Shown here: positions 1 to 64,000 of the stretch, piece after piece
How the letters are laid out: every line of letters begins with the position of its first letter
Position numbering within the stretch: the first letter of the stretch is position 1
Source: Halorussus caseinilyticus
Lineage (GTDB): Archaea; Halobacteriota; Halobacteria; Halobacteriales; Haladaptataceae
Direction of reading: 5' to 3'
NCBI RefSeq assembly: GCF_029338395.1
Contig: NZ_CP119809.1
Location: forward strand, 1-64,000
DNA: 64,000 bases
The notes under the pieces: generated by a model
Told to the model about the DNA's origin: nothing
Databases searched by the model: none
The model's input: only the letters and a program-made list of their open reading frames with translations
Made by a program: the position numbers and the translations under genes

Positions 1-335
1 TCCATGTCGCGGTCCTCGGCGAAGTCGGCGATGACCTTGTGGGGTCGGCCGCCACGGAAGTGTTCCTCGACTTCGAGTCCGCGCTCACGGCCCCGTTCGG
101 CAACGTCTCCGGTCGCGTCGCGGGCGCGGGCTTCGAGTTCGTCCATCTCGCCGAACCGGCCCTGTCGGATGCGCTCTACCTGCTCGGTGCCGAGGCTCAA
201 CTCCGCGGCGTCGGTGTCCACGACGTAGAGCGTATGGACTTCGGCGTCGAACTTCTCGGCGATTTCCAGCGCCTCGCCGACGGCCTGAGCCGCGGTGTCG
301 CTCCCGTCGGTGGGGATGAGGATGCGCTCGTACAT
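1..335 (-). CDS. Universal stress protein (UspA family), 3' end outside window
   Basis: About 111 N-terminal residues are visible, reading from an ATG at 335-333 off the left edge. The protein opens MYERILIPTDGSD, the hallmark first beta strand and loop of UspA proteins, followed by helix AAQAVGEALEIAEKF and strand AEVHTLYVVDT. The ATP-binding glycine motif expected near residue 115-130 would lie outside the window. It follows the symporter gene by 29 bases on the same strand, and small UspA proteins next to secondary transporters are common in haloarchaea. A regulatory role for the transporter is inference. The family call is secure; ligand and function are not. Confidence 0.9.
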   Translation of the reverse strand, partial: MYERILIPTDGSDTAAQAVGEALEIAEKFDAEVHTLYVVDTDAAELSLGTEQVERIRQGRFGEMDELEARARDATGDVAERGRERGLEVEEHFRGGRPHKVIADFAEDRDM

Positions 336-364
336 CTCAGTCGTCCCCCTGCACGTGACTGCCG

Positions 365-2029
365 TCAGACGCGAAGTCGACGGGTCCGACTCTCTTCGTT
401 CGTCAGACCGCCGTCGGTCGAAACCACGTCTTCGGCGCTCTGCTGTTGGCCCATCGGTTCGGGGCTGTGACACTGCCGGACGATGCGCTTGATGCGCTCG
501 GACGGTTCGTCGGTCACCAGCGAGACGCCGATGGTGACGGCGAAGACGATTGGCGTCCCGAGGAGTGCGGCACCGACCGCCGGGAACAGGTCGGCGTAGA
601 CCTGCACGACCGGACCGGCGTCGGTAGCGAAGATGGTTTCGTTGAACACCGCGCCGAGCCAGATGAGCAGTCCCGTCGTCATCCCGGCCAGCGCGCCCTG
701 TCGGTTGGCGTTCTCCCACCAGAGACCGAGGAAGAACATCGGGAACAGCACGAGACCCGCCAGCGAGAACGCCAGCGCGACCAACTCGCCGACCAGCGCG
801 GGCGGGTTGAGCGCGGTCACGGTCACGATTGCGCCCAGCACGATGATGGTCGCGCGGCCGATGATGAGTTGCTGGCGCTGGGTCGCGTCCTCGTTGATGA
901 TGCTCGTGTAGATGTCGTGTGCCGCCGCCGAGGACGCCGCGATGAACAGGCCCGCGGTCGTCGCAATCGCCGCGGCGATGCCGCCCGCCGCGACGAGTCC
1001 GACGAACCACGTCGGCAGGTTCGCCAGTTGCGAGGCCAGCACGACGATAACGTCGCCCTCCGCGCCGCTCATTCCGCTCGCGCCGTACACGTCGCCGACG
1101 TTCTTCGCGTAGAGGTCGGTGCCGAACGCGGCGAACGCCGGGGCGCTCAGGTAGAGCAGACAGATGAAGAACAGACCCCAGACGGTGGACCACCGGGCGG
1201 TCCGCTCGCTCTCGACCGTGTAGAACCGCACCAGCACGTGGGGAAGTCCGCAGGTGCCGACGATGAGCGAGAACGCCGTCGCAATCCAGAGGTAGAACCC
1301 GCCCGTCGAGAACGGTTCGGTGAACTCGGTGTTGAGTTGGCTCAACAGCGCGCCGTACTCGACCTGCGGGAGGAACGTGGAGTAGCCCTGCGTCCACCCG
1401 ACGGCGTAGAGGCCCGCGAGGAACGCCACGATGAGGATGACGTACTGGACCGCCATGTTCTTGGTCGCCCCGAGCATCCCCGACAGCGCCAGATAGCCGA
1501 CCGTGATGGCCATCAACAGGATGACCATGGTGGCGTAGTCGCCGCCGAAGACGTAGATGCCGACCAGACCCATCCCGCGGGCCTGCCCCACCGAGTAGAC
1601 GAACCCGATGAGGATGGTCGTCAACGCGGCGATTGCCCTCGCCGTGTCGGAGTCGAACCGGTCGCCCACGAAGTCGGGCGCGGTGTACTTCCCGAACCGG
1701 CGCATCTGGGCCGCGAGGAAGATGAGCAGGATGAAGTAGCCCGTGGACCACCCGACCACGAACGCGAGTCCGTAGTAGCCCGAGAGGGCGATGAGCGCGG
1801 CCATGCCGAGGTACGACGCCGCGGACATCCAGTTGGCACCGATGGCCATCCCGTTCTCGATGTTCCCGATGGACCGACCAGCGACCCACAGGTCCTCGGT
1901 GTCGGCCACGCGGAAGGCGTAGCCGATGCCGAGGAACAGCAACAGCATTCCGGAGACCATGACCGCCGGAATCAGCTTGAACGAGGCGTTGAGCGCGTCC
2001 GGCAGGAGGTCTAGTGGTGTGAACATCAT
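365..2029 (-). CDS. Sodium:solute symporter, ActP/VC_2705-like (probable acetate/monocarboxylate uptake)
   Basis: 554 residues and about 13 hydrophobic segments, the usual size for the SSS family. It shows LWVAGRSIGNIENGMAIGAN and the following segment NWMSAASYLG, typical of the subgroup that works with a DUF4212 small subunit, and a polar C-terminal tail. It would import a small carboxylate with Na+ across the cytoplasmic membrane. Its ATG overlaps the stop of the small-subunit frame (ATGA), so the two are translationally coupled, and acs lies just upstream in the same direction. Acetate as substrate is inferred from this context; lactate or propionate remain possible. Confidence 0.87.
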   Translation of the reverse strand: MMFTPLDLLPDALNASFKLIPAVMVSGMLLLFLGIGYAFRVADTEDLWVAGRSIGNIENGMAIGANWMSAASYLGMAALIALSGYYGLAFVVGWSTGYFILLIFLAAQMRRFGKYTAPDFVGDRFDSDTARAIAALTTILIGFVYSVGQARGMGLVGIYVFGGDYATMVILLMAITVGYLALSGMLGATKNMAVQYVILIVAFLAGLYAVGWTQGYSTFLPQVEYGALLSQLNTEFTEPFSTGGFYLWIATAFSLIVGTCGLPHVLVRFYTVESERTARWSTVWGLFFICLLYLSAPAFAAFGTDLYAKNVGDVYGASGMSGAEGDVIVVLASQLANLPTWFVGLVAAGGIAAAIATTAGLFIAASSAAAHDIYTSIINEDATQRQQLIIGRATIIVLGAIVTVTALNPPALVGELVALAFSLAGLVLFPMFFLGLWWENANRQGALAGMTTGLLIWLGAVFNETIFATDAGPVVQVYADLFPAVGAALLGTPIVFAVTIGVSLVTDEPSERIKRIVRQCHSPEPMGQQQSAEDVVSTDGGLTNEESRTRRLRV

Positions 2030-2473
2030 TTGTCGGTCCCTCCGTCAGTCGCGGCGGCCTCCGGTTCCGCGCGTCCCGACGAGTGGTCGATGCCGTACTT
2101 CTCGTCCAACTGGTCGCGCTTTCGCGCGTAGACCAGCGAGGAGGAGCGCGCCCGTCGGCGCGCCCATCGCGGTCAGGAGGTAGTGGAGTGGAAAGCCCAG
2201 CATCGTCGTACTCGTCATGAAGTCGGTGGCGAGGTACGTCGCCGTCACCGGTCCGAAGACGAACACGGCCCACGCCGCGAACATCGTCCAGACGATGCGG
2301 AGGTGGTCGCGCATGAACGGAGTCGAGGGCTTGAAGATGTTGACCCGCGCGTCGAGGTAGTCGGTGTCGGCGGTCTGGCGACCGGTCGCTACCCCGCCGT
2401 CGGTCTCGATCTCCGGATTCGGTTCTCGGTTTCGTGAGGGATTGTCTGTCTTCCGTGAGTTATTATCTGACAT
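2026..2473 (-). CDS. DUF4212 small subunit of sodium/solute symporter (frameshifted near 2140)
   Basis: Small two-helix membrane protein (DUF4212) that pairs with the SSS symporter. From ATG 2473 the frame gives an acidic/polar N-terminus, then two membrane segments (IVWTMFAAWAVFVFGPVTA and FPLHYLLTAMGAPTGALLL). At 2137-2148, in a CTC repeat on the coding strand, the frame slips. The continuous frame ends in an unlikely basic tail, whereas a neighbouring frame gives LVYARKRDQLDEKYGIDHS and stops at 2028-2026 inside the symporter start, which is the expected tail. The observed DNA has one base too many or two too few. A second in-frame start lies at 2500; 2473 fits the family better. Confidence 0.8.
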
Positions 2474-2558
2474 AGATTTCCGTGTGTGTTTGTCTGCCAC
2501 GTATTTCGGTTCGCGTCTCGTCCGGATTCGTTTCGACCGTCGAAAAGCGAGGGAGTTC

Positions 2559-4548
2559 TCAGTCGTCGCGTACCTTCGCCTCTATCTCGCTAACCACGTC
2601 GGGATTCCGGAGCGTGGAGGTGTCGCCGAGGTCCTCGTCGTTGGCGATGTCCTCGAGCAGGCGGCGCATGATTTTGCCCGAGCGAGTCTTGGGGAGTTCG
2701 GGGGTGAACACGACCGCCTCGGGCCGAGCGATGGGACCGATGGCGTCCTCGACGCCCTCGATAATCCGGTCGCGCATCTCGTCGTCGCCCTCGTAGCCGT
2801 CCTCGGTGATGACGTAGGCGTAGACCGCCTCGCCTTTCACGTCGTGGTCGCCGCCGACGACTGCGGCCTCTGCCACGCCTTCGACGCCGACGATGGCCGA
2901 TTCGATTTCCATGGTGCCGAGGCGGTGGCCCGAGACGTTGAGTACGTCGTCCACCCGTCCGAGGACCGTGATGTAGCCGTCCTCGTCTATCTTCGCGCCG
3001 TCTTCGGGGAAGTACACCCAGTCGTCGGGGTCGTCCGAATCGGTGTCCGAGTACTCCGCCCAGTACTCCTGAATGTATCGCTCGTCGTTGTTGTACAGCG
3101 TCCGGAGCATCCCCGGCCACGGCTTCTGGACCGTGAGGTGTCCGGCTCGTCCGGCCTCGACTTCCTCGCCGTCCGGGTCGATGACCTGCACGTCGAGGCC
3201 CGGCAGGGGCGGTCCCGCACTTCCGGGTTTCATGTCTTTCACGCCGGGGAGGGTAGTGACCATCATGCCGCCGGTCTCGGTCTGCCACCACGTGTCCACG
3301 ATGGGACAGGACTCGTCGCCGATGTGCTTGTAGTACCACTTCCACGCCCGCGGGTTGATGGGTTCGCCGACCGTCCCTAACAGGCGCAGACTCGACAGGT
3401 CGTGCTGGTCGGGATACTCGGTCCCCCACTTCATGAACGCCCGAATCGCGGTCGGCGCGGTGTAGAGTTGGTCGGCCTCGTACTCCTCGATAATCTCCCA
3501 GAGTCGGTCGCGCTCGGGGTGGTCGGGCGTGCCCTCGTACATCATCGTGGTCGTCCCCAAGGCGAGGGGACCGTAGACGATGTAGGAGTGGCCGGTAATC
3601 CACCCGATGTCCGCCGAGCAAAAGTACGTGTCCTCGGGTTTCACGTCCAGTACCGCTTGGGAGGTCCACGCAGTCCACGCCAGATACCCGCCCGTCGTGT
3701 GCTTGACGCCCTTGGGTTGTCCCGTGGTCCCCGACGTGTACATCAGGAACAGCATATCCTCGGCGTCACGCGACACCGGTTCGACTTCCGCGCCTTCCTG
3801 TTCGGCCACGAGGTCGGCGTACCCGTGGTGGCTCTCGCCCATCGGGTGGTCGTAAGCCTCGCCGAGTCGGTCCACGACAACCACGTCGCTGACCTCGTGT
3901 TCGACGCCTTCCAGACCCTCGTCGGCCTTGGCCTTGTGTTCGAGGGTCGCCGCGCCGGTAGTAGCCGTCGCAGGTCACGAGGTACTCCGAGTCGGCGGCG
4001 TTCATCCGGGTTGCGAGGGCGTCCGCGGAGAAGCCAGCGAAGACGACCGAGTGAGGTGCGCCGATGCGAGCGCACGCGAGCATGGCGATGGGTAGCTCCG
4101 GTACCATCGGCATGTACATCGTCACCACGTCGTCCTCGCCGACGCCCATCTCGCGGAGCGCCGCCGCGAACTCGTTGACCTCGCGGTGGAGCTGTTCGTA
4201 GGTGTAGGTCCGGTTCTCCTCGTCGGTCGGCTCGCCGACCCACTCGATTGCGGCCTCGTCGCCGCGCTCGTCCAGATGCCGGTCTGTGCAGCTCGCCGAG
4301 GCGTTGAGTTCGCCACCGGTGAACCACTCGTAGAACGGCGGGTTCGAGTCGTCCAGCACCGTGTCGTACTCCTCGTTCCAATCGAGCAGGTCCGCGGCCT
4401 GCTCCCAGCACTCGGGCCACTCCTCCTCGAACGTCTCGTAGACGGACTCGTCGGAGACGTTCGCGCCTTCGACGAACGATTCGGGTGGCTCGAATCGCTC
4501 TTGGTCTTCGAGTCGGGCTTCGAGTTCAACGTCTTGTTCTTCCTGCAT
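2559..4548 (-). CDS. acs: Acetyl-CoA synthetase (AMP-forming), frameshifted near 3948
   Basis: Activates acetate with ATP and CoA to acetyl-CoA in the cytoplasm. The N-terminal 190 or so residues (ATG 4548) include the conserved PHSVVFAGFSADALA and YLVTCDGYYRRG. After this the frame changes at 3944-3951 and the C-terminal part continues with DDVVVVDRLGEAYDHP-like sequence, the P-loop YTSGTTGQPKGV and the catalytic lysine motif PKTRSGKIMRRLL. A missing GC pair (restoring RRGDALEHKAK) would repair it and give about 662 residues, normal for the family. A strong TATA box lies before the start. Real loss would leave the intact paralogue at 7072-9024. I favour a sequence error or recent mutation over old decay, because both halves are well conserved. 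Confidence 0.88.
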
Positions 4549-4573
4549 GAGCCACGTTCACAGTCCAATCACT

Positions 4574-4583
4574 ACTATATAAG
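4574..4583 (-). promoter_or_regulatory. TATA box of acs
   Basis: The coding strand reads CTTATATAGTAG, a canonical archaeal TATA element, centred about 30 bases before the acs ATG at 4548. A transcript would start within a few bases of the ATG, as in other leaderless haloarchaeal mRNAs. Confidence 0.6.
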
Positions 4584-4708
4584 TGGGGGAACTAACTATC
4601 CCAAGCCCGGAAAATAGTTGGTTTCAGGCGCTCTCGGACGGATTGGTAAATTTTTCCGACGTTTCGGCGACGGTTCACCGACTCGAACTCGTCCGCGACG
4701 CTAGACAG

Positions 4709-6467
4709 TTAGTGTTGTTCGTCGTTCACGACCCGGTGGTCCGGGTCGTCGAACACGGCGTCTAACACCTTCTGTTGGGCCTTCCGGAGGTGGTTGTGGA
4801 GCGTCGGCGACGAGACGCCCATCGAGGCGGCGAGTTCCTCGGCGGTACTCCCGCGGGGCCACTCGAAGTACCCCGCGAGGTAGGCCGCCCGGAGGACGGC
4901 CCGCTGGCGCTCGGTGATGCGGTCGTGGACCGTCTGCTGGACGCTGGCGGCGCTCCGGACCGGTTCCTCGACTTCGCGCTTCGAGCGTAGGTTCGTCCGG
5001 GGGAACGCGTCTTCGACCGCTTCCACGACCTGCCGAACGTCCACGCGCTGTGAGAAGACGCCCGAGACGTGGGCGACACCGCCCTCCACCGAGAGTTCCC
5101 GGACCGTGCCGCCGCGTTCGACCAGCATCGGCGCGATGGACTCGCCCGAGACGGCGAACTCCAAGAGCGCGCCGTCGCCGTAGTCGCGAATGAGTCGGGC
5201 CTCGTCCACGGCGTCCGCACCGGAGACCCGTTCGAGAACGTCGCCGACCGCGGCCCCGGTCGCCGTGACGAAGTAGAGCAGTGAGTGGTCTTCGACCGGG
5301 ACGACGCCTTCGAGTTCGAACTGGCACCCGAGGTCCGAAGAGGCCGCGACGAGGAACACGCCGGGGTCGGTGGTGCGAAGCGAGAGGGCGACCCCGGTGT
5401 CGGCCAAGAGCAACTGCTTGCGCGCGATGGCCGTGAGCGTCCGACCGACGCGACGGCCCGCATCCGCGAGCAGGGTCCGGTCGGCCGACCCGAAGGCGTC
5501 GTCGGCCACGCAGAGTAGGCCGTGGACCGTCTCGCTCGACCGAAGCGGCGCGACTGCGACCGAACATCCCGACAGCGCGCCACCGGTCGGCGCGCTTACC
5601 ACCGTCACCTCGTGGAAGTCGTCGGGCAGGTCCGCGGCGGCGAGGACTTCGCCGGGAACGTCGTCGGTGCGTTCGGGGGCGGCGCTGGCCCGCGTCTCGC
5701 CGCGGCCGTCGCAAATCCAGACCGCGCGGTACGTGTCGGCGAGGCAGTCGCAGGTCGCCCGTTCCACGTCCTCGCTCGTGGACGCGTCCGCGAGCGCCTC
5801 GCCTAACGCGCCCGCGCGAGAGAGGAGGTCATCGCTTCTCGCGTCGGCGGAGAGAGACGTTCTCGCGGTGGACGGGCGGGCGTCGTTTCGCGGCGGGTCG
5901 GCGCGGTATCGGTCCGGCGACGAGCGGTCGGCGAAGGCGTCGAGGACCTCGCCGGTGGTTGGTTCGTCGAGGTACGGCGCGAGGCTCTGGAGACTCGACC
6001 ACCCGCCGACGGTCTGCACGACCCGCGGGGAGACCCCTTTCTCGGCGAGGAGTCGCCGCGCGAAGTGCTGGCGGAGGTCACGGCAGGTCACGTCCCGCAG
6101 GTCGGCGGTCCGGTCGGCCACGTCGCCGACCAGCATCTGGACGCGCCGGGCGGACACGTCCACCACGGGGTCGTGGCGGTCCACGTCGTTGACGGTGGCG
6201 AACTTCCGGATGTCGTGTGCGATTTCCGGCGGGACGTACGCCTCGCGGGTGTCGCCGTCGCCCTCGGGCACGGTGAGCAGGAAGTGGACTCGCCCGGCGC
6301 GCTCGCTCGCGGAGGTCGGCGGGCCGAATCCGCGTGATTTCGGACGCTCGGAGACCGACGCGCCCGGCCAACGTCACCACGAGGTCCTCGCGGTAGGTCT
6401 CGGTTCGCCGTCGGAGGCGCTCGAACTCCCCGGTCGTCAGGTACTCGCCGCGTGCCTCGCCACCCAT
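4709..6467 (-). CDS. Tyrosine-recombinase-like domain fused to GAF/Bat and HTH_10 regulator (frameshifted near 6296)
   Basis: About 585 residues after joining two frames. Residues 1-200 resemble the catalytic half of a tyrosine recombinase: GLRASEI carries the first Arg, CRDLRQHFARRLL matches the HxLR box with Arg in place of His, and VVQTVGGWSSLQSLAPYL has Trp for the third His plus a Tyr. The middle is GAF-like (CDCLADTYRAVWICDGRG, then VAVAPLRSSETVHGLLCV). The C-terminus is a Bat domain plus HTH_10 (ITERQRAVLRAAYLAGYFEWPRG, then AEELAASMGVSSPTLHNHLRKAQ). The frames meet at 6291-6302 (one extra base). It sits between two acetyl-CoA synthetase genes, so control of acetate use is a reasonable inference; recombinase activity is doubtful. 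Confidence 0.8.
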
Positions 6468-7071
6468 CTCGTTTCGGATTCTCTCAGGAAGCCGAATAAA
6501 ACTTCGGTAACGAGTGTCGGGAGTTCAGACCGCTCCGGGTTGGTCGCTGCACACCGTTACGGCGACTGCAGGGACCGCGACAGCCAAAACGACGGGGAAA
6601 CCGAGACGGAGAAAGCCCCCACCCGGTCGTCGCGGTGCGGTTGCGGCGTGCGGTCCTGATTGGTTCGAGCCTGAAACTAGCTCCGTTGACTCTGCGTCTG
6701 TCGTTGTTTCTGCCGTCGGCGGTGCTGTGCAGTTCGCGATGCTGTGCGGTCCTCATCGGTCCGAGGCTGAAGTCGGTCTCCTCACCGTCGCCGTCGCGGT
6801 TGCGGTCCGATAGATTCGAACAGTAGCTAGCTCTTCGGGTCCTCCTGATTCTCCGCGCGGTCCGTCCCGCCCGAGATTCACCCGTCCCGGCCTTCTCCCC
6901 GACGCTCGCTTCGCTCGCGTCGTCCCCACCCGCGGGAGCAACATTCAAATTGTCCTAAGAATTCTATATATTGTTTAAACACCACCATACGTTTATAGTA
7001 GCCACCGAGACACTTCCGCTCGAAAAATTTCTCTTCTTTAGAAAAACACGAAATGACGCCGGCCCGGACAG
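6468..7071. repeat. Intergenic region with three copies or half-copies of the dispersed repeat
   Basis: No convincing gene. 6631-6684 is a full-length copy of the dispersed repeat (GCGGTGCGGTTGCGG, then CCTGATTGGTTCGAGCCTGA, then ACTAGCTCC). 6745-6780 (GTGCGGTCCTCATCGGTCCG...GCTGAAG) and 6796-6835 (GCGGTTGCGGTCCGATAG...AGCTAGCTC) are diverged partial copies in the same orientation. 6950-7060 is AT-rich, without an evident promoter for a neighbouring gene, since both flanking genes read leftwards and this is the 3' side of acs2. The open frame across the repeats translates into Arg/Ser-rich sequence without gene-like composition. Confidence 0.65.
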
Positions 7072-9024
7072 CTACCTGTCCAGCAACGACTCCAACTCGC
7101 CGACGACCTCCGGGTTCCGGAGGGCGCTGGTGTCGCCGAGGTCCTCGCCGTTGGCGATGGCCGCGAGGTACCGGCGGACGACCTTTCCCGAGCGCGTTTT
7201 CGGGAGCGAGGGCGCGAACGTCACCGCGTCGGGTGCCGCGATGGGACCGATGGCCTCCTCGACCGCGGTCCGAACGCGCCCGCGGAGGGCGTCATCGCCC
7301 GCGACGTTCGACTCGGGACTGACGAAGGCGTGAATCTCCGACTGGCGCACGGCGTCGTCGTCCTCGCCGACCACGACGGCGGCCTCCGCGACCCCTTCGA
7401 CGCCGACGATGGCCGATTCGATTTCGGTCGTGCTGAGTCGCCTGTCCGAGACCTTCAGCACGTCGTCTGCCCGCCCGAGGAGGTGGAGATAGCCGTCCTC
7501 GTCGCGGACCGCGTTGTCACCCGTGGCGTACTGCCACTGGCCGTCCACGGTCCGAGTCCGTCGCGCGCCCCAGTCGGTGCCTTCGCACAGCGACCGGGCC
7601 ATCCCCGGCCACGGGCGAGTGATGACCAGTTGCCCCGCTTCGCCGTCGGCGACGCGGTGGCCTCGCTCGTCCACCACGACCGTCTCGATGCCCGGCAGAC
7701 TCTTGCCGACCGCGCCGGGGCGCATCCGGTCTACGCCGGGGAGCGTCGAGAGAACGATGCCGCCCGTCTCGGTCTGCCACCACGTGTCCACCACCGGACA
7801 CCGGCCGTCGCCGACGTGGTTGCGGTACCAGTGCCACGCCGTCTCGTCTATCGGTTCGCCGACGGTCCCGAGCAAGCGCAGACTCGACAGGTCGTGGCGC
7901 TCGGGGTGCTGTTCGCCCCACTTCATGAACGCCCGGATTGAGGTCGGCGCGGTGTAGAACACGTCTACGCCGTTGCGCTCGATAATCTCCCAGAGGCGGT
8001 CGGTCTCGGGGTGGTCGGGCGTCCCCTCGTACAACACCGTGGTCGCGCCGAGCGCCAGCGGTCCGTACACCGCGTAGGAGTGGCCCGTAATCCACCCCAC
8101 GTCGGCCGAACACCAGTGGGTGTCGTCGGGACCCAAGTCGAGGACGGCATGACTCGTCCACGTGACGTGAGTCAGGTAGCCACCCGTGGTGTGGCGAACC
8201 AGCGTGGGTTCGCCGGTCGTCCCGGAGGTGTAGATGAGAAACAGCAGGTCGTCGCTCGCGCGCGAGACCGGTTCGACTTCCGCGCCCGCATGTGTCTCCA
8301 CGAGGTCGGCGTACGCGCGGTGGTCGCCCACCGGTCGGTCGTCGTCGAGACGGTTCACCACGACCTGTTCGACCGCGTGGCCGACCGACACGCAGGCGTT
8401 GTCGGCCCGCCGCTTCAGGTCGAGGGCGGCCCCGCGCCGGTAGTAGCCGTCGCAGGTTACGAGGTACTCCGAGTCCGCTCCGGAGAGGCGAGTCGCCAGC
8501 GCGTCCGCGGAGAATCCGGCGAAGACGACCGAGTGGGGCGCGCCAATGCGAGCGCACGCGAGCATGGCGACCGGCAACTCGGGAATCATCGGCAGGTAGA
8601 GCGTCACCACGTCGCCCTCTTCGACGCCCAACTCCCGCAGGGCCGCCGCGAACGCGTTCACCTCGTCGGCGAGTTCTCGGTAACTGTACGTCCGGGTCTC
8701 ACCGAGTTTCCCCTCCCACGCGAGGGCCGTCTCGTCGCCGCGTCCCGCCTCGACGTGGCGGTCCACGCAGTTGTACGAGGCGTTGAGTCGCCCGCCGGGG
8801 AACCAGCGAATCGGTCCCTCGTCGCCGTCGTCCTCGTCCAGCACCGCGTCGAACCCGCAGCCCCAGTCCAGCAGGTCGCCGGGCCGCCGCCAGCACTCGG
8901 GCCACCCCGCCTCGCGGAACGCTTCGCGGTCGGCCGCCGTCACGTTCGCCTGCTCTACGAACGACTCCGGCGGCGTCACCCACTCGTGCCCGCCGTCGGT
9001 TTCGTCCGGACTGCTGTCGTCCAT
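7072..9024 (-). CDS. acs: Acetyl-CoA synthetase / acyl-CoA synthetase, second copy (intact)
   Basis: 650 residues in one frame, full length for AMP-forming acetyl-CoA synthetases. It shows ACS N-terminal domain sequence (WPECWRRPGDLLDWG), PHSVVFAGFSADALATRL, YLVTCDGYYRRGAALDLK, the P-loop YTSGTTGEPTLVRHTTGG, the substrate-pocket stretch VDTWWQTETGG and the catalytic PKTRSGKVVRRYL. In the P-loop the usual lysine after GTTG-x-P is replaced (TGEPTLV instead of TGxPKGV), a departure from the first copy that may lower activity or alter substrate choice. It lies upstream of the recombinase-Bat regulator on the same strand. Acetate is the default substrate; propionate cannot be excluded. Confidence 0.9.
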   Translation of the reverse strand: MDDSSPDETDGGHEWVTPPESFVEQANVTAADREAFREAGWPECWRRPGDLLDWGCGFDAVLDEDDGDEGPIRWFPGGRLNASYNCVDRHVEAGRGDETALAWEGKLGETRTYSYRELADEVNAFAAALRELGVEEGDVVTLYLPMIPELPVAMLACARIGAPHSVVFAGFSADALATRLSGADSEYLVTCDGYYRRGAALDLKRRADNACVSVGHAVEQVVVNRLDDDRPVGDHRAYADLVETHAGAEVEPVSRASDDLLFLIYTSGTTGEPTLVRHTTGGYLTHVTWTSHAVLDLGPDDTHWCSADVGWITGHSYAVYGPLALGATTVLYEGTPDHPETDRLWEIIERNGVDVFYTAPTSIRAFMKWGEQHPERHDLSSLRLLGTVGEPIDETAWHWYRNHVGDGRCPVVDTWWQTETGGIVLSTLPGVDRMRPGAVGKSLPGIETVVVDERGHRVADGEAGQLVITRPWPGMARSLCEGTDWGARRTRTVDGQWQYATGDNAVRDEDGYLHLLGRADDVLKVSDRRLSTTEIESAIVGVEGVAEAAVVVGEDDDAVRQSEIHAFVSPESNVAGDDALRGRVRTAVEEAIGPIAAPDAVTFAPSLPKTRSGKVVRRYLAAIANGEDLGDTSALRNPEVVGELESLLDR

Positions 9025-9097
9025 TCGTCTCGAATTTCGCGCAAATAGGGAAAAATCGTTCGCCTCTTGCCGGACGCCCTCCCCGAGTCGGGTCGTG

Positions 9098-11843
9098 TTA
9101 CTCCTCCAACTGCGCTTGCCACTCCTGCACGCGATTCATCAACTCGATTGGCGAGGTGTCGCTCAGGTCGGTGTTCTCCAGTTCCTCCAGTACGGCCTCC
9201 GTCTCGGGGTTTCTCGGCTCCGGGGTCTCTTTTTTTGCCGCCGACTCGCCCGCCGTCCCCGCTTCCTCCGCCGACTCGCCCGACGCATTCGCGTCGGACG
9301 AGTCGGCCGCGCCTTGGAACTGTCCCGACCCGAGGTCGAACACGACCTGCTTCGGTTCGCCGTCGCCCCCGTCACCGCCGTCGCCGCCCCGCACGTCGAT
9401 GGCCTCGTCCTCGCGCAGGCGCTGGAGAACGTCGCGCGACCGCTCTACCACGGGTTCGGGGACTCCGGCCAACTCCGCGACGTGGATGCCGTAGGACCGG
9501 TTCGTCGGCCCGTCCTCGACGGTCCGGAGGAAGGTCACGTCGCCGTCGGACTCGTCCGCGGCGACGTGGACGTTCCGGACGCCCGAGAGTCGGTCGGCCA
9601 GACTCGTGAGTTCGTGGTAGTGGGTGGCGAAGAGCGTAGTGGACTCGATTCGGTTGGCGAGGTACTCCGTCGCGGCCCACGCGATTGAAATCCCGTCGTA
9701 GGTCGCGGTTCCCCGGCCCACCTCGTCCAGAATCACCAGCGAGTCTTCCGTCGCGGAGTGGAGGATGTTACTTAGTTCCTGCATCTCGACCATGAAAGTA
9801 GAGCGACCCTGCGCGAGTTCGTCGAGCGCGCCGACGCGGGTGTAGATGCCGTCAACGAGACCGACCTCGGCGGCGTCGGCCGGGACGAAACTCCCGATTT
9901 GGGCGAGCAGGGTCACGAGCGCGGCCTGTCGCATGTAGGTCGATTTGCCCGACATGTTCGGGCCGGTGACGACCAGAAACCGCCGGTCGTCGTCGGTCCG
10001 GAGGTCGTTGGGGACGAACTCGGTGGTGCGCTCTACGACGGGGTGGCGGCCCGCCTTGATGTCGATGTCGCCCGACTCACGCAACTCGGGTCGCACCCAG
10101 TCGTTCTCGACGGCGTGGACCGCGAGGCTGGCGAGGGCGTCGAGTTCCGCGAGTGCGCGGCCGACCGACTGGAGCAGGTCGGCCCGGTCTGCGACCCGCT
10201 GGCGCAACTCCGAGAAGAGTTCGTACTCCAGTTCGCCGCGGCGCTCTTCGAGGCGGAGGATTTCGCGCTCTCGCTCGTCCAACTCGTCGGTGGTGTAGCG
10301 CTCGGAGTTCTTCAGACTCTTGAGTCGGTCGTAGCGGTCCGGAACCTTCCCGGTCTCCGAGTTGCCGACTTGGATGTAGTAGCCGTCGGTCTTGTTGCGG
10401 TCTACGGTGAGGTGGGTGATGCCGGTCTCGCGCTTCTCGCGGTCGTCCAGCGTTGCGAGCCACTCCTTTGCTTCCTCGTGTTGGTCGATGAGTGCGTCGA
10501 GTTCGTCGTCGTGGCCCCGGCGGAACAGGCCGCCCTCGGTGACGGTGCCGGGCGGGTCCTCGGCGATTGCGCCGAGTTCCTCCCGGAGGTCTGCGGCCGC
10601 CTCGCGGTCGGGCCGCGAGACGATTTCGGCCAGCGGCGAGTCGGCCAGCGTCGGGTCGCTGGCCACGGCGTCGGCGACTTCCGGCAGGAGCGCGAGGGTC
10701 TCGCGGGCGCGCAGGAGGTCGCGGGCGTCCGCGCTCCCGTGGGCCGCCTTGCTCGCCAGTCGTTCGAGGTCGTAGGCCTCGCCGAGGGTCTCGCGGACCG
10801 TCTCGCGGGCCAGCGCGGAGTCGGCGAAGGCGGCCACGCCGTCGGCGCGCGTCCGGAGCGTCGGCAGGTCCCTGCGCGGGCGCTGAAGCCACTCCTTCAG
10901 GAGGCGCTTGCCCGGACTCGTCGCGGTGTGGTCGATGGTCGAAAAGAGCGACCCCTCGCGGTCGCCCTGCATCGTCTCGGTGAGTTCGAGGTTGCGCTGG
11001 GTCGTCGCGTCGAGCGACACGTGGTCGTCGCCCGCGTACGACTGGAGGCGCGTCATCGAGGCTCTGACGCCGGTGCCGGTCCTCGACGTACGACAGGAGC
11101 GCGCCCGCGGCCTGCACTTGCGGCTTTTCCTCCCTGCCTCCGTCGAGACCGACGCTAGCGAGTGTCTCCCGTCCGAACTGTTCTTTGGTCTCGTGGGTCG
11201 CCCGACCGGGTGCGAACGCGTCCGCGCGGTGGAGCGAGAGCGTCGCGTCCGTGCGCTCGCGGACTCGCTCCAAGAAGGCGTCGTCGTTGCGGACCTCCGG
11301 GCCGGGCAGAACCTCCGCGGGGTCGAATCGGTAGAGTTCGGTGAACACGCGGTCTGCGGCGGTCTCGGCGTCCTCGCCGGTGACTTCGGTCACGAGGAAC
11401 CGGCCGGTGGTCACGTCGGCGAAGGCGAGACCGTAGCGGTCGGCGTCCGCACGGACCACGCCGACGAGATACCGGGCGTCGGCGTCCGAGGTTTCGAGCA
11501 GGGTGCCGGGCGTCACGACGCGGGTAATCTCTCTGGCGTGGCCGTCGGGGGTCTCGTGCTGGTCGGCCACCGCGACCCGGTACCCCCGTTCGACCAACTG
11601 CTTGAGGTGCGGAGTGAGTTTGTCCACTGGGACCCCGGCCATGGGGTAGTTCGACCCGTGAGACGACTTCTGGGAGACCTTCAGGTCGAGGAGGTCGGCG
11701 ACTTCCTCGGCGTCGTCACCGAAGAACTCGTAGAAGTCCCCGACCTGCATCACCAGATAGTCGGCGTCGGTCCCGGACTTGAGCGAGAAGAACTCGCCGA
11801 CGATACCCCCGACCTCGCCGTCAGGTCCGGACACGGCGACCAC
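9098..11843 (-). CDS. mutS: DNA mismatch repair protein MutS (frameshifted near 11075)
   Basis: Mismatch-recognition ATPase, about 915 residues when the two frames are joined. The N-terminal frame (GTG 11843) carries the mismatch-reading motif GDFYEFFGDDAEE and the connector domain. At 11070-11080 the frame shifts and continues with SMTRLQSYAGDDHVSLDATT, the clamp, and the ATPase with Walker A TGPNMSGKSTYMRQ, Walker B LVILDEVGRGTATYDG and the FATHYHELT signature. Before the C-terminal helix-turn-helix there is a Gly/Asp- and Glu/Ala-rich linker (around 9240-9400). An upstream ATG at 11874 is out of frame and quickly meets a stop, so the GTG is the best start. One extra base, or two missing, explains the shift. 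Confidence 0.88.
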
Positions 11844-12028
11844 CTCCGAGCGACGAGTGAGCGAACAGAGTCATAGTCGAGTCGGAGGGGCGACGACGAC
11901 TAAAACGGTGCGGGTTCGGGAGGCGGTCGGCGAAACGCCGGACGGGTCGCGCGTTAGGGAAACAGCTAATACGCGAATAGTTGACGATTAATAATGTGGT
12001 TAGGTGGGGCTACCCACGGAGAACAACT

Positions 12029-13234
12029 ATGGAACGACGACGCACGTTTCTGAAAGGCGTCGGAGCGACCGCGTTCGGACTCGCTTCGGGCGTCCGGGGT
12101 ATCGGGGGACAGGGACGCGAGCCGGTGTGCCGCGACGACGGCGTGTGCAAGACGGAGATATACCGCCGCGAGAGCGAACCGCCGCTGTCGGCGTCCGACA
12201 TCGAGGACGCTCAGCGCAGGGTCCTGCGAGCGTACCGTCGCCACACCGACTCGGCCCGCGCTATCAGCGTCGGCCGGGTCGGGCCACTGCTCGAATTTCC
12301 GGTCTACTCGTTCGCGTTCACCATCGACGCGCAGGGCCGGAGTTCGTTCATGGTCGGCGGGCCGGAGGAGTTGAACCGCCCGCCCGGAGAACCGACGACC
12401 GAAGCGCTCGAAACGACGGCCGCGGCCGAGGAGACCACGACCTCGGCCAAACCCGACGCCGACGTTGCGAGTCGCATCGAGTCCGTCGAGCGACTCACGA
12501 GAAACTTACAGGCGACCGCGGAGCGGTCGATTCCGGAAGCCGCGTCGGTGGACGTACTCGCCGCCGACGCAGGCGACGCGGCGACCACCGACGGCGAGAC
12601 CACCGAGGCGGCCCGCGCGATGACCGCGGGTCCGGCGGCGCTCGGGACCGCGACGACCCAACCGGATGTCGAAGTCGAGAATCTGGTCTCGCTCGGGGTC
12701 GCCATCGTCGGGACGGAGGCCGGTGAAATCGTCTCGCGGTCGAGACTCGGACTCGACCGCACTCTGCCCGAACGCCGGTCCCACCTCGTCGTGCAGGACC
12801 TCAACGTCGTGCCGAACCGCGACCCCGGTTGGCGAATCCGGAGTTCGGAGGCGGTCCACGACTGGCGAAGCGGGTACGCGCCGATAATCGCGGCCGCCCA
12901 ACACGAACCCAACGGCGGCACCGGCGGCCCGGTCCAGAGCGTCGGTCTGAGTCTGGGCCTGTCGGGACCGAGCGCGTCGTGGTCGTACTCCCAACCGAAC
13001 GTCACGCGCCGAAACCTCTCGTCGGCGAACACCTCGAAGTGGCGCTGGCAGTGGAAGCGCCCGAGTCGGAACTCGGAGAACTTCAAAATCGGAAGTCTCG
13101 TCGCGGCGTCCGAACCCGCCGAGCGCGGCAACCACGTCGTCGTCGTCCGGTCGGGAGCGACGTTCCAACGCGGGACGTTCCCCTTCGAGCGGACCGGCAA
13201 ACTCCGACTCGCGCAGGCGTTTCGGTACGAGTGA
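12029..13234 (+). CDS. Tat-exported hypothetical protein
   Basis: 401 residues from ATG 12029, chosen because it starts directly with a Tat signal (MERRRTFLKGVGATAFGLAS); an in-frame upstream ATG at 11981 would bury the signal. After export the protein has one Cys pair (CRDDGVCKT, about residues 35-42), a Thr/Glu/Ala-rich low-complexity stretch (about 115-145, PTTEALETTAAAEETTTS), and a C-terminal half rich in beta-type sequence with several Trp residues (SKWRWQWKRPSRNSENFKIG). I do not recognise a family. It stands alone between mutS (divergent) and copZ (convergent), with AT-rich DNA on both sides. Confidence 0.75.
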   Translation: MERRRTFLKGVGATAFGLASGVRGIGGQGREPVCRDDGVCKTEIYRRESEPPLSASDIEDAQRRVLRAYRRHTDSARAISVGRVGPLLEFPVYSFAFTIDAQGRSSFMVGGPEELNRPPGEPTTEALETTAAAEETTTSAKPDADVASRIESVERLTRNLQATAERSIPEAASVDVLAADAGDAATTDGETTEAARAMTAGPAALGTATTQPDVEVENLVSLGVAIVGTEAGEIVSRSRLGLDRTLPERRSHLVVQDLNVVPNRDPGWRIRSSEAVHDWRSGYAPIIAAAQHEPNGGTGGPVQSVGLSLGLSGPSASWSYSQPNVTRRNLSSANTSKWRWQWKRPSRNSENFKIGSLVAASEPAERGNHVVVVRSGATFQRGTFPFERTGKLRLAQAFRYE

Positions 13235-13306
13235 ATGTATTGCTAAAAGAATCTAAAATACACCTAAAGAAATTAATTTTGTTGCTCTACCGCGCTTATT
13301 TGTTGC

Positions 13307-13504
13307 TTAGGCCTTCGCCGTGTAACCCGCGTCCTCGACTGCCGCCACGAGGTCCGCGTCCGAGGCGTCGCCTTCGACGGTCACGCTGTCGGACTCGTTG
13401 TCCGCCTCGGCGTCGGTGACGCCCGGTACGTCCCGAAGCGCGTTTTCGACGTTCTCCTCACAGCCGCCACAGCTCATCCCTTCGACGGTGATTGTCTTTG
13501 CCAT
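13307..13504 (-). CDS. Heavy-metal-associated (HMA) domain protein, CopZ-like copper chaperone
   Basis: 65 residues forming a single ferredoxin-like HMA domain. The metal-binding loop GMSCGGCEENV has the CxxC ligands, and the end VAAVEDAGYTAKA is the usual last strand. It would bind Cu(I) in the cytoplasm and hand it to a P-type ATPase, which is not in this window. The gene is divergent from the broken DUF4396 gene; DUF4396 membrane proteins often sit beside copper-handling genes, so the two may once have worked together. Confidence 0.92.
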   Translation of the reverse strand: MAKTITVEGMSCGGCEENVENALRDVPGVTDAEADNESDSVTVEGDASDADLVAAVEDAGYTAKA

Positions 13505-13597
13505 GTCTCACACTTGGGTCGCGTCCCTTTTCGCGCTTTCCCCTTCGGCTTCGGAACTCGAAACGAGCCGAGGTTAAGAAATTAAGGCTTCGCCGCG

Positions 13598-13642
13598 GCA
13601 ATTCCGTGCCGACGCCGGACTCCGGCGTCGGCACGGAATTGC
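13598..13642. repeat. Perfect inverted repeat, 22-bp arms, 1-base spacer
   Basis: 13598-13619 (GCAATTCCGTGCCGACGCCG...) is exactly complementary to 13621-13642, with a single C between. It lies between the divergent copZ and DUF4396 genes, so it is not simply a terminator at a gene end; it could be an operator, a cruciform or an RNA hairpin in the 5' leader of either gene. Confidence 0.9.
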
Positions 13643-13686
13643 ACGTAGCCAAAATCCCGTAAAGTCCACGGACCGTAGCTTCGGGC

Positions 13687-13922
13687 ATGGGAATCCAGCA
13701 GGCGCTACAGAACGTCCTGACGAATCCGACGTACCTCGCGGCGTGGGGCGCGCTGGTCGCCGTCTCGCTGGCCGTTCTCGTCTGGGGGCTCCGGAAGAAC
13801 AACTCGGAACTGAAGAGCCTCATGAAGTTCGTCTGGGGTTCACGGTGCTGTACTCCGGCCCGTTCGGACTCGTCGGCTACTGGTACTCGGGTCGGACCCA
13901 AATCGACCACGACTCGTTCTGG
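13687..13922 (+). pseudogene. DUF4396 membrane protein, frameshifted and truncated by an IS relic
   Basis: The first frame gives MGIQQALQNVLTNPTYLAAW, one membrane helix and KSLMKFVWG. A base is missing from the G run at 13835-13838, after which the next frame gives FTVLYSGPFGLVGYWYSGR and IDHDSFWR, matching the DUF4396 core. The protein should continue for another 80 or so residues with more membrane helices and a Cys-containing motif; instead the sequence changes abruptly into the C-terminus of a TnpB protein. So there are two lesions: a homopolymer slip (possibly sequence error) and a genuine truncation. Confidence 0.75.
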
Positions 13923-14092
13923 CGGTATCAAGCGAGTAGGAGCGGGACGCTCCGAATCAACGCCTGTGGAGACTGCACTCCCTACGGGAACCACCACGGT
14001 TCCTGCAAAGCGCGTCGTGGAAGCAGGACGCCCTACCCTCAAGGAACGAGCCGTGTCACCGGCGAGTGAGTAGGGTAGGGTAGTTCACAGCC
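13923..14092 (+). mobile_element. Remnant of an IS200/IS605-type element: 3' end of tnpB
   Basis: In the frame ending at TAG 14071-14073 the last 45 or so residues read GAGRSESTPVETALPTGT, then AKRVVEAGRPTLKERAVSPA and SE. This matches the characteristic disordered C-terminal tail of haloarchaeal TnpB (IS1341-type orfB) proteins. The RuvC and zinc-ribbon parts are absent, as is the right-end hairpin normally found after tnpB, so the element is cut on both sides. It interrupts the DUF4396 gene. Recognition rests on this tail from family knowledge. Confidence 0.7.
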
Positions 14093-14375
14093 GAGTCTCG
14101 ATTTCCGCGACGAGTTCCCGCGCCGCCGCGACGTGTTCGTCGGCCGCTTCGTTCCCGGTCTCCTTGACGTTCGAGAGGAGCATCCGGACCTGTTCGACTC
14201 GCTTTTGGACGACCGCTTCGGGTACGTTCGGTCCCGTGGCGTCCTCGCAGACGGCCTCCGCTTCTCCGAGCCACTGGCTCGCCCGCGTCTCGACGGGTAA
14301 CTCGGCGGTGGCTTCGAGGTGGTCGTGGAGGTCGGCGACGAGTGAGGGGAGGTCTGCGTCGTCAGTGGCGGTCAC
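14085..14375 (-). CDS. Small helical haloarchaeal protein of unknown function
   Basis: 96 residues from a GTG start at 14375 (VTATDDADLPSLVADLHDHL). The frame stays open further upstream, but the sequence there is not gene-like and overlaps the next gene on the other strand. The protein is almost wholly helical and charged, with a repeating pattern like a helical hairpin (QKRVEQVRMLLSNVKETGN, EHVAAARELVAEIETRL). No signal or membrane segment. It looks like one of the short conserved Halobacteria-only proteins; I cannot assign a function. Its stop is close to the tnpB relic. Confidence 0.7.
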   Translation of the reverse strand: MTATDDADLPSLVADLHDHLEATAELPVETRASQWLGEAEAVCEDATGPNVPEAVVQKRVEQVRMLLSNVKETGNEAADEHVAAARELVAEIETRL

Positions 14376-14433
14376 GTTCGGCGTTCGTTCTGCTCTCGTA
14401 ACAGTAATGCGGTCGTAGTACGGGCGTCGGAAC

Positions 14434-14907
14434 ATGACCGACGAGCGAGACGACGCGAGCGACGAGAGCGACTCCGAAGACCACGGTCTCCCGCCCGAAG
14501 ACCTCCAATACCCCGAGTTCGTCTTCGAGGAAGGCGAAATCGCCGACGACGGGAGCTCTGAACTCGACGCCGACCTTGACCGGGACGAACTCCGCGCGTG
14601 GGTCGAGGACCTCGCGGGCGGACTCGCCAGCCACGACATCGCGGTCGAATCACCCGACGGCTACGTCACGCTCGGGGTCGCGCCCGAGGGAGCGTCCATG
14701 TCGTTCGACCCCGACGAGTCGGGCGTCGGCGAGTTCGCGGTCACGGTCGAGATGCGCGCGAAGGCGATGTTCGTCGCCGACGACCCGGAGGGTGAGAAGG
14801 TCGGCGCGCGCGGCGGGAAGGGGTTCGTCCCCATCGAGGCGCTGACTGGGGAGAGCGACGACGAGTATCGGTGCTACAACTGGATAGACGACCCGACCGA
14901 CCCTTAG
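14434..14907 (+). CDS. Hypothetical acidic protein, amphi-Trp-like
   Basis: 157 residues. A disordered acidic N-terminus (TDERDDASDESDSEDHG) is followed by a helix (DRDELRAWVEDLAGGLASH) and alternating beta strands (YVTLGVAPEGASMSFDPDE, GEFAVTVEMRAKAMFVADD). The helix followed by four strands resembles the small amphi-Trp domain of haloarchaea, but the match is weak. It is divergent from the 14085-14375 gene, and its stop overlaps the thiD-thiN stop by 4 bases on the opposite strand. Confidence 0.7.
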   Translation: MTDERDDASDESDSEDHGLPPEDLQYPEFVFEEGEIADDGSSELDADLDRDELRAWVEDLAGGLASHDIAVESPDGYVTLGVAPEGASMSFDPDESGVGEFAVTVEMRAKAMFVADDPEGEKVGARGGKGFVPIEALTGESDDEYRCYNWIDDPTDP

Positions 14908-16291
14908 AGCGCGTCCAACAACGCCAGCACGCGCTCGGCCAACTTCTCGCCGTCGCGCGCTACCACCTTCGTCATCGCCTCCTTTCCGTCCTCGCCCCTA
15001 TCGACCACCGCCACAGGCGTCCCCTCGACCGACTCGAAGGCCTGCCGCGCGCCCCACTGCATCGTGGACTCCTCGCGCTCCTTCACACCCTCAGGCTCCG
15101 ACCCCCGGTCGTACTCCGCGACCGGCCAGTCCAGCGAGTCGAGCGCGGCCTCCACGTCGGCGTCGAACCGGCAGTTCGCGGCGAAGCGCAGGTCGGGGTC
15201 GAACTCCCGGCAGGCCAGCAGGAAGCGCGCGACGTGACTCGACGCGCCGAAGCGCACGCCGCGGTTCGGCTTGACTCCCGAGAACGTGCGAGTAATCCGG
15301 CCCTCCACGGCGGCAGTCTCGCTCGCGTCTTCGGCGTAGGGGTCGCGCCGACGACGTTCGTACCGACTTCGGGGACGAGCGCGGACACGTCGGCGTCCAC
15401 GAACTCCCTGACCACCTCTCGGACCTCCTCGGCGGTGGGTTCGCGGGCGGCGCGGTTCCGGCGCTCGACGCCGTGGTGGACCGCGCCGGGTCCCTCGCCC
15501 ACGTCGAGGGGGTAGCGGACCGCGCGAGTCACGAACTCGACGCTCGTCTCGACTGCATTATTAAGGTTGTACCCACGCGCGAAATTGCTTGCGACCGCGG
15601 CCGAGAGCGCGCACCCCGACCCGTGAGTCGCGTCGGTGTCGATGCGGGAGTGTCTGGCCGTGCGCGTCCCCTCGGGCGTCACCAACACGTCGCGGACCGT
15701 CTCGCCGGGGACGTGTCCGCCCTTCAGGAGGGCGGCGTCGGCACCCATCGAGACCAGTCGCTCGCCCGCCGCGATTGCGGACTCGCGGTCCGCGACTGCC
15801 ACGTCGGTCAGCACTTCCGCTTCGTCGGCGTTGGGAGTCACCAGTGCGGCCTCGGCGACGAGGTTCGCGTAGGCGTCCTCGGCCGCAGGGTCGAGCAAGC
15901 GGTCGCCAGAGGCGGCCACCATCACGGGGTCCACGACGACCGGAAACGCGGCGTCCGCGGCGCGGTCGGCCACCGCCTCCACGATGTCGGCGGTGGCGAG
16001 CATCCCGGTCTTGGCGGCCCGCACGTCGAAGTCGTCTGTCACGGCGTCGATTTGGGCCGCGACCTCTTCGGCGGGCAGGACGTGGGTCGATTCGACGCCG
16101 CGGGTGTGCTGTGCGGTGACGGCCGTCACTGCGCTCGTCCCGAAAGCGCCGTGGGCCTCTATGGTCTTGAGGTCGGCCTGCACGCCCGCGCCGCCGCCGG
16201 AGTCGCTCCCCGCGACGGTCAGCACCACGGGTTTCTCGACGGGGGACGGGACGCGGGTGTCGCCGGTGACGGGTCGGCTCTCGTCGCTCAT
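14904..16291 (-). CDS. thiD: Phosphomethylpyrimidine kinase ThiD fused to ThiN thiamine-phosphate synthase (frameshifted near 15340)
   Basis: Two-domain thiamine enzyme of about 462 residues. The first 260 are ThiD, with [36 protein letters not shown] and the anion-hole region [19 protein letters not shown]; it phosphorylates HMP and HMP-P. The C-terminal 190 are ThiN, joining HMP-PP to thiazole phosphate ([37 protein letters not shown]). Between them a frameshift at the run 15339-15342 (one base missing) turns NVVGATPYAED into an unrelated frame; restoring the base makes one protein, as in other haloarchaea. Such thi genes are often under a TPP riboswitch, but I see no clear one upstream. 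Confidence 0.88.
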
Positions 16292-16472
16292 TTACTCGGT
16301 GGTAAAACGAAGTGGTACTTAGAGGTGGGTGGTCGGGTGGCGTCGGTGCTTCCGGGAAACGAGTACGCTGCGGGATGGAACTGGCGCACACGAAATAAGG
16401 AAAATGACGTGTTTCGCGTGCGTGCGAGAAATTTTCCACTATCGACTTCTACCCAGTGCATACGAGGAACCC

Positions 16473-16880
16473 GTGACTGAAATATCCGATATTGTCTACA
16501 CCGACTATCTATGTACTCGAATTCTCCGGTACGTGAAGGTCGAACGAGGCGAAGTCGCGGCGTTCGTCGTCGAGTTAGAGTACGGTCTCGACGACGAGTT
16601 CTACTGGCCCTGTGAGTGCGACGACTGGCGACCAGTCGCTCGCTTCGACCACAATCCCGCCGCGCCGGACGGCAACGACATCCGCGAGGAAGGTCTCCAC
16701 CTCGACATATATCGGGGCGACGACGAGTACTACTCTACGGACGACTTCCCGTTCGTGACCGTGGAGAAAGCGCCGCGCTGGTGTGAAGAGTATCTCTTGG
16801 ACAATCTGGACTTCTTGCTCGAACGCTACGAGGAGTTCAACGACCTCGGCGGTCGATGGTCGGTCACGCTTCGTCGGTAG
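16473..16880 (+). CDS. Hypothetical protein (DUF7718-like)
   Basis: 135 residues from GTG 16473 (VTEISDIVYTDYLCTRILRY); an in-frame ATG at 16404 is possible but adds a Cys/Phe-rich stretch that is not typical. The protein is compact and acidic, with repeating beta-type segments (EVAAFVVELEYGLDDEFYWP, WRPVARFDHNPAAPDGNDIR) and a His-containing motif HLDIYRGDDEYY before a C-terminal helix. It resembles a family of small haloarchaeal proteins of unknown role (DUF7718), moderately sure. The 3' end overlaps the small gene on the other strand by 17 bases. Confidence 0.7.
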   Translation: MTEISDIVYTDYLCTRILRYVKVERGEVAAFVVELEYGLDDEFYWPCECDDWRPVARFDHNPAAPDGNDIREEGLHLDIYRGDDEYYSTDDFPFVTVEKAPRWCEEYLLDNLDFLLERYEEFNDLGGRWSVTLRR

Positions 16881-17013
16881 ATTCCCACGTCTGTTCGCTC
16901 GCGTCCGGAATGGGTTCCTCGTCGAAGTCCGGTTCGAACTCCTCGACGGGCCGCCCCGTCTCTCGACTCAGTTGCTCAGCGGCCGTCTCGTCGTCTTCTT
17001 GTTTGAGTGCCAT
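16864..17013 (-). CDS. Very small acidic protein (49 aa)
   Basis: ATG 17013 to TGA 16866-16864, 49 residues: MALKQEDDETAAEQLSRETG, then RPVEEFEPDFDEEPIPDASE and QTWESTDEA. About a third of the residues are Asp or Glu, and codon usage is like that of real haloarchaeal genes (strong G/C at third positions). No domain is recognised; it is probably intrinsically disordered. It is convergent with and overlaps the DUF7718-like gene, so the two could be a pair. Confidence 0.55.
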   Translation of the reverse strand: MALKQEDDETAAEQLSRETGRPVEEFEPDFDEEPIPDASEQTWESTDEA

Positions 17014-17193
17014 TGGTAGAACCCACTTATCTCGGTTGTAACGTTGTTATAGACGGCGTAAATACCTGATGGTGGTCTCAGACCGAGAAAGCAGTCCGAG
17101 TAAGCCGGTACTACTGCCAGTCGGATTTCGTAGTCGAACTTCCTCACGCTCGTATGGACGCCCTTTTAATGCCGCGAGACCCTATCTACGTCC

Positions 17194-18165
17194 ATGATTT
17201 TCGAGACCCTGCCGACGACCCCAACGTCGGAGGAACTCATCGACAAGGCCTTCTCGCGGGCGGCGCGGGCGGGCCGGGCCAAAAGCGGCGCGGAGGCCCA
17301 GCAGTCGATGCTCCAGACGGCTTCCAACATCCTGAGCGACAACTTGCAGAACGTCGCCGCGGAATGGCCGGACTTCGACGACATCGACCCCTTCTACTAC
17401 GAGTTGGCGGACGCCATCGTGGACGTGGACGAGTTGCGCCAGAGCCTCTCGGAGATTCAGTGGGCGAGTCGCAAGACCCACAACCTCGGCCGGGAGTATC
17501 AGGGCAAACTCACGGGTGACGCCGACGCCGACCGGAAGATTCGCAAGCAGGGGTTCGCCCGCCTCGCGGACGTGGTAGAGGAAGTCGAAGACGACCTCCT
17601 GCGGGTCGGTGAGGCCCATCAGGACCTCCGGCGACTCCCCGACATCGACCCCGACGAACCCACGATTGTCGTCGCTGGCTACCCCAACGTCGGCAAGTCG
17701 TCGTTCGTCAACGCGGTCACGAACGCCCGCAACGAAATCGCCGAGTACCCATTCACGACCAAGGGCGTCCGCGTCGGCCACTTCGAGCGCGAGCGCATCC
17801 GCTACCAAATCGTGGACACGCCCGGCCTGCTCGACCGCCCGGAGGACGAGCGAAACGACATCGAGAATCAGGCTGTCTCGGCGCTGACGCACCTCGCTGA
17901 CGCAATCGTCTTCGTCGTGGACGCCAGCGGCTACTGTGGCTACCCCCTCGACGCGCAACTCGAACTCCGGGACGCCCTCGCCGACCGATTCGGCGACGTG
18001 GACGTGCTGACCGTCTGCAACAAGTCGGACCTCTCGACCGACGTGGACGCCGACGCCTACATGAGCGTCGAGAGCGGCGAGAACGTCGAGGGCGTGCTGG
18101 ACGCCGCAGTCGAGGCGGTGGGGTACGAACCCGAACTGCCGTTCGAGGACGGGGAGCGTTCGTAA
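17194..18165 (+). CDS. NOG1-family ribosome-assembly GTPase
   Basis: 323 residues. An N-terminal helical domain (residues 1-145: MIFETLPTTPTSEELIDKAF, IQWASRKTHNLGREYQGKL) precedes a GTPase domain with G1 GYPNVGKSSFVN, the switch I threonines in FTTKGVRVGH, G3 DTPGLLDRPEDERN and G4 NKSD. NOG1 acts in large-subunit biogenesis in eukaryotes; archaeal homologues are shorter and lack the long C-terminal extension, as here. The gene stands alone, with an AT-containing upstream region. Confidence 0.92.
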   Translation: MIFETLPTTPTSEELIDKAFSRAARAGRAKSGAEAQQSMLQTASNILSDNLQNVAAEWPDFDDIDPFYYELADAIVDVDELRQSLSEIQWASRKTHNLGREYQGKLTGDADADRKIRKQGFARLADVVEEVEDDLLRVGEAHQDLRRLPDIDPDEPTIVVAGYPNVGKSSFVNAVTNARNEIAEYPFTTKGVRVGHFERERIRYQIVDTPGLLDRPEDERNDIENQAVSALTHLADAIVFVVDASGYCGYPLDAQLELRDALADRFGDVDVLTVCNKSDLSTDVDADAYMSVESGENVEGVLDAAVEAVGYEPELPFEDGERS

Positions 18166-18211
18166 CGTCCCGGTACGTCGAACTGACTACGACAGGAAGG
18201 CTTCCCCGAGT

Positions 18212-18243
18212 CGGCGCGGCGCTTGCGCGCAAGCGCCGCGCCG
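18212..18243. repeat. Perfect palindrome, 16-bp arms, no spacer
   Basis: CGGCGCGGCGCTTGCG (18212-18227) is followed at once by its exact reverse complement (18228-18243). It lies 46 bases after the NOG1 stop and before the convergent DUF389 gene. The position suits a shared terminator, but there is no T tract directly beside it, and archaeal termination usually needs one; AT-rich DNA follows only at 18330-18390. Confidence 0.9.
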
Positions 18244-18390
18244 GGGACGACCCGCATCCCCCGAGCAGTCGGCGTTTCGCGCCGGTGACGCCAGCGCGCG
18301 CCGAAACTGGCCTACGCGTCCGTGGAAAAGGGATATGTTTCTTACGCACTTCTATAGCGTTCTTAGACATTTCTATACCTGTCCTTTAAC

Positions 18391-19734
18391 TCACCCGAGC
18401 GTTCCCTGACGCTCCCCGACGAGCGGCGTCCCCGCGACCGACGACTGCCCCGTCCCGTTCGCGGTCTGGTAGTCCACGAAGCGGACCCGGACCTTCGGAT
18501 TCTGGCCCGTCGCGTCGTTCAGACGCCGCTGAAGCCGGGTCGCCAGACTCGGGTACTCGCGGTCGGTCGTGCGACTGATGGTGACGGTGATGGTCTCCGG
18601 TTCGAAGTAGGTGCCCGTGAACCCGTACTGGGTCGTCGTCCCGACGTAGGTCAGATTCGCGTACTCGGGGTCGTCGAGGACGCCGCTCACCTGTCGGTTG
18701 ATTGTTCGCTCGTAGCTGATTTGCTGGTAGGTGGCGACCGTCGCGCCGCCGACGACGAGGACGATTATCAGCGCCGCGAGACCCATCGCCGCGGTTTGGG
18801 CGCGGCTATCGAAGTGCCAGAGGTTCGAGTCGAACCCGTCGGGCCGGTAGTCCAGATACCAGAGCGTGACGAACGCCGCGACGTTGATGCAGATGAGCGA
18901 GACCAGCAGGAGGACCAGCGACCCGATTGCGACGACCGGAAACCCCCAGACGGTGGCGATGCCGGTGGTCGCGGCGGCCGGAATCAGCGCCGCGGCAATC
19001 ATGACGCCGATGAGGGAAGTCGGTCCCTTCGTCGTCAGGCCGAACGCCGAGGCGCTCCCCGCCGCCAACCCGACCGCGACGGTCAGCAGACTCGGCGCGA
19101 CTCGGGAGCTAATCTGGCCGAGCGCGGTAATCTGCAACTGCGGGACGAACGAGAACGCCTTGAGGAGGTAGCCGAACGCCAGCGCCGTGACGACGGCGAC
19201 CCCGAGTCCTATCGCCTGTAGTTTGATGCTGTCCACGAGCATCTCTCCGTCGCCGGTGACTGCGCCGACGCTCGCGGTGAGAACCGGCCCGACCATCGGC
19301 GCGATGACCATCGACCCGACCACGACGGCGGGCGAATCGACCAACAGACCCGCCGTGGCGATGATGGCGCTCAGGAATATCATCCAGACGAACGATGTCC
19401 GGTCGTGAGCCATGTCGCGGGCCTTCGACCGGAGTTCCTGTCTCGTCAGCGGGTCGAAGTCCCCGGAGTAGCGACTCTCCAGCGCCTCCATGTTCGGCGT
19501 CGAAGCCGTCTCCGCCGTTGCCATGACCGTGTAGTCGTCCGCCCTGAGTCCGTCGTCTTCGAGCGCGGCCATCACGTCGCCAACGCCGTCGCTCGGCAGG
19601 GGGAACTCCACGAGAGCGCCGTCGCCCGCCCGGTCGTCGGCGTCGAGGACCGCGTAGTCGATTCCAATCTCGTCGAGGGTTCGCAGAATCTCCTCGCGCC
19701 GTTCGTCCGGCACGTGGACGTGTATCAGGCGCAC
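18391..19734 (-). CDS. DUF389 / TIGR00341 membrane protein
   Basis: 447 residues. A soluble N-terminal ferredoxin-like domain (MRLIHVHVPDERREEILRTL, residues 1-80) is followed by six or so membrane helices with the family signature DSPAVVVGSMVIAPMVGPVL and IGVMIAAALIPAAATTGIA, then a soluble C-terminal domain (about 310-447). The family is of unknown function; a transport or envelope role is likely from its shape. A homologue of the same length lies 0.9 kb upstream with a SIMPL lipoprotein between, all on the same strand. Confidence 0.9.
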   Translation of the reverse strand: MRLIHVHVPDERREEILRTLDEIGIDYAVLDADDRAGDGALVEFPLPSDGVGDVMAALEDDGLRADDYTVMATAETASTPNMEALESRYSGDFDPLTRQELRSKARDMAHDRTSFVWMIFLSAIIATAGLLVDSPAVVVGSMVIAPMVGPVLTASVGAVTGDGEMLVDSIKLQAIGLGVAVVTALAFGYLLKAFSFVPQLQITALGQISSRVAPSLLTVAVGLAAGSASAFGLTTKGPTSLIGVMIAAALIPAAATTGIATVWGFPVVAIGSLVLLLVSLICINVAAFVTLWYLDYRPDGFDSNLWHFDSRAQTAAMGLAALIIVLVVGGATVATYQQISYERTINRQVSGVLDDPEYANLTYVGTTTQYGFTGTYFEPETITVTISRTTDREYPSLATRLQRRLNDATGQNPKVRVRFVDYQTANGTGQSSVAGTPLVGERQGTLG

Positions 19735-19794
19735 AGCAGAGTCACGCCCTACCGACGCAAAAGGATTCAGGCCCCGGGGACGCGCCCGGCGGCG

Positions 19795-20541
19795 CTATCC
19801 GCTGGCGTTGTACGTCACCTGCACCTGCGCCGTCACCGTCACCGGCCCGGACTCGATACTCGTCCCGCCGCCGCCTCCGGCGTCGGCGCTGAGGGCTTCG
19901 GCCCGAACCGGACTGAAGTTCAGGTCACCGGTCGTGGCGGTGTGGACGCCCGAAATCGTCAGGTTCGCGCTCTCGGCGATAACGTCGGCGTCGGCCCGCG
20001 CGTTCTCCATCGCGTCCCGGAGGGCCTCACTTCGGACCGCTCGCCTGCGTTCGTCCGACAGCGTGAGTTCCACGCTGTCCACGCGGTCGGCCCCGTTCGC
20101 AACTGCGGTGTCGAGTATCGCGCCCGCCCTGCTCACGTTCGACAGCGTAATCTCGAAGGCGTGGACGCCTTCGAACCCGGCGGGTCGGCGCTCGCCCTCG
20201 ACCTCGCGGTACTCTTGGTCGATGCGGAACGCGACGGTCCGAATCTGGTCGTCACCGATTCCGGCGCGCCGGAGCGCCTCGCGCATCTGCGTGGCGTTCT
20301 CGGCGATTCGCTCCCGGACCGCGTTCGCGTCGTCGCCGCGCGCGAGGACCGCGACCTGCACGATTGCTTGGTCGGGTTCGGCCTCGACCTGTCCGGTCGC
20401 CGAGACCCCGATAGTTCCGCTCTCGCGGTCGAGTTGCTGTGTCCGTGCGCTGGCACCGTCGGTCGGCGCGAGACTCCCGACGCATCCGGCCGTCGCCAGC
20501 AGGACTGCGACACCCACCGTTGCGAGTATTCCCCTGTGCAT
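19795..20541 (-). CDS. SIMPL (DUF541) domain lipoprotein
   Basis: 248 residues from ATG 20541. A signal peptide with a lipobox (GVAVLLATAGC) predicts a membrane-anchored lipoprotein facing outward. The mature part is a SIMPL/DUF541 domain: TIGVSATGQVEAEPDQAIVQ, MREALRRAGIGDDQIRTVAF, YREVEGERRPAGFEGVHAFE, ending VTVTAQVQVTYNASG. Similar proteins occur in the periplasm of bacteria and relate to oxidative and envelope stress; the archaeal role is unknown. It lies between two DUF389 genes (61 and 92 bases away), suggesting one transcription unit. Confidence 0.88.
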   Translation of the reverse strand: MHRGILATVGVAVLLATAGCVGSLAPTDGASARTQQLDRESGTIGVSATGQVEAEPDQAIVQVAVLARGDDANAVRERIAENATQMREALRRAGIGDDQIRTVAFRIDQEYREVEGERRPAGFEGVHAFEITLSNVSRAGAILDTAVANGADRVDSVELTLSDERRRAVRSEALRDAMENARADADVIAESANLTISGVHTATTGDLNFSPVRAEALSADAGGGGGTSIESGPVTVTAQVQVTYNASG

Positions 20542-20611
20542 CGGGAGTCGGATACGACGGCGGTCGGCAAAAAAGCGCGTATGGGTGAAACGCCAATTTG
20601 ACTCACACAGA

Positions 20612-20645
20612 ATCGAGGAGGAAGCCCACGACTTCAGTCGTGGGT
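20612..20645 (+). mobile_element. Possible right-end relic of an IS200/IS605 (TnpB) element
   Basis: The segment GAGGAAGCCCACGACTTCAG, continuing into TCGTGGG, is an 8-bp hairpin (CCCACGAC/GTCGTGGG) of the type found at the right end of haloarchaeal IS1341/IS605 elements, where it forms the end of the guide-type RNA. Nothing of tnpB remains upstream. The relic overlaps the 3' end of the DUF389 gene, whose stop codon lies inside the hairpin. Confidence 0.5.
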
Positions 20646-21947
20646 AACTGACGGCGGGACCTGCTCGACTTCGACATACCTGACCTGTACCACGATGTCG
20701 TGGCCGGTGTTGCGGTTGACGCGTCTGCTCAACTGCTCTGCGAGGTCGGGGTACTCCTCTCCCGGCGGGCGACCCACGGTGACGACGACGCGCTGGGACT
20801 GGTCGAACGGGAGCGTCCCGCTCTGTTCGAACTCGACGTTCAGGAGCGTCGCCTCCTCGTACTGGCTCTGGTCGAGGACGCGGTTGACCTCCTGTTGGGC
20901 CTGATTCTGGAACGTCGCGTTCTGGATGGTGGTGTAGGTGACACCGCCGAGAAACAGCGAGAGAAGGGCGATAGCGACCACGAGAACGCCGACGCGCTTG
21001 AACAGTACCGAGCGAGTCTGGTTGAGTTCGAACCAGTTTTTCGGCCCGTAGTCGAGATACCAGAAGACAACGAGTCCCGAGAGGTTGATGGAGAAGATGT
21101 TGACCAGCACGAGGACGAGCGAACTGACCGCCGCCAGCGGTTGTTGCCACGCGATTGCGATGCCGACGGCGGCGGCGGGCGGTACGAGTGCGGCGGCTAT
21201 CATCACGCCGACGATGGCGACGGAGACGCCGGAAGCGAGACTCAGCGCGCCCGCCGTGCCCGCGCCGAGTGCGACCGCCAGCGAGAGGAAGTCGGGCGTG
21301 AGTCTGCCGCTGACCTGCGAGATGCCGAGTACGTCGGTTCCGGGCGGGAGGAGGAAGCCGTACCGCACGCCGAGTGAGAACAGGGTGGCCGAGGCGATGG
21401 CGGCGAACCCGCCGATGAACTGGTACTTGACGCCGCGGCGGAACAGTTGCCGGTCGCCGAGAACGGTGCCGACGCTCGCGCCCATCGCGGGACCGATGAG
21501 CGGCGCGATGACCATCGACCCGACCACGACGGCGGGCGAGTCCAACAGCATGCCCGCGGTGGCGACGACGGCGCTGATGATGGTCATCGCCACGAACGTC
21601 GGGAACTTCGGTGTCATCTCGCGGGCCTCGGTTCGCATCTCCTCGCGGGCGATGGTCTCGGTGTCGCCGTTCTCCTCGGCGTAGCGCTGTTCGAGTTCCT
21701 CGTACTGGCGGGAGGTGTCAGTCTCGGCGTCGATGATGACCGCGTGGGGGTCCTCGCCGAGTCCCGCGTCCTGCAGTTTGTCCAGAATCGGTTGGACCGC
21801 CGCGGTCGGAAGCGGAAAGTAGGCGATGGCTGTGTACTCCCGGCCGCTGGTCTCGTCGGTCAGCATGTAATCGACGCCCTCGGAGTCGAGTACGTCGGCG
21901 ACCATCTCTCGCTTACCGGCCGGAATCGAAACCTGCACGAGCCGCAT
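20634..21947 (-). CDS. DUF389 / TIGR00341 membrane protein, second copy
   Basis: 437 residues from ATG 21947 (MRLVQVSIPAGKREMVADVL); an earlier in-frame ATG at 21989 precedes the probable TATA box and is unlikely. Same layout as the 18391-19734 gene: soluble N-domain (EGVDYMLTDETSGREYTAIA), six helices with SPAVVVGSMVIAPLIGPAMG and VIVGVMIAAALVPPAA-like sequence, then a soluble C-domain ending EQVPPSVTHD. The last residues are encoded within an IS605-type right-end hairpin, so the natural C-terminus may have been replaced. Confidence 0.88.
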   Translation of the reverse strand: MRLVQVSIPAGKREMVADVLDSEGVDYMLTDETSGREYTAIAYFPLPTAAVQPILDKLQDAGLGEDPHAVIIDAETDTSRQYEELEQRYAEENGDTETIAREEMRTEAREMTPKFPTFVAMTIISAVVATAGMLLDSPAVVVGSMVIAPLIGPAMGASVGTVLGDRQLFRRGVKYQFIGGFAAIASATLFSLGVRYGFLLPPGTDVLGISQVSGRLTPDFLSLAVALGAGTAGALSLASGVSVAIVGVMIAAALVPPAAAVGIAIAWQQPLAAVSSLVLVLVNIFSINLSGLVVFWYLDYGPKNWFELNQTRSVLFKRVGVLVVAIALLSLFLGGVTYTTIQNATFQNQAQQEVNRVLDQSQYEEATLLNVEFEQSGTLPFDQSQRVVVTVGRPPGEEYPDLAEQLSRRVNRNTGHDIVVQVRYVEVEQVPPSVTHD

Positions 21948-21969
21948 ATGTTCGGGAATGGCACGGGAG

Positions 21970-21981
21970 GTGTAAATAAGC
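21970..21981 (-). promoter_or_regulatory. TATA box of the upstream DUF389 gene
   Basis: The coding strand reads GCTTATTTACAC, centred 28 bases before ATG 21947, which fits a leaderless start and argues against the ATG at 21989 that lies upstream of it. Confidence 0.5.
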
Positions 21982-22123
21982 CGCGGCACGGGGACGAAGG
22001 CGGGTCCGAGACCGCGTTTCGTGACCCGCGATAGGGACGCTTCCGCGGGTCGTCACCCGCCGTCGTCTCGCGCATTTCGACCGGCCGTCGTCTCGCGTAT
22101 TTTCACCCACCACGGGACGCGCC

Positions 22124-22233
22124 GCGACTGCGCTCGCGCTCGCGGTTCCCCGCGAGCGCAGTCGCACGCGGGGAGGAACGGGGGCGCGGTGCGGTGGCGG
22201 TGCGGTCCTGATTGGCTCAAGCCTGTCGCTAGC
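22124..22233. repeat. Inverted repeat (15-bp arms) followed by a copy of the dispersed repeat
   Basis: GCGACTGCGCTCGCG (22124-22138) pairs perfectly with 22151-22165 over a 12-base loop. 22191-22233 is a dispersed-repeat copy (GCGCGGTGCGGTGGCGGTGC, then GGTCCTGATTGGCTCAAGCC, then GTCGCTAGC). Both lie in the 424-base gap between the divergent DUF389 and engB genes; otherwise I see no gene there. Confidence 0.75.
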
Positions 22234-22371
22234 CGCTCCGGTCGTCCTCCACCGGTCAGACCGACGCCAAATCACCAGTACCACCGCTCGGACCGACGAA
22301 CACCGGCGACCCACGGAACCCCGGTTTCAGAGAACCACGCCCGTTAAACCGCCGCGCGCCCAAGTCCGGGT

Positions 22372-22992
22372 ATGTTCGAGAGTCGTCCGGGCCGAGACGC
22401 CGAGGTAATCTTCGTCGGCCGGTCGAACGTCGGTAAGTCCACGCTGATGCGCGAGATTACGGGCCACAGCTCTGAAACCGGGGGCAAACCCGGCGTCACG
22501 CGCTCGCCCAACCACTACGACTGGGCCAGCGAGGACTTCGTGCTGACCGACTTGCCGGGGTTCGGGTTCATGTCGGGCGTGCCCGAGGAGCAACGCGAGC
22601 AAATCAAGACCGACATCGTGCGCTACGTCGAGGACAACGCCGACAAGATTCTGGTCGGGGTCCTCGTCGTGGACGGCAAGAGCGCGGTGGACATCATCGA
22701 CCGCCACTCCGGGGAGGACGAGATTCCTTACGACGTGGAGATGTTCTACTTCCTCCGGGACGTGGACATCCCCGTCGTCGTCGCGGTCAACAAGATGGAC
22801 AAGGTAGACGACGAGGACGAGCGTCTGAACGAGTTGTGCGACCGACTGGGCCTGCATCCGCCGTGGAAGCAGTGGCAGGAGACGATTGCCCCGATTAGCG
22901 CCAAGCGCGGGAACATCGACGCGCTGAACGAGGCGGTCAAGGAGCATCTCCACGAGGCCAAGCGCGACGACCTGATGAAGTTCTTCTCCTAA
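22372..22992 (+). CDS. engB: EngB-family GTP-binding protein
   Basis: 206 residues, full length for the TrmE-Era-EngA-EngB (YihA) class. G1 is [13 protein letters not shown], the switch region [16 protein letters not shown]3 [12 protein letters not shown]4 [10 protein letters not shown] and G5 SAKRG. In bacteria EngB acts in large-ribosomal-subunit assembly; the archaeal protein is assumed to do likewise. The gene is monocistronic, followed by a 30-bp tandem repeat. Confidence 0.93.
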
Positions 22993-23010
22993 TCGGTCGA
23001 TTCGGGGCTT

Positions 23011-23095
23011 GCTTCGCGGTCGGTTGGTTCGACGGGATTGGCTTCGCGGTCGGTTGGTTCGACGGGATTGGCTTCGCGGTCGGTTGGTTCGACGG
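23011..23095. repeat. Tandem direct repeat, 30-bp unit, 2.8 copies
   Basis: The unit GCTTCGCGGTCGGTTGGTTC + GACGGGATTG occurs identically at 23011-23040 and 23041-23070 and partly at 23071-23095, starting 18 bases after the engB stop. It runs directly into a dispersed-repeat copy. Confidence 0.9.
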
Positions 23096-23224
23096 AGCTA
23101 GCTATTGCCGACTCCAATCAAGACCGCACCGCCCCGCACCTCGTCCTCCCCAACCGCCTGCGTTGCTCACTTCGTTGCGCTACTCGGCCCTCGCGCGGTC
23201 TGGCGCGGCACGAGGCCGCGCCAG
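23093..23224. repeat. Dispersed-repeat copy (reverse orientation) plus short hairpin
   Basis: 23096-23160 reads GCTAGCTATTGCCGACTCCA, ATCAAGACCGCACCGCCCCG, then CCTCCCCAACCGCCTGCG: the dispersed repeat on the minus strand. CTGGCGCGGC (23200-23209) pairs with 23215-23224. The rest of the gap to 23370 is AT-rich near 23270-23330 (CTAAGATACCTAAATACC), a plausible promoter zone for the flavoprotein gene. Confidence 0.7.
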
Positions 23225-23370
23225 CGCGCGCCGGAGTGGAACGCCGAACGGAGCTTCGCGCGCGGAGATAGAAATACAGTTCTCAGACAATTCTTTAGTC
23301 ACTTCTAAGATACCTAAATACCTCTCTTTGTGCGGCCCCAAGTCCGAACACCCCGCCGCTCGTACTGTCG

Positions 23371-24468
23371 GTGATGACTCAGACTCCGGCCTACGAGGTG
23401 GTCGTCGTCGGCGGCGGACCCGCGGGACTCACCACCGCGCTCTACGCGACCCGCCTCGGCCACCGGACCGCGGTCGTCAACCGTGAGGGCGGGCGCTACG
23501 AGTCGGTCTCGTTCGTCCACAACCTCGTCGGCGTCTCCGAGGAGACCTCCGGGCGGGACGTGACCGCACTCGCAATCGACCAGTTGGAGGAGTACGGCGC
23601 GGACTACTACCAAGACGACGTGCGGGAAGTCGAGCGAGTCGGACCCGACGACGCCCCGGACTTCGAGAACGAGAGCGACGGCACCCAGTTCCGCGTGACC
23701 GCCGAGAAAGTCGCGCTCCGGGCCGACCGCGTGGTGTTCGCCACCGGGTTCACCGACGTACCGCCGAACGTCCGCGACCTCCGGGAGTTCACCGGCCGCG
23801 GTCTCCACTACTGCCTGCACTGCGACGCCTACACCCTCGGCGACGAACCCGTCTTCGTCCTCGGCCGCGACGACCACGCGGCCCACGTCGCCATGACCCT
23901 CCTGAACTTCACCGACGACGTTGACCTCCTGCTGAACGACGAGGAACCGGCGTGGAGTGACGACGTGTCCGAACAGGTCCGCGAACACCCCGTCGAAGTC
24001 GTTTCCGACCGCGTGGACCACGCCTACGCCGACGAGGACCCCGACCACGGCGACGGCGAGCGATGGCTCGGCGGTCTGGAGTTCGCCGACGGTCACGCAC
24101 GCGAGTACGGCGGCGGGTTCGCGGTCCACGGCAAGGAGTTCAACAACGACCTCGCGGCCGACCTCGGATGCGACTGCAACGACGACGGGTCGGTCGCGGT
24201 GGACGACGACCGCGAGACCAGCGTCGATGGGGCCTACGCGGTCGGCGACCTGACCCACGGCCAGAACCAGACGCCCATCGCCGTCGGTGACGGCGCGTAC
24301 GCCGGTATCGCGCTCCACAAGGACCTGCGGCGGTTCCCGGTCGCGGCAGACGAACTCGACCGACTCGACGACCTCGGCGTGCCCGCGATGCCCGACGACC
24401 TCCGCGCCCGGATGTGGCGCGTGCGGGCCGACGACGACCACGCTGGGATGACGCCGCCGGACCGCTGA
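23371..24468 (+). CDS. FAD-dependent NAD(P)-oxidoreductase, thioredoxin-reductase-like
   Basis: 365 residues. N-terminal FAD site VVVVGGGPAGLTTALYATR, a CxxC motif in YCLHCDAYTLGDEPV at the position of the TrxR redox pair, and the C-terminal FAD motif GAYAVGDLTHGQNQTPIAVG. The NAD(P)-binding GxGxxA motif in the middle is weak (VFVLGRDDHAAHVAMTLL), so coenzyme use may differ from classical thioredoxin reductase. A thiol-disulfide role is likely. Stands alone, convergent with the DUF1611 gene. Confidence 0.87.
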   Translation: MMTQTPAYEVVVVGGGPAGLTTALYATRLGHRTAVVNREGGRYESVSFVHNLVGVSEETSGRDVTALAIDQLEEYGADYYQDDVREVERVGPDDAPDFENESDGTQFRVTAEKVALRADRVVFATGFTDVPPNVRDLREFTGRGLHYCLHCDAYTLGDEPVFVLGRDDHAAHVAMTLLNFTDDVDLLLNDEEPAWSDDVSEQVREHPVEVVSDRVDHAYADEDPDHGDGERWLGGLEFADGHAREYGGGFAVHGKEFNNDLAADLGCDCNDDGSVAVDDDRETSVDGAYAVGDLTHGQNQTPIAVGDGAYAGIALHKDLRRFPVAADELDRLDDLGVPAMPDDLRARMWRVRADDDHAGMTPPDR

Positions 24469-24493
24469 CTGACCCCACTCGACCGCCGACGCC

Positions 24494-25555
24494 TCAGAGC
24501 GCGTCTAACACGGCGTCGAGCAGACGCTCCGGTCCGCCGTCGTCGTAGACGTTCCCGGCCGGGAGTCCCCACGCCGCCGACTGCTCGTCGGCGTCCCCCC
24601 ACGTCGAGAGTGCCGCGACCGGTGTTTCGGTCTCGTCCGGCGACCCGGCCAGCGACTCGATGGCCGCGACTTCCCGCTCGACGCCCGCGACCGAGAACCG
24701 CTCGAAGTCCGCGCGCCCCTCCCGGTCGGGGTCGTCCACCAGCACCACGGCGTCGGGGTTCGCGCCGTGGAGCAACGAGAGGGTGACGCCGGAGTACGCC
24801 CGGTGGGTCAGCGCGGCTTGCCCCTCCACGAACACGAAGTCGTGGTCCTCGGCCACGGCGCAGACTAAATCCTCGACCACGCCCGCGGTGAAGTCGGCGG
24901 GCACGCGGTCCACGACGACGCCGCGATGCGCCCCGACCATGATTCCGGTCTGACCGGTGGCGACCCATCCGGCGTCCAGACCGGCCTCCCGCGCGGCCCG
25001 GTAGAGTTCGAAGGTGGTCGTGCGCTTGCCCACCGCGCAGTCGGTGCCCATCGTCAGCACCACGTCGGCGTCTACGTCGTCCACCCGGCCGTCGCCGACC
25101 CGCAGGTCGTCTCCCGCCGGTGGTTTGCGCACGTCGAACAGGCGGACGCCGGACTCGGCGGCCAACTCCTGCCACCGCGGGCGCTCGGAGAGGAAGGTGT
25201 GCAGCCCCGACACCACGTCGCACCCGGCCCGCATCGCTCGCTCGATGTCTTCGACCCACGCGTCGGGGAGTTGTCCGCCCGCGGGCGCGACCCCGATGAC
25301 CAGCGCCTCGGTCTCGGGTGCGCGCTCCAGCGCCGCGTCCACGGACGCGACGACCGGCACGTCGGCAACGTCGTCGCGTCCGAGTACGTCGGCGGCGGTC
25401 CGTCCGGCGCGCGCGGAATCGACGACCGCTCTCGCCTCGAAGAGTTCGCTGTGCATCACTACGCCGTTCGCGGTCTTGCCCTCGGTGGTCCCGAACGCGC
25501 CCTCCGCGAGGACGACGGCGGGGACCGGCGCGTCGAAGGCGCCGTGAAGGTCCAT
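24494..25555 (-). CDS. DUF1611 / DgcN-type P-loop protein
   Basis: 353 residues. An N-terminal Rossmann-like domain (PAVVLAEGAFGTTEGKTANG; VIGVAPAGGQLPDAWVED) is followed by a P-loop-type domain with GTDCAVGKRTTTFELYRAAR and TGQTGIMVGAHRGVVVDRVP, the signature of the DUF1611 family. Bacterial members (DgcN) act with DgcA in D-glutamate breakdown, and archaeal ones are often beside a dipeptide epimerase; no such gene is next to it here. The substrate is therefore open. Divergent from the HTH_10 gene at 25659. Confidence 0.82.
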   Translation of the reverse strand: MDLHGAFDAPVPAVVLAEGAFGTTEGKTANGVVMHSELFEARAVVDSARAGRTAADVLGRDDVADVPVVASVDAALERAPETEALVIGVAPAGGQLPDAWVEDIERAMRAGCDVVSGLHTFLSERPRWQELAAESGVRLFDVRKPPAGDDLRVGDGRVDDVDADVVLTMGTDCAVGKRTTTFELYRAAREAGLDAGWVATGQTGIMVGAHRGVVVDRVPADFTAGVVEDLVCAVAEDHDFVFVEGQAALTHRAYSGVTLSLLHGANPDAVVLVDDPDREGRADFERFSVAGVEREVAAIESLAGSPDETETPVAALSTWGDADEQSAAWGLPAGNVYDDGGPERLLDAVLDAL

Positions 25556-25658
25556 GCTGATGACTCACGAACGACCTCCGTAAAACGCTACCACCGTTCA
25601 TGAGAGGGACCGAGAGACAGCTATTTAGGCGACGACTCCATCGGTACGACCGAGGTGC

Positions 25659-26352
25659 ATGGCAACTGATACCACGGGTGGACTACGGCTAACGCTCGAC
25701 ATCTGGCATCCCGACTGTTGGACCCTTGCCGTGACAGAGCGAACCGACGGGGGGTTGCTCGGCCACGGCGTCCACCGCATCGACGGGATGGCGAACGGTC
25801 GGTTCACGGCCTACGGGGACGCCACCGACGAGGTGGACGAACTGGTCGGGGCGATTCGGGACTCGGACCTCACCGAGTCGGTGTGGAGACGGCGAGTCCC
25901 CACGCCGACGCCGACACGCAGGTTCCGGGTAACGCGAGTCGGGGAATCGTGGTCCGGTACGACATCGAAAACAGCATCAACGATGCGCTGGTCTCGCGGG
26001 GTTCATCCCGGACGAACCGGTCCGGATGTACGACGGCCGGGAGTACTGGACGGTCATCGTCAACGAGAGTCGGACCGCGGTCCACGACCGCATCGACGCG
26101 ATACGCGACGAGATGGACGCCGACGTGGTGGTCGAACTCATCACCGCGCCCGCCGCCGGGAGCGGCATCTTCCGGACCGACGAACTCTCGGCCCGCCAGC
26201 GCGAGGTGTTCGAGTTGGCGCGTCAGAAGGGCTACTACACGTGGCCCCGCGAGGTGTCGGCGACCGAACTCGCCGAGGACTTGGACGTGTCGAAGGCGAC
26301 CCTGCTCGAACACCTCCGGAAGGCCGAGGTGAAACTCCTCGGGGAGGTGTGA
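25659..26352 (+). CDS. HTH_10 (Bat-type) transcriptional regulator, two frameshifts
   Basis: About 232 residues when three frame segments are joined: frame 1 ATTGGLRLTLDIWHPDCWTL to about 25890; frame 2 ASPHADADTQVPGN to GIVVRYDIENSINDALVSRG; frame 3 from about 26000, EPVRMYDGREYWTVIVNESR to the end. The shifts fall at 25886-25894 and at the G run 25998-26001, each with one base missing. The C-terminus is a clear HTH_10: LSARQREVFELARQKGYYTW, then VSATELAEDLDVSKATLLEH. The N-terminal domain probably senses a ligand. Divergent from the DUF1611 gene, which it might control. GCTATTTAGG at 25619-25628 is a possible TATA site. Confidence 0.8.
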
Positions 26353-26420
26353 TTGCTCGTCGGATGTGTGATTGCTCGCGCAGACTCCGGGCGCGTTCGC
26401 GTGGCCACCCGCGAGCGCAT

Positions 26421-26475
26421 GGGCTATCCGCGGGCGCAGGACTCGCGGGCGCAGGACTGCGCCCGCGGATAGCCC
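26421..26475. repeat. Perfect inverted repeat, 19-bp arms, 17-base spacer
   Basis: GGGCTATCCGCGGGCGCAG (26421-26439) pairs exactly with 26457-26475. The spacer repeats part of the arm (CGCGGGCGCAGGA), so the left side is itself a short direct duplication. It lies between the HTH_10 stop and the permease start (265-base gap), where it could form a terminator or leader hairpin. Confidence 0.9.
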
Positions 26476-26617
26476 GCGCGACCGAGAGCGCGCGTGGGCT
26501 TTCCCGATTCACGGTCGCGGCGGTCGTCGTCGCGTTTTCGGAACGTCTCTGCACTTCGCGTGGGACCCTTCCATTCTGGGACGGGGGCTTTGTCTTCGGG
26601 TTCTGGTATGATATACT

Positions 26618-28063
26618 ATGACATCCCAATCACGGGACGACCGAAGCCTCTCGCGGGACATGGGACCGCTCGGCGCGATGAGTACCGTCGTGGCGGGCAC
26701 CCTCGGCGCGGGTCTGTTCGTCACGCTCGGCACCGCCAGCGCGACCACCGGCCCCAGCGTCATCCTCGTGGTGATTCTGTCGGGCCTGTTGGCGATGAGC
26801 ATCGCTATCAACTACAGTTGGATGGCGACCATCTTCCCGGCGGCCGCCGGGTCCTACGCCTACGTCTCCAGAACCTTCGGGTCCCGACTGCCCGGATTCG
26901 TCGTCACGTGGTCGAAGTGGCTCGGCTACATGGCCGCCGACGCGGTGCTGGCAATCGGGTTCGGGAGCTACCTACAGGTGTTCTACCCCTCGGTCGACCC
27001 GAAACTCGCGGGCTTCGCCCTGTTGACGGTCCTGTTCCTCGTGAACCTCGTCGGCACGAAAGGCTACAGCCTCTCGCAGAACGCCATCTTCGGCGTGCTG
27101 ATGGCCTCGATTCTGGTGCTGGTGATTCCGGGAAGTTTCAACATCGACCCCGCGAACTACCAACCGTTCTTCACCGGTGGTCTCGACGGGTTCGTCGGCG
27201 CGGCGGTGCCGCTGTTCTACGCCTATATCGGCATCGCCGTCGCGGGCCAGATGGGGGCCGAAGTCAAGAATCCCGAGCGCAACCTCCCGCTGGCGATGGC
27301 TGGCGGGACGCTCGTCCTCGTAATTCTCTACGTCTGGACCTCGGCGGTCATCTACGGCGTGGTCGCGGACTACACCGTCCTCGCGGACTCGGCCCGGCCG
27401 CTTGCGACCGCCGCAGAAGCGTTCCTCGGCGACTCGGCCATCGCGGTCGTCTCGTTCGGCGGCCTGCTGGCGACCGCTTCCAGCGTCCACGCGGTGATGG
27501 CCGCGGGCATCAAGATGCCCTACTCGTGGTCGTGGGACGAGGTGTTCCCCGAGCAGTTCTCCGCGGTCAGCGACCGATTCGGCACGCCCCACTGGTCGCT
27601 GGCGACGCTGTACGTCATCGCCGCCGGACTGACCTTCTGGAGCGCGGGCCTGAATCAGGCGCTCGCCATCGCCACGTTCAGCTACCTCATCGCGTACGCC
27701 TCGGTGTCGATAACCCTGCTCTACGCCCGAGCGAAGCGCCCGGACCTCGTGAAACGGGCTGGGTTCGACTTCGGATGGCTCACCCCGATTACGGGCGTCG
27801 TCGCTACGGTCGGGTCGGTCGGCCTGCTGACGAAGGCGTATCAGGGGTCGCTGAGCATCTACCTGCCGTGGCTGGCGGTCGGACTCGTCGTCTTCGCGGT
27901 CTACTGGTACCGCGGCGAGCAGAAGGGAACCGACGTGGAGGCAATCCTCGACACGCTTCCGGGGGTCGCCTCCGACGAGTACGACCCGAAGGTCGGCGGC
28001 GTGAGCGACGAGACCGTCGGCGGCGTGGACGACGGAAACGTGGGGGGTGCCAGCGATGACTGA
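26618..28063 (+). CDS. APC-superfamily amino acid permease
   Basis: 481 residues with about 12 membrane helices. It opens with the APC motif GPLGAMSTVVAGTLGAGLFV, continues with NYSWMATIFPAAAGSYAYVS and VGAAVPLFYAYIGIAVAGQM, and ends with a cytosolic acidic tail containing two similar VGGV repeats (KVGGVSDETVGGVDDGNVGG). It would import an amino acid or a small peptide-derived product. The stop overlaps the peptidase start by 8 bases, so the two form an operon; the peptidase may process an imported substrate. Substrate unknown. Confidence 0.88.
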   Translation: MTSQSRDDRSLSRDMGPLGAMSTVVAGTLGAGLFVTLGTASATTGPSVILVVILSGLLAMSIAINYSWMATIFPAAAGSYAYVSRTFGSRLPGFVVTWSKWLGYMAADAVLAIGFGSYLQVFYPSVDPKLAGFALLTVLFLVNLVGTKGYSLSQNAIFGVLMASILVLVIPGSFNIDPANYQPFFTGGLDGFVGAAVPLFYAYIGIAVAGQMGAEVKNPERNLPLAMAGGTLVLVILYVWTSAVIYGVVADYTVLADSARPLATAAEAFLGDSAIAVVSFGGLLATASSVHAVMAAGIKMPYSWSWDEVFPEQFSAVSDRFGTPHWSLATLYVIAAGLTFWSAGLNQALAIATFSYLIAYASVSITLLYARAKRPDLVKRAGFDFGWLTPITGVVATVGSVGLLTKAYQGSLSIYLPWLAVGLVVFAVYWYRGEQKGTDVEAILDTLPGVASDEYDPKVGGVSDETVGGVDDGNVGGASDD

Positions 28064-29282
28064 GACCGAGACGGGACCGGCCTCCGGTCTCGCTATCGAC
28101 CCCGAGGAGACCATCGACCTGCTCCAACAGATGGTCAAAATTCCGAGTCCGTACTTCGAGGAACACGACCTCGCGGAGTTCGTCTACGACTGGTTGGACG
28201 ACCGGGACTTGGACCCCGAGTACCACCACGTCAGCGAACCCGAGATTACCGAGTACGAGGGCGACAACGTGGTTGCCCGACTGGAGGGGAGCGACCCGGA
28301 CGCGCCGACGCTCCTGCTCAACGCCCACATGGACACGGTGAAATTGGTTGAGGACTGGGCGGAAGACCCCTGCTCGGGCCGCATCGAGGACGGGAAACTC
28401 TACGGACAGGGTGCCTGCGACATGAAGGGCGGTCTCGCCGCGGTGATGAAGGCGTTCGAGGCGCTGGCCGAGTCGGACCGCGAACTCCGGGGCGACGTGC
28501 TTCTGACCGCCGTCGTGGACGAGGAAGGTCCCTACGGTCTCGGGACCGACCGCCTCATCCGGGACGGACTCACCGACGACTGCGACGCCGCCGTCGTAAC
28601 CGAACCCGGTCCCATCCTCGCCCAAGAGGACCTCGACAACCCGGCGCTCCTGCTCGGCGCGCGCGGGCGATTCCTCTACGACATCACGGTCAAGGGGAAG
28701 GCCGCCCACGGTTCCCAACCCCACAAGGGAGTCAGCGCGCTGGTGGACGCCGGACGACTCGCGGAGGGCCTGACCGAAATCGAGGTCGGGAGCCACGACA
28801 AACTGGGCGACGGGTCGGTCTGCCCGCTCATGCTCGAATCCGGTAGTCAGACGCTCTCGGTGCCCGAGCGCGCCCGCCTGATGGTGGACCGCCACGTCGT
28901 CGTCGGCGAGACGGCGGAGTCCGTGCGCGCCGACGCCGAGGAAGTCGTCGCGGAGTTGGACCTTGAAAGCGAGGTGGAAATCAGCTTCCGCGAGGCCCCC
29001 GACCCCGGCATCAAGTACGGGCCGTACGTCACCGACGAGGACCACGAACTCGTCGGGGCCTTGCAGGACGCGACCCGCGAAGTCGCGGGCGTGGACCCCG
29101 AACTCGGCTACTTCGCCAGCGTCGGCGACTTCAACTATCTGGGCGACCGGGCGGGCCTGCCGACGGTCATCGTCGGTCCCGACGGCGAGAACATCCACGG
29201 CGCGGGCGAGTTCGTCTACACCGACGAGGTGGTCGAAGTCGCGGAAATCGTGACGGAGGCGGCGGCCGAGTTCTGCGGGTGA
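28056..29282 (+). CDS. M20-family metallopeptidase / deacylase (ArgE/DapE-like)
   Basis: 408 residues from ATG 28056, within the last codons of the permease gene. Zinc-site motifs: LLLNAHMDTVK (first His/Asp), GQGACDMKGGLAAVMKAFEA (bridging Asp) and AVVDEEGPYGLGTDRL (Glu pair); the dimerisation domain contains GKAAHGSQPHKGVSALVDAG. It probably hydrolyses an N-acyl amino acid or short peptide in the cytoplasm. Coupling with an amino-acid permease suggests uptake followed by hydrolysis of one substrate class. Alternative names (succinyl-diaminopimelate desuccinylase, carboxypeptidase) cannot be settled from sequence. Confidence 0.88.
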   Translation: MTETETGPASGLAIDPEETIDLLQQMVKIPSPYFEEHDLAEFVYDWLDDRDLDPEYHHVSEPEITEYEGDNVVARLEGSDPDAPTLLLNAHMDTVKLVEDWAEDPCSGRIEDGKLYGQGACDMKGGLAAVMKAFEALAESDRELRGDVLLTAVVDEEGPYGLGTDRLIRDGLTDDCDAAVVTEPGPILAQEDLDNPALLLGARGRFLYDITVKGKAAHGSQPHKGVSALVDAGRLAEGLTEIEVGSHDKLGDGSVCPLMLESGSQTLSVPERARLMVDRHVVVGETAESVRADAEEVVAELDLESEVEISFREAPDPGIKYGPYVTDEDHELVGALQDATREVAGVDPELGYFASVGDFNYLGDRAGLPTVIVGPDGENIHGAGEFVYTDEVVEVAEIVTEAAAEFCG

Positions 29283-29301
29283 AATCAGGGTTTTTCTGAA
29301 T

Positions 29302-30213
29302 TTAGACAACGATTTCAATGCTTTCCAATTCAACGCCGTGTGGCGGTTCAGCCCGATCGTTATCTTGTGGACCGAAGTCTGTACTGGCCTCTCCGACCCC
29401 GTAACAGTCTACGTAACTCTCTAACTCGACGTACGCAGTATACTCAACGTCGGGGCGAAGAAGCGTTTGTACTCCCTCTCGGAAATCTCCTTGCCGCTTT
29501 TTCCAGTCTTTGATGCTCCCCGACTCAGAGACGATTTCCGTACTCAGTTTCGCGTTGGTTGACTGGTCTACGATGTTCAAACTCAGGGACAGTTCTGACG
29601 CCGCTGATCCGACTGCAGTTAATAATCCTTCATACTCCCCTGTCGCTACGACGATTGCGCTACGGGATTCATTACCTTCTACTCGAAAATCCACCCCGAG
29701 TCGGGAAATCTCGCTTCTGTCTCCCGCTCCCATCGCGGTTATCACTGAAGCAGTCATGCGGTTCCGCTCTTGGTCATAATCGGCGCCTCCCGTTGCGAGT
29801 AGATTTCCTCTTCGTCGAGATAGACTGCTTCCTGTATTCATTTTGGTAAATACTGTCCTCTCGTCGGTGAGCGCTCTGGGTGGTTCTTCTGTAGTCGTCT
29901 GTGGTGGGGCAAATTTTGCCACAATACCACCACTTGGAATAGATTTCCGAATATCCGACCGTGCTTGCTCTTTCTCTTCCGTCGGTGGCGATTCCAACTG
30001 TGATACCTCAATTGTAATGATATATCTGGCTCTCGTTTCTTCGACACTCACACCAGGTAATTTACTGAGAAGAGTAATTTCAGTCTCGTATTCCGGAGTA
30101 GCTGGTATGACAATGGTCTCGGTATCTGCCTCCTGTTTTAATTTATGTACTAGTGTATTTCGTGGTATCAGCAGTCCACCAGCGAATGTCCGTAACGCTG
30201 TTCTCCGATTCAT
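29302..30213 (-). CDS. Exported orphan protein in AT-richer DNA
   Basis: 303 residues from ATG 30213 (MNRRTALRTFAGGLLIPRN), a Tat-like start; an upstream in-frame ATG at 30234 adds seven residues. The body is polar and Ser/Glu-rich with possible beta strands (TIVIPATPEYETEITLLSKL, RYIITIEVSQLESPPTEEK) and a C-terminal half of TAYVELESYVDCYGVGEAST type. No family recognised. Base composition is clearly lower in GC than the neighbours and codons with A/T at third positions are common, pointing to recent acquisition. It is convergent with the peptidase (19 bases apart). Confidence 0.7.
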   Translation of the reverse strand: MNRRTALRTFAGGLLIPRNTLVHKLKQEADTETIVIPATPEYETEITLLSKLPGVSVEETRARYIITIEVSQLESPPTEEKEQARSDIRKSIPSGGIVAKFAPPQTTTEEPPRALTDERTVFTKMNTGSSLSRRRGNLLATGGADYDQERNRMTASVITAMGAGDRSEISRLGVDFRVEGNESRSAIVVATGEYEGLLTAVGSAASELSLSLNIVDQSTNAKLSTEIVSESGSIKDWKKRQGDFREGVQTLLRPDVEYTAYVELESYVDCYGVGEASTDFGPQDNDRAEPPHGVELESIEIVV

Positions 30214-30391
30214 CTGCTTTTGACAGGCTCCCATGGTTCACCACTAATTTCGATGCTACTTTTTCACACCACATATTTCATTTTGAATACGTCTAGAAAA
30301 GTGATACACCTGGATTATTCTTGAATACAGAGCGGAAATAATCCGTGACTCCGACAAGTAAAACGTCTCTAAGGATGGTTTTAAGACTTCC

Positions 30392-31321
30392 TTATATAAT
30401 CCGATTCGTCATCTCCTCGCCCGCGTCCACGCGCTCGACGTTCTCCCGGACTAACTCCGCGATGTGTCGGAAGTAATCGCGCTCGGCCGCGGCGCGGTGA
30501 GGAGTCACGATGACCTCCTCCATCTCCCACAGCGGCGAGTCCTCGGGCAGGGGTTCCTCCTCGAATACGTCCAGACCCGCGCCAGCAATCTCGTCGCCGC
30601 GGAGCGCGGCGACGAGTTCGTCCTGCACGACGACCGACCCACGGGCGACGTTGAGGAGGTAGGCGTCCTCGCGCATCGCCGCGAACTCCGCGGCACCGAA
30701 CAACCCTTCGGTCTCGTCGGTCAGCGGGACCGCCAGCGCGACGAACTTGGCGTCCGCGACGGCCTCGCCGAGGTCGTCGGGCGTGAAGACTTCCTCGGTG
30801 TGCGGGGTCGGGTCGCCCGAGCGTCGGACGCCGACGACTTCCATCCCGAGGGCGTCTGCGCGCTCGGCGATGCCCTGCCCGAGGGTGCCCAACCCGACGA
30901 CGCACAATCGCTCGCCGTCGAGCGTGAACGGTTCGTCCCACGCGGGGGAAGCCCACTCGTGGGACTGCTGGCTTCGGACGTAGGCGTAGAGTCGGCGCGC
31001 GAACGACAGCATCAGGCCGACCGCGAACTCGCCGACGCTGGCGTCGTGGATGCCGGTGCTGTTGGTCAGGACGACGCCTTCGTCCTCGAAGGCGTCGAGG
31101 GGGAACCGGTCGTACCCGGCCTGAATCGAGTGGACCCACTTGAGGTCGGCGTCGAGGAAGGTCTCGGAGTAGCCGAACGTCACCACCGCGTCGCAGTCGC
31201 CGAGTTCGTCGTCGCCGACCACCGGAATCGCGGGACCGAGGTCCGACAGCGCCTCGCGGAGTCGTTCGGGCGGGAAGACCGCGCTCACGGACTCGTGGAC
31301 GCCGATGCGTCGTACTTGCAT
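30392..31321 (-). CDS. D-isomer-specific 2-hydroxyacid dehydrogenase
   Basis: 309 residues. NAD-binding motif VVGLGTLGQGIAERADALGM, active-site Arg in LLNVARGSVVVQDELVAAL, Glu in AGLDVFEEEPLPEDSPLW and His in VIVTPHRAAAERDYFRH, all in the usual order. It reduces a 2-ketoacid or oxidises a D-2-hydroxyacid with NAD(P). The N-terminal catalytic domain is short. Specific substrate not predictable. GC content is typical of the genome, unlike both flanks. Confidence 0.9.
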   Translation of the reverse strand: MQVRRIGVHESVSAVFPPERLREALSDLGPAIPVVGDDELGDCDAVVTFGYSETFLDADLKWVHSIQAGYDRFPLDAFEDEGVVLTNSTGIHDASVGEFAVGLMLSFARRLYAYVRSQQSHEWASPAWDEPFTLDGERLCVVGLGTLGQGIAERADALGMEVVGVRRSGDPTPHTEEVFTPDDLGEAVADAKFVALAVPLTDETEGLFGAAEFAAMREDAYLLNVARGSVVVQDELVAALRGDEIAGAGLDVFEEEPLPEDSPLWEMEEVIVTPHRAAAERDYFRHIAELVRENVERVDAGEEMTNRII

Positions 31322-31360
31322 GGGGAAACGTCCGGAGTCTCGGCGGTTGAATCTTCGGGT

Positions 31361-31394
31361 CGCCGACCGCCGCCAGAACTGGCGGCGGTCGGCG
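31361..31394. repeat. Perfect inverted repeat, 15-bp arms, 4-base loop
   Basis: CGCCGACCGCCGCCA (31361-31375) pairs exactly with 31380-31394 across GAAC. It lies 39 bases upstream of the dehydrogenase start (31321), on the promoter side of that gene rather than at its 3' end. Confidence 0.9.
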
Positions 31395-31891
31395 AGCGCG
31401 GCCGCTATGGAACGCTACAGATTGCTCTCGCCATTAAAAATCGTTCTCTAAGCAACGTAGCGCGCGTTCAAAACCTCGTAGATATTTCTCGGCGGGTAGC
31501 GTCTCCGAAGTGGTGGCTCGGTGTAAATCCCTCGTCACAAGGGGCTCGGTGGGGGTAACTGCTCGTCACGGCCACCACGAGGGGGTTGGACGCTCACGGT
31601 GAAAAGCGTCACGCAGTCGGCCTTCTCAGAGGAGCCTATCCTGCACCTCTGTTCCAAAGTTTAGAGAAAAGAATATTTCAGTCATAGATTTTAATATAGT
31701 TATAGCAGTTTTAATATATTTAAATACTAAAATAGAGTGGGACAGAGTTGAGTACGACGCCGAATTCGACGGCGTTTCGGGGGTCACGTACACCCTGCTT
31801 CGGTTATAGAATCCCGTGACGTTGCCCTGTGTCCTGCTGTTCGAATGAGGGGTCGCATGTTCGAGCCAGCTAGAAGAGACCAGGGTACTAG
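31395..31891. other. Unexplained intergenic stretch, AT-rich in part
   Basis: No convincing gene. 31480-31640 has balanced composition and several potential stems, e.g. GACGCT...AGCGTC around 31590-31612, and could encode a structured RNA or be a decayed gene. 31655-31735 is strongly AT-rich. 31747-31809 reads on the plus strand as EYDAEFDGVSGVTYTLLRL followed by a stop; it looks protein-like but has no start codon, so it may be a 3' gene remnant. Confidence 0.35.
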
Positions 31892-32544
31892 TTAGTCGCC
31901 GCAGTTCGACGCAACCTGATTCTGACTGTAGATTATCGAGATGAGCGACATCGCCGCGCCGATACCGTTACCGGCCGAACTGACCGATGGGCCGCCTTTA
32001 GACCGAACCTCCTTCTGGTAGTTCCGTATCGACTGGTAGCAACCGAGGTCGATGTCGAACCCCACGGCGACCGCGTTTTCGATATACCAACTCGCCCATA
32101 GCGGGTCGTTCCAGCCGCCCTCGTCGTTTTCGTCGTTTACGTTCACTTCCAGATGATAGATTCCCGGCTCGAGGAAGACACCTGGTGCCCACTCGAACGT
32201 GTATTCGGTCGTCTGATTGGGAGGGATTTCGATGGCATTACCGCCGTATGTATCCGGATTCAGATACACACGCTGGTCGTCAATGTAGTTCTGATGGTAC
32301 AAATGCGGAACGACGTGACCCCACTTGGTCTCGTCGTAGGTACTCCTGATTTCGACGGTCAACGTGGTTTCGTCACCCTCTTCCGGAAAGAGCGTATCGT
32401 CACCGACCTTCACCTCGCGGAGGTCGATGCTCTCGAACAAGCCGCTCGCACTCACTTGCTGGCCGAGTGTCGAGAATCCGGCCCCGCTCCGAAGACGCTC
32501 CCTCCAATCTTTGCTGCGTCTCGACGGGTCACACCTCCCTTCAT
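31892..32544 (-). CDS. Tat-exported orphan protein (frameshifted at 32482-32485)
   Basis: About 217 residues once repaired. From ATG 32544 the first frame gives MKGGVTRRDAAKIGGSVFGA, a Tat signal; after the C run 32482-32485 (one base missing) the next frame continues STLGQQVSASGLFESIDLRE and runs to the stop at 31892. The mature part has Trp/Tyr-rich beta-type sequence (TYDETKWGHVVPHLYHQNYI, TEYTFEWAPGVFLEPGIYHL), suggestive of an immunoglobulin-like or CARDB-type fold, and a C-terminal hydrophobic stretch. No family assigned. AT-richer than core genes. Confidence 0.65.
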
Positions 32545-32650
32545 GGATACTACTAATTAGTATTATTTCATTAGTCTTGTGGAGGCGTGGTTTGAGTTAA
32601 CATCCATCCTTCTGTCGCCTCCACGCCGTGGAACGGCCAGCTACTTACTG

Positions 32651-33948
32651 TCACCACGTCGAGTAGCCACGAAGTTCCTCAACTACGTCCCTGAGTTCCT
32701 CGGCGTCCAACACCCCGCTCTCGGTAATCACGCCCGAAATCCAATCCGCTGGCGTCACGTCGAAGGTCGGATTCAGCACGTCGAGGTCGGTCTCGCCGTC
32801 GTACACGGCTTCGGGGTCGCCGTCCTCCAGACGCACCGCGTCGTCGGTCCGCACTTTGTCGCTGGCGGCGACGACGTAGACCGGAAGGCCCTCGCGGGCG
32901 GCGGCGCTCGCCGCCGCCCGCGTTCCGGTCTTGTTCACCACGCGGGCGTCGGGCAGAATCGCGTCCGCGCCGACCACCACCGCGTCCACGTCCTCGGTCG
33001 CTAGTACGTGCGCAGTCGCGGCGTCGGTGTGGAGCGCCACGTCCGGCCCGTCGGCGTTCGCGGCCAGTCGCTCGGCGACGCCGACGCCCTCCCGCGCCGG
33101 GCGCGACTCCGCGACGAAGACCCGGTTCGCGGCGGGCAGGGCGTCCAGCACGGTCCCCGACCGCGAGAGCGTCAGGACGCTCTCGCTCCGAATCTCGGCC
33201 GCCGCGTTCTCGGCCGCCTGCTCGTCCGCCCGAAACGCGCGCTCGATTCCCTCGCGGGCGGCGCGTTCGACCGCCTCCGCGGTGGCCTCGCCGCTGGCGG
33301 CGGCCATCGCACGGTTCACCCGATTGCCGACCGCGGCCATACTCGGTCGGGCGTCGAGGAGTTGCTCGGCGACAGCGGTCAGTTGCGACCACCCGACCGC
33401 CTCGGTGTCGCGCGCGGCGAAACTCCCCGCCCGGTCGCGCAGGAGTTCGAGCGCCCGGACCGAGAGGTACGCCGAACCGTGGTCGGCGTCCTCGGCCACC
33501 TGCCGGACGGTCGGACCGACTCGGGAGTAGGAGGCCCAGAGCTTCGGCACCGTCTCGCGCCGGAGGATTTCGGTCGGGTGTACCCACTCCGACTCGACGG
33601 TCTCCCAGTCGGTCTCGGCGTCTCGACGCTCGCAGTCGAACAGATAGGGGTGGACGACCCACCGCGCGTCGAGGTCCCCGTCACCGGGTGACTCCCGGTT
33701 TTCCGAGACGCTCCGCGCCTCGCTGTCCTCGAACTCGAAGGTGACGCCCTTCCGAGCGAGCGTGCAGGCGTCGAGCAGGCCCGTCTCCTCCTCGATTTCC
33801 TCGCGGGCCGCGGCGTCGGGGACCCTTCGGCGTGGCCCGCGACCCCGCCCCACTTTCCGGGGTAGGACCCGACTTGCTCCGAGCGCCGGAGCAACAGCAC
33901 TTCGCCGCGATTCCGCAGAAAGCAGGTGACGACGTGGGTTTCGTCCAT
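32651..33948 (-). CDS. Nudix domain fused to eIF2B-like / ribose-1,5-bisphosphate isomerase-like domain (frameshifted near 33824)
   Basis: About 432 residues after joining. The N-terminus (ATG 33948, MDETHVVTCFLRNRGEVLLL) is a Nudix hydrolase; the box is split by a frameshift at the run 33823-33825 (GHAEG, then VPDAAAREEIEEETGL). Residues from about 150 form a helical eIF2B/IF2B-type domain with NRVNRAMAAASGEATAEAV, VVVGADAILPDARVVNKTGT and FDVTPADWISGVITESGVLD. IF2B-type domains of this kind include ribose-1,5-bisphosphate isomerase of the archaeal nucleotide-salvage pathway; the Nudix part could hydrolyse a nucleotide feeding it. Function inferred, fusion seen directly. Confidence 0.82.
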
Positions 33949-34005
33949 ACTCGTACCGTCGGCCCGAAACGGCTTGAAATCCGGGTTCGGACCGGCGCGA
34001 GCGAC

Positions 34006-35666
34006 TTATCCGTCGGCCGTGGTCGTGGTCGCGTTCGTCTCCACCTCGATGGAGACCGACTCGTCTTCCGTCGTGGTCTCGTCGCCCGCGTCGGTCTCGT
34101 TGGTCGCGTCAGTCGTCGCAATCGGTCCCACGTCGGGGCGGACCTCGGACAACTGCTCGACGGTCGGCGCGTTCACGATGGTCACGTTCCGGCCATCGAC
34201 GCTCACGTAGAAGGCGTCGGCGAACCCGCCGTCCGGGATGCGCCACACGTTCGGCCCGAGTTTTTCCGCCCCCCAGTAGTAGAGGACGTTTCGGTACCCC
34301 TCCACGAACTGCTCGGCGTTCTGGGGCGAGTCCCACGCGAGTCGCCAGACGTATCCGAACTCCCCGCTGGGGTTCTCGTAGACGTGGAGTCGGTCGCCGT
34401 CCCACCCCGCCGAGTAGTCCGACTCGTAGTTCAGCGGGTCGAAGTCGCTGAGTTCGCCCGACTCGTTGTAGTCGAACCACTCTTCGGGCGGCACGATTTG
34501 GGCCTCGCCCTGACTGTGGTAGTACGGATAGACGAACGTCATCATCACCGCCGCCTCGCCGAGTCGCCCGTATCCGGGTCGGTCGGTCGCGCGCACGCGA
34601 GACCACCCGTCCGTCGCCGTGTCGTTCAGACTCACGTTCGTCGGCGGGTCGGTCTCGTACCTGAGCGGATGGATGACCTGCTCGGTACTCGCTGGCGGGT
34701 TCGCGTACATCTCGTTCACCGCGTCCCATCCGCCCACCTGCCGGACCATCCGGACGAACGCCGGGCCGTCGCTGTACGGTTGGAACTTCATCAGGTAGAC
34801 GCCGATGTTGGCGAGTTCGCCGCCGCCTCCCCCTCGCTTCGCGTCGAGACACTCCCACCCTTCGCCGCACTGCTGTTCGTAGAGCGCCTCGGTGTAACTG
34901 GCGTCGCCCTCCACGAGACCGTTCCGCGCGTTCACTTGGTCGCGGAGTTTCGCGTCGAACGGACTGCCCGCGAGGTCGTACCGGGCGTCCTGCCACGCGT
35001 GCATCAGTTCGTGGGCCAGCGTGAGTTCGTCGATTCGCAGGTCCTCGGCGCTCTCCGCGATGACGACGATTTCGTCGTTTCGCGGACTGTAGAAACCGAG
35101 AACGCCGCTCCCGCGGTTGCGGTTCTGGACCGCGATGGAGTCGGCCGACTCGTTGACCAGCATCAGGGCTTCGAACTTCACGTTGTCGAACTTCCGGAGT
35201 GCTTCGTCGGTCTCGCCGCTCGCCTGTTGTCGTCGGTACTCCTCTCTGCTGAGGACCGACACGGGCACCGACTGGTCGAACTCGATGCACCGCACCGCCT
35301 CGACGCGGGCCATCGTCCGCGAGACGATTCGCTTTCGCTCGGCCTTCTCCACCCCGTCGGATTGGTTCACGTCGATTGACTCGTCGTACCAGATTCCGTT
35401 CTCCCACCCTTTCGCGTCGGCGTCGGGGTCGCTTCCGTCCTCGGGCGGCGCGGCCGCGCAACTCGTCGCGGATTGGCCCGGCCCGGTCTGCTGTCCGGTC
35501 GGCCCGGCCTGCTGTCCGGTCGGCCCGGTCTGCTGTCCGTCCTGTGCGCTCTGCTCTGGTTTCTCTTCGGTCGCCGTCGCTCCGCCGAGGGTCCCCCGGC
35601 GACACCCGACGCGAGCAACGCGACTACCAGTAGCATCGCTGTCGATTTCTTTCCCTGTGTTAGCAT
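34006..35666 (-). CDS. Hvo_1808-family secreted surface protein (frameshifted at 35593-35597)
   Basis: About 553 residues. ATG 35666 gives a signal peptide (MLTQGKKSTAMLLVVALLAS), then one base is missing from a C run at 35593-35597; the next frame carries a Gly/Gln/Thr-Pro repeat linker (GQQTGPTGQQAGPTGQQTGP) and the family core GWENGIWYDESIDVNQSDGV. A zinc-peptidase-like motif LAHELMHAWQD (HExxH) follows. The C-terminus is Thr/Glu-rich. Proteolytic activity of the family is not proven. The protein is outside the cell, perhaps lipid- or surface-associated. Confidence 0.82.
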
Positions 35667-35780
35667 TCCCCACTACTCCTCCGTGGGTATCCACGGACGC
35701 GCCGGGCAAAAGGTCGTCGCCCGCTCCGACTCCGCGACTTCTGGAACTCGAAAGCGTGGAACGATGGTGGAAGTCGGCGA

Positions 35781-36043
35781 GAAACTAGCTACTGCCGACT
35801 CATATCGGACCGCACCGCGACAGCCACACCCTCCCCAACCGACTGCGCGTCTCGCTCCCTCCGGTCGCTCGCTGATTTGCGAACGACGTTCTGAAATCAG
35901 CGAGACGCGAAGCGTCTCGCAAGCCTCGGCCTTGCGGCCTGCGGTCCTCGTCCACCGTCGGAAGCGAGTTCCGACGAGCCGTCCGTCGCGTCGCTCCGGA
36001 AGACCTCGCGCGGCGGGCGCGACACGCTCCGCGGTCGCGCCCG
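35781..36043. repeat. Dispersed-repeat copy with hairpin modules
   Basis: 35781-35850 reads GAAACTAGCTACTGCCGACT, CATATCGGACCGCACCGCGA, then CCTCCCCAACCGACTGCGCG: the dispersed repeat on the minus strand. It continues into a module with a 9-bp hairpin (GCGAGACGC...GCGTCTCGC near 35900-35920), seen again at 61505-61530. GCGGGCGCGAC (36013-36023) pairs with 36033-36043. I see no gene in the 505-base gap. Confidence 0.75.
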
Positions 36044-36171
36044 CACGCGCCGGGTGGTTAGCTACGCCTGCATCTTCTGCGCGACTCCTGCTACGCCTGC
36101 ACCGTCCGCGGTCTGTCGTCTCGATTGCCCGTTTCGGGCGGGTTTTTACGCCGACGCGTCAATCTTCGGGT

Positions 36172-36960
36172 ATGGACGTGTTCGCTGTGCCGGGACTGCC
36201 CGAGGTCCGGGAGGGCGACGACCTCGCGGCCCTCGTCGATTCGCGGGCCGACCTCCGGGACGACGACGTACTGCTGGTCGCCAGCACAATCGTCTCGAAG
36301 GCCGAGGGTCGGCGCGCCGACCTCGACGACTTCCCGGCCGGACCCAGAGCGAGAGAGATTGCCGAGCGACTCGAAGGGATTTCCGGCGAGGAGAAAGACC
36401 CCCGATTCGCGCAGGCCGTCTTGGAGGAGAGTACCGAGATTATCATGGAAGCGCCGTTCCTTCTCACCGCCACCAAGTTCGGGCACGTCGGCGTCAACGC
36501 GGGCATCGACCGCTCGAACGTCGGTTCCGGTAGGGACGGCGCGGACGGCGAAGGTGGCGACCTCCTGCTTCTGCCCGACCGACCGACCGAGAGCGCCGAC
36601 CGGATTCGCCGGAACCTCGAATCCGACCCCGCCGTAATCGTGACCGACACCTCCGGCCGACCGTTCCGCCACGGCCAGCGCGGAGTCGCCATCGGATGGT
36701 CGGGCGTCCCGGCGAGTCGGGACTGGCGCGGCGAGACCGACCGCGACGGCCACGAACTCGAAGTCACGGTCGAGGCCGTCGTGGACGAACTCGCGGCCGC
36801 GGCGAACCTCGTCACCGGCGAGGGCGACGACGGCCTGCCGGTGGCCGTCGTCCGCGACTGGGAGTTCGGCGACCACGAGGGAAGCGACAACCTGTATCGG
36901 GACGTGGACGGCGACTTCGTGCGCCAAGCCCTCAGGGGGTGGGAGTTTGCGCGGGATTGA
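36172..36960 (+). CDS. cofE: Coenzyme F420-0:L-glutamate ligase
   Basis: 262 residues from ATG 36172. CofE adds glutamates to F420-0 using GTP. Seen: the N-terminal FAVPGLPEVREGDDLAALV, DDDVLLVASTIVSKAEGR, the substrate region FGHVGVNAGIDRSNV and VIVTDTSGRPFRHGQRGVAI, which is the family signature around the metal site. Length is normal for archaeal CofE. The 3' end overlaps the mer gene by 14 bases, coupling cofactor finishing with an F420 enzyme. Confidence 0.92.
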   Translation: MDVFAVPGLPEVREGDDLAALVDSRADLRDDDVLLVASTIVSKAEGRRADLDDFPAGPRAREIAERLEGISGEEKDPRFAQAVLEESTEIIMEAPFLLTATKFGHVGVNAGIDRSNVGSGRDGADGEGGDLLLLPDRPTESADRIRRNLESDPAVIVTDTSGRPFRHGQRGVAIGWSGVPASRDWRGETDRDGHELEVTVEAVVDELAAAANLVTGEGDDGLPVAVVRDWEFGDHEGSDNLYRDVDGDFVRQALRGWEFARD

Positions 36961-37951
36961 ACTCACGCCCGAGCATCCGATTTCGGACCTCGTGGAAATC
37001 GGCGAGACGGCGCAAGCGGAGGGCTTCGACGCCCTCTTTGCGAGTTGCCACTACAACAACCGCGACCCGTTCGTCGTCCTCGACCGAGTTGCGGCCGCGA
37101 CCGACGACCTACTGGTCGGGCCGGGCGTCGCCAACCCCTACGAGACCCATCCGGTGTCGCTCGCCTCGCGCGTGGCGACGCTGGACGAGACCAGCGACGG
37201 CCGGGCGGTGTGCGGACTCGGCGCGGGCGACCGCTCGACGCTCACGAATCTGGGATTCGACCGCGAGAAACCCCTCCGGCGCGTGCTGGAGGCCATGAAG
37301 GTCTCCCAGAAGCTCTGGTCCGGCGAGCGCGTGGACCACGAAGGAACGTTCCAAGCCACCGACGCCGCGCTGAACTACGCCGACGCCATCGGCGGGGGCG
37401 ACGGCGCGAACGACATCCCGGTCTACGTCGGCGCGCAGGGACCCCACATGATTCGGATGGCCGCCAAGCACGCCGACGGCGTGCTTGTCAACGCCTCCCA
37501 CCCAGACGACTTCGCGTGGGCCGACCAACAGGTCGAGAAGGGTCTCGCCGAGCGACCGGACGAGCGCGGGGACTTCGACTTCGCGGCCTACGCCAGCGTC
37601 AGCGTGGCCGAGGACGCCGACGCCGCGCGGGAGGCCGCCAGACCCCCGGTGGCGTTCATCGCGGGCGGGGCCGCGCCGCCGGTCCTCGACAGGCACGGCA
37701 TCGACCACGAGCGCGCGGCCGAAATCGGCAAGGCTATCGAGTCGGGCGACTTCTCGACTGCGTTCGAGGCGGTTACACCGGCGATGATAGACGCCTTCTG
37801 CATCGCTGGCACGCCGGCGACCGCCGCGGAGAAGATTGCGGGCGTGTTGGAGTACGCCGATAGCTTCGTCGCCGGGTCGCCGCTCGGCCCGGACCCCAAG
37901 GAGGCGGTTAGCCTCGTTGCTGAGGCCTGCGACCTGCCGACTCGGGAGTGA
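36947..37951 (+). CDS. mer: F420-dependent methylenetetrahydromethanopterin reductase-like (Mer, luciferase-like fold)
   Basis: 334 residues. The first in-frame start is TTG 36947 (coding LRGIELTPEHPISDLVEIGE), inside cofE; there is no better start. Luciferase-like monooxygenase fold with GPGVANPYETHPVSLASRVA, GRAVCGLGAGDRSTLTNLGF and IPVYVGAQGPHMIRMAAKHA, matching the Mer branch. In haloarchaea Mer would interconvert methylene- and methyl-tetrahydropterin or folate (C1 metabolism). Carrier identity is inferred. Confidence 0.87.
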   Translation: MRGIELTPEHPISDLVEIGETAQAEGFDALFASCHYNNRDPFVVLDRVAAATDDLLVGPGVANPYETHPVSLASRVATLDETSDGRAVCGLGAGDRSTLTNLGFDREKPLRRVLEAMKVSQKLWSGERVDHEGTFQATDAALNYADAIGGGDGANDIPVYVGAQGPHMIRMAAKHADGVLVNASHPDDFAWADQQVEKGLAERPDERGDFDFAAYASVSVAEDADAAREAARPPVAFIAGGAAPPVLDRHGIDHERAAEIGKAIESGDFSTAFEAVTPAMIDAFCIAGTPATAAEKIAGVLEYADSFVAGSPLGPDPKEAVSLVAEACDLPTRE

Positions 37952-38114
37952 TGAGGTCGATGGCCGCGCCCGCGGTCAGGTACGCCAGCACCAGCGACGA
38001 CCCGGTTATCAGCACGAACCCCGTCGCCAACAGCAGTATCGAAGTCGGGAACGCGGTGGCGGCGTCGGCGAAGTAGCCTATCATGTCCACGATGTTCTGG
38101 ATGATGCCTGCCAT
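37908..38114 (-). CDS. Small membrane protein, unknown
   Basis: 68 residues with one long or two short hydrophobic helices (SILLLATGFVLITGSSLVLA, YLTAGAAIDLI). The gene is antisense to the last 44 bases of mer and convergent with it. The short open frame, membrane helix and a good ATG at 38114 favour a real gene, but no family is recognised. Confidence 0.6.
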   Translation of the reverse strand: MAGIIQNIVDMIGYFADAATAFPTSILLLATGFVLITGSSLVLAYLTAGAAIDLITPESAGRRPQQRG

Positions 38115-38347
38115 GCGTAGACGTGTGTAGTGGGGATACTTGTTTGCTCCGTATGCATCCGCGGCGTCGTCTCCTGCCTACCGCGTTCCCGTCGTCTCGG
38201 CAGTCGTCTCGTTGCGAAGCTCCGCAAGCAAATTTTTTATTGCTTTAAGACTTCTATCTCTGTCTCTAACATATCTATATATTCCTCAAATTCCGAACTC
38301 CCCGCGTCTCCGCTACTCTTACGACGGGGGCCTGCGTAGTCCGGCGC

Positions 38348-38584
38348 GTGCCCGAGGACGTACCCCTCGACGCCTTCGATTCGACCGAGAGCGGCGACGA
38401 CGCCGAGGAGGTTTCCGACGCCGAGACGCCGGACCCCGAGGAGTTCGACCCCGCCGTCTCTACCTACGACTGGTCGCCCGCGGGCGGCGAGTGCGCCGCC
38501 TGCGGCGAGGTGGTCGAACGACGCTGGCGGTCGGGCGGCGAGCGAGACGGGTCGCTCGTCTGTCCCGACTGCAAAGAGTGGTGA
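38348..38584 (+). CDS. DUF7573-type zinc-ribbon protein
   Basis: 78 residues from a GTG start. An acidic disordered N-terminus (DAFDSTESGDDAEEVSDAET) precedes a small zinc ribbon: CAACGEVVERRWRSGG, then VCPDCKEW at the very C-terminus, two CxxC pairs. Matches short Halobacteria proteins with the same C-terminal CPDCKEW-type ending. Likely binds zinc; function unknown. Confidence 0.78.
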   Translation: MPEDVPLDAFDSTESGDDAEEVSDAETPDPEEFDPAVSTYDWSPAGGECAACGEVVERRWRSGGERDGSLVCPDCKEW

Positions 38585-38673
38585 GACGCGGATGGAGTGA
38601 GGGCGAGGCCTCCGACGGGTTTCAACGAAGGCGACGGCGAGACTTCCGACGACTTCCCACGAACGCGACGGCG

Positions 38674-38914
38674 AGAAACTAGCTTCAGGCTTGAACCAAT
38701 CATACCGCAACCGCACAGCACCGCCACCGCACCGCGCCCCCGTTCCTCCCCGCCGCGTTCGCGCGGTTCCGCGCGAACGCGGCGCGTCCCGTGGACTGTG
38801 ACGACTCTCGAAACGACGGATGTGACGACTCTCGAAACGACGGATGTGACGACTCTCGGAACGCGGTTGTGACGACTCTCGGAACGCGGTTGTGACGACT
38901 CTCGGAACGGCGGT
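38674..38914. repeat. Dispersed-repeat copy, perfect hairpin and 23/24-bp tandem repeat (5 units)
   Basis: 38674-38730: AACTAGCTTCAGGCTTGAAC, CAATCATACCGCAACCGCAC, the clearest reverse copy of the dispersed repeat. 38751-38765 (CGCCGCGTTCGCGCG) pairs with 38770-38784. 38797-38914: five head-to-tail units of TGTGACGACTCTCGAAACGA + CGGA, the last three with a changed end (GGAACGCGGT). No gene in this 350-base gap. Confidence 0.85.
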
Positions 38915-38934
38915 CGGTGAGTCGCGCTCCGCCG

Positions 38935-39534
38935 TCAGTCGGCGAGGAGGCGAGCGTCGATGTACTCGCGGATTTCTGCCCGTGTCCGTTCGACGGCCAC
39001 TTGGTTGCCGGTCGTATTGCGGACCATCGCGCCGCTGACCAGCGTTAGCAGGAACGAAGCGGTCTGTTCGGGGTCAACGTCCCGAAAAGTCCCTTCCTCG
39101 ATTCCCTCCGCGATGATGTCCACGATGTGGTCGTGGAAGAACCGGTCGCTCCCGAGGAAGTGGTCCCGGAAGTCGTCGTCGTTGACCGCCTGCGCACGCA
39201 GTTCCACGAGGATGCCGACGAACTCCTCGTCCGCCTCGGGTTTCGTGGCGGCCACCGCGTCGAGGAGCGTACGGAGTCGCTCGTCGGCGGTGTCGTCGCG
39301 GAACGGCACGTTGTCCTCGAAGTGGTCGAGCGCGAATTCGAGGAAATCGACCAACAGGTCGTCTTTCCCGTCGTGGTGGTGATAGAGCAGGGACTTGCTC
39401 TTGTCGAACTCGTCGGCGATGCGCTGAATCGTCAAGTCGGCGTACCCGTAGTCGGTCAGCGCCCGGTACGTCGCTTCCATGATGGCCGTACGGGTGTCGT
39501 CGGCCGATTCTTCGAAGAGGGCCTCGGGCGGCAT
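38935..39534 (-). CDS. TetR/AcrR-family transcriptional regulator
   Basis: 199 residues. The N-terminal HTH fits TetR: TRTAIMEATYRALTDYGYAD, LTIQRIADEFDKSKSLLYHH; the rest is the ligand-binding helical domain (residues 60-199). No transporter gene sits next to it, so a local target other than itself is unclear. A palindrome at its own promoter suggests autorepression. Confidence 0.92.
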   Translation of the reverse strand: MPPEALFEESADDTRTAIMEATYRALTDYGYADLTIQRIADEFDKSKSLLYHHHDGKDDLLVDFLEFALDHFEDNVPFRDDTADERLRTLLDAVAATKPEADEEFVGILVELRAQAVNDDDFRDHFLGSDRFFHDHIVDIIAEGIEEGTFRDVDPEQTASFLLTLVSGAMVRNTTGNQVAVERTRAEIREYIDARLLAD

Positions 39535-39538
39535 GTAG

Positions 39539-39575
39539 CGTACTATCTACGTACGACCGACCGACGTATTAAATC
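39539..39575 (-). promoter_or_regulatory. TetR promoter and candidate autoregulatory operator
   Basis: CGTAC-TATCTAC-GTACG (39539-39555) is a perfect 5-bp inverted repeat with a 7-base centre, directly before the TetR start (39534). GATTTAATACG at 39565-39575 on the coding strand is a TATA-like element; transcription would start within the palindrome, so bound repressor would block it. Confidence 0.5.
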
Positions 39576-39796
39576 TCCGTCTCCAGCAGAGGACGACCCG
39601 TTTCGGAACTGTCTTGCCCGCGGAGAGACCCGACAATTTCCGTGACGGCGGCGCGGTCGGCCACCACAGCGACGAGTTTTCGCCGGGACAAAAGTTTCAA
39701 AGGTGGACGCGAAAGGTTGGGACAGTAAAGCACGCTCCGGCGACCGGCGAATCGGTCGCCGACTTTCTCGCCCTCTGCGTGCAGACAGCACCACTC

Positions 39797-40774
39797 ATGA
39801 CGGAAGCCAATCCCCCAAAGCGCCGAACCGACCCGTCACCCGACCCCCTGCCGGTAGACGAAGCGGCGAGCGTCGCCGAGCGGGTGATAGAGAACGTCGA
39901 GCGAGTCATCGTGGGCCACCACGACGTGACCGAACACATCGTGACCGCTATCCTCGCGCGGGGCCACCTCCTGTTGGACGACGTGCCCGGCGTCGGCAAG
40001 ACGATGCTCGCCCGGTCGCTGGCCCGGTCCATCGACTGTGACTTCTCGCGGGTCCAGTTCACGCCCGACCTGATGCCGACCGACGTGACCGGCGTGAACG
40101 TCTTCGACGAGCGGACCCGCGAGTTCGACTTCCGGCCCGGTCCCGTCTTCGGCAACGTCGTCCTCGCCGACGAAATCAACCGCGCTCCGCCCAAAACCCA
40201 GTCGGCCCTGCTCGAAGCGATGGAGGAGGCCCAAGTCACCGTGGACGGCGAGACCTACGAACTCGACCAGCCCTTCACCGTCATCGCCACGCAGAACGAC
40301 GTGGAGGCCGACCGGACCTACGAACTCCCAATCGCCGAGGTGGACCGCTTCGCCAAGCGCCTCACCCTCGGCTACCCCTCGCCCGACGACGAGTCGGAAG
40401 TCCTCCGGCGAGTCACGGGCGGCCACCCCATCGAGGGACTCGAACCGGTCGCCACGGCCGAAGACGTGCTGGCCGCCCGCGAGACGGTGGCCGACGTGAG
40501 CGCCGAGGAACCCGTCCGGGCGTACGTCACCCGACTCGCCAACTACACCCGCGACCACGCCGACCTCGGGGTGAGTCCGCGGGGGTCCATCGCGCTCCTC
40601 CGGTCGGCGCAGGCCCGTGCCGTCCTCGAAGGCCGGGACTACGTGATTCCCGACGACGTGCAGACCGAGGCCGAGGGCGTCCTCGCCCACCGGGTCCGGA
40701 CCGGCGCGGAGTCGGGCGGCAAGTCGGGCCGCGAGTTGATAACCGACGCGCTCGACTCGGTTCCGGTGGAGTGA
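39797..40774 (+). CDS. MoxR-family AAA+ ATPase
   Basis: 325 residues from ATG 39797. Walker A GVGKTMLARSLARSIDCDFS, Walker B VVLADEINRAPPKTQSALLE, sensor FTVIATQNDVEADRTYELP: the MoxR subgroup. MoxR ATPases act as chaperones in maturing protein complexes, usually with DUF58 partners, as here. First gene of a three-gene operon (stop TGA overlaps the next ATG). Target unknown; the operon product is probably an envelope protein system. Confidence 0.93.
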   Translation: MTEANPPKRRTDPSPDPLPVDEAASVAERVIENVERVIVGHHDVTEHIVTAILARGHLLLDDVPGVGKTMLARSLARSIDCDFSRVQFTPDLMPTDVTGVNVFDERTREFDFRPGPVFGNVVLADEINRAPPKTQSALLEAMEEAQVTVDGETYELDQPFTVIATQNDVEADRTYELPIAEVDRFAKRLTLGYPSPDDESEVLRRVTGGHPIEGLEPVATAEDVLAARETVADVSAEEPVRAYVTRLANYTRDHADLGVSPRGSIALLRSAQARAVLEGRDYVIPDDVQTEAEGVLAHRVRTGAESGGKSGRELITDALDSVPVE

Positions 40775-41846
40775 TGCTGACGAGACGCGGATGGGCGCTC
40801 GCGGCCGTCGCGGTCGGGTCGTTCCTGATGGCCGCGTGGTTCAGCGCCCGCTCGTTGAACGCGGTCGTCGGCCCGGCGCTGGTCGCCCTCGTCGCCGGGT
40901 GGGTGCAGGTCCGTCGGACCGGCCAGCCAGAACTCCGGACCCGGACGCCCGAGTACGGATTCGCTGGCGAGGCCGAGACCGTCTCGCTGGACTTCGAGGC
41001 TTCGACGCCGCTAGCCGCGACGGTCCGACTCGAAACCGGCGAGGGACTCGAAGTCGCCGCCCCCGAGTTAGAGACCACCGTCGCCGACGGCACCGTGACC
41101 TTCGACGTGACGCTCCGAGACCGGGGCTTCCAGTCGGTCGGCCCGGTCGAAGTCGTCGCCGAGGACGTACTCGGCGTCTGGCAGGAGACCTACACCTACC
41201 CCGTCTCGAACGAAATCGTCGTCTTCCCCGAGATTCACCGGTTGAACGACGCCAGCGACCTCGCGGCACTCCACAAGGAGTTCGGTCTCGGCGGCCGCGA
41301 GCGGTTCGACCAACTCCGGGAGTACGAGCGCGGCGACCCGCTCAGAGACGTTCACTGGAAGTCCAGCGCCAAGCGCCCGAACGATGACCTCGTGGTGATG
41401 GAGTTCGAGGCCAACGAGGAACGCGAACGGGTCGAACTCCTCGCGGAGGCCGACGGCGGTCGGATGGACGAGGTGGCCGAGGCCGCCGCCAGCGTCCTGA
41501 CGTACCTGCTCGACGCCGGACTCGCGGTCGGCCTGACCGTCCCCGGCGGCCGGGTCGAACCCGGCGCGGGACCCGACCACCGGACCGAACTGCTGACTCT
41601 GCTGGCCGGGACCCACCCCGGCACGGTGGGCGACCGACGCCGGGAGGGGTCCGACGTACTCGTGGCGGGCCGGGCCGACGAGGAGGAGGTTCGCGTCACC
41701 GTCGGCGAGCGGACCGTCACCTTCGGGCAGTTGTCCGGGTCGGCCGTCGAGCAGTCCGGCGGGCCGACTGCGAACGACGCCGACGGCCGAACCGCGTTCG
41801 CCGACGGCGGTCCCCCGCGGGACGACCGACTCGCGGGAGGTGAGCG

Positions 41847-41850
<4 letters not shown>
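40774..41850 (+). CDS. DUF58 (vWA-like) membrane protein
   Basis: 358 residues from ATG 40774, overlapping the moxR stop by one base (GTG 40771 is an alternative). Two N-terminal membrane helices (WALAAVAVGSFLMAAWFSAR; SLNAVVGPALVALVAGWV) precede a domain with REYERGDPLRDVHWKSSAKR, the DUF58 signature that precedes a degenerate metal-ion-dependent adhesion-type site. Ends with a low-complexity tail. Partner of MoxR and the transglutaminase downstream. Confidence 0.9.
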
Positions 41851-44583
<2,733 letters not shown>

Positions 44584-44779
44584 CCTCACGTCGGTTTTGC
44601 GCTGTCGTAGCGGGTCAACGAGTGCCCACTGCCGTTCCACTTCTGTTCCGAGACCGCGAGCGGACGGTCGAGAATGTTCTGCATTTGCTAAAGCAAGAAA
44701 TATATTTCTTTAACACGATGAAAAATTACTTCGAGAACGATAGAGCTGTCCCGCGACTCGCCGGTCGAAAGCGCGCCGG

Positions 44780-45160
44780 TCAGAAGGGCGCGTCGGGACC
44801 CTCGGTGACTTCCTCGTCGGCGTCGTCGCCGTCAGCGTCGTCCGTCCGTTCCAGTTCGGACTCCCACTTCGAGAGTCCGCCCGCCATGCTCTCGACGCGG
44901 GCGTCGTCGGGCACGCCCTCGTAGGAGGCGACGAGTCGCGCGGCCTGCACGCTGGCTTTCCCGTGCGGGCAGACGGTGACGACGCGCTCCGCGCCGTCGA
45001 GTCGTTCTATTTCGTCGGCGAGCGCGTGGAACGGGATGTTCTCGCTGCCGGGGATGTGTCCCCGGTCGAACTCTGCCTTCGACCGGATGTCCACGACGCG
45101 GACCGCTTCGCCCGCGTCGAGGAGTTTTTCGACCTCCTCGGGGGAGATTTCGGCGTCCAT
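44780..45160 (-). CDS. Rhodanese-like sulfurtransferase
   Basis: 126 residues, a single rhodanese domain: ISPEEVEKLLDAGEAVRVVD, IRSKAEFDRGHIPGSENIPF and the active-site loop VTVCPHGKASVQAARLV with the catalytic Cys. Ends with an acidic tail (DDADGDDADEEVTEG). Would transfer sulfur from thiosulfate or a persulfide; the physiological partner is unknown. Confidence 0.93.
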   Translation of the reverse strand: MDAEISPEEVEKLLDAGEAVRVVDIRSKAEFDRGHIPGSENIPFHALADEIERLDGAERVVTVCPHGKASVQAARLVASYEGVPDDARVESMAGGLSKWESELERTDDADGDDADEEVTEGPDAPF

Positions 45161-45501
45161 CGACTCGTGGTTGGTCGCCGGGCCGAATAAGCCCCACGCT
45201 CGGTACGGGACCGAGTTACGACGGCGACTGCCGGAATCGTCGGTGCAATCGTCACGGAAACTGCTCGCTTTGGCTCCGCACCGTTACCGCGGCCCCAGAA
45301 ACTGCGACCGAGAAGTCCCCGAAAGGGACCGCCTGAACCGGCGGATGGACAGTCGAGCGTTCGGTGGCGACCTCTTATCTTCCGCGGTCCGACGCCGCGA
45401 AAACTCGCAGTTAAGCCTTCGTTACTTTCGCCGCGTCGTCCCGCGAAACTGTCGTGCAGTTGACCAAAAACCGCAAGTAATCCCGGCACGTGAGTCCGAG
45501 T
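45161..45501. other. Intergenic, no gene seen
   Basis: 341 bases between two divergent genes. A segment near 45255-45330 (CGCACCGTTACCGCGGCCCC, AGAAACTGCGACCGAGAAG) faintly resembles the dispersed repeat. No clear TATA element or open frame of gene-like composition. Confidence 0.4.
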
Positions 45502-45801
45502 ATGTGGGGCACCCGGAGCAACCGGGGAAGCAACTCGGTCGATTGCATCGCCTGCGGCGAGACCGTTCGCCGGTCCGACGCCCGCGAGTACGACAAGGAG
45601 GGCGACCGCTGGGACCGGAAGGGCAAGCAGTTCGAGTTCCTCTGTAAGGAGTGTCACACCGGTCTCTGTCACCAACCGCGGGACGAACTCGAAGAACTGC
45701 TGGTAGACATCGACGCCGGGGGACTCACCGAAATCGAGTTTCTGACTCGGTACTGTCAGGCCGTCGAGGACCGCTACGGACCCCTCGACCACGAACGGTA
45801 A
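45502..45801 (+). CDS. DUF7562-type zinc-binding protein
   Basis: 99 residues from ATG 45502 (MWGTRSNRGSNSVDCIACGE). Two cysteine pairs (CIACGETVRRSDAREYDKEG and FLCKECHTGLCHQPRDELEE) suggest a zinc finger or ribbon, with a helical tail. A short Halobacteria-only family; I recognise the pattern but not a function. Precedes the RNB nuclease by about 106 bases. Confidence 0.72.
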   Translation: MWGTRSNRGSNSVDCIACGETVRRSDAREYDKEGDRWDRKGKQFEFLCKECHTGLCHQPRDELEELLVDIDAGGLTEIEFLTRYCQAVEDRYGPLDHER

Positions 45802-45876
45802 GCCGGGGATACATCCCGGAGCGACGTGCGACGGGCCGACGACGAGTCACAAACGGCGTCCGTATTCCTCCGACAC

Positions 45877-45901
45877 GACTAACTACTCGACTCCGTTAGT
45901 C
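45877..45901. promoter_or_regulatory. Short inverted repeat before the RNB nuclease gene
   Basis: GACTAAC (45877-45883) pairs with GTTAGTC (45895-45901), 6 bases before the ATG at 45908. It could be a regulator site or an mRNA leader hairpin; the match is perfect but short. Confidence 0.35.
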
Positions 45902-45907
45902 AACAGT

Positions 45908-47218
45908 ATGACGAACGACGCGCAGGCCGAGGCTGGCACTCCCGAAGGGCAAGGTCCGGTCGAGATTTCGCCGGAACTGGCCGACAAACTCGAAGACAAG
46001 CGCGAGGAACTCTTCGAGAAGTTCGAGATTCGAGACGAGTTTCCCCAAGCGGTGCTGACCGAGGCCGAGAAGCGCACCGAAGACATTCAGTCCGAGATTA
46101 GCGAAGAGGTAGAAGAGCGCCGCGACCTCCGCGATATGACGACGTGGACGACCGACCCCATCGACGCTCAGGACTTCGACGACGCCCTCTCGGTCGAGGA
46201 ACGAGACGACGAGTACGTCCTCTGGGTCCACATCGCCGACGTGACTCACTACGTCAACCCCGAGACCAACATGTGGGACGAGGCGGTCGAACGGGCCAAC
46301 ACCGTCTACCTGCCCGCTTACACCATCCACATGCTCCCGCCGGTGCTGGCAGAGACCGTCTGTTCGCTGGTTCCCAACGAGGACCGCCTCGCCCACACCG
46401 TCGAGATGCACCTCGACAAGGAGAACCTGAGTTTCGAGACCATCGAAATCTACAAGTCGGTCATCGAGAGCGACGCCCGCCTGACCTACACCGAGGCCGA
46501 GCGACTGTTAGACGACCCCGAGTCCGCCGACGACCACCTCGAAGACCCGGAAGTGGACCTCGCGGAGAAGACCGAACTCGTCTGGACGCTCGCCGACCGG
46601 ATGCACGAACAGCGAAAGGAGGACGGCAGTCTCGTCCTCAACCCTCGGCGGGACCGCGCCCACACCATCATCGAGGAGTGCATGCTGAAGGCGAACAAGG
46701 CCGTCACGCACAAACTCATGTGGGACCGCGGCGTCGAGGCGATGTATCGGGTCCACCCGCAACCGAGTCCCGACGAGTGGGGCGAGGCCCTCCGAGAGAT
46801 TCAGGACCTCGATGGCGTCTCGATTCCGGGGTCGAAGTGGGACGACCCCCGGATGGCCGTCAACGCCACCCTCGAAGAGGCACCCGAGCGCCAACTCGAC
46901 AAGATTCAGTGGGCCGTGATGAAGGTGATGCCGCGCGCGAAGTACATGAACGACCCGTTCGGTGGCCACCACGCGCTCAACTTCGAAATCTACGGCCACT
47001 TCACCAGTCCCATCCGGCGACTCAGTGACCTCATCAACCACTGGATTGTCTACAGCAACGACGTGCCCGAGGACCTCGTGGCGCTCTGTGACCGCGCCAG
47101 CGACAAGCAGGCCGATGCCGAGACCTGCGAACGCGAGTACAAGCAGTTCCTCGAAGAGGTGGGTCTCGACGCCGCGGCGGTCAACAACCGTGGTCTCGAA
47201 GTCACCGACGAGTCCTGA
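45908..47218 (+). CDS. RNB-domain exoribonuclease (RNase R/VacB-like)
   Basis: 436 residues. Catalytic RNB core with DPIDAQDFDDALSVEERDDE (metal-binding Asp residues), VLWVHIADVTHYVNPETNMW, MLPPVLAETVCSLVPNEDR and FTSPIRRLSDLINHWIVYSN. The N-terminal cold-shock domains and C-terminal S1 domain of bacterial RNase R are absent, as in other haloarchaeal members. It degrades RNA 3' to 5' in the cytoplasm, with substrate delivery likely different from bacteria. Confidence 0.92.
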   Translation: MTNDAQAEAGTPEGQGPVEISPELADKLEDKREELFEKFEIRDEFPQAVLTEAEKRTEDIQSEISEEVEERRDLRDMTTWTTDPIDAQDFDDALSVEERDDEYVLWVHIADVTHYVNPETNMWDEAVERANTVYLPAYTIHMLPPVLAETVCSLVPNEDRLAHTVEMHLDKENLSFETIEIYKSVIESDARLTYTEAERLLDDPESADDHLEDPEVDLAEKTELVWTLADRMHEQRKEDGSLVLNPRRDRAHTIIEECMLKANKAVTHKLMWDRGVEAMYRVHPQPSPDEWGEALREIQDLDGVSIPGSKWDDPRMAVNATLEEAPERQLDKIQWAVMKVMPRAKYMNDPFGGHHALNFEIYGHFTSPIRRLSDLINHWIVYSNDVPEDLVALCDRASDKQADAETCEREYKQFLEEVGLDAAAVNNRGLEVTDES

Positions 47219-47276
47219 CCACCGATTCGAAGGTCTTCCGACTATTTTCCCAATCAAATCCGCAGATATTACTCGG

Positions 47277-47288
47277 AAAATTTATATC
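47277..47288 (+). promoter_or_regulatory. TATA box of the hybrid kinase gene
   Basis: AAAATTTATATC, with TTTATAT at 47281-47287, centred 27 bases before ATG 47311: the standard distance for a leaderless haloarchaeal transcript. Confidence 0.6.
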
Positions 47289-47310
47289 CGTGTGCTAGCC
47301 TTTACCCATC

Positions 47311-49278
47311 ATGACTCCCTCTGGCAAGAAGATTCTCGTCGTCGACGACGAACCGGGGTTGGCCGATTTAGCGGCCGAGTACCTCCGGCGAATCGACGAC
47401 GAGATGTCGATTACGACGGCGACTTCCGCGAGCGAGGGTCTCTCGTATCTCGGGGACGACGACGAATTCGACTGCGTAGTCTCGGACTACAACATGCCCG
47501 AGATGAACGGACTGGAGTTTCTGGAGGCGGTACGCGACGACTACCCCTCGCTCCCGTTCATCCTCTACACCGGCAAGGGGAGCGAGGAAATCGCCTCGGA
47601 AGCGATTTCGGCGGGCGTCACCGACTACCTCCAGAAGGAGTCGGGCACCGACCACTACGAGGTGTTGGCCAACCGCATCGAGAACGCGATTTCGGAGAAC
47701 CGGGCCAAGGTGCAACTCCGTCGGACCGGGGAGAAAATCGAGGCGCTTCACGAAACCGCCGCCCGCGCCGCGACCTGCACCCACCGGACCGAACTCTGCC
47801 AACTCGCGGTCGATGCCGCCGAGGACATTCTGGCGTTCGACATCTGCGACATCAGTCTCTGCGAAGGGTCCCACCTCGTCCCCGCGGCAGTCTCGAAGGG
47901 CGTCCCGTCAGACGGTTACTACTGGTCTACCCCAGTGGATGCCGAGGACAACTTCGCGGCCCGAGCCTACAGACAGGGCGAGACGATTCGCATCGACGAC
48001 CTGCGCGACCACGGGGTCGCCCCGGCCGAGTCCGACTATCGCTCGACGCTGACCGTCCCCATCGACGACCACGGCGTCTTTCAGGCGGTTTCGCGCGACG
48101 TGGAGGGGTTCAGCGACAGGGACCTCGAACTCGCCGAACTCCTGTTGGCCCACGTCTCGGCCGCGCTGGACCGCATCCAGTCCGAAGAGCAACTCCGCGA
48201 CGAACGCGACAAGTTCGCCGCGCTATTCCACAACATTCCGCACGCCATCGGCGTCGGGTCGTTCGAGGACGGCGAACCCGTCATCACCGAGGCCAACCCG
48301 ACCTTCGAGGAGGTGTTCGGGTGGGACATCGAGGACATCGCCGGGCGACCGATAGACGACCTCATCGTCCCCGAGAGCGACTCGGCCGAGGACGAGGCGG
48401 CCGAAATCAACGAGCGAATGCGGGACGGCGAACACGTCTCGGGGTGGGAGGTCCGGCGCATCACCGCCGACGGTCCCCGTGACTTCCTGCTTCACACCGT
48501 CCTCGCGCCCGAAGAGGACGCGGACGGGTTCGTCGTCTACACGGACATCACCGAGCAGAAGCGCCGGGAGCGCGAACTCCAGCGCCAGAACCAACACCTC
48601 GACGAGTTCGTGAGCGTCCTCCGCCACGAGGTTCGGGATTCGCTCGCCACCGCCGACGACATCGCCGGACGACTCGACGCGGAAGACGCCGACCGACTCG
48701 ACCGACTCCGGACCGCGCTGGACCGAATCGAACGCCGCGTGGACGAGGCGGTCGAACTCGCCGAACGCGGCCGGATTCTCTCGGAGTCGGCAACCGCGTC
48801 GATTCCCGCGGTGGTCGAAGAGGCGTGGGAAGCAGTCGAGACGGGCGAAGCGACCCTCACGACCGACGACCCGCCGTCGGAGGTGTCCGGCGACGAGTCG
48901 CGCCTCGGAAGACTGTTCGAGACGCTGTTCCGGAACGTTCTCCGGTCGGCCGCGAGCGCTCGGGCGTCGGGCGACGATTCGGTCGAATCGTCGCCCGACG
49001 CGGCCGTCACCGTCGAAGTAGGCGCTCTCGACGGGCGAGACGGTCTCTACGTCGCCGTCGAGGGTGGTCGCGGCGGCGACACCGACGATGGCCTCGGGTG
49101 CGAGGGCGAGACTGGTTGCTCGCAGGCCGACGACGGACTCCGCGTCGTGGAAGACATCGCGCGAGTCCACGGGTGGACGGTCCGGACCGCCGACGGACCC
49201 TCGGACGACCGGCCGCCGGACGACGCCGGGGCCGACACCTGCCGAGTCGAACTGTGCTTTCCGAGCGCGGATGTCTGA
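47311..49278 (+). CDS. Receiver-GAF-PAS-histidine kinase hybrid protein
   Basis: 655 residues. Receiver (1-125): KKILVVDDEPGLADLAAEYL, phospho-acceptor Asp in CVVSDYNMPEMNGL, TGKGSEEIASEAISAGVTDY. A GAF-like domain (about 145-280), a PAS domain (about 300-420, ITEANPTFEEVFGWDIEDIA) and a His box (DEFVSVLRHEVRDSLATADD) follow. The ATPase domain is degraded: LFRNVLRSAA keeps one Asn, but the G1 DxGxG box is replaced by EGGRGG and the end is GCSQADDGLRVVEDIARVHG. It may be phosphorylated but a poor kinase. Two-component signalling; input unknown. Confidence 0.88.
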   Translation: MTPSGKKILVVDDEPGLADLAAEYLRRIDDEMSITTATSASEGLSYLGDDDEFDCVVSDYNMPEMNGLEFLEAVRDDYPSLPFILYTGKGSEEIASEAISAGVTDYLQKESGTDHYEVLANRIENAISENRAKVQLRRTGEKIEALHETAARAATCTHRTELCQLAVDAAEDILAFDICDISLCEGSHLVPAAVSKGVPSDGYYWSTPVDAEDNFAARAYRQGETIRIDDLRDHGVAPAESDYRSTLTVPIDDHGVFQAVSRDVEGFSDRDLELAELLLAHVSAALDRIQSEEQLRDERDKFAALFHNIPHAIGVGSFEDGEPVITEANPTFEEVFGWDIEDIAGRPIDDLIVPESDSAEDEAAEINERMRDGEHVSGWEVRRITADGPRDFLLHTVLAPEEDADGFVVYTDITEQKRRERELQRQNQHLDEFVSVLRHEVRDSLATADDIAGRLDAEDADRLDRLRTALDRIERRVDEAVELAERGRILSESATASIPAVVEEAWEAVETGEATLTTDDPPSEVSGDESRLGRLFETLFRNVLRSAASARASGDDSVESSPDAAVTVEVGALDGRDGLYVAVEGGRGGDTDDGLGCEGETGCSQADDGLRVVEDIARVHGWTVRTADGPSDDRPPDDAGADTCRVELCFPSADV

Positions 49279-49836
49279 CTACACTTCTCTCTCCCGGACG
49301 TACTCGGCGAACGTCTCGCCCTCCAACTCGGATTCGCGCGTGCCGACCCTCCGGTAGCCCCGGTTCTCGTAGAAGTCGTTGCCGATTTCGTTGTCGGCCA
49401 GCACTATCAGTCGGAGTCGCTCGGTCCCGTGTTCGGCGACCCACGTCTCGATGCGGTCGATGAGCGCGGACCCGATTCCCTCGCCCCAGTGGTCGGGGTG
49501 GACGTAGAGTCGGGCGAGTTCGGCCGCGGCGTCTTCCTCGCCGAGGACGCCCTCGCCGAATCCGACGATTCGCTGGTCTGCCGGTTCGTCGTCGGTCGCC
49601 CGTTCGTCTTTCCGTTCGTCTCCCGCTTCTCGCGGACGTTCCGCGACCAGAAACGCGCTGTCCTCGCGTTCGACCGACTGGCGAAGGTCGTAGAGGTCGT
49701 ACCAGTCGTTCGAGACCGCTTCGACGGTTTCGGCACCCAGAACGTCGTCGTACGCGGCGTGCCACGACTCGCGGGCGACGCGCCGAACGTCGGCCACGTC
49801 GCTCGTGGTCGCCGGGCGGACGGTCAGGTCGTCCAT
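49279..49836 (-). CDS. GNAT-family N-acetyltransferase
   Basis: 185 residues from ATG 49836 (MDDLTVRPATTSDVADVRRV); an earlier in-frame start at 49905 is out of family range. Contains the acetyl-CoA site LYVHPDHWGEGIGSALIDRI and the C-terminal LADNEIGNDFYENRGYRRVG. A variable Asp/Glu-rich insert lies in the middle. Its stop directly abuts the hybrid kinase stop (convergent). Substrate unknown. Confidence 0.88.
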   Translation of the reverse strand: MDDLTVRPATTSDVADVRRVARESWHAAYDDVLGAETVEAVSNDWYDLYDLRQSVEREDSAFLVAERPREAGDERKDERATDDEPADQRIVGFGEGVLGEEDAAAELARLYVHPDHWGEGIGSALIDRIETWVAEHGTERLRLIVLADNEIGNDFYENRGYRRVGTRESELEGETFAEYVREREV

Positions 49837-49913
49837 GCGTTGTAGGTGTGTAACCGGCGACAAATAGCTTCCGCGAGCGAGCATTTGAGTAATGAGGACC
49901 GCCAACTCCGACC

Positions 49914-50594
49914 ATGGCCGACTCCTCCGACCCCGAGTCGCGCAACGTCTCCGCTCCCGAGTCGCGCAACGTCTCCGCTCCCGAGTCGCGCAACGTCCTC
50001 GAACCGGGATGTTCGCGGTGTCCCGCGCTGGTCGAGTCCCGCGAGCGCATCTCGTGGGGCAACGGGTCGGTAGACGCCGAAGTTGTCGTCGTGGGCGAAG
50101 CGCCCGCGTTCGGCGACCCGGAGGCCGAGACGTGGCGCGGGGGCAACTGGACCGGGATGGCCTACACCTCTCGACACTCCGGTCGGGCGGTCCGGGACCT
50201 GTTCGCCGACGCCGGACTCGCCGACGGGGACCTCTACTTCACGAACGCCGTCAAGTGCTTTCCGAAGGAGGCCGACAGCGACCCCAATCCCACCAACCGC
50301 GAACCAACCGCCGAGGAACGAGCGAACTGCCGGGACCACCTCGCGGCCGAAATCGAGCAGGTGAACCCCGCGGTGGTGGCGACCACCGGCAAGCACGCCA
50401 CCCTGTCGGTACTCGGCGACCTTTCGGGTGGGTTTCTCGACGCGGTTCTCGAACCGCGCGAGTCTGCCGAGTTCGGGACCACCGTCCTCCCTCTGTTGCA
50501 CCCGTCGTACCAGAACGTCTGGTTGCCCCGAATCGGTCGCTCCCGCGAGGAGTACGTCGCCGAGATTCGAGCGGTCGTCGCCGCGCGGCGATGA
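49914..50594 (+). CDS. Uracil-DNA glycosylase (4Fe-4S, family 4/5-like)
   Basis: 226 residues. N-terminal three-fold peptide repeat (ESRNVSAP, ESRNVSAP, ESRNVLEP) encoded by a 24-bp DNA repeat at 49937-50002. The enzyme has FeS cysteines (CSRCPALVESRERISWGNGS; NAVKCFPKEAD; ANCRDHL), GEAPAFGDPEAETWRGGNW around the uracil pocket, and LLHPSYQNVWLP for DNA binding. It removes uracil from DNA to start base-excision repair. The repeats may have grown by slippage. Confidence 0.88.
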   Translation: MADSSDPESRNVSAPESRNVSAPESRNVLEPGCSRCPALVESRERISWGNGSVDAEVVVVGEAPAFGDPEAETWRGGNWTGMAYTSRHSGRAVRDLFADAGLADGDLYFTNAVKCFPKEADSDPNPTNREPTAEERANCRDHLAAEIEQVNPAVVATTGKHATLSVLGDLSGGFLDAVLEPRESAEFGTTVLPLLHPSYQNVWLPRIGRSREEYVAEIRAVVAARR

Positions 50595-50630
50595 GAGGTT
50601 GGCCGCCTATTTCAATGTCTGGCAATCATC

Positions 50631-50637
50631 TTTTAAT
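50631..50637 (+). promoter_or_regulatory. TATA-like element of the HTH_10 gene
   Basis: CTTTTAATG lies 24-30 bases before ATG 50661, which therefore fits a leaderless start better than the ATG at 50643, only 6 bases after the element. Confidence 0.4.
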
Positions 50638-50660
50638 GAAGCATGCCGATGTACGACGCG

Positions 50661-51308
50661 ATGAGTATCATCGCGGAGTTCACCACGCCCGCCGAGGAGT
50701 TCGCGCTGGGGGACGCGCTCGCCGCACACCCGGGGGTCCACGTCGAACTCGAAAAGGTCGTCCCGACCCGGATGCAGATTCTCCCCTTCTTTTGGGCGTG
50801 GGGTGAAAACTTAGACGCGTTCGCCGAGACGGTACGCGACCAGTCGCTCGTGGAGTCGCTGGAGGTGGTCGATTGCGTAGACGACCAGATACTCTACCGG
50901 GTCGAGTGGACCGACGTACTGACCGACCTCGGACGCATCATCCGGGAGACCGACGCCACCGTGTTGGAGGCCAGCGGTCAGTGCGACACGTGGCGGTTCG
51001 AACTCCGGTTCGCGTCCAACGAGGACGTGCGGTCGTTTCAGGCCGACTGCACCGACCACGACATCTCGCTGGAACTCCGGCGACTCCACTCGCTGACCGA
51101 AATCGACACCGACGACAAGTACGGCTTGACGCCCGAGCAACGCGAGACCCTGCTGACGGCGCTCGAACACGGCTACTTCGAGGAACCGCGCGACGTTACG
51201 CTCGAAGAACTCGCCGACCTGCTCGGTCTCTCGCCGACGGCGGTGTCGGGGCGGATGCGCCGGGCCGAGGCGAAACTCATCACCCGGACGCTCGTCACGG
51301 AGACCTGA
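50661..51308 (+). CDS. HTH_10 (Bat-type) transcriptional regulator
   Basis: 215 residues from ATG 50661 (MSIIAEFTTPAEEFALGDAL), the usual beginning of this family; ATG 50643 adds six residues. The N-terminal sensing domain (residues 1-145) is followed by HTH_10: GLTPEQRETLLTALEHGYFE, VTLEELADLLGLSPTAVSGR, MRRAEAKL. Third such regulator in the window and the only one of the three without a frameshift. Targets unknown. Confidence 0.9.
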   Translation: MSIIAEFTTPAEEFALGDALAAHPGVHVELEKVVPTRMQILPFFWAWGENLDAFAETVRDQSLVESLEVVDCVDDQILYRVEWTDVLTDLGRIIRETDATVLEASGQCDTWRFELRFASNEDVRSFQADCTDHDISLELRRLHSLTEIDTDDKYGLTPEQRETLLTALEHGYFEEPRDVTLEELADLLGLSPTAVSGRMRRAEAKLITRTLVTET

Positions 51309-51318
51309 CGGGACCGAC

Positions 51319-51849
51319 CTACAGCAGTCCCTCCTGCTCGGCGAGTAGGAGCGCCTCGATGGTGGCGTCGTTGGCGGGGTCCGCGCGCGCGGCGTCGAGG
51401 GCGTCCTCGACCGGCATCGTCCGGACCGAGAGGAACTCGTTGCTGTCGAGTTCGCGCTCGACGGGGGTCAGGCTCTCGGCGAAGACGATGCCTCGTTCGT
51501 GGCGCAGGACGCCGGTCGCACAGTAGAAGTCCTCCAGCAGGCTGACGCCCGCGGGGTCGAAGCCGGTCTCCTCGCGGAGTTCGCGCGCTCCGGCCTGCGT
51601 GTAGGACTCGCCGTCCTCCACGATTCCGGCCGGGCATTCGAGGCACTGCTCGCGGATGGCCGGTCGGTACTGCTCGACGAAGACGACTTCGCCGTCGGTG
51701 ACCGCCAGAATCACGACCGCGGGCGGGAGTTCGGCCCAGTAGTACTTCTTGGTCGAACCGTCGGGTTGCTCCACGAGGTCGTAGCCGCCGGTGTACCACC
51801 CGGTTTCGTACTCCACGACCGACTCGATGACGCGCCAGTCGTCGCTCAT
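51319..51849 (-). CDS. Nudix hydrolase, ADP-ribose pyrophosphatase-like
   Basis: 176 residues. Nudix box in ECPAGIVEDGESYTQAGARE (continuing LREETGFDP), preceded by TDGEVVFVEQYRPAIREQCL, as in ADP-ribose/NDP-sugar hydrolases. Probably cleaves ADP-ribose or a similar nucleoside diphosphate. Convergent with the HTH_10 gene. Confidence 0.88.
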   Translation of the reverse strand: MSDDWRVIESVVEYETGWYTGGYDLVEQPDGSTKKYYWAELPPAVVILAVTDGEVVFVEQYRPAIREQCLECPAGIVEDGESYTQAGARELREETGFDPAGVSLLEDFYCATGVLRHERGIVFAESLTPVERELDSNEFLSVRTMPVEDALDAARADPANDATIEALLLAEQEGLL

Positions 51850-52088
51850 GTGGAGTCGGTCGCCGTCCGGCGGCTAAAGCGTGACTACTCGGCGTCGAAC
51901 CCGGCTTTCGGACGAGCCTCGGATTTCCAATCTACTACAGTCGGCGCGCGCTGGCGAACCCAGCGAAGTGGGCGTGCGCTGACCGACCTGCCGACCGGCG
52001 CGTGCGGGCACGACCGCAAGCGTGTCGCGCCCACTCGCGCGAGATGAGGACCGCAGGCCGGAGCGAAGCGGAGGCCGAGGACCGAAAT

Positions 52089-52160
52089 CGGTTGGGGAGG
52101 GTGTGGTCCGCGGTCGCGGTGCGGTTGCGGTCCTCATTGGCTCAAGCCTGAAGTTAGCTC
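52089..52160. repeat. Dispersed-repeat copy in a 452-base gap
   Basis: CGGTTGGGGAGGGTGTGGTC, CGCGGTCGCGGTGCGGTTGC, GGTCCTCATTGGCTCAAGCC and TGAAGTTAGCTC run without a break: one of the two most complete copies, forward orientation. The rest of 51850-52301 has no gene; 52269-52276 (TTATAC) is a TATA-like site before the MntR-like gene. Confidence 0.8.
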
Positions 52161-52268
52161 TTCTCGACCCTGCCGCCGACTCTTCTCGACTCTTCTTCGG
52201 TTGTCGAACGCTTCTCAGACGCTTTCTCTTGTCACTACACGCCCGAACCTCACGTCTCCGGGAACAAA

Positions 52269-52276
52269 CTTATACT
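52269..52276 (+). promoter_or_regulatory. TATA box of the MntR-like gene
   Basis: ACTTATACTC, centred 29 bases before ATG 52302, fits a leaderless promoter. Confidence 0.5.
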
Positions 52277-52301
52277 CGCTCACGCCTACCACCCACGTAG
52301 C

Positions 52302-52817
52302 ATGAGCGAGGTTTCCGAGAGCGTCGGCCGGTACCTCAGCGCCATCTACCTGCTGACCGCCGACGCCGACCGGCGGGCGCGGACCAGCGAACTCGCCGAA
52401 ATTCTCGACGTGAGCGCCGCGAGCGTCACCGGGATGGTCACGTCGCTGGACGACCGGGGTCTCGCGGTCTACGAGAAGTACGAGGGCGTCACCCTCACCG
52501 ACGAGGGCGAGACGGCGGCCCGCGAGTTCACGTGGCGGCGGTGCGTCACCGAGAACTTCCTCGAAGACGACCTCGGTCTCGACCCGGCCGCGCTCCGGGA
52601 CGACGACGCCGCGGACGGACCGCTCGCCATCGGTCGAGTACTCTCCGAGGAGGCCGTCCACCGCCTCAAGGACCTCGTGGACCACCCCTGCGACGGGAAG
52701 TGTAGCGGCCCGAGCGCCGAGTACAGCGCGTGTCTGGACGACGCCGGAGAGTCGGACGAGAGCGCCGACGCCGACCGAACCGGTCTCGACGCCGACAACG
52801 TTGACGCCGAGTCGTAG
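52302..52817 (+). CDS. DtxR/MntR-family metal-dependent regulator
   Basis: 171 residues. Winged helix-turn-helix SVGRYLSAIYLLTADADRRA, LAEILDVSAASVTGMVTSLD, then the metal-binding/dimerisation region RRCVTENFLEDDLGLDPAAL, LSEEAVHRLKDLVDHPCDGK with the expected Cys/Glu/His ligands. The C-terminus is an acidic tail rather than an SH3-like domain. Likely represses metal-uptake genes in response to Fe or Mn; no such gene lies adjacent. Confidence 0.9.
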   Translation: MSEVSESVGRYLSAIYLLTADADRRARTSELAEILDVSAASVTGMVTSLDDRGLAVYEKYEGVTLTDEGETAAREFTWRRCVTENFLEDDLGLDPAALRDDDAADGPLAIGRVLSEEAVHRLKDLVDHPCDGKCSGPSAEYSACLDDAGESDESADADRTGLDADNVDAES

Positions 52818-52891
52818 CGCGAAGGCTGAAAGCAACGGAAAATATTGCTTAAGAAAACTAAAATCGTTTCTTCGGGAATAATTTCGTCTGT

Positions 52892-53302
52892 TTACACTAA
52901 CTCGCGGTAGACGCGACCGAACGCCTGCCGTCGGAGGGTCGCCACCGCCGCGCGCGGTTCGCGCTCGTAGGTCGCGGCCACGACGGTTTCGCCGAGCGCG
53001 TCGTGCCACGCGACGTTGCCGACGTTCTCGCTCCCGTGTTCGATGACTTCCCGGTCGCGGTCGGCCAGCCACTCGTCGTACTCCTCGCGCGTGCCGGTCC
53101 GGACTTCGAGCAACGAAGCGAAGAGGGCGTCGCGGGCCGTCTCGACCACTTCACCGGTCACGCGCTCGTCGTACTCGTCGGCGTCGAACGCCATCGCCTT
53201 CGCGGTCTCCTTGACGACCGTCTGGGCCGCGGGACCGACCGCCTCGTAGCGCTCTCGGGCGTCCGATTCGTCCTCGGGCGCGAGAAAGCCGTGGGTCTCC
53301 AT
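52892..53302 (-). CDS. DUF5809-family protein
   Basis: 136 residues, mainly helical (METHGFLAPEDESDARERYE, VVKETAKAMAFDADEYDERV, TREEYDEWLADRDREVIEHG, NVGNVAWHDALGETVVAATY). A Halobacteria-only family; it is divergent from the DUF5810 gene, and the pair is commonly neighbouring. Function unknown. Confidence 0.82.
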   Translation of the reverse strand: METHGFLAPEDESDARERYEAVGPAAQTVVKETAKAMAFDADEYDERVTGEVVETARDALFASLLEVRTGTREEYDEWLADRDREVIEHGSENVGNVAWHDALGETVVAATYEREPRAAVATLRRQAFGRVYRELV

Positions 53303-53660
53303 GGCCGGAGATTCGGAGTCGGGGGACTACTGGTTTTCGTCTACGCGTTAGCGCCGGAGAATCGGTGACCAGCACTGCGGGCGCTCCTGTTACCGTGTCG
53401 TCTTTTCGAGGGCCTGCTCGTTCTCTCCGCAACAGCACAGTAACCGCCGGAACTGCCGTGACGAATGCCTCGAAAGCCCCCGCCCGCTCGCGGTCTCTCC
53501 GCGGGATATTCCCGCTCGCTCACTCCGTTCACTCGCTCGAATAGTTGCCCGCGGAGACGACCACGGGCCTGCGGCCCGCGAGCGGACGGCCCCTTTATCC
53601 GCCCCTGTCGGTTGGTGGGGCGGGCGTTCGCTGGCGGATGGTCGGTCGAGCGCCCGCGTT

Positions 53661-53724
53661 CGGCGGGTCGGCCGAGCGCGTCCCGTCGGCGGGTCGGCCG
53701 AGCGCGTCCCGTCGGCGGGCCGAG
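53661..53724. repeat. 26-bp tandem repeat (2.4 units) upstream of DUF5810
   Basis: CGGCGGGTCGGCCGAGCGCG + TCCCGT occurs at 53661-53686 and 53687-53712, with a partial third unit to 53724. The 53303-53779 gap also holds a short palindromic CGGGCCTGCGGCCCG near 53566; no gene seen. Confidence 0.85.
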
Positions 53725-53779
53725 AGATTCCGTGGCGTCGAACGTGGCGCTTTTCGGCGCGGGCGACCAACTGGGCGAC

Positions 53780-54232
53780 ATGGGATACGCCTGTCCGGTG
53801 TGCGAGACGCCCCAATCCGACGCCGAACACCTCGCCAATCACCTCGCGTTCACGGCGATGCTCGGCGACGAGGGCCACGAGGCGTGGCTAGACGACCACG
53901 CGCCGGGGTGGAACGAGCAGGGCGAGGACGAACTCGCGGCGCGCGTCGAGGAGTACGCCAAGGAAGTCGGCTTCCCGCAGGTCTTCGAGGACACGACGGG
54001 CCACGACCACGGCGACGAACCGCGCGGCGGCGACCTGTTCGAAGACGAGTTAGAGCGTGCGAACGGCCGCGGTCGGGGGTCGATGGCAAGCGGCACGGGC
54101 GGGCGCGGCGCGGGCGGCGCGGGCGCGCTCGACGGCGAGGCACAGGAGATTCTACAGGAGGCCCAGCAGATGACCGAGGAGATGCTGGACGACGAGGACA
54201 CCGAGAGCGACGGCGACGACGAAGCGGAGTGA
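53780..54232 (+). CDS. DUF5810-family zinc-finger-like protein
   Basis: 150 residues from ATG 53780 (MGYACPVCETPQSDAEHLAN). A CxxC-HxxxH type motif (CPVCETPQSDAEHLANHLAF) suggests zinc binding, followed by a helical region and a Gly-rich linker (GMASGTGGRGAGGAGA-like) before an acidic helix (AQEILQEAQQMTEEMLDDED). The open frame extends upstream through repeats, but this ATG gives the family N-terminus. Function unknown; DUF5809 is next door. Confidence 0.8.
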   Translation: MGYACPVCETPQSDAEHLANHLAFTAMLGDEGHEAWLDDHAPGWNEQGEDELAARVEEYAKEVGFPQVFEDTTGHDHGDEPRGGDLFEDELERANGRGRGSMASGTGGRGAGGAGALDGEAQEILQEAQQMTEEMLDDEDTESDGDDEAE

Positions 54233-54340
54233 GCGACCGCCGAGCCACAGACTGCGAACGCTCGACTGACCATCCGCCGCGGTCCGGGTGGGTAACGGGG
54301 TCGCCCTAGCGGTACCGTTGCGAAGCGAGAAACCCGACCC

Positions 54341-54862
54341 TCACGCGTCCAAGTCCACGACCAGAATCAGCGCGTCCTCGCCGTCGTCGTAGTACCGGGG
54401 GATGGTCCGGAGGTACTGGAAGCCAAAGCCCCGGTACAGCGACAGCGCCGTCTCGTTGCTCGCGCGCACCTCTAACTTGACGCTCTGTGCGCCCTGCACC
54501 TCCAGCACGCGGAGCGAATGCTCCAGCAGGTCCGCGCCGACGCCCTCGCCGCGGTGGTCGGGATGCACCGCGATGTCCTTGACGTGGCCGAACGACCGAC
54601 CGTGGTTCGGCACGAGGTTGGCGACGACGTAGCCCACGACGTTCTCGTCCGCCCGCGGTTCGCCCTGCTCGTCGGCCGGAGACGGCCCGCCGCCGGTGAC
54701 GGCCACCAGAAAGCCCGGTTCGCCCAGATAGCGCTCGAACGCGGAGAACGGCCACGGCTGGTCGAACGAGGCCCGCTCGATACGTAGTACGGCGAGCAGG
54801 TCGGCCTGCACTGCCTGCCGGACTCGCACGTCGCCCTCGTCTTCCGCGTGAGTCGTTGTCAC
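54341..54862 (-). CDS. rimI: Ribosomal protein N-terminal acetyltransferase RimI-like
   Basis: 173 residues. RimI-type GNAT core: FDQPWPFSAFERYLGEPGFL, DIAVHPDHRGEGVGADLLEH (acetyl-CoA binding) and EVRASNETALSLYRGFGFQY, typical of the RimI/ArdI group. It acetylates protein N-termini in archaea. GNAT subfamily assignment is good but not certain. Confidence 0.85.
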   Translation of the reverse strand: MTTTHAEDEGDVRVRQAVQADLLAVLRIERASFDQPWPFSAFERYLGEPGFLVAVTGGGPSPADEQGEPRADENVVGYVVANLVPNHGRSFGHVKDIAVHPDHRGEGVGADLLEHSLRVLEVQGAQSVKLEVRASNETALSLYRGFGFQYLRTIPRYYDDGEDALILVVDLDA

Positions 54863-55023
54863 TGACCGCGATTTCTCGCCCGACCCTTATGAGTGTCATG
54901 CCCGAGACCGACCCCGCAATTCTTTAGTAGGATGAATCATAAGAAGTAAATGCACTCTCCGGCCGGAGGTGCAAGCTCCCGAAATCTCCCCCACCCACCC
55001 CCCACCTTTTGCGTACGACACTA

Positions 55024-55072
55024 CGAGCTTTTTATCGAGCGCAGTCGGCGACTGCGCTCGATAAAAAGCTCG
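55024..55072. repeat. Perfect inverted repeat, 24-bp arms, 1-base spacer
   Basis: CGAGCTTTTTATCGAGCGCA + GTCG (55024-55047) pairs exactly with 55049-55072 over a single G. The longest palindrome in the window. It lies 157 bases after the acn stop and 162 bases before rimI. The T-run/A-run in the arms makes it terminator-like for either direction; its length also allows cruciform formation. No gene in the surrounding 366-base gap. Confidence 0.92.
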
Positions 55073-55228
55073 ACCAAAAACACCGGAAGACAAACCGTGT
55101 CTTCCGAGCAGTCGGTCGCTCCGCTACTCGCTCGCGGTACAGACGCTAGCCCGCTGTTCCATACCGACCCTTGCGACACAGTAACCACTACTCAGAACGC
55201 GAAAAAACGGAAAAATTCGGCGTGCGAT

Positions 55229-57202
55229 TTAGTCGTCTGCCGGAGCGGGCGAGTCGCCGCCTTCGGCGTGCTTCTTCGTGTGCGAGAGCTTGCCACCGTC
55301 GGCGAGAATCTCGCGCTCGCGCTCGGAGGCGTCGAGGTGGGCCGTCGCTTCCCAGTCGTCGTTGACGCGAACCGTGAACTCTTCCTGACCGGAGCGGACC
55401 GCCTCGGCCACGTCGTCCACGATTTCGATGTTGTCGCCCTGCTCGATGTTCTCGTAGGTCTCCTCGTCGATGGTCAGCGGGATGAGACCGAAGTTGAAGA
55501 GGTTCGCCTTGTGGATGCGGGCGAAACTCTGGGCGAGGACGCCCTCGACGCCGAGGTACATCGGGCACAGCGCCGCGTGTTCACGGGAACTACCCTGACC
55601 GTAGTTCTCGCCAGCCACGAGGAAGCCACCGTCGGCGTCCAGCGCGCGGTCGGCGAAGTCTTGGTCCACGCGCGAGAGCGTGAACTCCGAGAGCTTCGGG
55701 ATGTTCGACCGGAACTTCAGGATGTCCGAAGTCGCCGGGATGATGTGGTCGGTCGTGATGTTGTCCTCCATCTTCAGGAGGTTCGGGCCTTCGAGGTCCG
55801 CGTCGAGTTCGTCCTTCAGGGGCACGTCGCCGATGTTCGGACCCTTGATGAGTTCGTCGTCGGGTGCCTCGTCGGGCGCGATGAGGTCGGCCTTGCTACC
55901 CGTGTACTCGTCGGGCATCTCGAATCCGGGGTCTTCGAGGTCGCCGAGTTCGTCGGCGAGGTTGCGCGGGTCCACGATTTCGCCCTTGATGGCGGCCGCG
56001 GTTGCGACTTCCGGCGAGCAGAGGTACACGTTGTCGTCCTCGATTCCCGACCGTCCCTCGAAGTTGCGGTTGAACGTCCGGAGCGACACGGAGTCGCTTG
56101 CCGGAACGTGACCGATGCCGATACAGGCACCGCACGTCGCCTCGGAGAAGTTGACGCCAGCGGCCATCATCTCGGAGACCCAACCCTCGCGGGCGAGCAT
56201 CTCGGAGGCCTGCTTGGAACCGGGCGCGACAATCATCTCGGTCGTCTTGTTCGTCTCGCGGCCTTCGAGCATCTTAGCGGCCGGGAGGATGTCCTCGTAG
56301 GCACCGTTGGTACAGGAGCCAATCATCACTTGGTCGACTTCCGTGCCCTCGACTTCGCTGACGGGCACCACGTTGTCGGGCATCGACGGCTTGGCGATGA
56401 GCGGTTCGAGGTCGCTCAGGTCGATGACGATTTCGTCGTCGTAGTCGGCGTCCTCGTCGGCCGAGAGTTCGACGTACTCGTCGCCGCGGCCGAGGCGTTC
56501 GAGGTAGTCCTTCGTGTTCTCGTCGGTCGGGAAGATGGAAGAGGTCGCGCCGAGTTCCGTCCCCATGTTGGTGATGGTCGTCCGCTCGGGGACCGAGAGG
56601 CTCTCGACGCCCGGACCGGTGTACTCGAAGATTTTGCCGACGCCGCCCTTCACGCTGAGGCGTCGGAGCATCTCGAGGATAACGTCCTTCGCGGTGGCCC
56701 ACTCGGGAAGTTCACCTTCGAGTCGGACGCTGACGACTTCGGGCATCTCGATGTAGTACGGGCCGCCACCCATGGCGACCGCAACGTCGAGACCGCCCGA
56801 ACCGATGGCGAGTTCGCCCATCCCGCCGGGAGTCGGCGTGTGGGAGTCCGACCCGAGCATCGTCTTGCCGGGCGCGGCGAAGTTCTCCTTGTGGACGTTG
56901 TGGCAGATTCCGTTACCGGGTCGGGAGAAGTGCGCGCCGAAGGTACCGGCGGCCGACCGCAGGAAGCGGTGGTCGTCGGTGTTCTTGAAGTCGAACTGGT
57001 AGGTCTGGTGGTCGCAGTACTGCGCGGCCAGCTCGGTCTGCACCTCGTCGAGGTCCAGCGCCTCGAACTGGAGCCAGACGAGTGTTCCAGTCGTGTCCTG
57101 TGCGAGGACTTGGTCAATCTCGATTCCGATTTCCTCGCCGGTCGTGAGGTCACCCTCGACGAGGTGGTCCTCGAGGATTTTCTCCGTTAGCGTCTGTCCC
57201 AT
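55229..57202 (-). CDS. acn: Aconitate hydratase
   Basis: 657 residues from ATG 57202 (MGQTLTEKILEDHLVEGDLT). Citric-acid-cycle enzyme converting citrate to isocitrate with a [4Fe-4S] cluster; the cluster cysteines are visible in QVMIGSCTNGAYEDILPAAK and EATCGACIGIGHVPASDSVS. MLGSDSHTPTPGGMGELAIG and GENYGQGSSREHAALCPMYL (swivel domain) complete the family. The size matches the compact archaeal/AcnX-free aconitase. TATA box before the start. The gene stands alone. Confidence 0.95.
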   Translation of the reverse strand: MGQTLTEKILEDHLVEGDLTTGEEIGIEIDQVLAQDTTGTLVWLQFEALDLDEVQTELAAQYCDHQTYQFDFKNTDDHRFLRSAAGTFGAHFSRPGNGICHNVHKENFAAPGKTMLGSDSHTPTPGGMGELAIGSGGLDVAVAMGGGPYYIEMPEVVSVRLEGELPEWATAKDVILEMLRRLSVKGGVGKIFEYTGPGVESLSVPERTTITNMGTELGATSSIFPTDENTKDYLERLGRGDEYVELSADEDADYDDEIVIDLSDLEPLIAKPSMPDNVVPVSEVEGTEVDQVMIGSCTNGAYEDILPAAKMLEGRETNKTTEMIVAPGSKQASEMLAREGWVSEMMAAGVNFSEATCGACIGIGHVPASDSVSLRTFNRNFEGRSGIEDDNVYLCSPEVATAAAIKGEIVDPRNLADELGDLEDPGFEMPDEYTGSKADLIAPDEAPDDELIKGPNIGDVPLKDELDADLEGPNLLKMEDNITTDHIIPATSDILKFRSNIPKLSEFTLSRVDQDFADRALDADGGFLVAGENYGQGSSREHAALCPMYLGVEGVLAQSFARIHKANLFNFGLIPLTIDEETYENIEQGDNIEIVDDVAEAVRSGQEEFTVRVNDDWEATAHLDASEREREILADGGKLSHTKKHAEGGDSPAPADD

Positions 57203-57226
57203 ATCGACCGAATATCGACTCTCCTT

Positions 57227-57237
57227 GGTTATAAATC
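57227..57237 (-). promoter_or_regulatory. TATA box of acn
   Basis: The coding strand reads GGATTTATAACCAA, centred 30 bases before ATG 57202; this rules out the earlier in-frame start, which would lie upstream of it. Confidence 0.6.
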
Positions 57238-57366
57238 CCGCGCGTTTCTGTTCATGATGATTATTGACAATCCGGGAGCCGGGCGGCAATTCTTACGGGA
57301 ATTCCTGACCGTTCGTGGTGAACCGACTCCGATACCGATATACGTCACCGATAGCTCTTCCAGAAT

Positions 57367-57861
57367 ATGTTCGAGAGCGGTCCCTTCGTGGCCGAACACG
57401 TTTCCGAAACCGACGACGAGCAAGTCCAACCAAACGGCGTGGACCTCACGTTGGAAGCGGTGTACGAACAGCGCGAACCCGGCCGAATCGGTCGGGAGAC
57501 GAAAGAAGTCGGCGAGCGCCAGCAACTCGAAACCGAACAGGTCGCCGACGACGCACCCGAGACCTACTACCTCACGTCCGGCGGCTACGTCGTCCAGTAC
57601 GCCGAGACGGTTGAGATTCCCGAGAACCACGTCGGGTACGTCTACCCCCGGTCGTCGCTCCTCCGGAACTCCTGTATGCTGAACACTGCCGTCTGGGACG
57701 CTGGCTACGAGGGCAAGGGCGAGGGTCTGCTGGAAGTCCACCACGACATCGAAATCGAGACCGGCGCGCGCATCGCCCAACTCGTCCTCGCGGAGGCCGA
57801 CCACGACGGCACCTACGCCGGGTCGTATCAGGGCGAGAACGTCGGACTGGACGAGTTCTGA
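57367..57861 (+). CDS. dUTPase / dCTP-deaminase-family nucleotidohydrolase
   Basis: 164 residues. VQPNGVDLTLEAVYEQREPG (motif with substrate-site residues), YYLTSGGYVVQYAETVEIPE, GYVYPRSSLLRNSCMLNTAV (PRSS motif) and WDAGYEGKGEGLLEVHHDIE identify the trimeric dUTPase/dCTP deaminase fold. It removes dUTP to keep uracil out of DNA. Whether it deaminates dCTP as well is not decidable. Divergent from acn. Confidence 0.87.
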   Translation: MFESGPFVAEHVSETDDEQVQPNGVDLTLEAVYEQREPGRIGRETKEVGERQQLETEQVADDAPETYYLTSGGYVVQYAETVEIPENHVGYVYPRSSLLRNSCMLNTAVWDAGYEGKGEGLLEVHHDIEIETGARIAQLVLAEADHDGTYAGSYQGENVGLDEF

Positions 57862-57939
57862 ACCGGCCTCTCGCGTCTTCGCACGCTGGCCGCACGACCG
57901 CGGCGAGTTTATTTTCCCCCCGGTAGTCGGTACCTTCGG

Positions 57940-58968
57940 GTGGGGACGTTGACACACGACAGACGTGAATTTCTGCAACTCGGCGCGCTCGCCGGAGTCG
58001 GCGCGCTCGGGGGAGACGTACCGATTCGATTCGAACAGGACGACGGACAGCGTGCCGACACCGGATGGCCCGGCGTCCGAGTCCGCGTCGCCCAAGACCG
58101 GGGGAAGACGGCCCACTGGGTTCTGCCGGGCAGACGCCGAATCAGCGAGTACGTCTTCGGCACGCCCGAGAACCCCCGACGGACCGGCCAGCACTGGGTG
58201 AACGTCGCCGAGGGGCCGGTGAAGCGACTCTTACAGGAACAGACGTATCAGGTCGGCCTGCCGGTCGAACAGCGCCAGACCAACGCGGACGGGTCGGCGT
58301 ACACTATCACCGACATCCTCACGGGGTACAGCGACTCCGCGCAGGAGACCGAGGGCGAACTCGACGTGACCTACGTGGACCGCCAGCCGAGCGACACGCC
58401 CGGCGAACCGGGCGACACCCGCGACACCGCCGAGGTCACGGCGCGATTCGCCGACCCCGCGGGCAACGAGTACGAAGTCGTCCTCGACCACATCGTCCAA
58501 CCGCCGTTCCCGCCGTGGGAGACCGGTGGCGGCGTCGTCACGGGGACGTGGCTCCACGGCGTCACCGGGACGGGGACGCCGCTGATGCCCAGACTGTTCA
58601 ACTACGGCGCGCTCTGGGGCGTGGGTGCGCTCAGGGTCAACGGCGAGATGGCCGCCACGGGACGAGTGATTCACTTCATGTCCACCGAGAACGTCCGGAA
58701 GGCCGACAGCTACGCGCTGGCGCTGGACGAGGAACTGCCGCTGAGCGAGGACGAGACCTACCTCGGCCGACCGCACCACACGCACCTCTTCCTGCCGCCC
58801 ATCGAGGCGACGCCGGAGGGACCGCGGCCGAGTCCGGTGCCGACGGCGTTCGAGTTGTCCGACGGCGAGACCCAACCGTTCGTCCACTACATGTGGGACG
58901 AGGACACCATCGAGGAAGTTGCGGTTCTCGGAAGCGGTGGGGGTGAGACGACGACCGATTCGGAGTAG
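57940..58968 (+). CDS. Tat-exported hypothetical protein
   Basis: 342 residues from a GTG start. HDRREFLQLGALAGVGALGG is a Tat signal. The mature part is beta-rich with Trp/Pro/Asn segments (WPGVRVRVAQDRGKTAHWVL, EYEVVLDHIVQPPFPPWETG, WLHGVTGTGTPLMPRLFNYG, ALWGVGALRVNGEMAATGRV, YLGRPHHTHLFLPPIEATPE) and a His-rich motif HHTH. I do not recognise the family. It is convergent with trpB (17 bases apart). Confidence 0.75.
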   Translation: MGTLTHDRREFLQLGALAGVGALGGDVPIRFEQDDGQRADTGWPGVRVRVAQDRGKTAHWVLPGRRRISEYVFGTPENPRRTGQHWVNVAEGPVKRLLQEQTYQVGLPVEQRQTNADGSAYTITDILTGYSDSAQETEGELDVTYVDRQPSDTPGEPGDTRDTAEVTARFADPAGNEYEVVLDHIVQPPFPPWETGGGVVTGTWLHGVTGTGTPLMPRLFNYGALWGVGALRVNGEMAATGRVIHFMSTENVRKADSYALALDEELPLSEDETYLGRPHHTHLFLPPIEATPEGPRPSPVPTAFELSDGETQPFVHYMWDEDTIEEVAVLGSGGGETTTDSE

Positions 58969-58984
58969 CGACGGAGGTGACGAC

Positions 58985-60154
58985 CTACCCCAACTCGAAC
59001 ATCTCGGCGGCCTGCTCCATGTCCTTGTCGCCACGGCCGCTGAGGTTCACCAGAATCACGTCGTCTTCGTCCATCTCCGCGGCGATTTCTTTCGCCAGCG
59101 CGACGGCGTGGCTGGATTCGAGCGCCGGGATGATGCCCTCCAACTCCGCGAGTTCGCGGAAGGCGTCGAGGGCGTCGTCGTCCTCGACCGCGCGGTAGTC
59201 ACACCGGCCGACGGCTCGGAACATGGCGTGTTCGGGACCCACCGCGGGGTAGTCCAGACCGGCCGACACCGAGTGGACTTCCGTGTCGTCGTCCAGCGTC
59301 CGGGTCTTCATGCCGTGCATCACGCCTTCCTCGCCCTCCGCGAGCGGTGCGGCGTGCTGGCCCGACCCCTCGCCCTTTCCGCCGCCTTCCGCGCCGTAGA
59401 AGTCCACGTCGTCGTCCCGGAAGGCGTGGAACAGGCCGATGGCGTTCGACCCGCCGCCGACGCAGGCGACGGCGGCGTCGGGGAGTCGGCCGGTCTCGTC
59501 TCGAATCTGGTCGCGGGCCTCGCGGCCGATGACCGACTGGAACTCCCGGACCATCCGCGGGAAGGGGTCCGGGCCGACGACGGACCCGACCATGTAGTGG
59601 GTGTCTTCGACGTTCGCCGCGAAGTCTTCGAGTGCAACGTCCACCGCGTCGGCGAGTCCGGACCGGCCGCGCGTGACCTCGTTGACCTCCGCGCCCATGA
59701 GTCGCATCCGGAAGACGTTCATCGTCTGGCGCTCGGCGTCTTTCTTCCCCATGTAAATCTCGGTCTGCAACCCGACGAGCGCGCCGACCATCGCGGTAGC
59801 GACCCCGTGCTGGCCCGCGCCGGTTTCGGCGATGAGTCGGGTCTTTCCGGCCTCCTCCGCGAGGATGGCCTGTCCGAGGCAGTTGTTTATCTTGTGCGCG
59901 CCGCCGTGGAGCAGGTCCTCGCGCTTGAGGTAGATTTGCGCGCCGTACTCCTCGGAGAGTCGCTCGGCGTGGAAGACGGGCGTGGGTCGCCCCGCGAAGT
60001 CCCGGAGGTAGCCTCGAAATCGCTCCCGAAACTCGTCGGTGTCGTGAATCTCGTCGAAGGAACTGGCTAACTGGGCGAGCGGTTCTTCGAGCGATTCGGG
60101 GACGTGACGACCGCCGAATCCTTCGAAATCGCCGGACGGAGCGTCGTGAGACAT
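58985..60154 (-). CDS. trpB: Tryptophan synthase beta chain
   Basis: 389 residues from ATG 60154. PLP lysine in [20 protein letters not shown], substrate loop [20 protein letters not shown], phosphate site [20 protein letters not shown] and the C-terminal [20 protein letters not shown]. It condenses indole with serine. There is no trpA or trpC next to it; in many haloarchaea trpC-trpB-trpA are clustered, so this may be a separated or second copy. TATA box 28 bases upstream. Confidence 0.95.
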
Positions 60155-60175
60155 GAGCCAACGTTGTCCGTCACC

Positions 60176-60189
60176 GTATATAAATATAC
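60176..60189 (-). promoter_or_regulatory. TATA box of trpB
   Basis: GTATATTTATATAC on the coding strand, centred 28 bases before the trpB ATG: leaderless promoter spacing. Confidence 0.65.
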
Positions 60190-60212
60190 AAGCCACGTTA
60201 TCACGACCCGAA

Positions 60213-60333
60213 GTCGCCGACTCGCTCACGCCACGTTTCGCTCTTCGAGAACTCCAACGCTCGGCGAGGGAGTACGCACTGGCGAGTCCGACGATTCCCC
60301 CGCCGACGATGGCGACGTTCACGTCCTCCCGGA
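60213..60333 (-). pseudogene. N-terminal remnant of an FAD-dependent oxidoreductase
   Basis: On the minus strand 60330-60250 reads [20 protein letters not shown], then SLAER: a classic FAD/NAD-binding start (DxxIxGGGIxGL...A). After that the sequence is unlike any oxidoreductase and ends within 100 bases. It lies between trpB and the dispersed repeat, so a whole gene seems to have been lost, leaving only its beginning. Confidence 0.6.
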
Positions 60334-60531
60334 CGGTCCGCGTGGGAGTTACTCGTTCTCCCCCATCGCATATCGGACGTTCGGGAGAGTCGCGTGGTGG
60401 CGCGACTTCCGCCCCGAAACGTGGTAGCGGGACTTTTCCGGCCCGGCGCGCGCTGGCGGACCCTCGTGGTCCGCCGACGGTGAGCGAGGGATGAGGTCCG
60501 CAAGGAGGAGCGACCGACGGGAGCGACGACC

Positions 60532-60752
60532 GAGGCTTGCGAGGCGCGAAACGCCTCGCTGACCTGTGACCGCCGGTCGCAGAAGCCGCAGTCGGTTGGG
60601 GAGTCGCGTGGTTCGCGGTCGGCGGTGGCGGTGCTGTGCGGTTTTGATAGTTCGAGTCTGAAGCTAGCGTCTCCGATTCGCCGTCGTCCGCGATGCCGTC
60701 TACGGTCGCTACGCAGTCGGCGGTGGCAGTCCGAGCGATTCGAGTCTGAAGC
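60532..60752. repeat. Dispersed-repeat copy and half-copy with hairpin module
   Basis: 60536-60570 (GCTTGCGAGGCGCGAAACGC, CTCGCTGACC) is the reverse form of the hairpin module at 35900 and 61505, with different stem bases (GGCG/CGCC for GACG/CGTC). 60590-60668: CAGTCGGTTGGGGAGTCGCG, GTGGTTCGCGGTCGGCGGTG, GTTTTGATAGTTCGAGTCTG, AAGCTAGCG. 60718-60752 is a half-copy (CGGCGGTGGCAGTCCGAGCG, ATTCGAGTCTGAAGCG). No other gene up to 60871. Confidence 0.75.
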
Positions 60753-60871
60753 GCCCCCACCTTTCAACCAACTCCAGATACAGTAAACAAACAAAAACAA
60801 GTCTCAAAGAAATCTAAACACGTCTCGAAGCGGCCACCGAGGTTATCCCCGCGAGTCTCGAACCGACGGCG

Positions 60872-61171
60872 ATGACAGACACCCACCGCGAGCAAGGCGT
60901 CGAGTTCGGCGAACTGGCCGGGCACTTGGACGGCCACGACTACCCCGCGACCACCCGCGAACTCGCCGATACCTTCGGCGAGTTCGAGATTACCTACGCT
61001 GGCGGGTCCGAGACGCTGGCCGCGCTACTGGCACCGATAGACGACACCTGCGACTCGGCGGCCGAGGTCCGGCAGGTCGTCCTGAACACCGTCGCTGGCG
61101 AGGCCGTCGGCCGGAAGGGGTACACCGACCGCGGCGCGTTCGCGTCCGCGCCTAACGACGTGTCGTTCTGA
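60872..61171 (+). CDS. DUF5789-family protein
   Basis: 99 residues: EQGVEFGELAGHLDGHDYPA, TTRELADTFGEFEITYAGGS, AAEVRQVVLNTVAGEAVGRK, GYTDRGAFASAPNDVSF. A conserved short Halobacteria family with a GRKGYSDR-like end. Acidic, no signal; function unknown. A dispersed-repeat half-copy lies 120 bases upstream. Confidence 0.85.
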   Translation: MTDTHREQGVEFGELAGHLDGHDYPATTRELADTFGEFEITYAGGSETLAALLAPIDDTCDSAAEVRQVVLNTVAGEAVGRKGYTDRGAFASAPNDVSF

Positions 61172-61259
61172 GCGTCGTGGTTCTTCTTTTCGCGGCCGTC
61201 TTTCCGGCAGTTGACCGTTCGAGCGACGGACGGGGTGCGTAAGCGAATCGAAGCTACGA

Positions 61260-61531
61260 CTGCACCGCCGACCGCACGGTACGCCGACTACACTGCCGAC
61301 CGCACGGTACGGCGACTACACCGCCGACTGCACGGCACGACAACTACACCGCCGACCGTGGACAGCAGAGAATCGAGGGACTAGCTTCGGGCTTGAACCA
61401 ATCATACCGCACAGCACCGCCGACCGCGGACCACGCGCCTCTCCAACCGACTGCGCGTCGCGCTCCCTCCAGTCGCTCGATGCTGCGAACGACGTTCGCA
61501 AATCAGCGAGACGCGAAGCGTCTCGCAAGCC
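61260..61531. repeat. 28-bp tandem repeat and dispersed-repeat copy with hairpin module
   Basis: 61260-61343 holds three units of about 28 bp (CTACACTGCCGACCGCACGG + TACGGCGA) plus a partial fourth. 61381-61460: CTAGCTTCGGGCTTGAACCA, ATCATACCGCACAGCACCGC, the reverse dispersed repeat, continuing CTCCAACCGACTGCGCGTCG. 61503-61531: CAGCGAGACGCGAAGCGTCT, CGCAAGCCTC, the same module as at 35900. In the remainder of 61172-62004 I see no gene. Confidence 0.85.
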
Positions 61532-62004
61532 TCATCCCTCGCGCGGTCTGGCGCGAGATGAAACTCGCGCCAGACCACACCGGGAGTGGAGTCTGTGTCA
61601 CGTATCATCCGAGTTCACGTCGGAGAAGAAACTTCCAACGTCCGTGCCGACTTCTCCGGCGGAAGTCCTTTCGACATTTCGGGCTACCGTGGGCGCGTCC
61701 GAAGTCGCTCGCACGTCTCCAACTGTCGTGCGCTGTCTGAAACTGCGGACTGCCGCCTTCGAGAACGACGCTTCAGACGACCGAATTCCCCCGGTAATCG
61801 CGGCTTACTCCGTCGCAAACGCGGCCTGAACTCGCCCGGCGAACGCTCCCGCGAGAGTAGGCGGTCGTTCCCCGCGCCGAACGTTCGTAAACGGACCTGA
61901 ACGGACGACTACATTATCAAGGCGTGTCGGCAATGCTCCGATAGCAGAATTCGCCGACGGCGGGCGTCCGGCCCGCCGAGGGAGACGGGAGACACACTTT
62001 CAGG

Positions 62005-63582
62005 ATGACAGCGAACACGACAGGGGCGACAGCACAAGCGGCCGCCGAAACCGTCGCAGACCTCTGCGAGGACCGCGAACTCGTCGTGGTATCGAACCGC
62101 CAACCGTACAGTCACGACTACGCCGACGGTGCGCAATCGACCGCGAGCGACGACCGCATAACCGTGGACCGCCCGGCGGGGGGTCTCACCGCGGCGCTCG
62201 ACCCGGTGATGCAGGCCGCGGAAGGGACGTGGGTCGCGTGGGGCGACGGCGACGCCGACCGGGAAGTCGCGGACGACGACGGACGGGTCGGTGTCCCGCC
62301 CGAGGACCCGGCCTACGACCTCCGGCGCGTCTGGTTGTCCGACGAGCAGGTCGAAGGCTACTACCGCGGGTACAGCAATCGGGTCCTCTGGCCGCTGTGT
62401 CACCTCGACACCGCGAAGATGAAGCCCCGCGAGGAGTTCTGGCAGGCGTACCGCGAGACCAACGACGACTTCGCCGACGCAATCGTGGCCGCCACCGACG
62501 GCGCGGCCCCCGACCCCGTGGTGTGGTTTCAGGACTACCACCTCGCGCTGGCCCCGCGAGCGGTCCGGGAAGAGCGACCCGACGCCTTCCTCGCGCACTT
62601 CTGGCACGTCCCGTGGCCGTCCCGCGACGTGTTCCGGGCGTGCCCCCAGTACGAGACGCTTCTCGACGGCTTGCTCGCGAACGACCTCGTGGGCTTTCAC
62701 ACCGACGACTACTGCCGGAACTTCCTCGACTGCGTGGAGGCCGCCACCGACGCCCGCGTGGACCGCGCCAGCGCAAGCGTCTCGTACCGCGACCACCGGA
62801 CGTTCGTGCGGTCGTTCCCCCTCGGCATCGACGCCAGTAGGCAGGCCGAACTCGCCGAGTCCGACGCCGCCGACCGGTGGTGGGCCGACTTCCGCGAGAG
62901 CCACGGTATCGACCCCGACGACGCCATCGCGGTGGGGGTCGAGCGCCTCGACTACACCAAGGGCATCGAACCCCGTCTCGCCGCCCTCGAACGCTTCTGG
63001 GCCGAAAATCCGGAGTGGCGCGGCGAGTTGACCTACGTCCAGAAGGGAACCGAGAGCAGGGCGGGCATCCCGGCCTACGACGACCTCCGAAATCGCGTGG
63101 CCGCCGAAGTCGAGCGCATCAACGACCGCTTGGGCACCGACGACTGGACGCCCGTGGTCTACACCACCGACCACCTGCCCGAGGAAGGAATCGCCGCGCT
63201 CTACCGGGAGGCCGACCTCGGTCTCGTCACGCCGGTCCGCGACGGGATGAACCTCGTCGCCAAGGAGTTCGTCGCGGCCCAGACCCGCGAACCCGGCGTC
63301 CTCGTCCTGAGCGAACTCGCGGGCGCGACCGAGCAGTTGGGCGACGAGGCCGTCGTCGTCCACCCACACGACACCGCGAACTTCGCCGACGCCATCGCCG
63401 ACTCGCTGGCGCTCTCGCGGGTCGAACGCCGAAAGCGCGCCGCGGACCTCCAGCGCGAGGTCCACGCCGAAGACGTGTACGAGTGGTTGGAATCGACCTT
63501 CGAGACCGCCGCCGCCATCCAGCGCGGGCGTCGCTCGATTCGGCCGGACCGCCCGAGTCGCCCCGCGCCCGACGGCGACTGA
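62005..63582 (+). CDS. otsA: Trehalose-6-phosphate synthase
   Basis: 525 residues, GT20 family. VVVSNRQPYSHDYADG, DRPAGGLTAALDPVMQAAEG (glucosyl-donor loop), WFQDYHLALAPRAVREERPD, HFWHVPWPSRDVFRACPQYE, VGVERLDYTKGIEPRLAALE and VTPVRDGMNLVAKEFVAAQT are all in order. Joins UDP-glucose (or another NDP-glucose) and glucose-6-P. Upstream of otsB in one operon; trehalose is a compatible solute in some haloarchaea. Confidence 0.95.
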   Translation: MTANTTGATAQAAAETVADLCEDRELVVVSNRQPYSHDYADGAQSTASDDRITVDRPAGGLTAALDPVMQAAEGTWVAWGDGDADREVADDDGRVGVPPEDPAYDLRRVWLSDEQVEGYYRGYSNRVLWPLCHLDTAKMKPREEFWQAYRETNDDFADAIVAATDGAAPDPVVWFQDYHLALAPRAVREERPDAFLAHFWHVPWPSRDVFRACPQYETLLDGLLANDLVGFHTDDYCRNFLDCVEAATDARVDRASASVSYRDHRTFVRSFPLGIDASRQAELAESDAADRWWADFRESHGIDPDDAIAVGVERLDYTKGIEPRLAALERFWAENPEWRGELTYVQKGTESRAGIPAYDDLRNRVAAEVERINDRLGTDDWTPVVYTTDHLPEEGIAALYREADLGLVTPVRDGMNLVAKEFVAAQTREPGVLVLSELAGATEQLGDEAVVVHPHDTANFADAIADSLALSRVERRKRAADLQREVHAEDVYEWLESTFETAAAIQRGRRSIRPDRPSRPAPDGD

Positions 63583-63660
63583 GACCGACGACGCTCCGAA
63601 TCGAGACAGCACTCCGACGACACCCGAACGATAACGACCCGAACGACGACGCATCCAACG

Positions 63661-64000
63661 ATGCCAGACACCCCCGACATCCCCGACTCGCTTCGGGAGA
63701 ACCTCTACGTCGCAGTGGAAGCACTGGTCGAACACGACGGCCTGTTGGTCGCCCTCGACTTCGACGGCACCTTGGCCGCCATCGAGAACCGGCCCGAGGA
63801 CGCCACGATTCCCGGCCCGGCTCGGGAGGCAATCGTGGCGCTGGCCGCCGAACCGAACGTGGAAGTCGCGGTGGTCAGCGGCCGGGAACTCGCCGACGTG
63901 CGCGAACGCGTCGGCGTCCCGGACATCTCCTACGCCGGGAACCACGGCCTCGAAATCCACGCCGACGAGTACGAGGTCCACCCGACCGCGAGCGAGGCCG
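63661..64000 (+). CDS. otsB: Trehalose-6-phosphate phosphatase, cut by window edge
   Basis: 113 residues visible from ATG 63661. HAD motif I: LLVALDFDGTLAAIENRPED; motif II region VAVVSGRELADVRERVGVPD; then ISYAGNHGLEIHADEYEVHP. Dephosphorylates trehalose-6-P to trehalose. It follows otsA by 78 bases. The C-terminal half lies outside the window. Confidence 0.93.
   Translation, partial: MPDTPDIPDSLRENLYVAVEALVEHDGLLVALDFDGTLAAIENRPEDATIPGPAREAIVALAAEPNVEVAVVSGRELADVRERVGVPDISYAGNHGLEIHADEYEVHPTASEA

Follow-up and report, generated by a model that had tools for sequence, protein, structure and literature searches.

What a protein with the fold of a tyrosine recombinase is doing between two acetyl-CoA synthetase (acs) genes is the question raised by this locus of Halorussus caseinilyticus. 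It lies within a stretch of 64,000 nucleotides, referred to here as the window, and reads acs2, regulator, acs1, DUF4212, symporter on the minus strand (Table 1), with both of the flanking acs genes that the original prediction had named in place. Among the named loci, which come from many genera, acs genes on the strand of the regulator were found on both flanks in 47 of 53 and on at least one flank in all 53, most of those without both being cut by a contig end. In 60 sampled genome loci, acs was present on both sides in 56, on one side in two and on neither in two, the last being free-standing proteins. DUF4212 and then the symporter ActP usually follow downstream of acs-regulator-acs. Haloferax megaplasmids carry acs, 'bacterio-opsin activator domain-containing protein', acs, DUF4212, symporter and universal stress protein, one after the other, and plasmids of Haladaptatus have acs-regulator-acs-DUF4212-symporter, as in Haloferax. 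The recombinase-like domain was detected at E ≤ 1e-10 in 225 of the 293 genomes of the order, a count that includes some free-standing proteins.

Table 1. Features of the regulator locus, in positions of the window.
Feature	Position	Strand	Basis and remarks
Sodium:solute symporter, homologue of ActP (acetate transporter)	365..2029	-	Haloferax has the same order, annotated VC_2705 family symporter
DUF4212 small membrane protein beside ActP	2045..2500 (upper end approximate)	-	Frame-broken near 2138; conserved next to ActP
acs1, AMP-forming acetyl-CoA synthetase, probable target	2559..4548	-	ORFs; frame-broken near 3944 in the window; intact 663-aa copy in the terminal overlap (L031)
Promoter element TTGGGATAGTTAG-N8-CTTA, putative operator, into the acs1 TATA box	4580..4604	-	Halorussus alignment, locus counts
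Regulator gene	4709..6467	-	586 aa in frame; recombinase CAT-like + GAF + BAT + HTH_10; ORFs, overlap copy, orthologs
HTH_10 DNA-binding domain	4763..4918	-	PF04967 E 3.6e-21
BAT domain	4937..5401	-	PF15915 E 5.9e-43
GAF sensor region, approximate boundaries	5417..5863	-	Weak PF01590 match, E 0.013
Recombinase CAT-like domain, residues 1-183	5921..6467	-	PDB profile, AlphaFold pLDDT 88.8, VIA Z 19.9 to 4a8e, residue census
acs2, the other acetyl-CoA synthetase-like gene, upstream of the regulator	7072..9024	-	Conserved upstream position

In the letters of the window the regulator is present as two ORFs in different frames, the N-terminal part at 6078-6467 and the rest at 4709-6271. The contig (3.48 Mb) has an untrimmed circular overlap, its last ~37 kb repeating its first ~37 kb, and this overlap provides an additional consensus for the same DNA. 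Over the 20 kb compared (window 1-20000) it is 99.85% identical to the start of the contig, differing at ~30 positions of the alignment per 20 kb, mostly by small indels. A 2-base indel at 6302 separates the window copy of the regulator from the overlap copy, where the gene is in frame, and full-length orthologs in other genomes are single frames. The frameshift can therefore be attributed to an error of the assembly consensus, so that the gene encodes one protein of 586 residues. Small indels likewise break DUF4212 (2138), acs1 (3944) and mutS (11080) in the window copy, but not in the overlap copy, and these too are therefore read as consensus errors; the overlap copy has slips of its own at other sites. 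A real frameshift in the regulator, a pseudogene or a programmed frameshift was ruled out by the overlap copy and the intact orthologs. The single protein originally proposed thus holds for position, strand and product, though not for the window letters as one open frame, and its N-terminal part does not belong to a separate gene.

The C-terminus of the regulator matches HTH_10 (PF04967) with 75.2 bits against a curated cut-off of 23.1, and the BAT domain (PF15915) is matched with 146.8 bits against a cut-off of 25.8. The GAF match of the window protein, at 16.5 bits against a cut-off of 22.4, is weak, while the Haloferax ortholog has GAF_2 over the cut-off (E 5e-7) and a further ortholog, from genome G024, has PAS over the cut-off. 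BAT and HTH_10 of the predicted GAF/Bat/HTH_10 module are therefore secure, and GAF is a weak match. This genome contains 18 BAT matches, among them one at window 50676-51098 on the plus strand, in an open frame of 222 residues.

At the N-terminus of the frame-intact regulator PF00589 scores over its cut-off (33.6 against 27.1 bits). A profile of 19 N-terminal domains, searched against the PDB, matched XerA of Pyrococcus abyssi (PaXerA, 4a8e; E 7e-15) and that of T. acidophilum (E 1.6e-7). The AlphaFold model of the domain (pLDDT 88.8, pTM 0.85) resembles XerA 4a8e with a Z of 19.9 and an rmsd of 2.4 Å over 160 residues, and more weakly two repressors with the recombinase fold, SroF (Z 14.2) and MrpR/YopR (Z 11.8). 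Profile and structure prediction, the latter having been suggested as the check, thus confirm the predicted tyrosine-recombinase CAT fold. Only the CAT half of a recombinase was found in the protein; the core-binding (SAM-like) domain is absent, the CAT domain beginning by residue ~7 with at most 19 in-frame codons upstream of the start. The full-length model has a pTM of 0.38 and the domain arrangement is therefore not readable from it.

The catalytic positions of the window protein are R-D-R-R-W-Y: as had been predicted, Arg, Arg and Tyr are kept, and Arg and Trp stand at two His positions. A residue census was taken over 125 distinct sequences of the family, of which at least two (L149 and L155) are free-standing rather than fused. 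The catalytic Lys is present in none of the 125, nor within four columns on either side, a family-wide loss that had been missed, and the hairpin that bears it is shortened in the fused proteins. Arg I is kept in 116 and Arg II in all 125, Trp occupies the His/Trp position in 116, and the His of HxxR is found in three, at least two of which are L149 and L155. Tyr is kept in 90, and so is absent in about a quarter, with F, H, L, S and others in its place, and on the tree its state changes ~14 times among the fused proteins. The Haloferax regulator (L156 6971-8734), with T-D-R-R-W-L, has a very degenerate set in which Arg I and Tyr are lost too. Judged by these residues the recombinase domain is predicted to be catalytically dead. 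Residual strand transfer had been called possible but unlikely; it is far less likely than that, since Lys is gone in all members, Tyr in about a quarter, and the core-binding domain altogether.

Outside the fused family, the closest relatives to be found were 'site-specific integrases' of ~200 residues on haloarchaeal plasmids (pNRC100, PHS4, pNG200, pNG400 and others). These short proteins, for example VNG_RS12805 of pNRC100, resemble the N-terminal domain in consisting of CAT only and in having the GGW motif. Unlike the fused domain, they stand free, carry the full R-K-H-R-W-Y set (14 of 14 sequences examined) and have a longer Lys hairpin with GKDT (GKDT.GNGGKPR), which in the phage LSV-48N reads GKSG. 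As these intact relatives also have Trp, this residue is inherited, and its earlier reading as a sign of decay was rejected. The free-standing relatives form one clade (support 100/99). The AU test does not reject (p 0.178) that the fused proteins are monophyletic with respect to XerA, and a single origin of the fusion is unproven because XerA, on a long branch, is placed among the fused sequences. A direction from free integrase to regulator is suggested by the intact residues of the free relatives and not by a rooted tree. The best explanation of the sequences is that the N-terminal domain is akin to short free-standing recombinases now found on haloarchaeal plasmids, and that Lys, His and then Tyr were lost inside a GAF-BAT-HTH_10 protein. 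A search of viral contigs with a free-standing relative gave no usable match, and the phage search gave one distant match, LSV-48N. On both H. salinarum plasmids, pNRC100 (L159 821-3106) and PHS4 (L160 821-3106), the short integrase lies near an extra gene for a TATA-box-binding protein.

The gap between the regulator and acs1 contains, in 12 species of Halorussus, a near-invariant block TTGNNATAGTTAGT directly before a TATA-like ACTTATATA. A looser pattern, [TC]AN[TC]TAG-N8-[CT]TTA, was derived from some two dozen sequences. Of 128 such gaps, 111 contain it on the gene strand, against 0.1 expected from dinucleotide shuffles, and none contains it on the other strand; 17 gaps are without it. 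It is matched by 81 of 98 distinct sequences that had no part in writing it, and positions -6/-5 are TT in 96-99%, though they lie outside the pattern. One match lies beyond the gap in 98 loci totalling 1.1 Mb, and in these neither acs2 nor the regulator itself is preceded by the element. Seven genomes carry two acs1 paralogs, and in them the element is present at all seven copies in the regulator locus, at -50 from the start codon, and at none of the seven distant copies; nor is it found at acs1 in any of four genomes of the same genus that lack the regulator. The element thus goes with the regulator and not with acs1 as such. Together with the class-wide synteny, this conserved element in the promoter of the probable target lends strong support to the prediction of a recombinase fold inside a regulator of acetate genes.

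The exact element occurs only once in the H. caseinilyticus genome and the four further matches of the looser pattern, which are AT-rich, look like chance, so that a wider regulon was rejected. In one genome a second copy of the element (L207, G037 C11 93500-97895) again stands before an acs1-ActP pair, at a contig end. In the genome of the window a second acs1 paralog (C1:961616-963595, L198), which is 91% identical, has a different and also conserved promoter with a CCAACNTTTATTGCTC-like sequence. At or just past the stop codon of the regulator there is a conserved block, roughly GACACTAAYTRYTTARCCTC (window 4705-4713; 12 Halorussus species), which in part repeats the promoter core ATAGTTAGT in inverted orientation. 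At window 4614-4623, upstream of the element, AACCAACTAT forms an imperfect inverted repeat with the element and is not conserved in relatives. The element presumably also resembles the Bat UAS of bop, a likeness that was not used as evidence.

Sequence comparison and structural modelling together make it probable that the protein is dedicated to regulating transcription of acs1-DUF4212-actP, the haloarchaeal operon for acetate uptake and activation, and contains a domesticated, dead recombinase domain. That a broken gene, or two neighbouring genes, had been taken for one protein would agree with the frameshift in the window letters, but is very improbable given the intact frame of the overlap copy, the single-frame orthologs and the similar indels in acs, DUF4212 and mutS of the same assembly. 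Even more remote is an active or residually active tyrosine recombinase working at the locus: the fold, the Arg I, Arg II and Tyr of the window protein and the classing of the family as recombinases in a review (PMC8371274) would fit it, but it is rejected on the census, with Lys absent and its hairpin shortened, His replaced and Tyr replaced repeatedly, and is opposed too by the Haloferax member, the missing core-binding domain and an acs-regulator-acs order fixed on one strand across the class. It also seems unlikely that some other acetate-responsive factor, or a special TFB/TBP class of promoter, accounts for the element, with the Bat-like protein regulating something else or only itself. 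The element does abut the TATA/BRE region, and protein and element are linked indirectly; against this, it is absent from the acs1 paralogs of the same genomes and from genomes without the regulator, and is essentially confined to one site per locus.

Within the preferred reading, that of a dedicated acetate regulator, the dead domain may or may not touch DNA. Its most conserved columns include R26, R75, R108, R109, Q111, M112, L132 and R133, and in helix 107-120 the residues R108, R109, Q111 and M112 are 97-100% conserved. From the order of secondary-structure elements this helix would correspond to helix J of Cre, the helix that reads the major groove. The pattern fits a contact with DNA kept without cleavage. 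The net charge of the domain is negative, with a median of -3.9 per 100 residues compared with about -8 for GAF and BAT, so that it is not basic. This charge, the want of a core-binding domain with which a C-clamp on DNA could be closed and the invariance of the HTH recognition region (P561, T562, H564, H566, L567 and R568), shared by the TAG core of the element, would suit a regulator in which HTH_10 alone reads the element and the recombinase-like domain only dimerises or binds a ligand or protein. This is quite possible, though short of probable, and the presence of R108, R109, Q111, M112 and both phosphate-binding Arg among the top conserved columns is hard to explain by it. More tentatively than the regulatory role itself, it can be proposed that an integrase of the plasmid type was domesticated early in Halobacteria to give a class-wide acetate regulator, whose dead domain would read the variable half (TTN4) of a bipartite operator and HTH_10 the YANYTAG half.

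Two aspects of this regulator are already known. Its domain combination is that of fam30-04, a recombinase family tabulated by Badel et al (2021; PMC8371274) with the same string of Phage_integrase, BAT and HTH_10, and GAF_2 in some; with these domains in one larger protein, the regulator fits the family by domain content. In the available part of that review, fam30-04 is listed by domain content as recombinases, without the loss of catalysis, the acs neighbourhood, the promoter element or a regulatory role. The conversion of a recombinase to a repressor is known from MrpR, whose recombinase fold now serves in regulation through DNA binding (PMC10516654). Both MrpR/YopR (phage SPbeta) and SroF (phi3T) use the fold in this way; the fold and the loss of catalytic residues are also seen here, DNA binding being putative. 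MrpR, however, keeps the core-binding domain, Lys and Tyr, whereas the regulator has no core-binding domain, and MrpR and SroF are phage repressors, whereas here the CAT domain alone is joined to a putative sensor and an HTH, and the setting is a metabolic operon. Bat, a PAS/GAF and HTH protein that acts on bop (PMC3184054, PMC2253796), and other GAF/PAS-BAT-HTH_10 regulators combine a sensor, BAT and a C-terminal HTH_10, as the protein here would with its putative GAF sensor; unlike Bat, the protein has a dead recombinase CAT added at its N-terminus, and acetate genes are its probable target. The class-wide acetate module, the death of the domain with its kinship to plasmid integrases, and the cis-element appear to be undescribed in the literature searched.

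The genes downstream of the regulator are the same operon as acs7-HVO_A0155-ssf-uspA28 of H. volcanii, which is transcribed as a single 4.6-kb RNA that appears on acetate only, and ActP has been shown to transport acetate (PMC7746861). In H. mediterranei, HFX_5129 and HFX_5131 rise 3.5- and 3.1-fold on acetate (PMC11784441). Since acs8 is HVO_A0158 and acs7 is HVO_A0156, the H. volcanii regulator between them is presumably HVO_A0157; the available portions of both papers make no mention of the gene between the acs genes, and none of HVO_A0157 or HFX_5130 was found in the literature searched. In the mechanism proposed, the GAF/BAT part would sense a cue linked to the availability of acetate, and HTH_10 would bind TTN4-YANYTAG-N8, which immediately precedes the acs1 TATA box; the recombinase-fold domain would assist, either clamping the DNA a second time or providing an interface for dimerisation. 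Archaeal activators act just upstream of TATA. This position of the element and the induction by acetate favour activation, and the bound regulator would most likely recruit the transcription machinery during growth on acetate, with a rise in transcription of acs1-DUF4212-actP. The fold, the loss of catalytic residues, the class-wide gene order and the position-locked element that accompanies the regulator locus are observed, and the binding to the element, the positive sign of the regulation, the ligand and what the N-terminal domain does are inferred.

Acetate induction has been documented in H. volcanii and H. mediterranei with no regulator named in the available text of either report (PMC7746861, PMC11784441), and the locus supplies candidates for both the regulator and the operator of such acetate-specific induction in haloarchaea. 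A listed 'recombinase family' would be reclassified as probable transcription factors, and the recruitment of recombinases for regulation would gain an example from archaea that belongs to a metabolic operon, the solved cases found being phage repressors. If the dead domain of the regulator does read half of the operator, two unrelated DNA readers would be combined in one transcription factor whose position is locked to the TATA box.
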